This document shows, in pieces, positions 1 through 64,000 of a stretch of DNA of 64,000 nucleotides. The stretch comes from Lepidurus packardi. Its lineage: Eukaryota > Arthropoda > Branchiopoda > Notostraca > Triopsidae. The notes beneath the pieces were generated by a model. That model searched no databases and was not told the DNA's origin. It saw only the letters and a list, made by a program, of their open reading frames with translations. Numbering within the stretch: the stretch's first letter is position 1; every line of letters begins with the position of its first letter. The position numbers and the translations under genes were made by a program. Location: assembly GCA_023053545.1 (NCBI GenBank), contig JAKZAN010000004.1, forward strand, positions 372,001-436,000, in the 5' to 3' direction.

Positions 1-2916
1 CATTAGCATATTCCCTCAATTCGCTATTGAGGTTACGTTAAGATGGCTGATTTCACTCGACCAAAGCGCAGCTTTCCCTCTCGTGACGCATGACCCGCTA
101 ACACAGAGAACACTTTTTCTCTATACCTCAGCCCCAGAGAGAAAGGGAAGTCGAAAGGAGAACTTTCCTGGGGTACCGCTCTCTCTGAGGGAAACCAAAC
201 GGCTGCTTTTCGGCCCAGCAAAACCCACCAGAAAGAACAGAAAACCGAGCTCAGGCCATAGGAACACGTGTGCGTCAGACAAGGCTCGAGACCCTCGACC
301 CTCTGCTTCACTCTTGCTTCCCCATACATAAGCTCACCGGAGACGGCGATGCTCCACGGAACGAAACAAAAAAGAACGTTTTTTCCCCCCATTTTCCCTT
401 CCCAAAAGCGACCCTAGGAGTTTCCAAGCGGTCCCTTCCACTATACTTGCTGGGTAACCATAAAATGTCAGAAAACAAGCCACTGGTTTACACTGATGCG
501 AACCAACTTTCGACTCCAGGGGGGCGGGGGGGGGGGGGGGGGGGAGGCTGACAAAAATTCCAAATTTGTAGCTCTGGAGGTTTCTAAAACTGGTCAACAA
601 CCTTAATGGGGAATATTTCTTTGCTGTGAGGTCACGTCAACAATGAAAAGATCGTGGTGTAGAGGCTCCGAACCGATCTACCGTGGTTGTGACGTCAACA
701 ATGAAATCGAAATCCCGACTAGACGGGTTTCGAGTTCGCGCAAAACGCAAAAGGCCAAAAAGCCAACATTTTTTGGCTAAACCACATCGGTAGTTAGTTG
801 CGAAGGAAAGAATGCGTGGGTTTGTGGTGGAACAGGTTGCAGCACAATAACAATAAGTAGGCAGCGTTTTAAAAGGCGCCAAATCTTAGGGAAGGACCGC
901 GTGGAGGAAGAAAGCCAAGAATCGTTCGCTTACCTTAACAAAACAGGGACTGAAATACTCCAAAATCAAAACACGGGATGAAATTCATAGCACGTTGAGT
1001 TTAAAAATCCGGTTATTTTTAACGATGCACAACAAATCCCAACACTTAAAAAACAACGTCTTCCACTAAGGTTTGAAACTCGTATAGATAAATGACTCGA
1101 AAGTTCAGCGTGGAATGAGGGAACACACTGCGGCGCTGCTGACTATGTCATCTGAGCTCGTGCCTAGACTCGCTGCTTCTACCTGTCTTTGTGTCCTAGC
1201 CATCCCAGGCTATACCGCGCTTCCTTCGCGAGCCTATCTTTCGCGGCGGGCTCTTTCCCCAACTTTTTGAAACATCCAAGCTGTGGTTTTCACTTTTTAC
1301 CTTCTGTTATGTACTAAATTTATTTATAAAACGTTCGGCAGATGAACCTAATACACCCTCATTAATGCAAATGAACCTAATACACCTAATTAATAAATAA
1401 AAGTACGGATTTTAAGCTTCTTAGCAAGATAGTAAGACTATTTTCAAGAAAATTCCTGAAAGTTCTGGGTTTATTTCCGCATTTATTGCATGGACGTTTT
1501 CTGAAAGCGTAGTTAATCAGAGCATAGTGGCGGGCAATAAGCTGGACTTTCAGGTGAGACTTTTGGAAAGCACTTTCCATAGCATTATCGACTCCGAGGA
1601 ACGGAAAAGAAAGAGGGGCTTGGGATTAAGACCCACTGCGATTCCAAGTCGGTCACGACTCACGCTCTCGCTCTCCTTCCCCCAGCAAGTAATAGCGACT
1701 CCGCTGGAAAGTTGGGGGAGAGTTGGGCCATGGAGTACTCCAAAACCCACCGATCGAGAACCTGGACCCAGTCTACTGTTGCACGCTTTCTCTCATGAAG
1801 AACTATCCCAACTATCCATCTGAACTACCTGACAAAAATCTCTCTTTTCTCTTGCTAACTCCAAGCATCTTGTCTTCACTATTCCCAAGTCCCAAGACTC
1901 CTATGACAAACTGATCTCTCCGCCACCGCCTAGTTCAATCCAATCCCCATCATCAGGTTTACAAAGAATGTGATCTCGTTTCCTAAACGGCGCCAGATTG
2001 AGGACGCTTCACTAGCAACAAAAGGAAACGGGACCGACGAGACCAGTCTGTTTTGCAGGGCATTCAAGGGAGAGAGGGACTCCTCCCCCCTTTTTCCAAC
2101 ACAGAATCGTGCTCAGGAGAAAAAGTGAAAGAGTGAAGTTTAGGCGTGAGTGTTTCGGGGTACTAGCAGGAAAAGCGAAAAATTTCATTTTTAAAAGCAC
2201 CTTTCGGAAAGTAGGTCAGTTTGAGCCATCCGGAGAACGGCGGCCCCCCCAAACCATACCAGAAAGGCAAAAAAAAAAAAAACATGATCGGTGTCGCAAG
2301 TGGTCCGTCTGCTGCTGTACCATCAAGCAACAATGACATTTCCACGTACCTCGTCCAGTCCGCGTCTTTTCAGTCCACAGGTAGACCAGACCTAAAGGGA
2401 AAAGCCCGTCGTGGTGACGTCACAACAAAGAATTCCGTTAGGCAGCCCATACCCCCTGCCAAGCCCGGGAAACCGGTCTTCACTGTTACAGAACGGACAA
2501 AAACAACGTCCTTGTCCATAAAGTTGACCAACATATCCCATATCCCATCGTCAGTGCCTATTCTTCCTCAACTTCGAGCTTCCCGCTTGCTTAATAAGGC
2601 AACTCTCTCTCTCGTCTCTCTTTCTTTCTACTTTGCGTGTCTTGTATTTCGAGCGCTATGAAACCGAGAAGGTAGTACCCACAAACAAAATGGGCAGCGA
2701 TAGTTATGTAAAGAGAAAGGAGAAGTTCATTCGACTTGGCATGATGCAGCGCATTTCCTTCGACTAGCGAGAAATATAGGGCGCTTTCTCGCTCCTCCAA
2801 CACAATTCAAGCGGGCTAAAAACTTCCTGACTTCTCCTGTGGTACCCCCAGGTTAGGATCATGCATGTGATTGATGCTGGAGTATAATAAATGAGGCTCG
2901 GCAAACGATTTCACGA
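1..2916. other. Gene-poor stretch, no gene recognised
   Basis: I see no exon chain with consistent splice phases on either strand. The stretch contains simple-sequence tracts, notably a run of about 20 G near 521-544 and an A run near 2270-2282. The short phrase GTCAACAATGAAA occurs twice about 58 bp apart near 636 and 695. Open frames here are short and show no recognisable domain. Confidence 0.5.
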
Positions 2917-2917
2917 C

Positions 2918-3303
2918 TCCCGTATACCTTAGTTCGATAGAGGCGGTTAGCATGGGGAATTCACAGGTTTCGGGATAACCAGTACATTTAAAAAAAAATC
3001 CTTTGGTTGTGTACTAGCTGTTACAAAAGTAGAACACTTTTGTTTTAGATTGCTTTTAAATCAGACGTGACAAGCCGTTTTCGAGCAACCTGGTTACGAA
3101 CGTTTGATGACTTGATTTGGACATTGTGCTGCTACAGCAAACTGCGGTAGCAAGGGGAACTTTCCGGAAACAAAACAAGCGTAGAAAATATGCCGGCAAT
3201 TTGCTATTTCTTGATTGGTTTACTTTCTATGCATGGCTTTCAGAGAGCAATAACAAACATGAGCGCCATCTGTGTTTTCGCATCAATAAGCTAAGGTACA
3301 CGG
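2918..3303. mobile_element. Candidate TIR element (MITE-like), about 386 bp
   Basis: The left end reads CCGTATACCTTAG (about 2920-2932). The right end reads CTAAGGTACACGG (3291-3303), its near-perfect inverted copy. The last 55-60 bp, including GCGCCATCTGTG and CGCATCAATAAG, recur in the IR introns at 14830-14905 (same orientation) and 16088-16150 (inverted). An internal phrase GGTTGTGTACTAGCTGTTA (about 3005) recurs near 16213 as GGTTGTGCACTAGCTGTTA. No transposase is present. The superfamily is not assigned because no clear target-site duplication is visible. Confidence 0.5.
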
Positions 3304-3360
3304 TTCGAAGTCCGTAAGTCGGGGTTTCCGCTCTTAAGAATAAGAAGCAAACTTTCAAAG

Positions 3361-3640
3361 GTGGGTTGGTGGCTGAAGAGATTGAAGCTTAAAGACACAT
3401 ATCTGTGAAAACTGTAGGGAACAAACAGACACAGTGGAACACAGGTTGCTGTATTGCTCATCATACGGATAAGAAAGAGAAAAATGGAGAAGAAAAGTAG
3501 AACAGATAGGAGTAACCTTTAACATGGAAAATGTATTAGGATTAGGGAAAATTAAACCAGAACGACAATATAAGTTAAGAAACTGTCTAGTAGACTACCT
3601 TAAAGATACTAAATTGATAGAAGTGGTGTATTTTTTTTCC
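3361..3640 (+). mobile_element. Decayed 3' tail of a non-LTR retrotransposon pol ORF
   Basis: In one frame the translation carries a C-x2-C-x8-H-x4-C zinc-binding motif (first Cys codon at 3404, CENC, then EHRLLYC). That motif lies downstream of the reverse transcriptase in R1/Jockey/I-type LINEs. It is followed by an in-frame TAA (about 3470) and then, in the same frame, a basic Lys/Arg/Glu-rich tail up to about 3640. The RT core is absent, so this is a 5'-truncated, inactive remnant. The motif is seen directly. The LINE assignment comes from family knowledge. Confidence 0.6.
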
Positions 3641-4241
3641 TTTCCTCTACCAATAATAAGATCAATAGAAAGTTTGTTTCAGAATAATAATAACCTTTTT
3701 CCAAAAAAAAGAAATGAGAAATATTAAATGGTCAGAAATAGTCGGTAATGTATACGTTAGATGGCACAGTTTTGACTAAAAACAGATCAACAACAACAAG
3801 TCGGGGTTCGTAGTCCTTGAGGCACCTTTAATCTCGTTGGTGCATAACCAATGAGCAGAAATCTGTTACATTCGAAATGCTACTGGTCTGGAATTATCCC
3901 GCTATTTATAGGCTATCGTGTAAAGAGTACAAGGATGCTTCTGTTAAAAAAAAGCTTGGAAAAGGTCAGCGATGAAGTTGGCTTTCCCAGTTAAGCATAT
4001 AATAATATCCTCCAAATTCTTTATCTTAAACGTTCAATTGCAGCGCCTGCTGGCAAGTCCGCGTGAGAGGTTTTCCGGAACAATTCTATGCGAACTAAGC
4101 GTGCTGTTAAAACATCCCAAGTGAGAGTGCTGATACAAAAAAAGACTTGGATAGTTTTGGAACCCCTATCATTCCTAGACAACTATCCATGGAGTACGTA
4201 TAATGGACATAGCTGGCTATTTTACTAACTAGTTATTATAG

Positions 4242-4728
4242 GACCACTTTCAACTTTGAGAATGAACTATGTTACGTCGAAGAAAGTACTTCAGAGCAAT
4301 GTACAACTCCTGTTCCGTTTTGCCAAACTCCGGTTTCCTTGTGCTCTATTTCATCGGAAGACCAAGAGTTGTCTTGTAAGTGATAAACCATTAGCGTCAT
4401 TTGGTTTATGTCAGACTTTTTTTTATTCATAGCTGCTAGTCGGATTAGTACACCCACTGCATCATTGACTGACGTTGAATCTGTTAGTCAACCGGGTCCG
4501 CGTAAGTCTCAGCACATTGTCTTAATCTACAAATTTCATTATTGACTTTTAGGCAAAAGAGCCAAACTTACATCAACTTCCGCCATAGATCGCTTGGTTT
4601 CTTCGTCAGAAAACAACTCGAAGAAACTAACTGGAGCGGCATGTGCCCTATCAGCCTCCGTGGCATCTGCTTTAGCTGGAATACGAACTCTGTCCGATTC
4701 AGAAGCCTTTGGTCAGTTTGTATGTTAA
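4242..4728 (+). CDS. Uncharacterised protein, 3' part of a multi-exon gene
   Basis: Three exons (4242-4375, 4433-4501, 4553-4728) join through GTAAGT donors and AG acceptors with every junction in phase 1, ending at TAA 4726-4728. Introns are 57 and 51 bp, typical of this window. The encoded C-terminal fragment is about 126 aa, rich in Ser, Thr and Ala, with a basic PRKRAKL patch that could be a nuclear signal. The end, DSEAFGQFV, loosely recalls C-terminal motifs of MADF/BESS-type DNA-binding proteins, but no MADF domain was found upstream. The 5' exons are not identified. The exon chain is seen in the sequence; the product is unknown. Confidence 0.45.
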
Positions 4729-6352
4729 TTAAACTGGGAAAATTAAATAAACTGGAAAGATAGTTGTTAAAGCAGTTTAAAGTGGTCTTTAAGGCTGGGT
4801 TCGGGACGCTTACAAGAACTGAGAAAATTTCTCTTTGGGAAAGTACAATAGTCCGTGTTGTCACGAAGAGATTTGGCAGTATTGTTGTCACAGCACCATG
4901 TTAAGAACGTCATAACAATTGCTCGGCCCAAATCATATCGTGCAAGATATATTTTTTATATATTATCACGCAATGCTTTACAGTTAATAAGGTTCTTTAC
5001 AGCTAAGACGATTAGCTTTAGGCTGAATAATAATTAGCTTTTGGGAAAAGAAAGCGGAAAATTTCTGCCGAATCGTGAATATTATTCGCAAAGCACAAAG
5101 GCAATGTATTGACCGCATATACTGAAATTTTCCATTTCAGTCATTGTTTAGCAAAAGAAAACGTATTCTCGAGAGAAATAGAAAAAAAAATTGTCCACAT
5201 TCTTCAAATCAAACTAGGCATGATTTTCATTTTCATTTTTCGCCACTCGGGGACAACAGTGACAAACACAGAAAAATGACCCTTAGGTTGCTCAGAGGCT
5301 CTTTTATTTGCCTGAAATAATTACCTCTGTTTCGATATCATGAACTATTTAAAACTTATTAACCAAAAGGAGAAGGCTGCAGAGAAGTGTCCGTCAAAGT
5401 TAAAGGGACCAACTTCCACAAGTGAAGGGAGGAAGAAAGGGAAAAAAATTAATAGCATAATAAATTAAATCAAACGCTTACACATCAAAGCAAATTATGT
5501 GGTAAATAAGCTAAATGATAAAACTAATTATATGTAGAATTTTCAATTAATGATGACAAATGCAGAGTAAGATAAACAGGGATACAAAGTACTTCACAAT
5601 ACGCAGTATACGCTCTATAGAAGCTCTTCGTATTTTCCCGCGTGGGTTCTTCGCCTCTGGTGGTTGGCTACAAAACTACCACGACATCCTGAAAAGCATT
5701 CAAAACGATGAGACCCTTGCGTGGCTATTTGCCTTGTAAATACTACTACGCATTAGATTAGTTTAGCAAGTCTCTGTTGAAGTTTCATGGTTGAAAACGA
5801 AACGGCCATGGATTCATCTTTGATTACACAGTTAATTCTGGTTTGGTCTTTGTCTTTTAGGTAAGTTTCTTCTTTCGTTTACCCAAACCAAGCCAGTCAG
5901 TGTGATACCCGCTACTCGTCAAGCAAGAGGTGTTCTTTTAAGTCCAAGGTGCTGATAGTTGCTAAAGAGAAATGTCTCAATGCCTGGGACATTTCTTCTT
6001 ACCTTGCTGTTAGGCAAGAAACTTTCTTCTGCAGGGCACTGTGCCCTTGGAGTTGGATGCTTGGAAGCTGCTGGGGACTCTAGGGCTATCAATGCGCCTA
6101 CCATACTTGCAATGACGTCTAGAAGTCTCCGCCTGGATGAAACCTCGTGAAAACTTTCCGGCCTCGTGAAACTTGGTCTCCTGTTCGGCTAGTAGGGTAA
6201 CGAAGTTCGGTATTCACACCCATGCCGATGCCTCACTAGGATCACTTACTAGTTTGTTAAAAACTGTTGAATTACGAGAGAAAACCCTGTTCCGACTGCG
6301 CTACGTTCCGATTGCAACCCTACTGTCTTATAGCGCGTTCCACATGATGCTG
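4729..6352. other. AT-rich intergenic region
   Basis: No supported gene. Short open frames (for example 5959-6150) have no domain or consistent splice context. The first exons of the Ig-like gene at 7.1 kb could lie here, but I cannot identify them. Confidence 0.4.
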
Positions 6353-6438
6353 TGAGAAGCCAACAGGTCTAACAGGTCATGAAGCCAACAGGTCATGATG
6401 CTATGAGAAGCCAACATGAGAAGCCAACAGGTCTTCCA
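6353..6438. repeat. Short imperfect tandem repeat
   Basis: The phrase GAGAAGCCAACAGGTC and shortened versions (GAAGCCAACAGGTCATG, GAGAAGCCAACATGA) recur four to five times in under 90 bp. No coding role is visible. Confidence 0.6.
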
Positions 6439-6600
6439 GTTTAAAAACCTGGAGATAAGAATTACACTACGTGTATTATATTGTTGCAAAACGATCACTC
6501 GAGTTGAAAACTGGTAGTTGGATTGGGAATGCATTAGCTTTCAGCTTAGGGTAACGATTCGCGTCCACTTTCGTTGATGGAGCACGAAACACCAGGAAAC
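6427..6600 (+). repeat. Dispersed repeat related to the flanks of the TTAGG arrays
   Basis: This segment shares its order of phrases with 12808-13135: AGGT-TCCAGTTT, GAGATAA, a TGTATTAT block, CACTCGA, then TGGTAGTTGGATTG, CATTAG, and TTTCGTTGATG. At this copy the place occupied by the TTAGG array is only about 20 bp (around TTCAGCTTAGGGTAACG). Confidence 0.55.
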
Positions 6601-7129
6601 TTTGGTTAGTTTTTTGGTGAACCAATTCAATGTTTTTTTAATTGTTTATATCTAGGCTAACACTATTGAAACTATATCACAATAATAGGATTAGTAGCGA
6701 GCGGGTTCTGGCACGTCCACGCACGCTGCTGATCGCTACGAGTTCGTGACGTCTCTGACGAGGGAAAATTTCAACGGTGTAATTTAAAAGTTCCATTACA
6801 AATCGAGTAGAATTCCTCAACATATCAATGTAGTCTATAAAGTAGCTTTTGGTCATTTCGAGAATGTTTTCGACAATTGTCTGGTGAGATTTATAGACTC
6901 GGATATATTGGTCGTTCAAAGTTTGACTCTGCTTTTCTTATTGCAGCTGAGCACTTACTCCACCGTTACGGGTAGTCATTTTAGAGATGTTTTCTTTTAG
7001 CATCTCAGTTAAAATGAACCTTAGGTATATACTTATCGACGTCGAATTACTCATTAGCAGACTTGCACTACAACATCAGTGATGGACTGAATGTGCGTGC
7101 GTATTTCATAGATTTCGTTTCCCCCACAG
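6601..7129. other. No supported gene; weak minus-strand open frame
   Basis: A minus-strand open frame (about 6950-6677) reads like ordinary protein but has no recognisable domain and no clear splice partners. It could be a stray exon or chance. The acceptor of the downstream Ig-like gene lies at 7128-7129. Confidence 0.3.
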
Positions 7130-7964
7130 GATTGGCGTATAGCGAAGTTAATATTACTGCAGTGAAACCTGTTCGACTGGGGGACACTTTCAGTGTGTCC
7201 TGCAAAGTTTCTAGTAAAATCACGCAATGCTTCTGGGAAATAAACGAAATCCTGATGATGGCACCCGCACTGCGTGTTTTAGAACCGACTTCGAGCAACG
7301 GAACTTGGGAGTGCGGCGTTGAGGTAGGATGGCAACTATACACATTCTGTTTACGTAGCCTTCTAAACGTGTCTAGGGGCAGGCGGAGGCTACTGTAGAT
7401 TTGAGTGGTTCTTGGGTGTGCAAAGACTTTACTGAATCTGGTGACGGAGTTGCTCAGCAAGCTGGAACTACGGTTACTTTTATAAGTATACATGATTGTA
7501 CTTGATCTCCCTTTTTAACACTTGTAATGGTCTATTTCCTGTAAAGTGTACCTAGTGTAAGCCGCGCCCTCGAACCACTCGCACGACGATCACTGCTGGC
7601 GAGGAAAAGATTTCTACTGCGTTGTCAACGACGCGCGTCCGGTTCCAAATGTGGTATGGAAGATTGGTAAATGCTAAACTTTCTTAAGGCAAAGGCTGTT
7701 TGGTTTAAAGATAGCGTTTTCATCTTTGTAGGGGATATTGAAATTGATAGCAAGGATTATGCAGTGTATTCGCAAGTGGGCCAGAATACAAAAGCTACTA
7801 TGAACAGCGTTTTGAAACGATGGTTCGTACCAGAAGATAACCATAAAGTATTACAGTGTACTGCAGAAGGCGACTGGCTCAGAAAGGAGCAATCAACTGC
7901 AGTTGATTACTACTTACATTTCAGTGTAGTTCGTGTTAACCTCGCCTTTAAAAAGAATGCTTGA
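7130..7964 (+). CDS. Ig-like domain protein (5' end not found)
   Basis: Four exons are visible: 7130-7323, 7383-7485, 7562-7666 and 7732-7964 (TGA 7962-7964). The first junction is phase 0 and the next two are phase 1. The translation has repeated immunoglobulin-fold signatures: FSVSCKVSS with a following CFWEIN and GTWECGV; SGSWVCKDF; KDFYCVVNDARP with VVWKIG; and VLQCTAEGDW near the end. The spaced Cys/Trp pattern suggests two or three degenerate extracellular Ig-like domains. No transmembrane helix is seen after the last domain, so the product may be secreted. The signal peptide and first exon lie upstream and were not found. The acceptor at 7561 is weak. The Ig assignment comes from motif reading only. 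Confidence 0.5.
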
Positions 7965-8802
7965 CACCAGTAAAGAAATTATCCCTTGTATAGTAAACAT
8001 AAAAGTTTGGAAATTGATTTGAAGTAAAACCGATTACATTAATAATAAGAGTGCAGATTTTCCAGTTCGTGACGACTTTCAAGCTAAGGAATGGTCTGAC
8101 AGCCATTGTCCATATTTCTGGGCATTCGCAATTTTAGCTGTTATCGTAGTTTGCTAGCTTTTTTTTCTCAAGGAAGCTAGGTATTCTGACAGGGTTAGAC
8201 TAGTCTTTGAAGTAATGTCACGCCTGTGTTATCTGTGACATACTTTCCTGGTTGATACTGGATTTCGAGGTGCGGATGACCAGGATCCGAATTTGGTGGT
8301 GAAGGACGCGAGGCGTAGTAGATGCTCGCTAAACCATATTACGTTTGACCGAATTGTTCAAAAGGGGCACGTAACAATTAATGACTGCTGCATAGTATGA
8401 AGGTTTATAAAGGCCACCTTTGCATTATGATTCAAGTGACAGTTTTGCTTTTCACTATCCTCTGTTTTGAATATTGTATTTCGTTTTGGTTCTTTCAACT
8501 TTTGGATCTCATTTTTCTAATCCTTCTGATTTCTTTATCTGCACCCTAGAGAAATCAAGGAAAACGTGTCTTAGTTGGTGGAACTGGCGGTTCGGTATTC
8601 TGTATTCTCAAATGTGGCGATAACGTTGTAATAGTCAGTTTAAATGGGATATAACAAGTTGTATTTATGACCGACTATTAACTGGCCCGGTACAGGTTGG
8701 TAAACAAGAGGATAAGGGTTCGCTTTAGGTAGCTCGGACTGCGGAGTAGCTGGATGCGGCTCGGGAGTGCAGCGGGCTCGGCTTCAGGATTATCGCCCGG
8801 AG
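7965..8802. other. Intergenic region left of the tandem array
   Basis: No gene or RNA gene recognised. Homology to the IR intron sequence at about 16783 begins abruptly near 8803, so a deletion or breakpoint probably lies at about 8800. Confidence 0.4.
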
Positions 8803-9165
8803 ACCATGGAAACGATGATGGTTATAAGCAAAAATCGCCATTGCTGTGGCCAAATCTACGACTGTGCCACACTTTACTCCGCAAGCGTCGCAGTGTAGCC
8901 ATGCCCTATCTATAGTATGTATGATCTAAGGTGTACTTCAAGAAGTTGATCATGTTTTGTCAGAAGGGGGCACTGACGTCATACCCGTTCTCAATGTAAT
9001 TGCATAAGCTCCAAAAACGTTTTTAAAATAAGCAGAAAGAGATTATGGAAAAATTATGCTTTTTTAAATGTCTTAATAGGAAAATCTAGTCCAATCAGTT
9101 CCTACAGTTTGTGTATATGATTTATTTGAAGTTTTAAAAATATGACTCTAGATAAAAAAATTAAT
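8803..9165. repeat. Diverged left edge of the array (old IR intron paralog)
   Basis: This segment aligns with 16790-17147 and 29406-29763, with scattered substitutions and small indels. Near position 9166, at GGGAAAACG, identity becomes complete. The repeat arm GCCATGCCCTATCTATAGTATGTATGATCTAAGGTGTAC (about 8898-8935) matches the arm at about 16890-16926. This is the expected edge of an unequal-crossover array. Confidence 0.7.
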
Positions 9166-9407
9166 GGGAAAACGTATTAACAAAAGCTTACTAGTTGCAC
9201 TAGGTAAATACATCCCATGCATTACTCTCACAATCTAATTTCATTATATTCCACAGATAATAAGAATGTTCGAATCCAAGTTGGCTACACAGCGCCACTA
9301 GAGGTTGGAGTACACCGTGGTCTTAAGGTATACAGGGGCCACAAATTCAATGCAGTATGGATGCTAGCTTAACCCAGTTAAAAATTGGATAAAAACAAAT
9401 AGCTTAC

Positions 9408-9471
9408 CTAAGGTTCTTCCTAAACTGTCCTGGGCTAGGAGCAGTACGACGAGACATTTCAATAGCCTCAT
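9408..9471 (-). pseudogene. Orphan first exon of an ionotropic receptor gene
   Basis: Identical to the signal-peptide exons at 17390-17453 and 30006-30069: an ATG, a hydrophobic leader (MRLLKCLVVLLLAQ) and a GTAAGC donor in phase 1. In the other copies the next exon lies about 1.3 kb to the left. Here, left of 9166, only a diverged intron remnant and then unrelated sequence with the plus-strand Ig-like gene are present. No IR body can be found, so this exon cannot make the receptor. It probably retains the IR half of the bidirectional promoter next to the intact CUB gene. Confidence 0.75.
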
Positions 9472-10483
9472 CCCGGACGCCACGTTTAGTGATTGACTAT
9501 ATAGGTAGTATTTGGGGCAGCTTGGCTTCTACTGGTCCGGGTAACTACAACAGCCACACCATTTATATACTCCCAATGTGCTGAGATTAGCTCATTTATT
9601 AACCGGGCCTGTTATGTGCTAGTTGTCAGGAAATCGCCTGCGGGTAGGAGAACTCTCGGGATCTTCTGCTTAGTACTTAAAGTGGCATAATATCGTGCCT
9701 TATACCTTACTCCGCCCTTCAAGTTATACAGCTTTGGACGCTCCCAGGCTCCCTATTAGAGGTGGATTTCAGTAAACACATTTCTAATGGATGTGATTTG
9801 GGGTTGGGCTTTAGATCCTACCGTTTTGATCAGTTACCTAAATTATTCACCTCTGCAAAATGCAAAACGGATTAGCGGGCCGCAAAGTATATCTACATCC
9901 TACTAACGCCTTGGACTGAAAACATTCCAAGTCTGTAATTAAATGTTTTTTGTGGGTTTTTGGTGTAATGCGTAGCGTAGGCGGAATCCTTTTGTTAGTT
10001 TTTTACTGAACTTCCTGGGATTTATAGGAGCATAATTGTCAGGGCCTGCTCTTCCAAGAGGCTTGTGCAAGGTCCGGTATTTTTTTCCAACAGAAATGAA
10101 TGAGCTTGGTTTGGTCCATGGTGAATTGGGGTTGTAAGTCATGGCTTCATTTGGAGAGTAAAGAGAAACGTTTAAATTGTACGTGCTTTTACTAAAATAT
10201 TCATAAAAATTACCTGAACTTTTTAAGTAAATTAATTTTGCTCCGAACTTTCGTAGTTTCACCCTTTTCTAAGTAAGCTTCACGTATTTTTACTTTTCAT
10301 TTTTACGGTGTATGCAATTAGGGGACCGCTCAACGCATAAAAACTATAGGGTGAACCACAACTGTTATTTACCCGTTTACCGACTATAGGACTTTGCTCT
10401 ATGCCGACTAAACAGCAACCAACTTCCTAGATAAATGCGTTTTTACCATATGCAAAGAAAAAAGAAAACGCACAACTAGGTAT
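9472..10483. promoter_or_regulatory. Intergenic region between divergent IR and CUB genes
   Basis: About 1 kb separates the IR start codon (minus) from the CUB promoter (plus), and it is conserved in all three copies. A 107-codon minus-strand frame (9939-10262) lies inside it. It has no domain and no spliced context, so I treat it as probable 5'-leader or chance. Shared regulation of the two genes is an inference from the geometry only. Confidence 0.4.
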
Positions 10484-10510
10484 TATAAAAGGAGTGTGGT
10501 ATCAGTCAGT
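10484..10510 (+). promoter_or_regulatory. CUB gene core promoter (TATA plus Inr)
   Basis: TATAAAA lies at 10484-10490, followed by two overlapping arthropod initiator matches TCAGT (10502-10506 and 10506-10510), 20-24 bp downstream. The start codon follows at 10530, giving a short leader. The same promoter is repeated at about 18466 and 31082 in front of the broken copies. Confidence 0.65.
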
Positions 10511-10529
10511 CGGCACAAGTATCGCAGCC

Positions 10530-12317
10530 ATGGCAGTGGTAAGTTATGAGGAAGGTTTTTGTGAAAAGTCAAGATATTACGAGTTTTTAAACTTAATTTT
10601 AAAATGTACATTATTTTTTATTGCTTAGACTATGGAAAAGTTCATGTGGATTGTGGTGATCGTATGCCTGGAGGCCGTTTCAGCCGAGAACCGTGGCTGG
10701 GAATCAGATCCGAATACGATTGGCAGAAATGTGACCTCTGACCTTCGTTCAGGCAAATGCAAGTGGGTGGTTTTTCGCAAAAAATTATGTTCTCATTTAG
10801 TTTGGTTTTAATTCGTTTTGATTTCGGCAGTCTTGTCATTGTTTTCCATCGTCAAGTTCAAAAATGACGCCTGCAAAGGCAGCAATAGCTACAATGGGAC
10901 GTGCTTAACTTCCGCCGAATGTGCTACAGCTGGTGGAACTGCGGCTGGCTCTTGCGCCTCTGGATTTGGAGTTTGCTGCACCCGTAAGATACATTTTGAA
11001 TTAAACTAACGCAGTCCAACGCTCAAATTTCCCATTTTAGTCATCATATCGAAATGCGGGCAAAGCACGTCGAGAAACTGCACGTATTTCACGAACCCCG
11101 GTGGTGTGGGTACAACGTATTCCACCGGCGGTCAATGTTCGATGACGGTCAAGAAATGCGATGCCAACGTTTGTCAATTGCGGGTGGACTTTATTTCGTT
11201 CAGTATCACACAGCCGACCAACAGCAGTAACAACCTTTGCCTTACGGACATATTCACGGTCAGCGGAGCTTCTAACAACATGCCAGCAATCTGCGGTGAC
11301 AATGCTGGACAACATAGTAAGGAATTACTATACGTGTTTCTTATTATTCCAGTATTTTGCACGCAGTACTCGTTTAGTTCATGATTTTTTAAAATAATTT
11401 TTAGTGTATCTTGATGCGACGACTAGTCAGGAAAGTTGGACTCTCAACTGTATGCTTTCCGGAAGTTCGTCTCGAACGTGGAATTTGAAATTAACCCAGA
11501 TTCCTTGCAACTCACGGCTTACAGGTGTGTAGACACGAATCCATTCATCTAATGACAACTAAATTTTGAATCATTCTGAATTACGTTTTATTCATACAGC
11601 GCCGAGCGATTGCCTTCAATACTTCACGGAAGCCTCTGGGACGATTAAGAGCTATAATTTCGATTTTGTTCCTAATACCGATCCAGCGAGGCAGATTTCT
11701 AACCAAGACTACTCCATCTGCATCCGCAAAAACCAGGGGTTTTGTGGAATCTGCTACACCGCTTGTACGGATTCTGTGAATTCAGCTAACCCGGTCTCTT
11801 TTACCATCACTGAATCCATAGCGACCCGAAACTTTGCACGCAACGAACAAGCATTAGCGGTAGCTGCAGTAGCTGCAGTACCTGCGGTACCTTCCACCCC
11901 CCCCCCTGGTCCTAGCTATCCTATCGGTATTCCTGCCATTCCTGGCGTTCCTGCTGTTGCGGCCGTTCCGGGCATTCTTGGCGGTTGTGCCAAAGATTGG
12001 GTCTCGATTCCTTGCGGCACTGATCAAACTAATTCTGCATTACTATCAGTTGTCGGAGATTACACAACTCAGTGCGTTGACAAGTTTTGTGGGAGATTCT
12101 TCAACCCGATCAATGGCCTTGCTACCAATGCAGCTGTATACAGTAAACATTGTCACATTTTAGCTTAATTACAATCTTAAAGTGCTCCGTTTCCCTCGCA
12201 GGTTACCGGACTCCGTTCGAAATTCGCTACTACACCGACAGCACGGAAACTGACGATGCTGCTAACATTTGTTTCTGCCTCAACTATGTTCAACAAGCCT
12301 GTACCTCGACCGGGTAA
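10530..12317 (+). CDS. Secreted CUB-domain protein, intact copy (448 aa)
   Basis: Seven exons: 10530-10538, 10629-10758, 10831-10983, 11041-11316, 11405-11524, 11600-12142 and 12202-12317. All phases agree and the model is 1,347 nt. The N-terminus is MAVTMEKF followed by a hydrophobic leader ending near VSA. Then come an LFSIVKFKND segment, a Cys-rich knot (residues about 55-95, ending GVCC), and a CUB-like block (CGQS...CTYF...GGQCSMTVKKCDANVCQLRVDF) with regularly spaced cysteines. A second Cys-rich half contains an Ala/Val/Pro-rich linker with a C10 tract. The layout matches arthropod extracellular CUB proteins of unknown role. Intron 2 begins with GC (GCAAGT) rather than GT, the only phase-consistent solution. 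This is the only uninterrupted copy of three. Its function is not known. Confidence 0.8.
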
Positions 12318-12943
12318 TACGTACCAGCGATGAAAAGCCTTTGGCAGGATGATCACCCTTTTGAACCGCAATTTCTTTCACCTTTTGCACCTTTTAGACA
12401 TGTGACCATTAATTTATTGTGTGCAAATTTGCGATTTCTTTTCCGCAAGATAAAATGTTACGATGCTATTCTGGCGTTTATCCATGGACGACGTTTCCAA
12501 GCTCGTGTTTTAAAAAATATAATTCTAAGACCATTGCTACCAAGACTTCTGCAAAGAAATGTCGCGACGATGTAGGGTCGTTCAGCAATGGGTTAGAGAA
12601 GTCGCACGGAAACGGGACTACCAATGGCGGCTCTGCTTCTCCTGTAGATAATGCTACTCTGTCTTGCCAGTCTGAACCTTAAAATCTATAAGAATACTGT
12701 AAAAGGGAAGAATCGTATCTTTATTAATGTTCTCAAAGCTCCCTAGATGTTTTCATTAATGTTCCCAAAGCTCCCTAGATGTCGTGTCTTGTATAGCTAA
12801 GGAGTGCAACAGGTTCTCCAGTTTCGGAAATCCGAGATAAAAATGACACTAGTGTGTATTATGGTTTCAAAACGTTCTCGGAAAACGAATGACAAACGGG
12901 TGGTCACTCGAATTCAAAAATGGTAGTTGGATTGTAAATACAT
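12318..12943. other. Downstream of CUB copy 1
   Basis: An 87-codon plus-strand frame (12419-12682, Lys/Ser/Gly-rich) follows the CUB stop. It is preserved in copy 2 but differs in copy 3 by a deletion and a different 3' end. No domain is recognised and it may be UTR. Confidence 0.35.
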
Positions 12944-13101
12944 TAGTTTAGGTTAGGTTAGGTTAAGTTAGGATAGGTTAGGTTAGGTTTAGGTTAGGTT
13001 AGTTTAGGTTTGATTAGGTTAGTTTAGGTTTGATTAGGTTAGGATATTAAGTTAGGTTAGCTTAGGTTAGGTTATTAAGTTAGGTTAGATTTGGTTAGCT
13101 T
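12944..13101. repeat. Interstitial telomere-like TTAGG array
   Basis: About 160 bp of degenerate GGTTA/TTAGG units, with variants TTTAGG, TTAAG, TTGATTAGG and GATATTAAG. TTAGG is the ancestral arthropod telomere repeat. The array sits within a dispersed repeat also present at 6427-6600 without the array. A second copy lies at 25560-25717. Confidence 0.85.
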
Positions 13102-13485
13102 CACGATTCTCATCAATTTTCGTTGATGAGAGTCGCTAAAATTTGAATTTTCTTTCACTCCACTAGCTGAAAAAAGAAGAATTCATTGTTGGCCAATGAC
13201 ACATTAGTGTCATGTTTGACCCAGGGACACTTTACGTACGTATGTAACTAAATCCGGAGAACGTGTTGAAGGAGTGGCTACAGAGTCGTATCCGGTCGTC
13301 TGTGGCAGCTCGTAGCGGAGATTTGTAGAGTGAGTCAAGGCGAGGTATTTGACTGTTGGTGTTTGACGAGTGATATTACAGTGGTTTCTTTGACAATTCC
13401 CAGGTGTTTTGCAAAGCCATTTACCAATGAAATAAATTAAAACTTTCCCCTCACAACACTTTCTTACACATGGAAAAAATCGTGC
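13102..13485. other. Convergent intergenic region
   Basis: Lies between the CUB and IR 3' ends. It includes an imperfect palindrome around CTCATCAATTTTCGTTGATGAG (about 13110-13131), which closes the dispersed repeat. No gene seen. Confidence 0.4.
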
Positions 13486-16400
13486 TTAATTCGTCTGCTT
13501 GGCCAAACCATGTCTGAAGTGCTCAATCAAGAAGGCCAACGCCGATAAGCCAATTCCTAAGCCGAGTAAAGCAAAAGCAGTTTGCAATTGCGATACAGTG
13601 AGCACATCCACCACCGGGACCAAATTGGCGGGATTGAAACACGGGATGTTTGGAATGTACTTCTGGTTAAAGTACGTCAAGAGTCCACCTTCCATAGCCA
13701 CCATCACCCTTTGTTATCGATTTTTTACCAAAGAATCTGCAACTGGTTTCGTTCGTTAAGTCATTCTCAAAAATTTACTTGGTCCTTAAGGCTTCGGTAA
13801 GAGCCGGTACGTGTTTGGACGTGTACCAACCCACCACATCCAAGCCTAGCCCCTCCTCCTTGGCCAAGGTCATGCGGCATTTATGCTGCGTACGGAAATC
13901 CCTCAAAATGGCGGATTCCGCCATCGGCCTCCCCTTTCATTAACAAAGTAAAACTTATCTTCAAACCTTCTTTGAAATTAATGCAATGAAACGTATACGG
14001 TAATATAAGCATAGCCTCCTTCTAAAACCTTTTCTACGGCCTCGCTATCAAAATCCACCATTGTATCTGGGTTGTTCCGGTAGATGTCGCCCATAGCTTT
14101 GGGAATTCCCGAGGTTGCCTCCTAAAAACATTTTTTTTTTAAGTTTTAAGATTATGCCGAAGCTAGTTTCTTAAGACAAAAAAAGGCAATAAATAGTATT
14201 ACCAAGAAGTCGGTGGCGAAAATGTGTCCGCGATTCACTACCGGCTTTAGGCTTCGCTTGGAAATGAAATCCTGGAAAGTTTCAATGAGCGGCTGAGCCA
14301 CTGGGGCACTGATGAAGGAGATCAGAATCGAAGTGTAGGTGTAGACGATAATTACTGCAGCCAGATTCCAACCCGTGGTTACTACCCGGCCGGGTAAATG
14401 TTTGGGGCTGAAACCGCCTAACGTTGTTGTTTTATTTTAACGTGGAAGACACATGGTCAAGTAATAAACGAGTTTAAATTAATTTTACCTTGGCCAGAAA
14501 TGAGCGAAACGTTGTACAGAAGATCTAGACCGTAATCAGTTTCGTCCCCAAAGATCTTCGAGAAAATCCACATGGTACTGGCCACAGCGACGGTACTGGC
14601 AACAATAACTAGCCATACCTTTGTGCCAATGTTCAAGATTCAAGACAGCAAATGACTGATTTGAAACTGTTATAGCTTAAGTGATGAAATTTCTATTAAT
14701 CAGATGTAAAAGATAAATTGCTAATGTATTACTAACAATATAAAGTAAATAAAGTGCTAGTAGTAATGAATATGATAGCTTATTGTCAAATTGAAGATTT
14801 GTTTTTACTTTTTTACGCAAGGTTTTCGCAAAACAATAACAAACACCAGCGCCATCTATGAGTATTTCGTATCGACAAGCTAAGGTATACGTCAGCCTTA
14901 AAAAAGTACGGTTTGGAAAGGGTTATACTTCTGGTTGGTAGGGTTTCGTGTTGGAGAGCACGTCGTACTGGATAGTAGGTGGCGGGATGACCACACCCCA
15001 GCGACCGTAGAACGTTGGCCAAACGATATCCAAAAAGGGCTGGTAGCGTCGCTCAAACACGAACGGGAAGATGGTAATGTCCACTTGCTAAAATTATTTT
15101 GCTTTGGCGTTTACTATCATTCGATGTTTCGATATGTCAAAAAGCCGAAGTATGGAGCTTACGTGTGTTACTGCGTTCCCTACTAAGCCCTCGCCGGTAC
15201 CGTTAACGACCACCGTACTGCCGAACGTCCCAGCCTCTGGTCTTATCACCGAGCTCCTTAATTCGGTATATTGTATTTTTCTTATTTTTTTTTTTTTTTT
15301 TTAGATTTTTTTCTTTTTATTTACCTTAGATGGAGACTACTCATGAGACTATCAAAGAGTTCCATATTACTCCCACGCCAGCTGACCAAAGTACCGTCTG
15401 CGGTGCGCTCGCTCGACACGAACGGGGGCATCTGGATTTAGAATTTGTAGAAATATATACAAAATTAGAAGAAGCTTAGGGGAAAACTTTTACTTCCAGA
15501 GATCCAACTAAGATATGCTGACGTTCCCAGTCTGACAGAGTACATCGACGGTCGATGTAACTGAACTGGTGAATTTGCGGAAGTACGGTTCCATTATTTC
15601 GCCCAAGGCTGACTCTTCTACTGGCGTCTTTGTGCCAATCTTGTAGGATTCCCAGTAGAGCGGACTGTCCTGTAGCAATGGGTTGCGGGATGCGGAGATG
15701 GGTGACACAGGAAAGTGTGTTTAAGACCAGCAATCGCACCGTTCGCGAAGGGAAATTTTCTAAATGAAGTGGGTGCAGCAACGGAAATTTTCCTTGAGCA
15801 ACAATGAAAAGCACGTCGCTGTGAGGCGGAGGGAAGTTTTTTAAAATCCCTATTTTTAAAAAATAAGAAATTACACAATTAATATTAGATTTTTTTTATG
15901 AAGTAGGAGTCTCTTTCTATACTCAGTCGTTGATAAGGAATCATCGCACTGATGACTTCCGAATATCCATCTTGCAACTGCAACTCCCGGACGGCCAACT
16001 CCATCACGTTTTTCTCACGCAGTTCCAATTTTGGAAGGTCAGGAGACAGAAATGCTACTGTTAACAAGTAAAAAAGACAACTATTAAGGCTCCCGTATAC
16101 CTTAGCTTGTTGATGCGAAACAGTCACAGATGGCGCTGGTTTGTTATTCTTTTGCTTCAGAAAAGTGCAAAATTCATGTTACTACTTTATTACTCACTGG
16201 AAAAAAGGTCGACTGGTTGTGCACTAGCTGTTAGTATGCGCAAGTTTACCGTCAAAGAATTTTTTCAGTGTTCCGAAATTCCCTATGATAACCGCCTACA
16301 CCGAGTTAAGGCCATGGTGTACATCTTAGATCATATACACTATTGATAGGACACGGCTATGTGGACCATAGGATGTGGACGGCTGTGCTCGGCTTAACTT

Positions 16401-17453
16401 CAAACTCAGCCGCCATTGTTGTGGCCAAATCTAGGCGCGCTTTATGAAACTTTGCTAGAGAGACGCATGCCACATAATTCCTTTTGTCTTATAAGCTGAT
16501 TCGTAGTATAAGCCAATTTGAAATTACTGTGAATAAGTTCAGACGGGAAAAAAATGGGCCGAACAAATCCTTTGACTTCGTTTTGGACTCCCTACAACCC
16601 TTTTCCATTGCCCAAGCAATCCTACGTTAGTTCATGGATACCTGTTCGAAATACTTATCTATAAAAAAAATATTAGACATAAAAAATAACGTTCATATGA
16701 AAGGCTATATTCTTCCCATTTTTCTCTCTTTTCTTATAACCTGGGAAGGAGCACTTTTGCACCATTGTTTCTCATGGAATCCTACAAAAGCCGAACCATG
16801 GAAACGAAGATGATTATAAACAAAAATCGCCGTTGCTGTGGCCAAATCTACGACTGTGCCACCCTTTACTCCACAAACGTCGCAGTGTAGCCATGCCCTA
16901 TCTATAGTATATATGATCTAAGGTGTACTTCAAGTAGTTGATCATGATTTGTCAGAAGGGGGCACTGATGTCATACCCGTTCTCAATGTAATTTCATAAG
17001 CTTCAAATATGTTTTTAAAATAAGCAGAAAGAGATCATTGAAAAACTATTTTTTTTTTTAAATGTCTTAATAGGAAAATCTAGTCCCGTCACTTCCTATA
17101 TGATTTATTTGAAGTTTTAAAAATTTTACTCTAGATACAAAATTTATGGGAAAACGTATTAACAAAAGCTTACTAGTTGCACTAGGTAAATACATCCCAT
17201 GCATTACTCTCACAATCTAATTTCATTATATTCCACAGATAATAAGAATGTTCGAATCCAAGTTGGCTACACAGCGCCACTAGAGGTTGGAGTACACCGT
17301 GGTCTTAAGGTATACAGGGGCCACAAATTCAATGCAGTATGGATGCTAGCTTAACCCAGTTAAAAATTGGATAAAAACAAATAGCTTACCTAAGGTTCTT
17401 CCTAAACTGTCCTGGGCTAGGAGCAGTACGACGAGACATTTCAATAGCCTCAT
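13486..17453 (-). CDS. Ionotropic receptor (IR family), copy 1, 594 aa
   Basis: Eleven exons on the minus strand, 5' to 3': 17390-17453, 15923-16057, 15494-15849, 15325-15431, 15163-15280, 14929-15087, 14489-14618, 14203-14417, 13999-14121, 13779-13933, 13486-13708. All phases agree (1,785 nt). The layout is signal peptide; N-terminal region; ligand-binding lobe 1 (VGSLEMPPFV, then GTLVSWRGSNMELFDSL, then FPFVFERRYQPFLD); M1 (VWLVIVASTVAVASTMWIF); pore loop near LISGQGGFSP; M2/M3 (WNLAAVIIVYTYTSILISF); lobe 2; and M4 (LQTAFALLGLGIGLSALAFL). This is the ionotropic glutamate receptor fold used by arthropods as chemoreceptors at dendritic membranes. The ligand is unknown. Intron 1 (1.3 kb) holds TIR-type repeats. 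Intron 4 is very short (44 bp). It is divergent from the CUB gene to its right. Confidence 0.85.
14820..14905 (+). repeat. Terminal part of the CTAAGGTATACG repeat family
   Basis: Shares about 65 bp with 3240-3303 (CAATAACAAAC, AGCGCCATCT, TATCGACAAGCTAAGGTATACG) and lies in IR intron 6. The same piece is at about 27436-27521 in the second IR gene. The other end of this element was not located. Confidence 0.5.
16088..16220 (-). repeat. Inverted terminal part of the CTAAGGTATACG repeat family
   Basis: Starts CTCCCGTATACCTTAGCTTGT and continues with the inverted counterpart of 14820-14905, followed near 16213 by GGTTGTGCACTAGCTGTTA as in the element at 2918-3303. It lies in intron 1 of the IR gene. 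The duplicate is at about 28704-28836. Confidence 0.5.
16317..16930. repeat. Inverted-repeat element in IR intron 1
   Basis: The left arm starts GTGTACATCTTAGATCATA (16317) and the right arm ends TATGATCTAAGGTGTAC (about 16926). The arms pair over roughly 45 bp with a few mismatches and enclose about 530 bp without coding potential. The duplicate is at about 28933-29546, and a diverged right-arm remnant lies at about 8898-8935. This suggests a MITE-like insertion. The family is not assigned. Confidence 0.5.
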
Positions 17454-18837
17454 CCCGGACGCCACGTTTAGTGATTGACTATATAGGTAGTATTTGGGGC
17501 AGCTTGGCTTCTACTGGTCCGGGTAACTACAACAGCCACACCATTTATATACTCCCAATGTGCTGAGATTAGCTCATTTATTAACCGGGCCTGTTATGTG
17601 CTAGTTGTCAGGAAATCGCCTGCGGGTAGGAGAACTCTCGGGATCTTCTGCTTAGTACTTAAAGTGGCATAATATCGTGCCTTATACCTTACTCCGCCCT
17701 TCAAGTTATACAGCTTTGGACGCTCCCAGGCTCCCTATTAGAGGTGGATTTCAGTAAACACATTTCTAATGGATGTGATTTGGGGTTGGGCTTTAGATCC
17801 TACCGTTTTGATCAGTTACCTAAATTATTCACCTCTGCAAAATGCAAAACGGATTAGCGGGCCGCAAAGTATATCTACATCCTACTAACGCCTTGGACTG
17901 AAAACATTCCAAGTCTGTAATTAAATGTTTTTTGTGGGTTTTTGGTGTAATGCGTAGCGTAGGCGGAATCCTTTTGTTAGTTTTTTACTGAACTTCCTGG
18001 GATTTATAGGAGCATAATTGTCAGGGCCTGCTCTTCCAAGAGGCTTGTGCAAGGTCCGGTATTTTTTTCCAACAGAAATGAATGAGCTTGGTTTGGTCCA
18101 TGGTGAATTGGGGTTGTAAGTCATGGCTTCATTTGGAGAGTAAAGAGAAACGTTTAAATTGTACGTGCTTTTACTAAAATATTCATAAAAATTACCTGAA
18201 CTTTTTAAGTAAATTAATTTTGCTCCGAACTTTCGTAGTTTCACCCTTTTCTAAGTAAGCTTCACGTATTTTTACTTTTCATTTTTACGGTGTATGCAAT
18301 TAGGGGACCGCTCAACGCATAAAAACTATAGGGTGAACCACAACTGTTATTTACCCGTTTACCGACTATAGGACTTTGCTCTATGCCGACTAAACAGCAA
18401 CCAACTTCCTAGATAAATGCGTTTTTACCATATGCAAAGAAAAAAGAAAACGCACAACTAGGTATTATAAAAGGAGTGTGGTATCAGTCAGTCGGCACAA
18501 GTATCGCAGCCATGGCAGTGGTAAGTTATGAGGAAGGTTTTTGTGAAAAGTCAAGATATTACGAGTTTTTAAACTTAATTTTAAAATGTACATTATTTTT
18601 TATTGCTTAGACTATGGAAAAGTTCATGTGGATTGTGGTGATCGTATGCCTGGAGGCCGTTTCAGCCGAGAACCGTGGCTGGGAATCAGATCCGAATACG
18701 ATTGGCAGAAATGTGACCTCTGACCTTCGTTCAGGCAAATGCAAGTGGGTGGTTTTTCGCAAAAAATTATGTTCTCATTTAGTTTGGTTTTAATTCGTTT
18801 TGATTTCGGCAGTCTTGTCATTGTTTTCCATCGTCAA

Positions 18838-19018
18838 TGTAATGTAGCGACCGATGATAGATGGCGCCAGGGAATGGGAAAAGGAGGTTAGTTAAAAGTA
18901 CAATACAGGAGACTAACGAGCAGACCAAAAACACACTCTAGGATTATCTGATATATCGACCTTAATAACGGTCATCAGTGATCATTACAGCTGTGGTTAA
19001 ACACACGTAATCACTACA
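18838..19018 (+). repeat. 5' LTR (181 bp)
   Basis: TG...CA ends. Identical by eye to the 3' LTR and to the solo LTR at 31454-31634. It is short for a Ty3/gypsy LTR. Confidence 0.95.
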
Positions 19019-19088
19019 TTGGCGACGAGGTAAAAATATTGTTTTAAACAAACCGTGCATTCTACACTGATTACAGAGAGCATTCAGC

Positions 19089-22000
19089 ATGGCTTCTCTA
19101 CCTCCATACGAGCCTTTCCGAATAAGCATGGACCCACAGTCAGTCAGCACCCGATGGGAACAATGGTTATCTGGATTCGAAAACCTCTTAGAAGCTTTAG
19201 ACGTCATCGAGAAGGAAGACGATAAAGAGGCTCGAAAACTGGCAATTGATAGAAGAAGGAAAGCCATGTTGCTGTATTACGCGGGCGAAGAGGTGGTGAA
19301 CGTGTTTAACGGCATTCCAGAAAAGCCTGAAGAAAAGAACACCTTCTCAAAGCTAAAACCCCTACTAAACAAGTATTTTCTGCCAAAGAAGAATTTAGAA
19401 CTGGAAATTTTCAGGTTCAGACAACTACGTCAAGACGACAGTGAAACAATGGACATATTCGCCACTCGCCTTCGAGTACAGGCACAACGATGCGAATTTC
19501 AAGATTTGGAAGCAGAAGTTAAGCTTCAGATCATACAGGGATGTAAATCAAGCGCGTTCCGCAAATTATTCTTACGCGAAAAAATGTCTCTCACGAAGAT
19601 GCTCGACCACGCCCGTTCGTCGGAAGCAGCTGATCTGTATGAAGAAAACCTTCAGAAGAATTCCGATCAATCAGCTATGGCAGTCAAGACTCGAAACTTC
19701 AACAGCAACGCAGCTCCAGAAACACCTAAAAGCAAGACTCATAACGTCTGCAGAAATTGCGGGGGATCGTGGCCACACAACAGCTCGCCATGCCCAATGC
19801 AAAATCGGTGCCGGAATTGTGGCAGAAGCTGGCCACATCAAAAGGATAAGCCATGCCCTGCAAAAGGGAAAACGTGTTCACGTTGCGGCAAGTTCAACCA
19901 TTTCGCCGATCAATGCAAAAGCTCGCAAATGGGCAAGTCCACCAGTCGCACGGACCACGTTCACCAAATACAGCAAGGAGACTCCAGTGACGAATCAGTC
20001 CTCAGAATTCAAAGCAAAGGCGAATCAAGTGCAATCGCCCAAATCGGAATATGTGGAGATTCCATACCGATGATGATTGACACCGGATCTACGTGCAATC
20101 TTCTCAGCGAAAAAACGTACAAAACGCTACGCAATGCTGCACCCCTTGAACCAGTCGAAAACGAAGTCACTGCTTACGGGAAAAGGAAGATTAGCATACT
20201 AGGATCTTTCACAACTTTACTCACTTCTAAATATGCGTCAGTATTAACAACCGTTTACGTAAGCAACGATGAAGACGCAGAGTGCCTACTCAGCCGCAAA
20301 ATATCCGAAGAACTGGGTCTCGTAATTTTCACAAACGTCGTCTCCACCGAAGATGGACACTCACAACTAAAGAAAGACTTCCCAAAGCTGTTCTGCGGAC
20401 TGGGAAAGCTAGAAGGACACCAGGTGAAGCTATACATCGACTCATCGGTAGCCGCAGTGGCCCGGAAACATCGAAGAGTTGGTTTCCACCTTCGTAAAGC
20501 AATGGCTGAAGAACTCGATCGACTCTTAGAGAACGACATCATAGAACCAGTCCTTGATGGCCCAACGCCATGGGTTTCCCCATGTCTTATCATTCCTAAA
20601 CCGAAGCAGCCGGGCAAATACAGGGTTTGTGTGGATATGAGGGCCCCAAACAAAGCGATCCTCCGAACCAGGCACGTCATTCCGACAGTTGAAGACCTGA
20701 TCGTGGATCTCAACGGTGCGAAATTCTTCTCGAAGCTTGACATGAACCAGGGGTATCATCAACTTGAGTTACACCCCGATTCGAGATTCATCACTACCTT
20801 CGCAACGCATCGTGGCCTATTCCGTTACAAACGTCTAAATTTCGGCATTAACTGCGCATCAGAAATTTTTGACGACATAGTGCGGCAGATCGTCAGTGGG
20901 ATACCTGGGGTCATCAATCGCAGTGACGACATTCTAGTCACAGGCAGAAACAAAGAAGAGCACGATCTGAACCTCAAAGAAGTACTTCGCCGACTATCAG
21001 AGAAAAATATTACACTCAACTTCGAAAAATGCGAGTTTGAGAAGAAGCAACTTACTTTTTACGGCCTGAAGTTTAGCGCCGAAGGTCTCGCCCCAGATGA
21101 AGACAAAATCAAAGCAATCAACAATGCGCCGCAGCCGGAAAGCGCTGAAGGAGTTGCGAGCTTCTTGGGGATGATCACGTTTTGTAGCCGGTTCATCAAA
21201 GATGCAGCGTCAATCGCCGAGCCACTACGCAAGCTGACCCATCAAGACAATCCTTGGGTATGGGGTCCGCAAGAAGAATATGCTTTTCAAGAGTTAAAAA
21301 AGCGTTTGCGGGAGGCAACAACTTTGGCGTATTATAACATCGAGAAGCCCACTGCTCTTATCGTCGACGCTAGTGCAAAGGGGCTTGGAGCAATCCTTGT
21401 CCAAGTTTCCAAAGACGGTCAAGAAACGCCTGTCGCGTTCGCAAGCCGCAGGTTAACTGATGTAGAGTCGCGTTACTCCCAAACGGAAAGAGAAGCACTT
21501 GCCATAACGTGGGCAATTTTTCACTTTCACTTGTACGTGGCCGGAAAGAGTTTCAAGGTTATAACCGACCATAAACCTCTAGTCACCTTATTTAACAAAC
21601 CTTTAATCCAGCCTCCTGCTCGCATTGAAAGATGGATACTCAAGCTACAGCAGTACGAGTTCTCGGTAGATTACAGGCCTGGAAAAAACAACCCGGCCGA
21701 TTTCATGTCAAGGCATCCGATCCTGGACGCAAGCGTCTCGTCCCGGGAAGAAACATTGGCCGAAAATTATATCAACGCGGTGTGCCTCAAATCTGAACCG
21801 AAGACCGTTTCACTTCAAGAGATCGCTGACGCATCCGAGAACGACAAGTCACTTCAAGCCATAGTGAAGATTCTTAAAAAGGTTAAGCAAAGTGGACCTT
21901 TAGACTTCAATGAAGCTGAGGAAAAGCGCTTCAAAGTCTTGAAGCAATGCATGGACCAGATGTCAGTAATTCCATGGCAGAAAGGAGAATTTGTCCTGAA

Positions 22001-23138
22001 AGGAACGAAAGTCGTAATCCCCGACGCTTTAACCGACCGGTTAGTCGAAGTTGCACATCGGAATCACTTAGGTATCGTCAAAACGAAAGGATTACTGCGA
22101 GAAAAAGTATGGTTTCCTAATATGGACCAACTAGTTGAAAGCAAAATCAATCATTGCATTCCTTGCCAGTCTTGTTCTACGAAAAATCAACCAGAGCCAC
22201 TGCAAATGTCAACCTTACCTGCCCTTCCGTGGACTGAAATAAGTATCGACTTTGCAGAAATGCCAAATGGAGAGTACCTGTTGGTCGCATACGACGACTA
22301 CTCCCGCTATCCCGTAGTTAGCAAGGTATCGTCTACCTCAGCAGCAGCCGTTACTCCAAAACTAGACGAAGTTTTTTCGTTATTCGGTATACCGGAAACC
22401 GTCAAGTCGGATAATGGCCCACCCTTCAACAGTGCGGAGTTTGCTCATTTTGCCAAGAGCATGAATTTTCAACACCGTAAGGTGACGCCTTGTTGGCCCC
22501 AAGCTAATGGAGGTGTGGAAAGATTTATGAGGACGATCAAGAAAGCTCTTCGTTGCGCTGTCGCCGAAGGAGCAAACTGGAAACAAAGAATTTCAAGTTT
22601 CTTACTTGATTACCGTGCCGCACCACATCCTAGCACTGGAAAGTCACCGGGGTTCCTAATGTTTGGCAGACCCTTAAGGACAAAACTACCTCAACTTCCG
22701 GCTAAACCGTCCAACGATGAAGTCCGCGAGCGTGATGCTACATACAAGTCTAAGGTAAAGATGCATGCGGACAAACAGTCAAAACATCGCGAAATCCAAG
22801 TGGGAGACGTGGTCCTGCTGAAGCGAGATAAGATCACCTGCAAGCTTCAAACACCGTTTTACACTGAACCCTTCAAAGTCATCCAACAGAACGGGACAAT
22901 GATCACAGCAGAAAACGGATCACGCCGTGTCACCCGTAACGTCACCTTCTTTAGGAAGTATCATGGCGATATCATTTCAGATAACCAGAACCATGTTCAA
23001 GAAAACGATGAAGAATTCATTACTGTTCCTGAAGGCGAACCGCCAGAAGTTAACGCACCGAATGAAATCCAACCGTTGAGACATAGCCTCAGGGAACGCC
23101 GCGCGCCAAGAAATTTGCAAGATTTCGTCGTGAATTAA
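19089..23138 (+). CDS. Gag-Pol polyprotein of Ty3/gypsy element (1,349 aa)
   Basis: A single uninterrupted frame encodes Gag (residues 1 to about 210) with a Cys/His-rich region that includes a canonical zinc knuckle (CSRCGKFNHFADQC) after two irregular Cys-rich repeats (CRNCG...). Next comes an aspartic protease (MMIDTGSTCN) and reverse transcriptase with the core SDDILV in place of the usual YxDD. RNase H follows (IVDASAKGLGAILVQ), then integrase with an HHCC zinc domain (HRNHLG...CIPCQSC) and a DDE core (SIDFAEMP, KSDNGPPFNS, NGGVERFM). Domain order PR-RT-RH-IN is typical of Ty3/gypsy. Gag and Pol are fused without a frameshift. No env. A Mag-like clade would fit but needs a phylogeny. Confidence 0.93.
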   Translation: MASLPPYEPFRISMDPQSVSTRWEQWLSGFENLLEALDVIEKEDDKEARKLAIDRRRKAMLLYYAGEEVVNVFNGIPEKPEEKNTFSKLKPLLNKYFLPKKNLELEIFRFRQLRQDDSETMDIFATRLRVQAQRCEFQDLEAEVKLQIIQGCKSSAFRKLFLREKMSLTKMLDHARSSEAADLYEENLQKNSDQSAMAVKTRNFNSNAAPETPKSKTHNVCRNCGGSWPHNSSPCPMQNRCRNCGRSWPHQKDKPCPAKGKTCSRCGKFNHFADQCKSSQMGKSTSRTDHVHQIQQGDSSDESVLRIQSKGESSAIAQIGICGDSIPMMIDTGSTCNLLSEKTYKTLRNAAPLEPVENEVTAYGKRKISILGSFTTLLTSKYASVLTTVYVSNDEDAECLLSRKISEELGLVIFTNVVSTEDGHSQLKKDFPKLFCGLGKLEGHQVKLYIDSSVAAVARKHRRVGFHLRKAMAEELDRLLENDIIEPVLDGPTPWVSPCLIIPKPKQPGKYRVCVDMRAPNKAILRTRHVIPTVEDLIVDLNGAKFFSKLDMNQGYHQLELHPDSRFITTFATHRGLFRYKRLNFGINCASEIFDDIVRQIVSGIPGVINRSDDILVTGRNKEEHDLNLKEVLRRLSEKNITLNFEKCEFEKKQLTFYGLKFSAEGLAPDEDKIKAINNAPQPESAEGVASFLGMITFCSRFIKDAASIAEPLRKLTHQDNPWVWGPQEEYAFQELKKRLREATTLAYYNIEKPTALIVDASAKGLGAILVQVSKDGQETPVAFASRRLTDVESRYSQTEREALAITWAIFHFHLYVAGKSFKVITDHKPLVTLFNKPLIQPPARIERWILKLQQYEFSVDYRPGKNNPADFMSRHPILDASVSSREETLAENYINAVCLKSEPKTVSLQEIADASENDKSLQAIVKILKKVKQSGPLDFNEAEEKRFKVLKQCMDQMSVIPWQKGEFVLKGTKVVIPDALTDRLVEVAHRNHLGIVKTKGLLREKVWFPNMDQLVESKINHCIPCQSCSTKNQPEPLQMSTLPALPWTEISIDFAEMPNGEYLLVAYDDYSRYPVVSKVSSTSAAAVTPKLDEVFSLFGIPETVKSDNGPPFNSAEFAHFAKSMNFQHRKVTPCWPQANGGVERFMRTIKKALRCAVAEGANWKQRISSFLLDYRAAPHPSTGKSPGFLMFGRPLRTKLPQLPAKPSNDEVRERDATYKSKVKMHADKQSKHREIQVGDVVLLKRDKITCKLQTPFYTEPFKVIQQNGTMITAENGSRRVTRNVTFFRKYHGDIISDNQNHVQENDEEFITVPEGEPPEVNAPNEIQPLRHSLRERRAPRNLQDFVVN

Positions 23139-23230
23139 AGAGTTCAAAGTGATTTTTTTTTTCTCTTCCTTATGTTGCAAGTCAATCATTTAAGTTCGGT
23201 TCATTTTTTTTTTGCATTTGATTAATTTGG

Positions 23231-23233
<3 letters not shown>

Positions 23234-23279
<46 letters not shown>
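23234..23279 (+). repeat. Poly-A tract upstream of the 3' LTR
   Basis: Forty-six consecutive A residues followed by GAGTGA and the 3' LTR. It lies in the position of the polypurine tract. The long homopolymer may be inaccurate in length. Confidence 0.85.
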
Positions 23280-23282
<3 letters not shown>

Positions 23283-23285
23283 TGA

Positions 23286-23466
23286 TGTAATGTAGCGACC
23301 GATGATAGATGGCGCCAGGGAATGGGAAAAGGAGGTTAGTTAAAAGTACAATACAGGAGACTAACGAGCAGACCAAAAACACACTCTAGGATTATCTGAT
23401 ATATCGACCTTAATAACGGTCATCAGTGATCATTACAGCTGTGGTTAAACACACGTAATCACTACA
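23286..23466 (+). repeat. 3' LTR (181 bp)
   Basis: Same sequence as the 5' LTR, followed by the target duplication GTCAA at 23467-23471. Confidence 0.95.
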
Positions 23467-25559
23467 GTCAAGTTCAAAAATGACGCCTGCAAAGGCAGCA
23501 ATAGCTACAATGGGACGTGCTTAACTTCCGCCGAATGTGCTACAGCTGGTGGAACTGCGGCTGGCTCTTGCGCCTCTGGATTTGGAGTTTGCTGCACCCG
23601 TAAGATACATTTTGAATTAAACTAACGCAGTCCAACGCTCAAATTTCCCATTTTAGTCATCATATCGAAATGCGGGCAAAGCACGTCGAGAAACTGCACG
23701 TATTTCACGAACCCCGGTGGTGTGGGTACAACGTATTCCACCGGCGGTCAATGTTCGATGACGGTCAAGAAATGCGATGCCAACGTTTGTCAATTGCGGG
23801 TGGACTTTATTTCGTTCAGTATCACACAGCCGACCAACAGCAGTAACAACCTTTGCCTTACGGACATATTCACGGTCAGCGGAGCTTCTAACAACATGCC
23901 AGCAATCTGCGGTGACAATGCTGGACAACATAGTAAGGAATTACTATACGTGTTTCTTATTATTCCAGTATTTTGCACGCAGTACTCGTTTAGTTCATGA
24001 TTTTTTAAAATAATTTTTAGTGTATCTTGATGCGACGACTAGTCAGGAAAGTTGGACTCTCAACTGTATGCTTTCCGGAAGTTCGTCTCGAACGTGGAAT
24101 TTGAAATTAACCCAGATTCCTTGCAACTCACGGCTTACAGGTGTGTAGACACGAATCCATTCATCTAATGACAACTAAATTTTGAATCATTCTGAATTAC
24201 GTTTTATTCATACAGCGCCGAGCGATTGCCTTCAATACTTCACGGAAGCCTCTGGGACGATTAAGAGCTATAATTTCGATTTTGTTCCTAATACCGATCC
24301 AGCGAGGCAGATTTCTAACCAAGACTACTCCATCTGCATCCGCAAAAACCAGGGGTTTTGTGGAATCTGCTACACCGCTTGTACGGATTCTGTGAATTCA
24401 GCTAACCCGGTCTCTTTTACCATCACTGAATCCATAGCGACCCGAAACTTTGCACGCAACGAACAAGCATTAGCGGTAGCTGCAGTAGCTGCAGTACCTG
24501 CGGTACCTTCCACCCCCCCCCCTGGTCCTAGCTATCCTATCGGTATTCCTGCCATTCCTGGCGTTCCTGCTGTTGCGGCCGTTCCGGGCATTCTTGGCGG
24601 TTGTGCCAAAGATTGGGTCTCGATTCCTTGCGGCACTGATCAAACTAATTCTGCATTACTATCAGTTGTCGGAGATTACACAACTCAGTGCGTTGACAAG
24701 TTTTGTGGGAGATTCTTCAACCCGATCAATGGCCTTGCTACCAATGCAGCTGTATACAGTAAACATTGTCACATTTTAGCTTAATTACAATCTTAAAGTG
24801 CTCCGTTTCCCTCGCAGGTTACCGGACTCCGTTCGAAATTCGCTACTACACCGACAGCACGGAAACTGACGATGCTGCTAACATTTGTTTCTGCCTCAAC
24901 TATGTTCAACAAGCCTGTACCTCGACCGGGTAATACGTACCAGCGATGAAAAGCCTTTGGCAGGATGATCACCCTTTTGAACCGCAATTTCTTTCACCTT
25001 TTGCACCTTTTAGACATGTAACCATTAATTTATTGTGTGCAAATTTGCGATTTCTTTTCCGCAAGATAAAATGTTACGATGCTATTCTGGCGTTTATCCA
25101 TGGACGACGTTTCCAAGCTCGTGTTTTAAAAAATATAATTCTAAGACCATTGCTACCAAGACTTCTGCAAAGAAATGTCGCGACGATGTAGGGTCGTTCA
25201 GCAATGGGTTAGAGAAGTCGCACGGAAACGGGACTACCAATGGCGGCTCTGCTTCTCCTGTAGATAATGCTACTCTGTCTTGCCAGTCTGAACCTTAAAA
25301 TCTATAAGAATACTGTAAAAGGGAAGAATCGTATCTTTATTAATGTTCTCAAAGCTCCCTAGATGTTTTCATTAATGTTCCCAAAGCTCCCTAGATGTCG
25401 TGTCTTGTATAGCTAAGGAGTGCAACAGGTTCTCCAGTTTCGGAAATCCGAGATAAAAATGACACTAGTGTGTATTATGGTTTCAAAACGTTCTCGGAAA
25501 ACGAATGACAAACGGGTGGTCACTCGAATTCAAAAATGGTAGTTGGATTGTAAATACAT

Positions 25560-25717
25560 TAGTTTAGGTTAGGTTAGGTTAAGTTAGGATAGGTTAGGTT
25601 AGGTTTAGGTTAGGTTAGTTTAGGTTTGATTAGGTTAGTTTAGGTTTGATTAGGTTAGGATATTAAGTTAGGTTAGCTTAGGTTAGGTTATTAAGTTAGG
25701 TTAGATTTGGTTAGCTT
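25560..25717. repeat. Interstitial TTAGG array, second copy
   Basis: Copy of 12944-13101 at offset 12,616 with no visible length change between copies, so the duplication is young compared with expected repeat instability. Confidence 0.85.
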
Positions 25718-26101
25718 CACGATTCTCATCAATTTTCGTTGATGAGAGTCGCTAAAATTTGAATTTTCTTTCACTCCACTAGCTGAAAAAAGAAGAATTC
25801 ATTGTTGGCCAATGACACATTAGTGTCATGTTTGACCCAGGGACACTTTACGTACGTATGTAACTAAATCCGGAGAACGTGTTGAAGGAGTGGCTACAGA
25901 GTCGTATCCGGTCGTCTGTGGCAGCTCGTAGCGGAGATTTGTAGAGTGAGTCAAGGCGAGGTATTTGACTGTTGGTGTTTGACGAGTGATATTACAGTGG
26001 TTTCTTTGACAATTCCCAGGTGTTTTGCAAAGCCATTTACCAATGAAATAAATTAAAACTTTCCCCTCACAACACTTTCTTACACATGGAAAAAATCGTG
26101 C

Positions 26102-29100
26102 TTAATTCGTCTGCTTGGCCAAACCATGTCTGAAGTGCTCAATCAAGAAGGCCAACGCCGATAAGCCAATTCCTAAGCCGAGTAAAGCAAAAGCAGTTTG
26201 CAATTGCGATACAGTGAGCACATCCACCACCGGGACCAAATTGGCGGGATTGAAACACGGGATGTTTGGAATGTACTTCTGGTTAAAGTACGTCAAGAGT
26301 CCACCTTCCATAGCCACCATCACCCTTTGTTATCGATTTTTTACCAAAGAATCTGCAACTGGTTTCGTTCGTTAAGTCATTCTCAAAAATTTACTTGGTC
26401 CTTAAGGCTTCGGTAAGAGCCGGTACGTGTTTGGACGTGTACCAACCCACCACATCCAAGCCTAGCCCCTCCTCCTTGGCCAAGGTCATGCGGCATTTAT
26501 GCTGCGTACGGAAATCCCTCAAAATGGCGGATTCCGCCATCGGCCTCCCCTTTCATTAACAAAGTAAAACTTATCTTCAAACCTTCTTTGAAATTAATGC
26601 AATGAAACGTATACGGTAATATAAGCATAGCCTCCTTCTAAAACCTTTTCTACGGCCTCGCTATCAAAATCCACCATTGTATCTGGGTTGTTCCGGTAGA
26701 TGTCGCCCATAGCTTTGGGAATTCCCGAGGTTGCCTCCTAAAAACATTTTTTTTTTAAGTTTTAAGATTATGCCGAAGCTAGTTTCTTAAGACAAAAAAA
26801 GGCAATAAATAGTATTACCAAGAAGTCGGTGGCGAAAATGTGTCCGCGATTCACTACCGGCTTTAGGCTTCGCTTGGAAATGAAATCCTGGAAAGTTTCA
26901 ATGAGCGGCTGAGCCACTGGGGCACTGATGAAGGAGATCAGAATCGAAGTGTAGGTGTAGACGATAATTACTGCAGCCAGATTCCAACCCGTGGTTACTA
27001 CCCGGCCGGGTAAATGTTTGGGGCTGAAACCGCCTAACGTTGTTGTTTTATTTTAACGTGGAAGACACATGGTCAAGTAATAAACGAGTTTAAATTAATT
27101 TTACCTTGGCCAGAAATGAGCGAAACGTTGTACAGAAGATCTAGACCGTAATCAGTTTCGTCCCCAAAGATCTTCGAGAAAATCCACATGGTACTGGCCA
27201 CAGCGACGGTACTGGCAACAATAACTAGCCATACCTTTGTGCCAATGTTCAAGATTCAAGACAGCAAATGACTGATTTGAAACTGTTATAGCTTAAGTGA
27301 TGAAATTTCTATTAATCAGATGTAAAAGATAAATTGCTAATGTATTACTAACAATATAAAGTAAATAAAGTGCTAGTAGTAATGAATATGATAGCTTATT
27401 GTCAAATTGAAGATTTGTTTTTACTTTTTTACGCAAGGTTTTCGCAAAACAATAACAAACACCAGCGCCATCTATGAGTATTTCGTATCGACAAGCTAAG
27501 GTATACGTCAGCCTTAAAAAAGTACGGTTTGGAAAGGGTTATACTTCTGGTTGGTAGGGTTTCGTGTTGGAGAGCACGTCGTACTGGATAGTAGGTGGCG
27601 GGATGACCACACCCCAGCGACCGTAGAACGTTGGCCAAACGATATCCAAAAAGGGCTGGTAGCGTCGCTCAAACACGAACGGGAAGATGGTAATGTCCAC
27701 TTGCTAAAATTATTTTGCTTTGGCGTTTACTATCATTCGATGTTTCGATATGTCAAAAAGCCGAAGTATGGAGCTTACGTGTGTTACTGCGTTCCCTACT
27801 AAGCCCTCGCCGGTACCGTTAACGACCACCGTACTGCCGAACGTCCCAGCCTCTGGTCTTATCACCGAGCTCCTTAATTCGGTATATTGTATTTTTCTTA
27901 TTTTTTTTTTTTTTTTTTAGATTTTTTTCTTTTTATTTACCTTAGATGGAGACTACTCATGAGACTATCAAAGAGTTCCATATTACTCCCACGCCAGCTG
28001 ACCAAAGTACCGTCTGCGGTGCGCTCGCTCGACACGAACGGGGGCATCTGGATTTAGAATTTGTAGAAATATATACAAAATTAGAAGAAGCTTAGGGGAA
28101 AACTTTTACTTCCAGAGATCCAACTAAGATATGCTGACGTTCCCAGTCTGACAGAGTACATCGACGGTCGATGTAACTGAACTGGTGAATTTGCGGAAGT
28201 ACGGTTCCATTATTTCGCCCAAGGCTGACTCTTCTACTGGCGTCTTTGTGCCAATCTTGTAGGATTCCCAGTAGAGCGGACTGTCCTGTAGCAATGGGTT
28301 GCGGGATGCGGAGATGGGTGACACAGGAAAGTGTGTTTAAGACCAGCAATCGCACCGTTCGCGAAGGGAAATTTTCTAAATGAAGTGGGTGCAGCAACGG
28401 AAATTTTCCTTGAGCAACAATGAAAAGCACGTCGCTGTGAGGCGGAGGGAAGTTTTTTAAAATCCCTATTTTTAAAAAATAAGAAATTACACAATTAATA
28501 TTAGATTTTTTTTATGAAGTAGGAGTCTCTTTCTATACTCAGTCGTTGATAAGGAATCATCGCACTGATGACTTCCGAATATCCATCTTGCAACTGCAAC
28601 TCCCGGACGGCCAACTCCATCACGTTTTTCTCACGCAGTTCCAATTTTGGAAGGTCAGGAGACAGAAATGCTACTGTTAACAAGTAAAAAAGACAACTAT
28701 TAAGGCTCCCGTATACCTTAGCTTGTTGATGCGAAACAGTCACAGATGGCGCTGGTTTGTTATTCTTTTGCTTCAGAAAAGTGCAAAATTCATGTTACTA
28801 CTTTATTACTCACTGGAAAAAAGGTCGACTGGTTGTGCACTAGCTGTTAGTATGCGCAAGTTTACCGTCAAAGAATTTTTTCAGTGTTCCGAAATTCCCT
28901 ATGATAACCGCCTACACCGAGTTAAGGCCATGGTGTACATCTTAGATCATATACACTATTGATAGGACACGGCTATGTGGACCATAGGATGTGGACGGCT
29001 GTGCTCGGCTTAACTTCAAACTCAGCCGCCATTGTTGTGGCCAAATCTAGGCGCGCTTTATGAAACTTTGCTAGAGAGACGCATGCCACATAATTCCTTT

Positions 29101-30069
29101 TGTCTTATAAGCTGATTCGTAGTATAAGCCAATTTGAAATTACTGTGAATAAGTTCAGACGGGAAAAAAATGGGCCGAACAAATCCTTTGACTTCGTTTT
29201 GGACTCCCTACAACCCTTTTCCATTGCCCAAGCAATCCTACGTTAGTTCATGGATACCTGTTCGAAATACTTATCTATAAAAAAAATATTAGACATAAAA
29301 AATAACGTTCATATGAAAGGCTATATTCTTCCCATTTTTCTCTCTTTTCTTATAACCTGGGAAGGAGCACTTTTGCACCATTGTTTCTCATGGAATCCTA
29401 CAAAAGCCGAACCATGGAAACGAAGATGATTATAAACAAAAATCGCCGTTGCTGTGGCCAAATCTACGACTGTGCCACCCTTTACTCCACAAACGTCGCA
29501 GTGTAGCCATGCCCTATCTATAGTATATATGATCTAAGGTGTACTTCAAGTAGTTGATCATGATTTGTCAGAAGGGGGCACTGATGTCATACCCGTTCTC
29601 AATGTAATTTCATAAGCTTCAAATATGTTTTTAAAATAAGCAGAAAGAGATCATTGAAAAACTATTTTTTTTTTTAAATGTCTTAATAGGAAAATCTAGT
29701 CCCGTCACTTCCTATATGATTTATTTGAAGTTTTAAAAATTTTACTCTAGATACAAAATTTATGGGAAAACGTATTAACAAAAGCTTACTAGTTGCACTA
29801 GGTAAATACATCCCATGCATTACTCTCACAATCTAATTTCATTATATTCCACAGATAATAAGAATGTTCGAATCCAAGTTGGCTACACAGCGCCACTAGA
29901 GGTTGGAGTACACCGTGGTCTTAAGGTATACAGGGGCCACAAATTCAATGCAGTATGGATGCTAGCTTAACCCAGTTAAAAATTGGATAAAAACAAATAG
30001 CTTACCTAAGGTTCTTCCTAAACTGTCCTGGGCTAGGAGCAGTACGACGAGACATTTCAATAGCCTCAT
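26102..30069 (-). CDS. Ionotropic receptor (IR family), copy 2, 594 aa
   Basis: Exons, 5' to 3': 30006-30069, 28539-28673, 28110-28465, 27941-28047, 27779-27896, 27545-27703, 27105-27234, 26819-27033, 26615-26737, 26395-26549, 26102-26324. The model is the 12,616-bp offset copy of the IR gene at 13486-17453, and no coding difference was noticed on reading. Phases and stop are preserved, so both copies should be functional. Recent duplication raises IR dosage without sequence divergence. It is divergent from the solo-LTR-bearing CUB copy 3. Confidence 0.85.
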
Positions 30070-31127
30070 CCCGGACGCCACGTTTAGTGATTGACTATAT
30101 AGGTAGTATTTGGGGCAGCTTGGCTTCTACTGGTCCGGGTAACTACAACAGCCACACCATTTATATACTCCCAATGTGCTGAGATTAGCTCATTTATTAA
30201 CCGGGCCTGTTATGTGCTAGTTGTCAGGAAATCGCCTGCGGGTAGGAGAACTCTCGGGATCTTCTGCTTAGTACTTAAAGTGGCATAATATCGTGCCTTA
30301 TACCTTACTCCGCCCTTCAAGTTATACAGCTTTGGACGCTCCCAGGCTCCCTATTAGAGGTGGATTTCAGTAAACACATTTCTAATGGATGTGATTTGGG
30401 GTTGGGCTTTAGATCCTACCGTTTTGATCAGTTACCTAAATTATTCACCTCTGCAAAATGCAAAACGGATTAGCGGGCCGCAAAGTATATCTACATCCTA
30501 CTAACGCCTTGGACTGAAAACATTCCAAGTCTGTAATTAAATGTTTTTTGTGGGTTTTTGGTGTAATGCGTAGCGTAGGCGGAATCCTTTTGTTAGTTTT
30601 TTACTGAACTTCCTGGGATTTATAGGAGCATAATTGTCAGGGCCTGCTCTTCCAAGAGGCTTGTGCAAGGTCCGGTATTTTTTTCCAACAGAAATGAATG
30701 AGCTTGGTTTGGTCCATGGTGAATTGGGGTTGTAAGTCATGGCTTCATTTGGAGAGTAAAGAGAAACGTTTAAATTGTACGTGCTTTTACTAAAATATTC
30801 ATAAAAATTACCTGAACTTTTTAAGTAAATTAATTTTGCTCCGAACTTTCGTAGTTTCACCCTTTTCTAAGTAAGCTTCACGTATTTTTACTTTTCATTT
30901 TTACGGTGTATGCAATTAGGGGACCGCTCAACGCATAAAAACTATAGGGTGAACCACAACTGTTATTTACCCGTTTACCGACTATAGGACTTTGCTCTAT
31001 GCCGACTAAACAGCAACCAACTTCCTAGATAAATGCGTTTTTACCATATGCAAAGAAAAAAGAAAACGCACAACTAGGTATTATAAAAGGAGTGTGGTAT
31101 CAGTCAGTCGGCACAAGTATCGCAGCC

Positions 31128-33102
31128 ATGGCAGTGGTAAGTTATGAGGAAGGTTTTTGTGAAAAGTCAAGATATTACGAGTTTTTAAACTTAATTTTAA
31201 AATGTACATTATTTTTTATTGCTTAGACTATGGAAAAGTTCATGTGGATTGTGGTGATCGTATGCCTGGAGGCCGTTTCAGCCGAGAACCGTGGCTGGGA
31301 ATCAGATCCGAATACGATTGGCAGAAATGTGACCTCTGACCTTCGTTCAGGCAAATGCAAGTGGGTGGTTTTTCGCAAAAAATTATGTTCTCATTTAGTT
31401 TGGTTTTAATTCGTTTTGATTTCGGCAGTCTTGTCATTGTTTTCCATCGTCAATGTAATGTAGCGACCGATGATAGATGGCGCCAGGGAATGGGAAAAGG
31501 AGGTTAGTTAAAAGTACAATACAGGAGACTAACGAGCAGACCAAAAACACACTCTAGGATTATCTGATATATCGACCTTAATAACGGTCATCAGTGATCA
31601 TTACAGCTGTGGTTAAACACACGTAATCACTACAGTCAAGTTCAAAAATGACGCCTGCAAAGGCAGCAATAGCTACAATGGGACGTGCTTAACTTCCGCC
31701 GAATGTGCTACAGCTGGTGGAACTGCGGCTGGCTCTTGCGCCTCTGGATTTGGAGTTTGCTGCACCCGTAAGATACATTTTGAATTAAACTAACGCAGTC
31801 CAACGCTCAAATTTCCCATTTTAGTCATCATATCGAAATGCGGGCAAAGCACGTCGAGAAACTGCACGTATTTCACGAACCCCGGTGGTGTGGGTACAAC
31901 GTATTCCACCGGCGGTCAATGTTCGATGACGGTCAAGAAATGCGATGCCAACGTTTGTCAATTGCGGGTGGACTTTATTTCGTTCAGTATCACACAGCCG
32001 ACCAACAGCAGTAACAACCTTTGCCTTACGGACATATTCACGGTCAGCGGAGCTTCTAACAACATGCCAGCAATCTGCGGTGACAATGCTGGACAACATA
32101 GTAAGGAATTACTATACGTGTTTCTTATTATTCCAGTATTTTGCACGCAGTACTCGTTTAGTTCATGATTTTTTAAAATAATTTTTAGTGTATCTTGATG
32201 CGACGACTAGTCAGGAAAGTTGGACTCTCAACTTTATGCTTTCCGGAAGTTCGTCTCGAACGTGGAATTTGAAATTAACCCAGATTCCTTGCGACTCACG
32301 GCTTACAGGTGTGTAGACACGAATCCATTCATCTAATGACAACTAAATTTTGAATCATTCTGAATTACGTTTTATTCATACAGCGCCGAGCGATTGCCTT
32401 CAATACTTCACGGAAGCCTCTGGGACGATTAAGAGCTATAATTTCGATTTTGTTCCTAATACCGATCCAGCGAGGCAGATTTCTAACCAAGACTACTCCA
32501 TCTGCATCCGCAAAAACCAGGGGTTTTGTGGAATCTGCTACACCGCTTGTACGGATTCTGTGAATTCAGCTAACCCGGTCTCTTTTACCATCACTGAATC
32601 CATAGCGACCCGAAACTTTGCACGCAACGAACAAGCATTAGCGGTAGCTGCAGTAGCTGCAGTACCTGCGGTACCTTCCACCCCCCCCCCCTGGTCCTAG
32701 CTATCCTATCGGTATTCCTGCCATTCCTGGCGTTCCTGCTGTTGCGGCCGTTCCGGGCATTCTTGGCGGTTGTGCCAAAGATTGGGTCTCGATTCCTTGC
32801 GGCACTGATCAAACTAATTCTGCATTACTATCAGTTGTCGGAGATTACACAACTCAGTGCGTTGACAAGTTTTGTGGGAGATTCTTCAACCCGATCAATG
32901 GCCTTGCTACCAATGCAGCTGTATACAGTAAACATTGTCACATTTTAGCTTAATTACAATCTTAAAGTGCTCCGTTTCCCTCGCAGGTTACCGGACTCCG
33001 TTCGAAATTCGCTACTACACCGACAGCACGGAAACTGACGATGCTGCTAACATTTGTTTCTGCCTCAACTATGTTCAACAAGCCTGTACCTCGACCGGGT
33101 AA
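31128..33102 (+). pseudogene. CUB-domain protein gene, copy 3, with solo LTR and frameshift
   Basis: Same seven exons as the intact copy, but exon 3 contains a 181-bp solo LTR plus 5-bp duplication (186 bp, a multiple of three). Although in frame, the LTR supplies an immediate TAG at 31461-31463. A second lesion is one extra C in the C-tract (11 instead of 10, about 32681-32691), which shifts frame and stops translation soon after. A TGT to TTT change near 32234 replaces a cysteine and CAA to CGA near 32292 changes an Asn to Asp. It has therefore decayed beyond copy 2. Confidence 0.85.
31454..31634 (+). repeat. Solo LTR of the Ty3/gypsy element
   Basis: A 181-bp sequence identical by eye to both LTRs of the complete element, flanked by GTCAA at 31449-31453 and 31635-31639. 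It sits at exactly the same base of CUB exon 3 as the complete copy. It is the product of LTR-LTR recombination after the insertion was duplicated, or of recombination between array units. Confidence 0.95.
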
Positions 33103-33406
33103 TACGTACCAGCGATGAAAAGCCTTTGGCAGGATGATCACCCTTTTGAACCGCAATTTCTTTCACCTTTTGCACCTTTTAGACATGTGACCATTAATTT
33201 ATTGTGTGCAAATTTGCGATTTCTTTTCCGCAAGATAAAATGTTACGATGCTATTCTGGCGTTTATCCATGGACGACGTTTCCAAGCTCGTGTTTTAAAA
33301 AATATAATTCTAAGACCATTGCTACCAAGACTTCTGCAAAGGAATGCCGCGATGATGTAGTGACTACCAATGGCGGCTCTGCTTCTCCTGTAGATAATGC
33401 TACTCT

Positions 33407-34557
33407 GTGCCTGAACGACCGCTTTGGCAGGGACCCGATAGTCATCATGAAAACCCAGCTTTGCCCGAACCGATCTTTCCGAACTCAGTCATTCAAGAGA
33501 GGCGCAACGTTTTAGGAAAGCAAACAAAAATAGTTTATTTGTCCCCCACAAAGAAGACGTGCCAACTGTTTACACATTTCTTCCTGGGCTTTTCAACAAA
33601 ACCCAAACAATTGGAATAAAAAAATACCAATACACGAGTCTCTCTCTAACTTGGAGACAAGAAATTTCAACTCTAAAAAGAATGGGAAACGACTCTTGTA
33701 TATATTCCATATATATATTATTCATATATTCTTGTATATATTCCAGCAGAAATAAATAACGTCCACGTTCCCTTAGTAGTCCTTTTTACTGTTAACAGTG
33801 GCATTTCTGACTATAGACTTTTCGAAATTGTAACAAGGAGAGAAAAGCTGATGGAATTGGCAGTGCGGCAGCCTTAAGACTATTAATTTCTTAGCCATCA
33901 TTAAAATGCTTCACATGATTCAACCCGAGTCAAATTAACCAAGATATTGTATAAGCTCAACATACGTTACTACAACTGTCCAGCAGTATCCACTTTTCAA
34001 AGGACAATTCAACATGAAAATCATTATTAAAAAAATTGTTACTGGAATCTCTTGAAAAAGTCTGTAACTGGATTTCACTAAAACTGTTACATGACTAGGA
34101 CGCTCCAGAAAGCGAACAAAAAGCAAACAATTCGGCGAATCGGTGTTCCAAGACAAGGCATATTATATAAGTTGGGCACTACAATTCGGTCACAGGAATA
34201 TTATCGATGATCATCGTCCTGCAAAACAAGAGCAACGTGTCAGCAAACCCTCGTTTATCGCAATAACTCAAGAAATTCAGGACACGAATACTAGCATAGC
34301 ATGCAATGCGTCAGTTAAGCGCGTGTCACTCCGAAACAATAATATTCCGATCAATGCCATCCGCCATATGCCATGTGTAATATACCACGCAAAAAGCCCC
34401 CAAACAAGGCGCACAATTTTTTTTTGATTTTATACGACTTCACTTACCTCTTCCCCAAAAGCGGTGCTAGTGCTGGACCAAAAAGAGCGTGGAATTGAAA
34501 TAACAAATTTGGAAAAAAAAAAACTAAAAATAATAATAAGAACACGGTGCTGCCATC
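33407..34557. other. Intergenic region after the array
   Basis: Contains an AT-rich microsatellite-like patch (TATATTCCATATATATATTATTC, about 33700-33745). Open frames such as 34143-34427 have no domain. No gene is supported. Confidence 0.4.
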
Positions 34558-37500
34558 TTACGTCTTGCCGAATGAAATCGTTCGGGTGGCGGGCGCTTCA
34601 AAACTGGAGCCGCCGCTTTTATGTCCTTGTTTCAGAATGCCATTAGTTTTGCCGTTTAATGCAATACTAACAGTGTTATTATCCGTAACTTTAATCGTCG
34701 AACTTTGTCCATTATGCCCTTCATAAATGGATTGCAAGGGAACAGGCGACTTGGGTGACGTCACCGCGCCTTCCGGAGCCTGCTGCTGCTGCAGAACCAC
34801 CGTTCCGAGCGCATCCAAGACCGCTTGGATGCCTGGAGCGGGTTTTTTGACGCCAAACTTCTTCAATCCGGCCAAATTGAGTTCGCCGTTGGCGAGTCGC
34901 AAACCAGGGCGAATCCGCACCGATTTCTCGATGAGAAACTCTTCTTTGCCGTCTGCGTTGGTGGTAATTTTCGACGTTTTCACGTTCACGGTGTTCGCTT
35001 TGGGGTTCAAATACGCAGTGCTGTTATTGAGCTTGGATATTTCTAAAGAACGGCGAGCGGCCACGGTACTAGCTTTCTGCGTTTCCTCTTTGACTGGACA
35101 GGTTGGATTTCTGATCACCACTTTGGCGCTGTTATTCGAAACATGGGGTAACGGAGGTGGCGAAGGTGGTAACGGAGTGACCCCTCCCCCTTCTGGGCGC
35201 TGGCGTAGCCGAGCTCGGGATAGGGTTTCTGCGAGTTCCACTTGCAATTGATCTCGAGCATTGACTTGACCGTGGCGAGCGGAGGAATTCGTGTTGTTGT
35301 TGTTGTTGGCCGGCAAGAAGTCGAGCTTCGTAGGTGAAGGACGATCTTGCTGGGACGCGTAGGCGCCAATCGAGACCTTGGCCGGACGCGTGGCTACTTT
35401 TCTCAAAACCACTTCATCGATCTTGCCCGGTCTGATCGTATTCATATTGGAGCTTGACTTCAAGGGTTTCATTAGCGTGGCATCGTCTTCGTAATCCGGA
35501 GCAGGCAGGTATGAGGCTGACGTACTACCGTTCAGAGTCGTCTTCTTCAACGTAGGAGCTGGCGATTCCTTCGGCGGCTATTAATTATACATAAAAGATT
35601 CATTACTAATTAATGAATGAACAAAAGTAAGATTTGCTAACTAACCTGGGGTGGGGGTGGAGCTGGAATGGACGGTGGGGGCGGCATGGACACACTTTCT
35701 GGCTCGTCACCACGCGACTGAACGCTGACTATGTTCACGGCCTAATACAAACAAAAATATTTATATAAGAAAAGATATCTAAGGATAAAACGTAATAAAG
35801 CGTGTGACGTCACAACTAAGGTAGGGCCGACTGTAAAAGCTTTTCGTTGTTTTGAGAAAATTGGGAGTGTTTTGGTTCTTTTTAACCACGAAAAAGTTCT
35901 GACAGCGATATTTCTTATCACTGACTAGGTCAACCCGGCTCCTTTCCTCCAGGATATTAACTGAGATAAACGGAAATGGCTCTAGGGCTAGTAAATGCAT
36001 GGGGAGAGGTATTAACAGGTAAAATTAGAGGCCATTCTTTATCGCGATGACATTTAGAGGCCTTAATCCCCCATAAGCCTGAAATGACTCACCAATACTT
36101 ACGTATTTTAATATGCAATTCCTTTATTATCTTAATTATTACGAGTATTATGATTATTTTTTTATTCTGATTAGGATTTGACTAAAATTAAAGTAAGCTA
36201 ATATGAAATTTCTTTAATATTTTTAATTATTACGATTATCATCATTAGTTTCTTTTTTTTCTTTTAATTAAGATTTTATTACTCGTAGCATTTTATTTTT
36301 TTACCTGCACAGTTTCCGGACGAAACGAGGGCGTTTCTTCGAGAGATAGGCGGTTTCGCTGCGCTTCTTTGAATTCTTCCATCAGTAGATCGTGTTGCAG
36401 GGCTAAGCGAGCGTCTTCCATCTGCTTTTTCGAGGAAATGCTGGATTCCGAGTTAGTACTGGACACCGAAGTCAATGAGGATCGTTGGCGTTCCAACTGC
36501 AATTTCTCTTCCTTTACCAAGACAAAACAGACCAAGCGTTTGAGTGAATTGAAATGCGAAAATGGTGGATTTTTTTTTATTTTACTTCAAAGACGACGCG
36601 TTCTTGGGCCAAAAGTTGTTTTTCAAGTTCCAAGGACTGCTGAGCAGCTTCCAACTGCAATTTCTCCGTCCAAACCTTGTGATTTTCATCTTTGAGGGTC
36701 GAACCCGAGTCGGACGACAACCTGCGCTGCTGCACTGCTTCTCCCTGCTGATGCAGCTCGGCTTGCGTCCATTCTTTCTCAATTTCACCCCAGTCTTTGG
36801 ATGTGTCCACCAAGACACTGCCCTGCACAATTAATCGCCTAGAACAAGCAAGAAAAAGGCTAATGCCATTTCTTTTCCCTTTTTTAGATAAAGAGATTAA
36901 GACAAGGGGATTGACTCTTTTACCGCTCATCCGAAGCGTCATGCTCTTCACGAACCACGGATAATCGCTTTTTATCATCCAGCACTGGGCTCTGGTCACC
37001 GTTCACCGAGCTACTGTAACCCGCGGATTCAACCGGGAACAAATCCAACCCCGCCCCTTTTAGTATCGTCAAATCCAGCTGATGCGATTCCTTCAGTAGA
37101 CGCACAGCCTACAACAAAAGTTGAGGGATTAGTTCGAATAGTTTAGCATTACAAGCTAAAAGGCTCCATAAACTCTACTGTTAAGATTCAAAAAATAAGG
37201 GAAAAATTTCGATTCTGAGTTTTGGATTTCGAAAAAGTTTGATTTTTAAGACTATTTCTGCCTTTCCCCCATATTATGCTATAGAAAGATTCCCTAGGCA
37301 AATGCCCTACAGGAATTTTCTTACTAAAATAGTATAGTTAGCAGAATAAAGCAAAATAAAGTACAATTAGCAGAATCAAGCTAGCTGGGATCTTTTAAAC
37401 TGTAATAATAACTGATTACAGTCAAAAGTGACCTTAAAGCGAGATAGTATACCTCGACGAAAGCGACGTTATTGAAATTCCGTCCGTTGCACTGCAGAAT

Positions 37501-38919
37501 CTGATCACCCGGTCTTAATCCGACGCCGTAGGCAATGCCTCCTTTGCTGGCCGCCTGCACAAAAATGCCAGGACGCTGCAGCGGTCCTTTGCTGACCCTA
37601 AAACACATTTTTAGTTCAGAAAATTCAGAAATCTTCCGGAAGTTCAGAAAAATCTTCAAAATCCTAAGGAAGTTCATAAATCTTCCGAAATTTCAGAAAA
37701 ATCTTCAGTCTTGAGAAAGTTCAGAAATCTTCAGAAATTTCAGAAAAATCTTCCGTCTTCAAAATTTTCAGAAATCTTCCGGAAGTTCAGAAAAATCTTC
37801 AAAATCCTCAGAAAATTCAGAAATCTTCAAATGCTATCTTTAATAAAAATTCTCGAAATTTAATTTACGTGCATCCCAAGACATCGGAGCGGGCCAAAGT
37901 AATGTAAATCTTGGTCGTCTCTTCGGAGGACCGGTGCGAAGAAGAAGAAGCTGAGGCCGACGAAGAAGACGATGAAGTGGAAGTTGAAGATAGCCGATAA
38001 GACGCGCTGGAATTTTGTCGGTAAAAATCCCCTCTGGCGTCCCCCCAAGGTCCATCTTGTTGATCATTGCTACAAAAAACAACAAGAAACAATACGCAAG
38101 AGAAGGGCATTCTCTCTTAATCAACTTTGTTTGTTCCCCAGCACGGAATACAAGTCTTTATTCTTACTCTGCGACTGGTAGTACGCCGGTACCTAGACAG
38201 AAAAAGACACAAAGAAGTACATTTCATTCCATGTCCATATGCCAAGTCCCATCCACACAAGCCTGTAATCTAATCAGTTTCATCTTTGACCCCCCTCCTA
38301 GCCCAGCAGTATCTCAGAAATAAAAGTAATACACAGCTCTTTATGCGCTGTTTTTTTTTTATCTGTTCAGAGACCAAACAATGTTATCTGTCATTAGTGC
38401 GTCCTATCTGTTTGTTTGAACACGGTAATATGTCAGTGTGAAAACTAAAAGCGCAAAATTCACACACTTACTGCGGACTTTGAGCCGAAGATGAGTCTTG
38501 GCTTTTATTAGACTCAAAACTTCATGGTGCAAAGCGTCTTCGATCGGGAACCCATTAATGCGCACCACTTGGTCGCCCACCTGTTACGGACAAATATAAA
38601 ATACCATTATTCGCCATTACTTCAAGGAAAAGGCTCTTCGGCATCGCTTTTTATTCATTATTGTACCTTTTCTGTCTGTTTTCATTATTGTGACGTACTT
38701 TTAGTCCTTACATAACAAAAACAGCCAGCAAAAGGACAATAATGAATACACAGTGATCGAACGTACTTTTAGTCCTTGCGTTTCGGCCTCGGACCGCGGT
38801 TCCACGTGACTCACGTAGAAGCCGAGGTTATGTTCTCTGCCTCCGCGCAGCGCAAATCCGAAAGCTTCGCCGTGACGCCGCCGCAATCGCACACTTCTTA
38901 ACCTTTGCGAATAATTCAT
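34558..38919 (-). CDS. Harmonin (USH1C)-like PDZ scaffold protein, 797 aa
   Basis: Ten exons, 5' to 3': 38767-38919, 38472-38580, 38168-38192, 37869-38069, 37453-37597, 36924-37108, 36586-36838, 36305-36511, 35646-35741, 34558-35577. All phases close (2,394 nt). PDZ1 is at residues about 8-95 (EAFGFALRGGREH, GLKVGDQVVRING), followed by RSTGVLPVA, matching the post-PDZ1 element of harmonin. A Ser-rich linker precedes PDZ2 (about 140-225; KIYITLARSDVLGC, GLRPGDQILQCNGRNF). Then come a Glu/Gln-rich coiled coil (about 280-420), a poly-Pro stretch and a long basic C-terminus. Harmonin scaffolds cadherin/myosin complexes in actin protrusions. The start at MNYSQRL lacks the harmonin N-terminal domain of vertebrates, so further 5' exons are possible. 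Confidence 0.85.
37610..37830. repeat. Minisatellite in harmonin-like intron
   Basis: Four to five imperfect units of about 50-55 bp built from TTCAGAAATCTTCCGGAAGT and CAGAAAAATCTTC phrases fill most of the intron between PDZ2 exons (37598-37868). Confidence 0.8.
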
Positions 38920-41030
38920 GACTTGTTTTTCAGGGCGCCCTCGTCAGGAACCTGTCACAGATAACGTTAAGCTCATTAATTGGACTTGGGATCCGTTCGG
39001 GAGCCAAAACATGAACTACCTGCTTAATACCCACCTTAACTCATCGACTTGAAAATGTTTATTACGTAACCCCCCGATCCCACAAACACCCTTTCCCTTC
39101 CCGTTTTCTTTCTTTTTGGCTTATTTGATAGCTTGTGCACTCTTATAAGCCCCAAATCAAATTCCGGCACGCTTTGGGCTGGCAAATCGAAAGCGTCGAT
39201 TCGCTATTGAGATCGGACCTACAGCCAAAGCAATCCAAAGAATGGATCATTGAAACCCGAAAGACCTGAACTCAACGTTCACGATTTGTCCCATAAAAAA
39301 GACAAGGAATCGCTTTGCTTAGCTGGCCAACTCACCATTTCCGGTAGTTCACCTACTACAAGAAGCTTTTCACGTTAAAAGAGGGCATTTTCCTGACTGC
39401 GACACACTCCCTCAAGCCAACTCTTTCGAATTCAACTTAGATTTAGGTTTCTTGCCCGGTAATTAACTCCCGTGGCCGCATGCCGCCAAAAGAACTATAG
39501 CTTCTGGCGGGACTGGAATATTCGGTATGATCCTTCATACTTGGCTCAGTCAAGAATGAAATATCTCAAGACTGAAAAAATAGCTTGGTATTGCTCCGCA
39601 GCCTCACGCTGGAAAGGCCAACAATGAAAAAAAACCTATAAACGAGTCCTAGCAAGCGAAACGAGCCAGTGGAACGCGCTCTGAGTACAGTACAGAGTTG
39701 AAAGTGTTGTTGGTGTTAGTTTTCCGTTTCAGTCAAGCTTCCCATCTTTAACGACACTAATTTACACACGAGGGTGTTGTCTTTTGTCGACTCCACGACA
39801 CCCGAAAGAAACAACGGTATAGTACAAGTGTTTCTCTTTTAGTACCTGAAAGTTGTCTTGGTCTTGCTACAAGAAAAGTCACTTCCCGAACCTGAAATGC
39901 GCTTGATTTCATTCCTATTGTCCCTTATTTTCCTATTTAATGAATACTAATTCCCCTTTAGATTTTTTTTTTGGCGGAGAGGAAGCGGGCGGGGCTTGAA
40001 AAATTTCAATGAAATATAAAACTTCGGTCTTTTCAGCTTCTGTAGCTCGCTTCCGCCTCCAACAAAAACTCAAACTCTCCGACTCTCCTTGGAATAACAC
40101 TGGGAGCAAAGAAAATGGTAACTTACAAAATATCAACACTTCACTACTCTGGTTAAGTAAAAGCAAGTTATTGGCTTACGGAACAAAACGCAGCACTCTT
40201 TCCAATCGTCGAATATGCAACGCAAAAGGGGTCTCCGGAACGACCGAGTCACCTGCGACAGGTACCCAGGTGAGCGAGGGACTGAACAAAGGTAGGAAAA
40301 GAGGGGGGGGGGAGGGAAGAGAGGATGCGAAAGTGGACAGCAATGGGGCGGGGCGCAATCTCTAACGAAAAGGAGAAACGCAAAAGGAAAAGAAAGACGG
40401 GGGGAAATCCAATTGGGGTTCGGTTCCGATATTCTACCCCCACGCTATTCTTTTAAGAACACATTTGCGATATCGGGCTAAGTAGTGAGGTTGTAAGGAC
40501 CAAGTATTCGGTAGCCGACTACAGACACATTATCTCGAAAGAATTAGTAAATAAGACAAAGGGGTGGGATTTCGGGGCGTTTTGATAGCCTGGTCATCAC
40601 CATGGACTAATAATAAGCCATTATCTCATCTCGCTCTTTAGTTTCTAATCAGCTCTGCGCAGGGCTTTCGGCAAATGAGAAGAAACAAGGTGGCAAGGTA
40701 TAAAGCCGATTACAAAACAAAGATCAAAGTTTTCTTTTCTTTTTGTTACATGAAAGTTTCCTCAAAGCACTAATCTTTCCGAAATGCCTTTGGCGATTTC
40801 CAGATTACCGGTTGCTTATATTATACAGTATAATACCATGCCTTCCAACAATGAAAGCTATACCGAGCCGGATTGGCTGTTACGAGTGCCAAAAGTGAGG
40901 GAACCAATCCACTCAGTTGAGGTTTCTTATTCATTATTGTATCACACACCACTGGTAAGACATCATTCACTGTTGTGTCATTCGCCATTCGAAAGGCAGG
41001 AGCGAAAATGTCTACCATTTCATAATTCAC
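38920..41030. other. Upstream region of the harmonin-like gene
   Basis: No coding gene recognised. Any non-coding first exon should lie here, and an acceptor-like TGTGACAG on the minus strand near 38953 would suit one. A G-rich tract (about 40300-40318) and short inverted and direct phrases (CATTATTG, CACTATTGCGTC) are present. Confidence 0.4.
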
Positions 41031-42480
41031 TATTGCGTCCTTTTGTATGCCGGAGAAACGCTCCCGAGTCCGGCCTGACCTAAAGAGAACCGACGGTAGC
41101 TTTGCTTTCACATAAGTTTTTTTTTTCGTGCGTTTCTTTTGTTTCAATAAGGCTATGCGAGCATACTTTCGCTCATGTAATAGCGCGTTCCACTGGCTGC
41201 CCTGTCTTGTTGTGCAATGTCTTTGGCACTTAGTGCTTGTACATAGTGTGTAAAGATACACGTTTTTGCACTGGTGCCAAAAATATTGCACCAGTGCAAT
41301 GAGCAAATAGTAAACTGCACTCGATTCTGGATTATAACGCATTTCGATTTCGTTTAAAGACTTCCGCCTATGCCAGGTATAGCCTTATGAGCTTATCCAT
41401 TCGGTAAGGACAGAAGTCGCGAGAACCTGCGGTAAGTAGCAAACCTTTGCTCGGTAACACTCCAAGGGTGCGTTCCAATTGGCGGCTCAACCCGGGTTGA
41501 AGTGGGTTTTCAACCCGGGTTCCAGAACTCGCCTGTTTCAATTGGCCAAACTCGGGTTCAAAGCGGAGTTTGGGGAAGGGTTGTTCGACTCCACTTTGGA
41601 TCAGGGTTGAACACAGCAGAAGCGAGTTGGGGGACGTTTCGCGTCTGGGTGCTAGGTGGAGTCGTGGTTCCATGTAAACAAAACAAAGCTTTTCAAGCAT
41701 TTTCACTCTTTTCGTTTACAGTTATACTATCTTATTCTATCATCACATAAAAATATATTTTTTAGAAATATTATCCTTTCCTTAAATTTTCACTTTTAAA
41801 TGAAGTAGTATTGTATCATTGAGTGCAATACAGCGATTCATTGTCTCTGATTACAAGTTATATCGATTCCAATAATAACCCGATTGAATAGTACATGTGC
41901 CTATTGGGACGCGGGTTTACTCAGCCCGAGTCCGGAAAACTCAACTCCCTAGTCGAGTCCGCAATTGGAACGCACCCCAAGATCCATTATTGCGTCTATG
42001 GGCTTATCAGTTAGGCAGGCCGGAGAAAGGCTCACAAATCCGGCTTGACCCAACTGGAACCGACGGAAGCTTTGCTTTTACCCATTTTTGTTTCAAATTA
42101 TTTTCGCGCGTTTCTTTTGTTTCAAAAAGGCTATGCGAGTGTACTTTCGCTCCATAAGTAAACGGCATTCGTTTCTGGATTATAACGCATTTAGATTTTG
42201 TTTAAATACGTCCGCCTATGTCAGGTTTCGCCTTATGTGCTTAGCATTCGGTAAGGCGGGAAGTCACGCGAAGCTGTAACGAGCAAGAGCAAACCTTTGC
42301 CTGGTAACATTCCATCATTCATTATTGCGTCTTAGTGCTAGTAAGCTAAGCAGACCGGGGAAAGGCTCGCTAGTCTGGCCTGACCCAACTGGAACCGACG
42401 GTGGCTTTGCTTTTACCCAATTTCCCCCCCCCCCCCCGCATTATAAAGCATTTTACTTTCGTTTAAAGACTTCGAACCCT
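41031..42480. repeat. Imperfect tandem repeat block
   Basis: At least three copies of a unit containing CGGAGAAA-GCTC, TCCGGC-TGACC, GAACCGACGG, GCTTTGCTTTTACCC, GCGTTTCTTTTGTTTCAA, GGATTATAACGCATTT and CAAACCTTTGC-GGTAACA. The units start near 41035, 41990 and 42320. The first also has a small extra insert (41180-41310) with a GCACTGGTGC/GCACCAGTGC hairpin. Confidence 0.75.
41466..41977. mobile_element. TIR element (Harbinger-like MITE), 512 bp
   Basis: Terminal inverted repeats GGGTGCGTTCCAATTG at the left and CAATTGGAACGCACCC at the right, flanked by CAA on both sides (41463-41465 and 41978-41980), a possible 3-bp target duplication as in PIF/Harbinger elements. It interrupts one unit of the surrounding tandem block, whose sequence continues on either side. 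There is no transposase ORF, so it is non-autonomous. Confidence 0.75.
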
Positions 42481-43120
42481 ATCAGCTTATATAATAAGGA
42501 AGGTTTCGGAGACCTACAACAACTACTAAAACCCATATATAAGGACGTGACCTTTAATTTCCAAATCTTGGAGTAAATTTAAGAATCAGACGTCTCCAGC
42601 ATGTAAACATTAAGAAAATCAAAGAATCTTCTGATTTCCTTGTGTTTTTATGTGCCCACACGTATTAGTCCAAGCTGAATGCTCAAGACGATGGACAATG
42701 GATGTATCCCGTGCATGGGCATTTGTAATGTCCGACTTTTGTCATACACTTCGTGTTTTCTAACCGTCACGGCTCCTGTCACCTACTTGGAAGCCACCCA
42801 AACCTGTGCGAAAAACTGGAAACAACTTGACAAAAACAAAAGCACACGCACACAAACGATCCTTTCGCTCACGGAATGTGCCTAATTAGAAAGGCCCCCC
42901 AAACAAAATAAAAAAAATAGTACCACAGCTACAAGGAAAATCAGAACACTCAACTTTTTGGCTTGCCACGAACGAGGAAGAAAAAAAATCAGAATCGCAA
43001 TGCGTTAAAAAGCAAAAAAATTTCGTAAGGAAAACAAAAGTTCCAAGAGTCTTTGACGCAGGATTTGCGAATGCACGGGCGCGTCTAAGCTTTTCATATG
43101 CGCTTTTTTTTTATTTTGCG
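42481..43120. other. Intergenic region
   Basis: No gene seen. The 3' end of the splicing-factor gene begins at 43121, with an AATAAA-like signal on the minus strand just beyond (about 43108-43115). Confidence 0.4.
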
Positions 43121-44949
43121 TTACTCGTCCACGTTGCGGCTACCAGAACGGGAACGGGATCTAAAACAGCACGGCATTATTATCATGGCAACAGTGAATT
43201 CTCAGTTGATCCTTTCCCTACCTGCTTCGGGAGGGCGGAGAGCGCTTCTCGCGGGAGGCGGAGCGAGACTTGGAACGCGACTCGGAACGCGACCTCGATC
43301 GGCGGGAACGGCTACGAGAGCGGCTGCGTGAACTTTTTGGAGACACAAGAAAGATCAATTAGTCCAAGTTTTAACTGAAACTCCATCCAAAAAACCATCC
43401 GCTGTACTTGAATTATTGACTCAATCGCACAAGTAAGACCTAATGACTTTGTTCCCAAACATCCGCAACAAAAGAACTTCAATTAAAATGAAACAAAATT
43501 TATCTAAGCAAAAAAAAAATTTACTTCGATGTTTTAAAGCTAAAAATATTTTTTCTACTTTTACTATAATTTTTTCTAATTTTTTTTTTACTTAGATTTT
43601 ATTTGCAATTTTTGTGCAAAATTCGTCAGCTTAATCAAAAGGTGTCTCGACTCGAAATAATTGCCAAAAACTCGCCTTTTCTCAGTTTCCAAAAGGGGAG
43701 TTTTTGCTAATTAATGAAAAATCCATCTTTGAAAGTCACTTGTACGATTATTCGACCCAAAAAAGGGCGTTTGAGATTGGGTCCCGTTAATGGACCCTTT
43801 TTTTTCTTGTTAGGCTGAACCAACTTGTGTGTGTTTTTCAAAAAGCGTGTTTCTGACGATGGCTCTGCAGTCAAACTGGGATTCTCTGTGTTTGTAGAGT
43901 GCAGCTCTGAAGATTTGCTGAACTGATTTGCGCTTGAGAACGAACTTGAGAACGAAGGAACTCAAGAAGACACCCCTGAAGCTGGAGAACCCTGAAGAAC
44001 TGACTATGTGCTTGAGAGCGACGCAAAACGAGGAGTAGGAGAAGCTTTAGGGAGGCCTCCAACCACGCCCAGTGAAGAAAACCGCTAAAGAATTCCCGTG
44101 TGGGCGTGGCCAAGGCCCTCGCAAGCCGTCGCATGGCGGCCTACAAAACATAGATACGGACTTTTATACCGCTCCACACAGTCTTTTTTTTCAAAAAATA
44201 AATGGCTCTTTTTCCCTGCCCATACAGGGCAGGAAAACACTAGGCTTATCGGAGTGAACAGAGCCGCAGGAACTGTAGTTTTGTGGGGAGGACGTGAAGC
44301 GACTCGACGCTGAAGACCATGGAAGGCGTGTCTTTGACTTTTACGGAGGCCACGGACTCTCGTCCTAAAACAGCTTACCGGCCACGATAATTACGACGGC
44401 GACAATCACGAGCGAAATGGCCACGTTCGCCACATTCGTAGCAGCGTTCTTCAGAGCGGGGGGGACCACGCCCCCCACGCGCGGGCCCATTACGATCGCT
44501 ACCACGATCTCGTTTGCGGCCGGTGGAGAGTTCCACGCGTACTCGTCGACCACACAAAGTCCTGTAACAGGTAATGTACGTTTAGTTGGTTTACTCGTTA
44601 ATTTTGTGTAAAATACTAACACAAAGGTGTGTGTTTGTATGTTAGGGAATGGAAAGTTGGAAAAAGAGGTTTTACCTGCCATCAAGGCCACGAACAGCGT
44701 CTTCAGCATCTCGAGGATCTTCAAATTCTACGAAAGCAAAGCCAGGAGGATTCCTCGCTACCCAGACACTTCTCAGTTTGCCATATTCAGAAAAGGCGTC
44801 CTCAATCTCATTTTTGTTGCCAGCTGTGCCTAGCAAAGTTATACTTAAAATTCTTCTTACTTTTCAACTGTAATGGAAAGCGACATACTTGGGGACTTAC
44901 CTAAATCCCCAATATACACTTTGCAATCGCTGCTACTGTAACGAGACAT
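43121..44949 (-). CDS. SR splicing factor, SRSF7/9G8 (x16) type, 178 aa
   Basis: Five coding exons, 5' to 3': 44901-44949, 44676-44829, 44379-44561, 43222-43332, 43121-43160. Phases agree (537 nt). The protein has one RRM (residues about 9-80; RNP2 KVYIGDL, RNP1 GFAFVEF, with the hallmark [15 protein letters not shown]), a CCHC zinc knuckle ([14 protein letters not shown]) and a short RS domain ending NVDE. The RRM plus single knuckle plus RS order is specific to SRSF7/9G8 and its fly relative x16. It would bind exonic enhancers and act in constitutive and alternative splicing in the nucleus. The intron after the knuckle exon is 1,046 bp, about ten times the others, which may mark a regulated cassette. 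Confidence 0.92.
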
Positions 44950-44960
44950 GACAAGTCAAT

Positions 44961-45330
44961 CCTGTGGAGAAAATGTCATTATTAACTATTGTTTTTCTTA
45001 TGGAATTAAAATGCTTATAGTTTCTATGCATTAGAAATTAAATACAGTCATTAGTAATGAATATAACAAACAACGCGTGGACGTGAAAATGGAGATTTGG
45101 TCAGATTAGAGATACGATAAATTAGGATATTTCACGGGGCAAATAAAACTGTAAAACCCTTGGCAAAAGAGTCAAAGTTGGCACATTTAAAGAACACAAT
45201 TAGAAGCATTAATAAAGAACTGTTAGGTTATAGATATTGTGTACTAGGGTAGTTACCTTTAGAAGGATAGAAATCGCCAAATTGACAACTCCAATTTATA
45301 ATCTCCTTCACACAAAACTATGGCGTCGGT
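44961..45330 (-). other. Probable 5' UTR exon and intron of the SRSF7-type gene
   Basis: A strong acceptor (CTCCACAG on the minus strand, 44962-44963) lies 12 bp before the start codon. A matching donor (AAAG then GTAACT) lies at 45256-45257, implying a non-coding first exon from 45257 to roughly 45330. The transcription start is not determined. Confidence 0.5.
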
Positions 45331-46720
45331 AAGAAGCCCAGCACCAGTCCACCACAACAAGGAAACGGGATAGAGTATAGCAGTCCTGTAGGTAGTACAG
45401 GAAGTTCAAAAGCTTTTGTTGAATTGGGAGATGGCGCCATTTGTGTCAAGTTTAAGAACTATGAGTTCTAAGAGTTCTCTCCTTAGCGCTTCCTGTATAT
45501 AGGAAGCAGCGGTCCAGATCTTTGTTTTTTGTCGGATCTTAACTCGCTTTCGATCAGTTGTCAACTTCTATAAATCCGATCGGATCAAATGCTGAAAAAT
45601 TTCAAAGAACCTAGATCCGGATTGAATTGATTGATTGGAAAGTGTTCTGAAAGATTCAACCCAACCAATGATCGGATCAAAGATCAGATCATTTTATGGG
45701 ACAATTAAACTTAAGTACTATTTGCTTAAAAAACGTGAATTGAAAAAAGAAAAACGCATTTGTTACTTGTAATGTACAGTAATAAAGTACACGTAATAAT
45801 AAGTCTGGGCCAAATCAGGAAGGTTTAACTCCCGCTAAAAATACCACGTTGATACGTACAAGTTATGCACATGCTTACAGCCCGAAGGTAGCTAAAGCCT
45901 TTATTATTCGCGTGTGATAATTTTTCAGTACGAGGTGGAAAAGGAGACAATTAATCCGTTTATAAAAATGTTAGCTGTAATGTCAATAATAAAAAATCTC
46001 TAATAACCAAGTACTGAAGAAAAGTGGGGTGAAGCTTAGTTCCAAGGAAATATGCCAGAGACACGCCAGAGATGGCGTTTATGTAGCTTATGAATAGTAA
46101 TAATAAAAATCGAATAGATGGAAAGGCGTCACCCATCTGAACAGCAATTCCATTCCATTAAACGTATCAAGAGACGGAGGAGTGAATATTAGGAGCGAAT
46201 TCCCATGTTGATTCCTTTTATGTACTTAATTTTTAATGCCCTTCATTAGCAGGAAAGGTTCCGAACTTTGTTGTTGTACCATAACATAGGTCAAAGAATT
46301 GCGATAACAAGGACTCTTCTAATAAGAGAGTGAGTCGCCGGATTATAACTGATGAACGAAAATAGCTGCTTCAGTGCATTACATAAACCGATTGGTCTGT
46401 TGTATGTATTCTTCAGAATACTAAAACCTTTGTAAACCTCATCCTTTGAAGTACTCAAAACGTGAAGGCTAGTAACCAGAGTCCCCTAGTGGTATTTTTA
46501 GTCTAACTTTAGTTCTTACCATTTGACGCCCTTTAAAATCTTTCAGCTGCAAGAAAGAGTTTGGTCATATAACGAGAAAGAGTTTTGTGATATAACAATT
46601 TCCAAAGAATACTAGCCGTATTTCTATAGATGCTGTTTTGTTTTCGTGAAGAAGGGACAAGAAAGTTACATACATTAAAATACATTAAAAGCGCCTAAAT
46701 ATAAATTTAGAAATTTTTAA
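45331..46720. other. Intergenic region
   Basis: No supported gene. A patch rich in GATCGGATC-like phrases occurs at 45560-45720. The nature is unknown. Confidence 0.4.
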
Positions 46721-48262
46721 TTATACGCTGAAATTCTTTTCGTTCACTACTGCGAGTCCACAGCCCTGATCCTGTGCGTACTGCGTAATGATCAAATAGT
46801 AGGTGATAATGGTGCCCATAACCTGCAACAAAAATTCCAAGATTCAAAATAAACTTGAATGAAAATGTTCTCACTGATGGAATCATTTTCTTGCTTATTG
46901 TGAATACACCATAGGCGGTGATTTCCACATTCTTGGCTGTTATATGACTACGGAAAGACTGAAGCTGGACGTCCAACGAACCGTACTCATCTTTGAAGTC
47001 CCCATCGCAAAATGGTATTCCCCCGACTAGTTCTTTGCACCTATTCACCTACAGAAATAAAACTTACATGCTAAACGTATAGTAAAAAAAAAAAAACAGA
47101 AAATACGCTTACGGCTGTGGGGATTAAATCTGCAGCCCATATCACAAACAAAAGTTCAGCCGACTGCTGAACAAGCGTCAGTGTTGTTTTCGTAAAGAGA
47201 ATGCTTTCGCCAATATTTGGCTTAAGCGCGAATACTGAAACGTAATACAAACTGCCGAGGATATGCAAGAGTTGGCACAAAAGATAGAGCAGCAAGGCCA
47301 AACCAGTGTAGGCGTTAACATCGCTGACTGCCTTTTCGAGCAAGACTGAAGTAGCTTGCAGCTTCTTAAGTCGAGTGCGAAATTTCTGCGAATGGCCAAC
47401 GTCATGGGTCGGAGATTTCTCCAAACTGTCAATTTGTAAGGAACGAGATTGGTCAGGATACAAGTCATGGCGAATTTTGTCTGCAAAGTCCTGGTAATAG
47501 CTGGCCAATGTGTGGCAAAACATGAACAGTTGTATCGGCAACATCCATGTAGATATAAAAGAAAACGTCCCCACAATTTCGAATATGATGTTCCCAATCA
47601 ACTGAATTCCGGTACCCAGTGTGAAAATGGGACTTCTGAGGGCTTGAGATTCATCACTGGTAAAGTAAACTTGGATGATCTCAAATATTTTCTACGTCAC
47701 ATATTCAAGTACAAGGTTTAATTTTAATTTTAGTCTTTCAGAATACCGTTCGTACCGTTAGGGACTCCAAAAATATGAAAAGAAACGTCAAGCGCCATAA
47801 CTTGTAACTTGTGAAGTTTGAGCACAAAGATCCTTGGATTTGTGTAATAGTATTGAGAGCCGATTCTAAAGCCGTTTTGTTGGCAAGGGCAATACGTGGA
47901 ATCAAGGTTGTGGAGCAAATCATGCTGCCAACAAACAATACGTCAGCTAATGCATTGGTTGTGTTTCTTACTATTGAATAAGTCAAGTAGTTGATGGTCA
48001 GAGTGATTTGTAGAGCAGTGGTTAGTACCCAGAGAACGGTAGTAACATGAAGTCTGGCGAACTGAATGTTAACGTATCCGGAACTTAATGACGTGACGAC
48101 AACAGGTAGATAACCCAGCCATTTCAAGCAGGAGACGATTTTCAAAATATCTCTTACAGCACTAGAGTAATACACTTTTGAAGTGGACCCAGTGGGTTCC
48201 ACTTTAGTCTTGCTTTCCTTGCTTGGTAATACCCACATGCTTTTGGTTCGACTCTTGCTCAA
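46721..48262 (-). CDS. Gustatory receptor (Gr family), 453 aa
   Basis: Four exons, 5' to 3': 47756-48262, 47113-47691, 46875-47048, 46721-46822, all phase 0 (1,362 nt). Several hydrophobic helices are visible, consistent with a seven-transmembrane chemoreceptor. The last exon carries TYYLIITQY, the Gr signature TYxxxxxQF with Tyr replacing the final Phe. The preceding exon ends in the usual helix before it (AYGVFTISKKMIPS). Gr proteins are ligand-gated channels in chemosensory neurons. The ligand is unknown. The same intron positions recur in the Gr gene at 61.2 kb, so the two are related though well diverged. Confidence 0.85.
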
Positions 48263-48828
48263 GTACTAACGAATTCGCACTCGGACAACCTGTGCAGCCT
48301 TAGTACTTGGTCCCTTTTAGACAAGCGTTTGTTTCCCATGGAAACCCGAATTGAAGCTATAGTGCCACGTTCGAGCCGTTTACACAGTATCTAGTGCGGA
48401 CTATGTTAAATTTGAAACGTTAGGATTAATAACCAATACTTTGTAATCGTTATAACCGTTATCACTATTAATCGGCTTAATAATAATTAGGATTATAATC
48501 ATTTATCCTAACACTTTAACAGTGAATGTAGAAAGAAAAGATGAAGAAAAGAAGACGGGTTTAAAAAAATACCGACTGCCATTGTCCAGGCTTGATCGAT
48601 TGGGAGTTCTATCACAAACAAGGTATCATCGTAAAAGTTCAAAAAATATAAGAAAGTTCATTGCCATTTAGTTCCGCAAAGTAAAGTTTAATAAAGACAG
48701 AATGGGTATTTATTAAAATGAAAAGAATGTATTTCGAAAGAGGAAGATACGCTACAAAGGGTTTTGCATTTCAGACATTTATTTAATAAATAAATCCCCT
48801 ATATGTACAGGAATCTTAGGAGGGCAGT

Positions 48829-49327
48829 TTAATAACGGGCGGGGGCAGGGTAGGCGGCGGGGGCAGCATAAGCCGGGGCAGAGTAGGTTGGGGTACGGAC
48901 GGTGGCCCAGACGGCGGCGACTTCTGGGGTGTGTTGCGGGGCAACGGGCAAGTGGTCACCCTTGGGTTGGAATCCGTTCTCGTCAGCAACCCAGCTCAAA
49001 GTCAAACGTTCGCCATTAGGGGCAACCCAGTAAGAAGATCCGCGGTTGGTATTGCCAGATTCATAACCGATTTGCTTCTGAACTTGAGATTCTTCGCGGG
49101 TCGTGCCGTCGGATCCGGCATAGCTAGAAATTTAACGCTTGAAGTTAAAGAATCAGGAAGATGACTCAATAAGCTTACCTCCATTGACTGCTTCCGTCTG
49201 GGTTGCGAACATCGCTTTGGCTCACGATGGTAATCTCAGGGTGTTTAGCGTAGCTTGGGTAAGCTGCAGGGTACACACTGGCTGCGGAGGCAGCGGCCAA
49301 GAATGCGGCGATCAGGAAGAATTTCAT
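48829..49327 (-). CDS. RR-1 cuticle protein, 147 aa
   Basis: Two exons (49179-49327 and 48829-49123) with the signal peptide on exon 1, the classic layout for arthropod cuticle genes. The chitin-binding Rebers-Riddiford RR-1 domain spans residues about 50-105 (QWSYAGSDGTTREESQVQKQ, then NGERLTLSWVADENGFQPKG). The C-terminal tail is Ala/Pro/Tyr-rich with YAAP-type repeats. It is a structural protein of exoskeleton or flexible cuticle. A TATA box lies upstream (see 49388). Confidence 0.9.
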
Positions 49328-49387
49328 TGTTGGTTTGGAGGTATCAGAGAGTGAGACTGAACTGATTAGACTGAACCACAGCCAGTG

Positions 49388-49395
49388 CTTTTATA
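49388..49395 (-). promoter_or_regulatory. TATA box of cuticle gene
   Basis: GGTATAAAAGC on the minus strand with an initiator-like TCAGTC about 22-25 bp downstream (about 49369-49374), and then the start codon at 49327. Confidence 0.6.
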
Positions 49396-50541
49396 CCGTA
49401 GATAACTGGAGCAAGTTCAGTATTTTACCGGAGGTAATAGGGCTCGCCTCGGGGAAAGGTGGTATTAAATTGTAAGCTTCGCTTTTACTTTTGCCTATCC
49501 TGGAGTAGAATGACATGCCAACGTACGTTCACTCTTCCTTTCGTTATGAAGGCGTAACGCTATAAGAAGTAGTTCCGCTCAACCAAATAGTTGTTTAAAC
49601 GTTCTTGCAAATAATTTTCCATCAGGTTTGAAGACTGTGTTAGTAAGGTGCATGAGTTTGTTCGTGATTTCAAACACGAAGTGGTAAAACTTCACAGTGC
49701 ATTGACTGCGTTGCCACCGTGTGTGCTAAGTAATTTCATTAGAAGCTTCAACTTTTTGAAAACTGAAAGCTCAAGTGTCAAATATGATAACACTGGCTTT
49801 GAAGATTCAAACACAACTTTTGCTTTGCAGGATGATTGCCGTTCGAGGCTTCTTTCGTGAACTTGCAATGATTAAGAAATACGTGACAATAGAACACAAC
49901 ATCTGAACGACAACATTTATTGAAAGTATTACTCAAACTATAGAATACATGAACACTTTTCCTTCCTGGGTGCCAAATTTTGCTGCAAATTTGAAACATG
50001 TTATAGACAGTAATTTCTACATCCATGTCAAGGATTTGCTTACGGAACTATTGAAGATGCGAGTCTTCCAAATTGTACTGACTTGATGGTTTTTTTTTGC
50101 CATTTTTTTGTCAGTGTTATTTTGACACCCACTTTCCCAAGCCTGCACGTTGTGAAATTGCAATATTATCCTATATCTGCCACCAATTAGTCACATCCGC
50201 ACGCCGTTGAACTACTTGTCTCCAAGACAATGGATTGATATACATTTTCTGCGTTTATACAATGCAAATAGCATTTTCATTTGAGTTAATGGTAGTGCCA
50301 CACGATTATTTGTTATGGAAGCTTGATAGCATCATAAACCTGCTTATAACCACACAGTTATGTAATGTACTTAAAATGAATGAGATGTAATACTACTCAA
50401 CACCCGTTTCTTTCAAATTGAAAAGAAAAAATCGAAAGGAATAGACATTGAATCGTATATAGGTTTCGTTGTTGATTGTTTTTCCGATCAATTCTTTGAA
50501 ACACATTGTTACAGGTAAAAAATAACTTTCGTAACAGGTAG
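49396..50541. other. Intergenic region
   Basis: Short open frames only. No domain or RNA gene recognised. Confidence 0.4.
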
Positions 50542-50925
50542 TGTTACGGACAAGTCCGTAAGCCCGGTACGTCGACAATGTTGTTAGCGTCTCAACCGCT
50601 TTCCCACGCAACCGAACAGACACTAGCCGTAGGCCCCCCTATACCTGCACATAAGTATAAGGGATTGCGAAACCACCCCCTTTTTTTTTACTGCTAAACT
50701 GAAGCGAAAGGAACAGTTCCTTTGCTAGAGTGCAGTCAGATAGTTGAGTTGGAAGAGTGGCTTTAGTTTGTTCCTCACAATCAGTTTTCTGTTATATCTA
50801 ATCACCGTTGGACAGCGACGTTCTGTATCAAATCGTTATGTATGTGATCGAATCGTATGTATGTGATTAATAAAGTGTTCATCGATCAAGAACCGAACCC
50901 CAGTGTGACTGAGAGCTAGGCAACA
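50542..50925 (+). repeat. Probable solo LTR of a second retrotransposon family
   Basis: Starts TGTTACGGAC and ends CTAGGCAACA, is 384 bp long, contains an AATAAA signal (about 50869), and is flanked by GGTAG (50537-50541) and AGTAG (50926-50930), an imperfect 5-bp duplication. There is no internal coding region. The TGTT...AACA ends are typical of BEL or Copia LTRs. A second copy elsewhere would be needed to prove it. Confidence 0.5.
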
Positions 50926-51830
50926 AGTAGCTTCGGCTAAAAGATGATACTAGCAAGTCAAATCACAGTGTAGGTCTCGTCAATTAACTGAATAACAGAG
51001 TCATGTGTCAAGGTTGTTGTATACAAGTCGTTTGTCCTTCCGGGGCAGTCCTGAACCACATAAACTCAGTATCGACATTTTTCGATCAAAAAATTAAAAA
51101 CACATTTATGCAAAAATAACATAAAGGAGAACTATAAAGGTACACATTATAATTGCAGTCCACGTTCAGTATTATATTATAATTCTGTACGTCCAAATGT
51201 GTTAAGCTTATTCTGTTTTGAAAATTATTGGTAAGATAGTTCATAGTTTGTTAAATAAGCACGAGCTCCTGCAATCAAGTATCTGGTAAAATTAAAGTTT
51301 AATATTAATATAAATCAGAGTAACGGATTACAAGTAAACCATGAAAGAATTTCTGTTACTCTTTTATTACTTCAACCAAGATTGAGGCATGATGATGTAA
51401 TCATTGCATAACGACTCACCCAGACTAATACATCTGCTTACTACATAACATGAAAACATCCCAATAAAACGATAAAAATGGATTGTTGTTGCTGTCTGTT
51501 TAACCATCAAATTCCTAGAAGGACAGCGGTATATGCGATTAAAACATCAATCAAATAGCTGTGCTTCGCCTATAAAAAACTCCACAACTGATGAACCCAA
51601 GCGTTGAACACATGGCAACGCCATTCTAATCTATAATTCACGGCCTTTTACTATTAATCACGCTTAGTTACTGTTAGTAAAGTAATTAAAGTAATTTCTG
51701 GGATAAACAAGCTTATTTATTGCTTCACTATTCCGTGGCTCAGCCCCTGTTAAAAAAAGAATAACGCAGAGCGAGCCGGGACTTTGGTTACTATGTTCAG
51801 GGGCGTGGCCACTCGTCCTTATGCGTCCCC
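50926..51830. other. Upstream region of Kazal gene 1
   Basis: From about 51405 onward it is homologous to 59368-59885 upstream of the second Kazal gene (CGACTCACCCAGAC, CTACATAACA, TCAATCAAATAG, ACTGATGAAC). The duplicated unit thus included about 450-500 bp of promoter region. No other gene seen. Confidence 0.6.
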
Positions 51831-51838
51831 TATATAAG
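51831..51838 (+). promoter_or_regulatory. TATA box, Kazal gene 1
   Basis: CGTCCCCTATATAAGGCA is shared with the second gene (59878-59895). A start at about 51860-51870 is likely, and ATG follows at 51920. Confidence 0.65.
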
Positions 51839-52202
51839 GCACGTTTAGCCGCCCAAAAAGCTCCATTACAGACTCCTTTATTTGATAGAAACAAGTCAAA
51901 ATATCACTGGATAAGAATCATGAAAGCGTGGTTTGCAATTATCACGACGCTAGGATGCCTGTCGATAATTACTAAAGAAAGCCAAGGCAGAATCGCACAT
52001 CGTGGTCATCCTTGCGCCCAGAGGTGCCGATCCCCCCCTGAGCCCAAGAGGAGTTCCCCCCCCCAGTCTGAGAATCCCCCCCCCCCCCTAAATGTTGCGA
52101 TTCATTTGAAATGAATTACAGGGTTGAAAAAATGTTTAAAATTAGAAAAAGGAAGAATAACTAGTTTTATTCATCTTGGATAAGAGTATGCGTAAAAAGT
52201 TG

Positions 52203-55200
52203 TTACGAAGAATTACCAAGGATCTCTAGCAAATATTTCGATGACAGGGCAAACCGATTAATGATTTCATCGTTGGAGATGCTGGAGACAATATCAGATT
52301 CTGATGCCGTTATCATGCAATTAGCCATCCAGGTATCGAGCATCGTGCTTCGTAATTTGTTTTTAATTATCTTTTGTTTGCTTAAAGCCCTTTCAGCTGA
52401 GCAACTGGTGACCGCTAAGCTCACCAAAATGTTGTATAGGTTTGTTAAATTCGGGAATCCAGACAACTGGTTAACCAACCGAAATGGTTTTATGAAGCCT
52501 TTCTTGACCCACAATCCAACGAACGCATCTTGTTTCAGTTCTGAGACAGAGCTGCCTTCATTGGACAGAGTTTCTTCATCGACGTTGACTTCACCTTTCT
52601 CAGCTTCAACTTCACTTTCCGAGTCCTCAATATCATCCGACTTCGTAGGTTCCTTAAAATTAGTTTGCCTTCCCCGACAAACCGACGTGACTGGAAGTCC
52701 CCGCTTCTTCCGTTTCTTTGGCAGAAGGTCGTCAACAGAGATCTCTTCTTGAATAGATTGATACACGTTACGAAAGTCGCGATACTCGATCGCAACATCA
52801 ACCGGGTTCAGTCCATAATACTCGCATAATGTTGCGACGCAGGTTTGAGTGACTAGGTTTTCCTTCATAAGACTCTCGTGCGTTAGGAGACTAGCTTCAC
52901 GGATTATCTTCGTGTTTTCATCTGAGAATCTGTCTTCAATCTGGACTAGAAGCAGGTCGATAGCTCGAAAGAAGACTACGGTTTTCAACTTGCGAAAGGG
53001 ATCTTCAATCACTTCATCCAAGCCAAGCTCGTCGAAAAACTTCTTCACCCTCGGAATTCGTTTGCTCTGAGGAAACTCAATACGGTGCTTTTCTGCAAAC
53101 GACCGTATTTCAAGTTTAATCTTTTCCCACTCCTCATCGCATCGCATACTTCTCAACTTATGGATTGCACCGTCAATAACCCCAGTCATTGATCCTAGAG
53201 GAAAATTTGCATCACGTTAAATGTAATGGGTCATAAGGAAAGACTAACACTTATAGAAATTAGCTATTGTACTGTAATGATATTATGTAATGTATTTTAG
53301 CGATTGTACTGTAATTGTACGATAGGACTTACCAAGATCTACCACAACTCCTTGCAGAATTTTAGTGACGGGTTGAAGGATTTCGAATAGCTTGCAGGCC
53401 AGAGCCAGGACTCCAACAGTTTCGAACTTTCCTAATTGTATTCTCAGGCCGGCGGCTTGTGAAATGCTTTCCTTGGACAAAGAATCATCTTTGGAAATGA
53501 CTTCCAGGCAATCCAGGGTTTCTTCAAAGCATACTAGCAGTGTAGAGCACGCGTCATGTTTAATACTCCATGTGGTAGTCTGCACTCGTTTCAGTCTTCG
53601 CCGTCTGTTTGAAGGTCCAAGTGATTTCAGGAAAATATCGTGACGTCTGTGACCGTTCATGAAACCGTAGAGCTCTTCCAGCAGAGAAAAAAAATTGCGC
53701 AGCATCTGACATTCCTCGACAGCTTTTTCCACGACCAGGGCGAAACGATGAGCGCTACACCAAACATATAAAGCCTGAGGGCTCTGCTGAAGCATCAGAG
53801 TCTTCAGGCCTTGTCTGCAACCCCTCATGTTACCGGCTCCGTCGTAACTTTGCGCGATTATATTGCAATGTTCAATACCCATTGAACGGAGAGATCCGTT
53901 AACTCTTTCAAAGAGTTCAACACCTGACGTTGTACCAGTTGTAAAAACATCGATCAGTCGCTCCACGGGCCTTGCTTTTTCCAAGTTACTTGGGTCAATC
54001 TCAGCGTATCTAACTAATACAGCGACGGCTTCCAGCTTACTTGTATCTTGAGTTCCATCAACAATTAAGGACACTTTGTTTCCTCCTGCTGCGATCCGCT
54101 TGCCTATCTCTTCTTTTACAGCATTCCGAAGAAGGGTCATCAAATTCATAATGGTTTGGTAACCAAGGAAGTTCACGGGACCAAGCCGGCGTTCTTCGGC
54201 TCGCGCTTTCTTAAGTTTTTCGATGTATAGCTGAGCATCAGTATTATACTTGGCAATCATCATAAACAAGTTAACTAGCTTGCCTTTTGTACAATCAGAC
54301 TTGCGAAAAGCTAGCATTTCGCTGCTGAGGTAACGGCAACAATCGATGACGACGGAAAGAACTGCGCGATTGTGGCGAGTAATTTCCTTTTGAGCAACTA
54401 ACAGATTTCGATTTATCTTATTTTTGCCGCTAAACCAACGAATTTTTGCGATTTCACATTCTTGGTGGCCGGTGCTCCGTTCATGAGTGTTCACATTACG
54501 AGCGGCATTCTTCCAGTCGCTGTACCCATCTTTATAAAACAAATCCTTTTGACCGGGCAAGGAGAATATAAGGCAAAAAATGCAGTAAATACAACCAGTG
54601 CTTTTACTATACACAATCCATCCACGATCTTTAGGTGGGCCATTGGGTACATTTGTTACCCTCCATGATGCTCGAGGAAAGTCTGAGATAGGAGGCGCCA
54701 TATCTTTGACATGGTTTAAAAGTAGGTTAATTGTTTCCGAGGTAAGTTTCTGGCCAACGAAATTTGCAGGGTCCATCTCTGGAACAGCTAATTCCGGTAA
54801 TTCTTCATAATCGTCAACCAAAGCATCAAGTTCTGCATGACTATAATCTTGACTAGTACCAGCAACAGGATCAGACTCGCTGTCATCCTATTAAAAAAAT
54901 ACCGTTTTTTTCTCTTTCTACCGGCGTAGGCTCGCGCGTATTGCAGTTCAAAACCGTTTATTAACATATGGGTGATAGTCCATTTATGGCGCCATACCTG
55001 TGTCTGTGTCTGGCTTTGAATAGAAGGTGAAGTCGATTCATTGTCTGTCTGCCACTGGTGTGTGTCATTTTGACTGCTGGAGGTCGATGGTTGCGGATCA
55101 CGTGTCGGTGTTTCACTTGACCCGACTGCCGCTGCAGCAGTACTAGCAGTCAGGGTGACAGGGTTGCCAAAGAAATTTCGAAGGCTCTTTGATGGTTGAG

Positions 55201-55965
55201 TTTCAGTAGTAGTTGCTTCTTGGCTACTCAAAGAATTACAAAGAAAATAATTAATGCACAGGGCAGACAAAATTATAGCTATTACTCTGACCTATAATGG
55301 CTATAGGATACCTAACACTTTTATGGTCAAACAGGAAACATATCAGGTCATCGCACGAAATTCGTTCGATATTTAACAATATCTTTGTGTCTCTAATGAT
55401 ATGAGAAGTAAAATTTAATAAGTATCGAAGAGACTTTTTTAAATATTGCATGATAAATTCGTAAATAGGAACGAGTTTTTGTTTCTAAAATAATTCACAA
55501 ACTGGGCTTCGAAGTGCACTGTTTTTTTAAATGAATTTAAAAGAAAATACCATTACAATCCGACTACTAGTTTTTGATGTATGACTTGATAATTTTTTCG
55601 TGCTGAAAGCCTTCTCTTTAAAGCATACTAGCCATAGGTATCCCGTAGCCTTAAACGGCATATTTTTTGAGTCAATATTGGGTAGTAACAAATTATAATT
55701 ATTAAATTAAATTAAATCAAATTAAATTAAGTAACTATTTGGTAATAACAAAAAATAAGTGGAGAATTAATTAAGGAAAATAGATACTTTACCTTATTCC
55801 AGAAGGACTTGGACGTTTACCCTTCAGAATTCTTCTCACTTCGATGTTGTTGAGGTACTCATATTTGTGCTTTTCTCGAAGGTGAGAAAGCCATTTGTCT
55901 TTCCGCACGCTAAAACCACATCCAGTCCCTTGACATCGATAATATTCCGAATGTCCTTTAGGCAT
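52203..55965 (-). CDS. hAT transposase with zinc fingers, 982 aa
   Basis: Four exons, 5' to 3': 55793-55965, 54998-55226, 53333-54887, 52203-53194. They total 2,949 nt with consistent phases and no internal stop. The N-terminus (from MPKGHSEYY) has a C2H2-like finger (CQGTGCGFS...LSHLREKH). A TTF/ZMYM-type zinc domain follows (GWIVYSK...CIYCIFCLIF, ending HERSTGHQEC). The DDE/RNase-H-like core has VDGTQDTSK and SYDGAGNMRG, as in DUF4371/ZMYM1-type hAT proteins. The C-terminal hAT dimerisation region is LVSLAVTSCSAERALSKQKIIK. It would cut and rejoin the element through its TIRs in the nucleus. The intact frame implies recent activity. Confidence 0.85.
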
Positions 55966-56399
55966 ATTAATAGCGTTACAGGGCTCGTAAAGAGAATTAA
56001 TTGAGTTTGTAGTGTCGACCGTCCCAAGAAGTGAGTTTTCTGCCTTGTGACTTCACGGTTCGCTCGCTTGAGTGCGACGCCCTACTGTTTACTTTTGCAG
56101 TGGCGTCATTTTGAAGAGCGGCAAATGGGTTAAAAACCCATATGAGTTTAGCTATGAGATGTAAGCCCAATTTTTTTCCTTAAAACTGCTGTAAGCTTTT
56201 CATTGCAACAATTTGGACCATAGGGTGCAAATACAGCCTCGACACCTCGCAACATACAGCAACTGTAAATATGGCTCACTGTTAAAAAACTTCTGCGATT
56301 TGTGGAGAAAAACGTCAACGAAAAACGGGTAAACGAAAGTGCAGTGTTTTCTTCTCACTTTTTTCCGACTGCAGCACCCTCCCAAGAACAGCAGTTTCC

Positions 56400-56560
56400 G
56401 AACTGCACTTTTAGAAGTCGTCGAGCTTCTAAAAGTGAACCTTCGAATCTCAGTTTTAGAAGCAGTCTGGCTTCTAAAATTGCAGTTTGAAATCTTCACT
56501 TTTTGAAGTCATTGGTCTTTTAAAAGTGCACTTCGGAAACTCCACTTCTAGAAAACTCGG
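56400..56560. repeat. Ladder of short hairpins inside the hAT element
   Basis: Successive palindromes: CACTTTTAGAAG/CTTCTAAAAGTG (56406-56437), TTTTAGAAG/CTTCTAAAA (56454-56479) and CACTTTTTGAAG/CTTTTAAAAGTG (about 56497-56528), each with an 8-bp loop, then further CACTTCTAGAAA. Spacing is about 45 bp. It lies between the two coding regions. Confidence 0.8.
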
Positions 56561-56796
56561 GCTTCAATAACGTAAACCTTAATGTGCAGTAAGTGAAATT
56601 CATTTATTTCTTTTTTTGTCATTTTGTGTTGCAAACAACAAAACAAAAAACAATAACAAACAACAAAAAATAAGCTTAATTACAAATGAACCATAAACGT
56701 AAAAATACAAACGTACAAAACGTACAACGATGTTTTACGAACATTAGAAACTACGAAACATTAGAACAACGAACATTAGAAACTCCAGGCGGATGA

Positions 56797-57274
56797 CTAC
56801 GGACTTTCGAGACATGCTTTTGCCTCTGTGAGGAAGGGCAAGAACCATACCAGCGAAACGCACATTTGCGTTTCCTTATCTTCAAATCCGAGGCATTCCG
56901 ATTGTAGAAATAATAGAGTTGGCTTCACGTAAAAGGAGTATTTTATGTCAAAGACGTAATACGCCGCCATCAATACTGTTACTGCTTCTGCTGAGCTATT
57001 ACCGATGTAGATGGGTTCACTCCCATCCACAACTACTGATAAGTCGGATCCCACTGCAATTATAAAAGGTGGGCCCCTTTTTATTTCGGAAACTGAATCA
57101 AGCAGGTTTGCGGATTCCTTTCAAAAAGAGAAAACAATGTTACACAGACTTCTCAACCAAAAAAACGTTCAGTTACCTCTCGTATGTCAAATAAATGTCT
57201 CCATACGTTCCTATCCTTCTTTTGCCCCATGAGCATGCGACGAAGAATTTCCAAAACAAGGCGAGAAGCCACTT
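56797..57274 (-). CDS. Second coding region of the hAT element (accessory protein, partial)
   Basis: Two exons (57177-57274 and 56797-57117) join in phase 0 and end at TAA/TAG before 56797. The translation reads LEILRRMLMGQKKDRNVWRH, then a Val/Gly-rich stretch (IAVGSDLSVVVDG), then AAYYVFDIKYS with LLFLQSECLG, and stops after ACLESP. Similar helical 'YVFxIxYP...LxFLQ' proteins accompany many arthropod transposons, but I cannot name a domain. The 5' exons are uncertain; an ATG frame at about 57460-57370 (MVDENKLVF) might contribute. Same strand as, and upstream of, the transposase. Confidence 0.5.
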
Positions 57275-57706
57275 CTAAAATTGGAGTTGGTGATGAATGC
57301 TAGTTAATTTTTTTCTAACTTGAACTACCTGATTCATTGTCGAACTACTTATGCTTTATTTAACTTCGAATTCGTCCGTCTCCTCGGAAATTGCATGGTC
57401 TAACTCGACAAAAACTAGCTTGTTCTCGTCTACCATTTTCCGTACTTTTAGGCACGCAGGGTTTTTCTAACTCTGTCAAAACTATACAAATATATTCAAT
57501 CTATATTTAATAAGATTAATAAATTTAAAGATATTTACAGAAACAAGTGTAAAACGGGTCAAACACGGGTCTTCAAAACGCCTTTCGCAGCAACAGTGAA
57601 AAATGTGTCCTGGTTTTCCCCCCGAACAACCGGTGTGCAACGTTGCCACACCTATGTAACTATTATGTTACAACTTCACTAGAAATGACAACAAACTTAT
57701 CAAATG

Positions 57707-57886
<180 letters not shown>

Positions 57887-57929
57887 CATAAAAAAGAGAG
57901 TAAAAAAGCTAAAAAGTAAGCAAAACAAA

Positions 57930-58170
57930 GTAACCACGGTTTTTTCCTATGTGCGCATTAGGAAACAAGCACTGCAGAAAAGTGTAAAACGGAACTGCTA
58001 AAAGTGCAGCCTTTTCCTCTCTTTTCCCCCGTAGCCGCATTCTGAAGCAGGCACTGCAGAAGGTGAAAACTGGAGCTGCCAAAAGTGCAGCTTTTTCCTC
58101 TCTCTTTTTTCCCATGTGCGCTTTATGAAGCAGGCATTGCAGAAAGTGCAGCTTGTATGCAGCAAGTGAA
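57930..58170. repeat. Tandem repeat, unit about 90 bp, inside the hAT element
   Basis: Three units sharing GCAGGCACTGCAGAA, AACTGGAGCTGC, AAAAGTGCAGC-TTTTCCTCTC and TTTTCCC-TGTGCGC. Coding potential is not supported. Confidence 0.8.
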
Positions 58171-58436
58171 GCACTTTAAGTAGCGGTTTTCGGACCCCTT
58201 TTTAACAGTGCTTCATCGGACTACGTTCGAACTTTGTATGCAAAGAAAAACGCAACTATTATTTAAAAAAAAAACACTTGTATTTATTTAAGATTTCAAT
58301 ATGAAATTTTGCTTGGGGGACATGTGAGTTTCAAGGGGGGGATATGGAGTTTCAAGGGGGGGTGGGCATGGGAGTTTCGGGGGGGGGGGGTCATATGCAT
58401 TTTTTTGGAAATTTGCTTGTTGCCTATGCTCACAAG

Positions 58437-58606
58437 CAGGGCCGTAGCCAGGATTGGGGGGGGGGGGGGGTTGAAAGCTTTGGAGGGGGTTTTCAATATG
58501 CAATCTTATTGGGCGTTTACTATTCGCATATCCTTACCATTATAAAATACAAATTTCGGGGGGGGGGGGGCGGCTTAAAAGACCCTCCCCCCTGGCTACG
58601 GCCCTG
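58437..58606. mobile_element. Nested hAT MITE, 170 bp
   Basis: Begins CAGGGCCGTAGCCAGG and ends CCTGGCTACGGCCCTG, perfect inverted ends of a widespread hAT type, with an exact 8-bp duplication CTCACAAG on both sides (58429-58436 and 58607-58614). Internal G-runs follow each TIR. It is inserted into the larger hAT element and is therefore younger than it. Confidence 0.95.
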
Positions 58607-59367
58607 CTCACAAGTATAAACTTAACATCTCAGGCGCAGTTTAAACCCTTCCCCCCCCCTGTATTCGGCGGTATCCCCCCCCCCCCCCGCCAAGTGGCCA
58701 AGAGGAGTAACTCCTCATGACCCCCCCCCCCCCCCATCAGCACCACTGCTTGCGCCTGCCCAAGGAATTATGATCCCGTATGTGCTATTGACGGCATTAC
58801 GTACGCCAACCGTTGTACTATGGCATGTGCGGGTAAGGCAGCGAAGGATGATTTTTATTCCCTTAGAAGCTTTGCCCGTCAATCGGTAAACATCTATATT
58901 TATTGCCAGGAGTCTCACAACGTCAGCATGGGCCATGCGATGGAGGTGACGACCCCTGGTAAACGCTCCGGGTACTTTATCCTACCAGCTAAATCTGCTC
59001 AGTTGTTTGTGTTCAAGTCAAATTTTGCGAATATTGTAGTTAACTATAATGTTGTGTAAAACTGTTTTTACATTAAAAATATATGTTGAACTGGTTTTAC
59101 AATTTATTTATGACCTGATGTCGACCAAGCACGTGCCAAAGCAGCAGTGATACATGCAAGGTGCGTGAACCTCAACTCACGATGTACTGTACAACAACTC
59201 ATTTTTTGGCAAGTGTATTGTACGTTTTGAAAGTGGAACCGAGCACAACAAAAATAGTTTCGGAAATAAAATAGTCTGGAGAAATGCACTGAGTAAAAAT
59301 ACATTTGATTTATTTCCAAATCTCGAGCGCTCTTAGTGAATATTTTAGACATGATCGTTTGCATAAC

Positions 59368-59885
59368 GACTCACCCAGACCAACAGCTCAGATTACTACA
59401 TAACACGCATGTCATAGGAAACGAAACTTTCTAAAAGTGATTGCCTAATGCTCTTGTATTAGGCAACATGAAACGAAACAGATGTAAACAAGGACTGTGT
59501 ATGGTGTTGGAAAAAACGATTAAAAAATCCCAACCAGACGATTGAAAATTCCATTTTGTTCCTCTCCATTTAACCCTCAAACCCCCAGAAGACCAGCGGT
59601 TAGGTGCGTACAAGCGTCAATCAAATAGATTCAGTTTGTATAAAAAAACTATTCAATTGATGAACACAACCGTCGAAGACATGGCCACGCAATTCTCATT
59701 TGTAATTCGTGACCTTCTACTAGCCATCCCGTTCAATTACTGTTGGTGGACCAAGTAATATTCCAAGATAGACAAACTTTTTGTTGTTTCACTATTTCAC
59801 GGTTGATTTCCTGTAAACAAAACAACGCAGATAGCCAAGCTGGACTTGGGTTACTATGTCCAAGGACGCGTCCTTATTCGTCCCC
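59368..59885. repeat. Duplicated upstream region of Kazal gene 2
   Basis: Homologous, with substitutions and indels, to 51405-51830. It shows the two Kazal genes arose by a tandem duplication that predates the hAT insertion in gene 1. Confidence 0.7.
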
Positions 59886-59893
59886 TATATAAG
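59886..59893 (+). promoter_or_regulatory. TATA box, Kazal gene 2
   Basis: TATATAAG within CGTCCCCTATATAAGGCA, equivalent to 51831-51838, about 90 bp before the ATG at 59977. Confidence 0.65.
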
Positions 59894-59976
59894 GCATGTT
59901 TAGCCCTCCAGGAAGCGTCATTACAGGCTCATGTCTTTGCTAAAATTAAGTAAACAATTATCACTGGGTAAGAAAC

Positions 59977-60277
59977 ATGCAAGCGTGGCTTGCAATTATT
60001 ACGACGCTAGTATGCCTATCGACAATTACTCCAGAAAGCCAAGGCAGAGTCTTACATCACGGGCGTCATTGTACCTGCCCAAAGCATATAGATCGCGTGT
60101 GTGGTGTTAATGGCGTTACGTACGATAACAGTTGTATAATGGCATGTGCAGGTAAGTGCTGTAAAGGATTATTTTTATTCCCCCAAACGACCAGTCAATC
60201 ATTTGCTAAATGTATATTTATTTACAGAAGTCCCAAAACGTCACCAAGGTTCATGCGATGGAGAAGACCTCCAGTGA
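59977..60277 (+). CDS. Kazal-type secreted protein 2, intact, 74 aa
   Basis: Two exons, 59977-60151 and 60228-60277 (TGA 60275-60277), split by a 76-bp phase-1 intron. Residues 1-23 are a signal peptide (MQAWLAIITTLVCLST...). One Kazal domain follows with six cysteines: HCTCPKHIDRVCGVNGVTYD, then SCIMAC, then QGSC. It would be a secreted serine-protease inhibitor or related binding protein; the target is unknown. An unspliced reading would extend to 60408, but the splice sites (GGTAAGT donor, TTTACAG acceptor) complete the Kazal fold and so are preferred. The TATA promoter is shared with gene 1. Confidence 0.85.
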
Positions 60278-61190
60278 ACGATCCGAGTACTACATCATCC
60301 CAGCTAAATCCGATCAGTCTTTTTTTTTTTTTTTTGGCCAACGGCCATACCACGCAGAATGTAAAGTACCCAGACTCGTCGGTTTTTTGTGTTCCAGTCA
60401 AATTTTGAGAACAATGCAAGTTACCTGTAGTTTGGGTTAAAACTTTTTTATAGAAAAATATAGGTGGAACTGTTTTTATAATGTATTTGTATTTATGACC
60501 TGATATGATATTGTCGCGCTCTTTTTTCGCAATCGATACAGTTTAGCAGTAAGGACACCTCGTCAACTGACGAATTACACGATAAAGCCGCAGGAGTACA
60601 CATTCGATGCGGGAACCTCCAAATAGGATAACGATGAGCCATTTTTAACTGTATAAGAAATATTAAATCTAAGCAGCGACTTTGTAATTTAGTTGTCTAG
60701 AAAATAATGCCTCTATGAAGAGTACCCTCATTGGTTAATGAATTGCAAAGTGAAAGCGAAGTGCGTAGCAACCACAGTCCCGCATAGCTTAGCTTGACGC
60801 CCCCAAGCTACCACAAGATGGCGCGCAGTGCTTTGAATGGGGTTGTCTATGAACGCGTATTGCTCCTGCACATAAAACGGCACATAGGATAACACTATAG
60901 CTAAGTACTCAATTTAGTTTAACTTTTACTTTAAAATCATTATAATAAGGACAGGGCAGTTTCCGAATTGTCAGTTTGGCTTTTTTTTCGCATACACAAA
61001 AAATTTGATTGCTTTTTTCAAATTTAAAAAGGCAAATATAAAGAAATTAGTATTGTCTGGCATTCCTTATTAATATTACCCACATGACTATACAAAATGT
61101 ATATAAGAATGTTGTGAATGAAAGTGCCTCTGGCTTCCCATGCTATTGTGTGATTGACAATATGAGCATACCCGATAAACGTTGCAGCAA
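60278..61190. other. Downstream of Kazal gene 2
   Basis: The 3' flank (to about 60505) is homologous to 58963-59130 after Kazal gene 1, apart from a poly-T insertion near 60320. Beyond it no gene is recognised. Confidence 0.5.
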
Positions 61191-62828
61191 TTAAATTAAA
61201 GTAGAATTTCCAGTGCAAGCGGGGGATGTGTCCTGATTATCGAACTGCACAATGATAATGAAGTACGTGGCAACTGCTCCAACAACCTAAAACACTCCCT
61301 TTTAGTGATATAATTTCTTAAGAAAAATCAATAAAGAGACAATCGAATCTTACTGTTGGAAGAATTTTCCTACCAATCGCAAACATTCCGCAGCCAGTAA
61401 TTTCCGCGTCAACGCTCAAAACTTGGTTGCGAAACCAATGAAGCTTTTTGTGGCCACGACAGAGAAATGCATCCAATATTTTAAAAAAATAACTTGAGAT
61501 TTATATAGTTCACAGCATTTACCTTGAGACCATCCTCAGCACTCAAATCATGAAGCAGCAATTCCTCAACTTTTAGCTTAGTGTCTTTGACCTTAGAACT
61601 GGAGATTTAGTCCAAGTTATAAAGGAAAATCGAATCCGTTAAACTCACAGCGTCAGTAAGCCAATCCGCTGCCCAAATAACTAATAGGAAACTCATAGAA
61701 TCTTGGCTGAAATTCAGCAGAAGAGTGATAGTCTTAACAATCCACGAAAAGTCTTGACAAAGGGTCTGGTTTTGCAGAATTTCTGAGAAGCGTAAGTAAA
61801 GTGTATGCGATCCACCTATGAGATTCGTCAGCCGACAGGTCATGAAAAGTAGGAGAGGGAAGCTAAAGTAGGCATCAACTGCTTGGGCCGCCTTCTTTAG
61901 CTTAATTGTGACTTCCTGCAAGTTTCTGATTCGCATAGAATAGGAGAGAGAACCGAACTTGTTCTCTTGCCTCAGGCCTCCAAGTTGGGTATCTTGGATT
62001 CGTACCGTATCAGTATCGAGGACCTGGTTAATCTTCGATCTGAAGTGAGCAAATTGATGACCAACAGTTTGGCAGATTACTAGCAATTGCACAGGGACTA
62101 GCCAAGACGCAGATAGGTTATACATCAGCATTAGTAAGTTCAGCGTACGCCTCAGGAAAAGATGGGATGTCCCAAAAATTAAACTCCAGCGAACGATGTC
62201 TTTATTAGGGTTGTAATACTTGCACAACACTAAGAATAACTATTTTTTAAAAATAAAGAAAGAGAAAAAGAAAAAATCTGAACACATTAAGAACTGAGAA
62301 TAAGAAGAAGCTCAAGTTATTCTTTCTCACCGAAGTTGCATTAAACAGGCCAACGGGAATAAACGTCAGGTACGAGAGCTTCAACTTGTTCAAATTTGGA
62401 CCCAGCAAATCACTTGAAGCCGATAGATAGTTAAGAGCTGATTTTAGGGATGTAATGTTCCATAAAGTTAAGCGAGGTACAACAATCGAGGAGCATAGAA
62501 AGCTTAGGTTGTCTAGCATGGCAACTACCTTCGTAGTAGGACTATCAGGGAGAAAGAATATGATAAAGGCAGTATCCACTAAGTCTGCACACTGAAAAGC
62601 TAAGGTAATAAGCCAGAGAAAGGTCAAAATGGAGAACCCAGTAAAGAGAAGTTCGAAATCCTTCCCATTCTGAATTACCTGAACAGGTAAGAGGCCTGAC
62701 CAGATGGTAATGCTCAAGAATTTCTGGATATTAATTACTGAACTACTACCGATACTGGGTTCGGGTGATATGTTAGGAGGACAAAAACTTTCCACTTTAG
62801 TTTGCCTAACTTGTTTCAGACAATCCAT
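61191..62828 (-). CDS. Gustatory receptor (Gr family), 447 aa
   Basis: Five exons, 5' to 3': 62331-62828, 61649-62239, 61523-61591, 61354-61443, 61191-61286, all phase 0 (1,344 nt). The final exon has TYFIIIVQF, an exact match to the Gr signature TYxxxxxQF. Hydrophobic helices precede it and the third-last helix region ends AAQAVDAYFSFPLLLF. Intron positions match the Gr at 46.7 kb, with an extra split near residue 365. Reading through the 79-bp intron 61444-61522 instead would meet a stop, so splicing is required. Ligand unknown. Confidence 0.85.
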
Positions 62829-63240
62829 GGTGTGAGAGACTTGGTTTCTGCGGATGCACTGAAGGTCTTATAGGCAAAAATCGATTAATATTTAACACGG
62901 CTGTTCAATTTTCCGATCATAAATATTTAAGGAAGTCCTTGGGAAAGGTTTCTTTTAAAAAAAAAATTGTCAACTCATGTATGAGGTACAATTGCCACAT
63001 AACCTATGCATATGAAAATTTAATCTAGAAGTTTGTTTAGATCAAATCCAGCAATTTGTCTTAACCTAGAAATATAATTTCTTTTATTTTCGTAGTTTTA
63101 GATTCTTTTAGTTGCTTGGCTAGGAAGCTTAAGTCAGAAAACTGGTTTATACCGGGACTCAATAAGAAATCAGAGGTCTGATTGAAGCCTTTGCGCTTCA
63201 AGCGTTTACTAATAAATACATTTCCTATCTAATTTTGGTC
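62829..63240. other. Intergenic region
   Basis: AT-rich, no gene recognised. Confidence 0.4.
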
Positions 63241-63244
63241 AACT

Positions 63245-63352
63245 CAGTAACGGGCGGGGGCAAAGTAGACAGCCGGTGCACGGTAGGCAACGGGAGCACA
63301 CAGGCGGGCGTACGGTAGATGGTGGGAGCAGCATAAACTGAGGCAGAGGCAA
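63245..63352 (-). pseudogene. Cuticle protein C-terminal fragment
   Basis: On the minus strand this reads as an Ala/Pro/Tyr-rich tail (SASVYAAPTIYRTPAC, then after a frame break PVAYRAPAVYFAPARY) closely resembling the tail of the adjacent gene at 63532. The RR-1 domain is absent and the frame is broken, so it is a truncated duplicate. Confidence 0.7.
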
Positions 63353-63531
63353 AACCTCAAGGGTTTAAATCCCGCTCTCAAATTTCAACGTTAATTACTT
63401 AATTGAGTCGCCTTGGTTCAGGAGCTTTCGTTTGCTTATGCGTTCATAAAGGTACACAATTGTTTGCTTTATAATATATATTAATAAATACACCTCATAT
63501 GGTCACATCAAGGGGCTATTTCTTTCGCAAT

Positions 63532-64000
63532 TTAATAACGGGCAGGGGCAGGGACGACAGCGGGTGCACGGTAAGCGACGGGAGCAACATAGGTGGGTGC
63601 ATGGTAGACGGTGGGCGCAGCATAGGTGGGGGCAGCATAAGCTGAGGCCGAGTAGGTTGGGGGACGGACGGTGGCCCACACGGCGGCGACTTCTGGGGTG
63701 TATGCGGGGGCGACGGGCAAGTGGTCACCCATGGGTCGGAATCCGTTCTCGTCAGCAACCCAGGTCAAAGCGATGCGTTGGCCTTCGGGGGTAATGTAAG
63801 AAGAAGATCCGCGGTTGGTGTTGCCCATCTCGTTGCCGATCATCTTCTGAACTTGGGTTTCTTCACGGGTCGTGCCGTCAGATAATTCGTAGCTAGAAAG
63901 TCCATACTTTAGTTAAAGAACAGAATGATGACTACACTGGCTTACCTCCAGCGGCTGCTTCCGTCTGGGTTGCGGACATCGCTTTGACTCACAAGGGTGA
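63532..64000 (-). CDS. RR-1 cuticle protein 2, truncated by the window end
   Basis: Exon 2 (63532-63892) and the 3' part of exon 1 (63946-64000) are visible. The signal peptide lies beyond the window. The RR-1 domain is present (SYELSDGTTREETQVQKMIG, then PEGQRIALTWVADENGFRPMG). The tail has AAPTYAAPTVYHAPTY repeats ending APARY. Intron position and phase match the cuticle gene at 48.8 kb and the proteins are clearly paralogous. Confidence 0.88.

Follow-up and report, generated by a model that had tools for sequence, protein, structure and literature searches.

A composite hAT insertion in the first exon of a duplicated Kazal gene of Lepidurus packardi, most likely a young null allele

The two-exon Kazal gene K1 is interrupted in exon 1, at the codon for its first Kazal cysteine, by a hAT element, recognisable by its 8-bp target-site duplication, its CAG-type inverted repeats and the dimerisation region of its transposase. 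Very probably, this duplicated gene received the element by cut-and-paste, with 8 bp duplicated on entry, and the result is most likely a null allele; the breaking of a gene by a transposon insertion is an ordinary kind of event. The locus lies in a window of 64,000 nucleotides (contig JAKZAN010000004.1, positions 372,001 to 436,000), whose own numbering is used below. The window also contains a cuticle-protein domain with an above-threshold score, two chemoreceptor matches that fall narrowly short of their thresholds, and TTAGG repeats, which together point to an arthropod. The features of the insertion and its host gene are as follows:

51920..52018, plus strand: K1 exon 1, first part (codons 1-33, first Kazal cysteine included)
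52011..52018, plus strand: target-site duplication CTTGCGCC, left copy
52019..58748, no strand: composite insertion made up of about 4.8 kb of hAT and the 1,934-bp element nested in it
52019..52031, plus strand: left terminal inverted repeat CAGAGGTGCCGAT
58736..58748, minus strand: right terminal inverted repeat, reading CAGTGGTGCTGAT on that strand
58749..58756, plus strand: target-site duplication CTTGCGCC, right copy
58757..58832, plus strand: K1 exon 1 remainder, codon 34 onward
58910..58962, plus strand: K1 exon 2, sixth cysteine and stop
59977..60277, plus strand: K2, the neighbouring intact Kazal gene (exons 59977-60151 and 60228-60277)

Both copies of CTTGCGCC directly abut the element ends and agree at 8/8 positions, a match with a probability of 1.5e-5 by chance at fixed ends. 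The window has five occurrences of the 8-mer where 1.43 would be expected, and the remaining three fall within a recent repeat elsewhere. The inverted ends CAGAGGTGCCGAT and CAGTGGTGCTGAT match at 11/13 positions. An earlier note on this DNA had reported an exact 8-bp duplication and inverted ends around a 6,730-bp element; the duplication, the ends and the span 52019-58748 all stand, but the span is a composite and not one element. A single 6.7-kb element was rejected, since the hAT contains a nested element with CACTG ends as well as a MITE of greater age.

When the segments 51920-52018, 58757-58832 and 58910-58962 are joined, they yield an open frame of 75 codons plus a stop. Joined at one copy of CTTGCGCC, the flanks encode a protein that matches Kazal_1 with an E value of 8.7e-11 and has six cysteines by alignment. 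The position of the insertion and this product agree with the earlier note, which had placed the insertion at the first Kazal cysteine and predicted an open 75-codon gene upon removal of the element. Read as it is, the left half runs into the hAT and stops after 64 residues with the first Kazal cysteine alone present, and this truncation within the element would most likely leave the K1 copy switched off. The two halves should not be annotated as separate genes.

K1 has a paralogue, K1', at a distance of 1 Mb, in which this site is unoccupied; K1' carries a single copy of CTTGCGCC and the same reading frame. There (C3:1401817-1402589), the matches to the left and right flanks of the insertion overlap by exactly 8 bp. 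Misassembly, in which a transposon was joined to unrelated flanks, might be suspected from the G and C homopolymers and the (AT)88 tract in the element and from a near-identical 8-kb repeat elsewhere in the window. However, the empty paralogue aligns collinearly with the two flanks through the point where they meet, and the duplication shows no mismatch; we regard such a chimera as extremely improbable.

The comparison of paralogues also bears on the age of the event. The dS is 0.084 for K1/K1' and 0.086 for K2/K2', while dN/dS is 1.16 for the former pair versus 0.34 for the latter (Fisher p = 0.21), and 9 derived changes fall in K1 and 10 in K1'. We considered the dN/dS of K1 as a sign of decay and dropped it, as this even split and the Fisher test point to no detectable decay after the insertion, and relaxed constraint before it is not established. 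Among the five copies compared, the hAT copy in K1 has 8 substitutions of its own over about 4.2 kb; at that level, the expected number in the 228-bp K1 coding sequence is below one whether the gene is dead or alive. Because the insertion is so young, the intact halves of K1 are uninformative, and the proposal in the earlier note that additional lesions in the halves would speak against a reversible allele has little power. Set against the dS values, the few private substitutions make the insertion far younger than the event that duplicated the gene block.

The hAT itself encodes a transposase on the minus strand and has received further insertions:

55793..55965, minus strand: transposase exon 1, from the ATG
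54998..55223, minus strand: transposase exon 2
53333..54887, minus strand: transposase exon 3, resembling DUF4371 at a sub-threshold Pfam score
52203..53194, minus strand: transposase exon 4, hAT dimerisation region
52166-52171, minus strand: AATAAA near transposase exon 4
56277..58210, no strand: nested CACTG...CAGTG element, 1,934 bp, with a 2-bp duplication CT
57709..57884, no strand: (AT)88 microsatellite within the nested element
58437..58606, no strand: 170-bp hAT-type MITE (CAGGGCCGTAGCC ends)
58429-58436 and 58607-58614: 8-bp duplication CTCACAAG of the MITE

In the predicted exon model, built on open frames and GT-AG sites, the transposase coding sequence is uninterrupted over 2,946 nt (981 codons), in keeping with the full-length frame described in the earlier note. 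Exon 4 matches PF05699 (Dimer_Tnp_hAT) at 23.6 bits and the whole protein at 21.9, just over the cut-off of 21.4, and DUF4371 scores 26.1, under its cut-off of 32.1. Stretches beginning at residues 407, 478 and 916 resemble the hAT catalytic D, D and E motifs and may correspond to them. A search of the protein collection gave eight matches, the best of them with 41% identity across 83% of the query.

Nine members of the family, the K1 copy included, were found in the assembly; such copy counts are lower bounds, and in a single assembly identical copies may be merged or homopolymer errors present. The 8-bp duplication is exact in 5/9 (the window copy, C16a, C16b, C6 and C2) and matches at 7/8 bp in C4 and C5, with C16c lacking a duplication and C1 being rearranged. 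The 170-bp MITE is whole in 7/8 other copies (partly deleted in C2), the nested CACTG-ended element is private to the K1 copy (absent in 8/8 others), and the MITE is the older of the two. Relatives of the nested element have CACTG ends with a 2-bp duplication in 12/17 end pairs listed, drawn from 22/30 loci scanned, of which 15 supplied end pairs (two loci supplying two apiece) and seven supplied none. The nested element lies just upstream of the transposase, 311 bp from its ATG, and may have weakened the promoter.

Among the nine members found, the K1 copy alone has an uninterrupted transposase frame: a stop falls at codon 880 in C16a and C16b, frameshifts affect C16c and C2 (the latter with a further stop at 357), interruptions or rearrangements affect C6 and C1, and C4 and C5 have one internal deletion in common. 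C16a and C16b show 0 differences over 4760 aligned sites, with 10 gap positions, while their 1.4-kb flanks lack similarity and their 8-bp duplications differ, which suggests that these defective members moved recently, presumably in trans. They lie 49 kb apart on the same contig, and their identity could therefore be due to gene conversion instead of recent movement. As the only member found with an uninterrupted frame, the K1 copy would be the likely enzyme source for the defective members, unless that source is an unseen relative, and present activity of the family is possible.

The earlier note had gone further and suggested that the locus could be an on/off polymorphism driven by an apparently active transposase. 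For this, the element would have to excise, in germ-line or somatic cells, at a rate sufficient to restore K1, with both states present in populations. The open transposase frame, the apparent recent movement of defective relatives and the preservation of the frame when K1 is joined at one duplication copy are all consistent with this, as are losses of hAT-Ac elements observed in Daphnia magna mutation-accumulation lines; PMC8594854, which reports them, gives three events, a mean of 5.9e-5 per copy per generation with an interval from 0, and, for most losses, an unknown mechanism. Nevertheless, the assembly contains one version of the site alone: flank searches for an empty K1 allele in the assembly returned the window site, the paralogues and, for the right flank, two short repeat matches. 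A search of the protein collection with the joined K1 product gave no candidate, although a two-exon gene may be missing there in spliced form. Moreover, according to PMC3499496 and PMC5873905, the footprints of hAT excision are typically small insertions or deletions; retention of all 8 extra bases would shift the K1 frame, which survives only when the net change is a multiple of three. The nested element also puts a further 1.9 kb between the transposase and its terminal region. Taken with these points, frequent restoration of K1 appears improbable.

A second route to a K1 product would be for the insertion to be spliced out as an intron, with the donor in the left inverted repeat and the acceptor in the right end:

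52024..58740, plus strand: hypothetical intron, donor CAGAG/GTGCCG, acceptor C-tract ATCAG/CACCACTG

The 21 nt left in frame would comprise 13 from the element (5 left, 8 right) and 8 from the duplication, and the conceptual product is open at 82 aa. The acceptor has 14/15 pyrimidines, a value reached by 3/646 AG sites in 50000-61600; there is also precedent in PMC9860276, which describes an introner retaining 4 bp together with an 8-bp duplication, for a gain of four residues. In contrast, the donor is weak, scoring 66.5, a value reached by 92/648 GT sites, against 81-100 for five inferred donors nearby. The intron would measure 6.7 kb, the product would have an additional cysteine inside the Kazal domain, and one in three random site pairs would be in frame. 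We therefore consider this reading very unlikely. Just as doubtful is the broader idea that the family's ends are built for splice-out in this orientation, with a 21-nt scar that keeps the frame at any exonic site. If splicing did occur, the seemingly destroyed gene would yield a K1 protein seven residues longer, and under the favoured null allele, cryptic splicing could still rescue some product.

As a probable null allele, K1 offers a clean and roughly datable natural knock-out of one duplicate, with the empty paralogue as a reference, and of the family members found in the assembly, the one in the broken gene alone is coding-complete. If the insertion segregates, hAT excision footprints and the cost of losing one Kazal paralogue would be measurable.

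Among known systems, the joined K1 protein resembles rhodniin (E 3.3e-11) and leech-derived tryptase inhibitor C (E 6.7e-9), sharing the C-x-C spacing and six cysteines with both; K1 differs in being single-domain, with a signal-like N-terminus, and in coming from a duplicated gene block. Spliced Ds insertions are a known parallel for transposon splice-out, and like introners, the K1 insertion has possible splice sites in its element ends and a putative codon-preserving scar; unlike in either system, its donor is weak and splicing is a prediction from sequence. CMC-type elements have CACTR ends and a 2-4 bp duplication, and the nested insert is probably of this type (CACTA/Mirage/Chapaev), judging from its CACTG ends and 2-bp CT duplication, although its 107-aa open frame (56797-57120), the sole frame scanned, gave no Pfam match and hence no recognised transposase. 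Finally, the hAT superfamily includes the Ac/Ds, Hermes and Buster groups, and short terminal inverted repeats starting with CAG are characteristic of it. The family described here has in common with it the 8-bp duplications, short CAG-type inverted repeats, a transposase with a hAT dimerisation region, and both full-length and internally deleted members, and differs from those groups in its low copy number and in the nested elements that its K1 copy carries.

The subject here is K1, a two-exon Kazal protease-inhibitor gene, which lies in the window (G000:C3:372001-436000, C3 being the contig) of an assembly of 108.6 Mb in 344 contigs. The features concerned are these:

51920-58962: K1, two-exon Kazal gene, exon 1 interrupted by an insertion
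52019-58748: the insertion in K1 exon 1
58437-58606: 170-bp element, ends CAGGGCCGTAGCC, flanked by a separate 8-bp duplication, CTCACAAG
59977-60277: K2, the gene after K1, with its own paralogue, K2'

The exact 8-bp duplication that the earlier note reported is indeed there, CTTGCGCC being present at either end of the insertion, and so is the open gene it predicted on removal of the insertion with one duplication copy: the exons, joined at a single CTTGCGCC copy, yield 75 codons and a stop, and the product matches Kazal_1 (E 8.7e-11) and is similar to both rhodniin and leech-derived tryptase inhibitor. The insertion point is 3' of codon 33, with Kazal cysteines 1 and 2 on opposite sides; all six cysteines are retained, neither half has a stop or frameshift, and the right half ranks first among the 37 Kazal matches that the assembly contains.

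Searches with the K1 flanks found a paralogous block at C3:1.401-1.409 Mb. Identity is 91% between the left flank (51753-52018) and C3:1401817-1402082 and 86% between the right flank (58749-59296) and C3:1402075-1402589, and because the two matches share exactly the 8 duplicated bases, the K1 paralogue there, K1', is an empty site. Values of dS are 0.084 for K1/K1' and 0.086 for K2/K2', at 4 synonymous differences per pair, which is consistent with a two-gene block having been duplicated once. K1' (C3:1401984-1402289) has an additional cysteine adjoining the fourth (YANCCTMEC), and, counting only positions identical in K2 and K2', 10 derived changes fall in K1' and 9 in K1.

The earlier reading of a hAT insertion splitting an open Kazal gene holds, but its single 6,730-bp element does not: set against eight other copies of the family, the insertion is a composite of a hAT, a nested 1,934-bp insert and the 170-bp element. 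In all eight, the match up to 56276 joins the match from 58210, with a 3-base overlap. The extra 1,934 bp (56277-58210) start with CACTGTTAAAAA, end with TTTTTAACAGTG and have CT on both sides; relatives occur at many other genomic sites, and among 17 listed end pairs, 12 have a 2-bp duplication. A 107-aa open frame within it (56797-57120, minus strand) gave no match in a Pfam scan, despite these many relatives. Seven of the eight other copies contain the complete 170-bp element, and C2 a partly deleted one, so this component is older. The hAT by itself spans about 4.8 kb: lengths in the three uninterrupted copies are 4764, 4766 and 4769 bp.

Searches with the left end, right end and exon 4 agree on at least nine family members, and an end-pattern search returned the same nine plus two extra hits at 2 mismatches. 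Exact 8-bp duplications flank five (window, C16a, C16b, C6 and C2, the last with one base changed at its right end); those of C4 and C5 match at 7 of 8 bp, C16c has none, and C1 is rearranged. The predicted transposase (minus strand, four exons, GT-AG introns, 981 codons) is uninterrupted in the window copy. In C16a and C16b it stops at codon 880, upstream of a stretch at residue 916 resembling the last catalytic motif; C16c and C2 are frameshifted, C2 with an additional stop at 357; C6 is interrupted, C1 is again affected by its rearrangement, and C4 and C5 lack 53295-55141. Remoter genomic matches to exons 3 and 4 have 21-41% identity.

C16a and C16b are identical at 4760/4760 aligned sites (10 gap positions), their duplications are unlike each other, and no similarity was found between their 1.4-kb flanks. 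As both carry the same stop codon, at least one presumably moved using transposase supplied in trans. Gene conversion could also account for the identity, the two lying 49 kb apart on a single contig. C4 and C5 share a deletion junction, with a 5-bp filler differing at one base, and differ at 51 of 2898 sites; that event is older. Among five copies compared, the window hAT shows 8 substitutions private to it over about 4.2 kb. This sets a ceiling on its age at the K1 site, and the insertion is therefore far younger than the K1/K1' split.

Elsewhere in the window, an 8,168-bp block occurs twice (10851-19018 and 23467-31634) with one mismatch (99.99%), its start recurs at 31635-33360 (99.65%), and the stretch 8803-10855 is repeated at 16795-18837 and 29411-31453 (98%). 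Such repeats point to duplication in the very recent past or else to misassembly, and the block accounts for the three further CTTGCGCC matches. Between both copies sits an LTR-type retroelement (19071-23138) with one unbroken 1,355-aa frame (reverse transcriptase, RNase H, integrase). Within the duplicated block, imperfect TTAGG arrays (12943-13098 and 25559-25714; about 32 units, 76% matches) are similar to arthropod telomere repeats. An insect-type cuticle protein scores above the Pfam cut-off, and two chemosensory-receptor matches fall slightly under it, which marks the host as an arthropod.

Read-through of the left half of K1 gives 64 residues, terminating within element sequence, and the simplest reading of the insertion allele is a null. 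It is very improbable that the insertion is instead spliced out, from a donor within the left inverted repeat to an acceptor at the right end, which by prediction would leave 21 nt in frame and add QSTTACA to the product. The acceptor is good, with equal pyrimidine richness at 3 of 646 AG sites; the donor is weak, 92 of 648 GT sites scoring as high. One published introner retains 4 bp plus its 8-bp duplication (PMC9860276).

If the allele is a null, reversion would take an excision leaving a net length change divisible by three; footprint-free restoration, more speculatively, could in principle come by repair templated on an empty allele or on K1'. No empty K1 allele was seen when the assembly was searched with both flanks, which leaves the on/off polymorphism suggested in the earlier note neither supported nor refuted. 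For Daphnia magna lines, hAT-Ac losses are reported as 3 events, with an interval that includes zero (PMC8594854). Small insertions or deletions are common in published hAT excision products, both for TcBuster in human cells (PMC3499496) and for Ds in Candida (PMC5873905).
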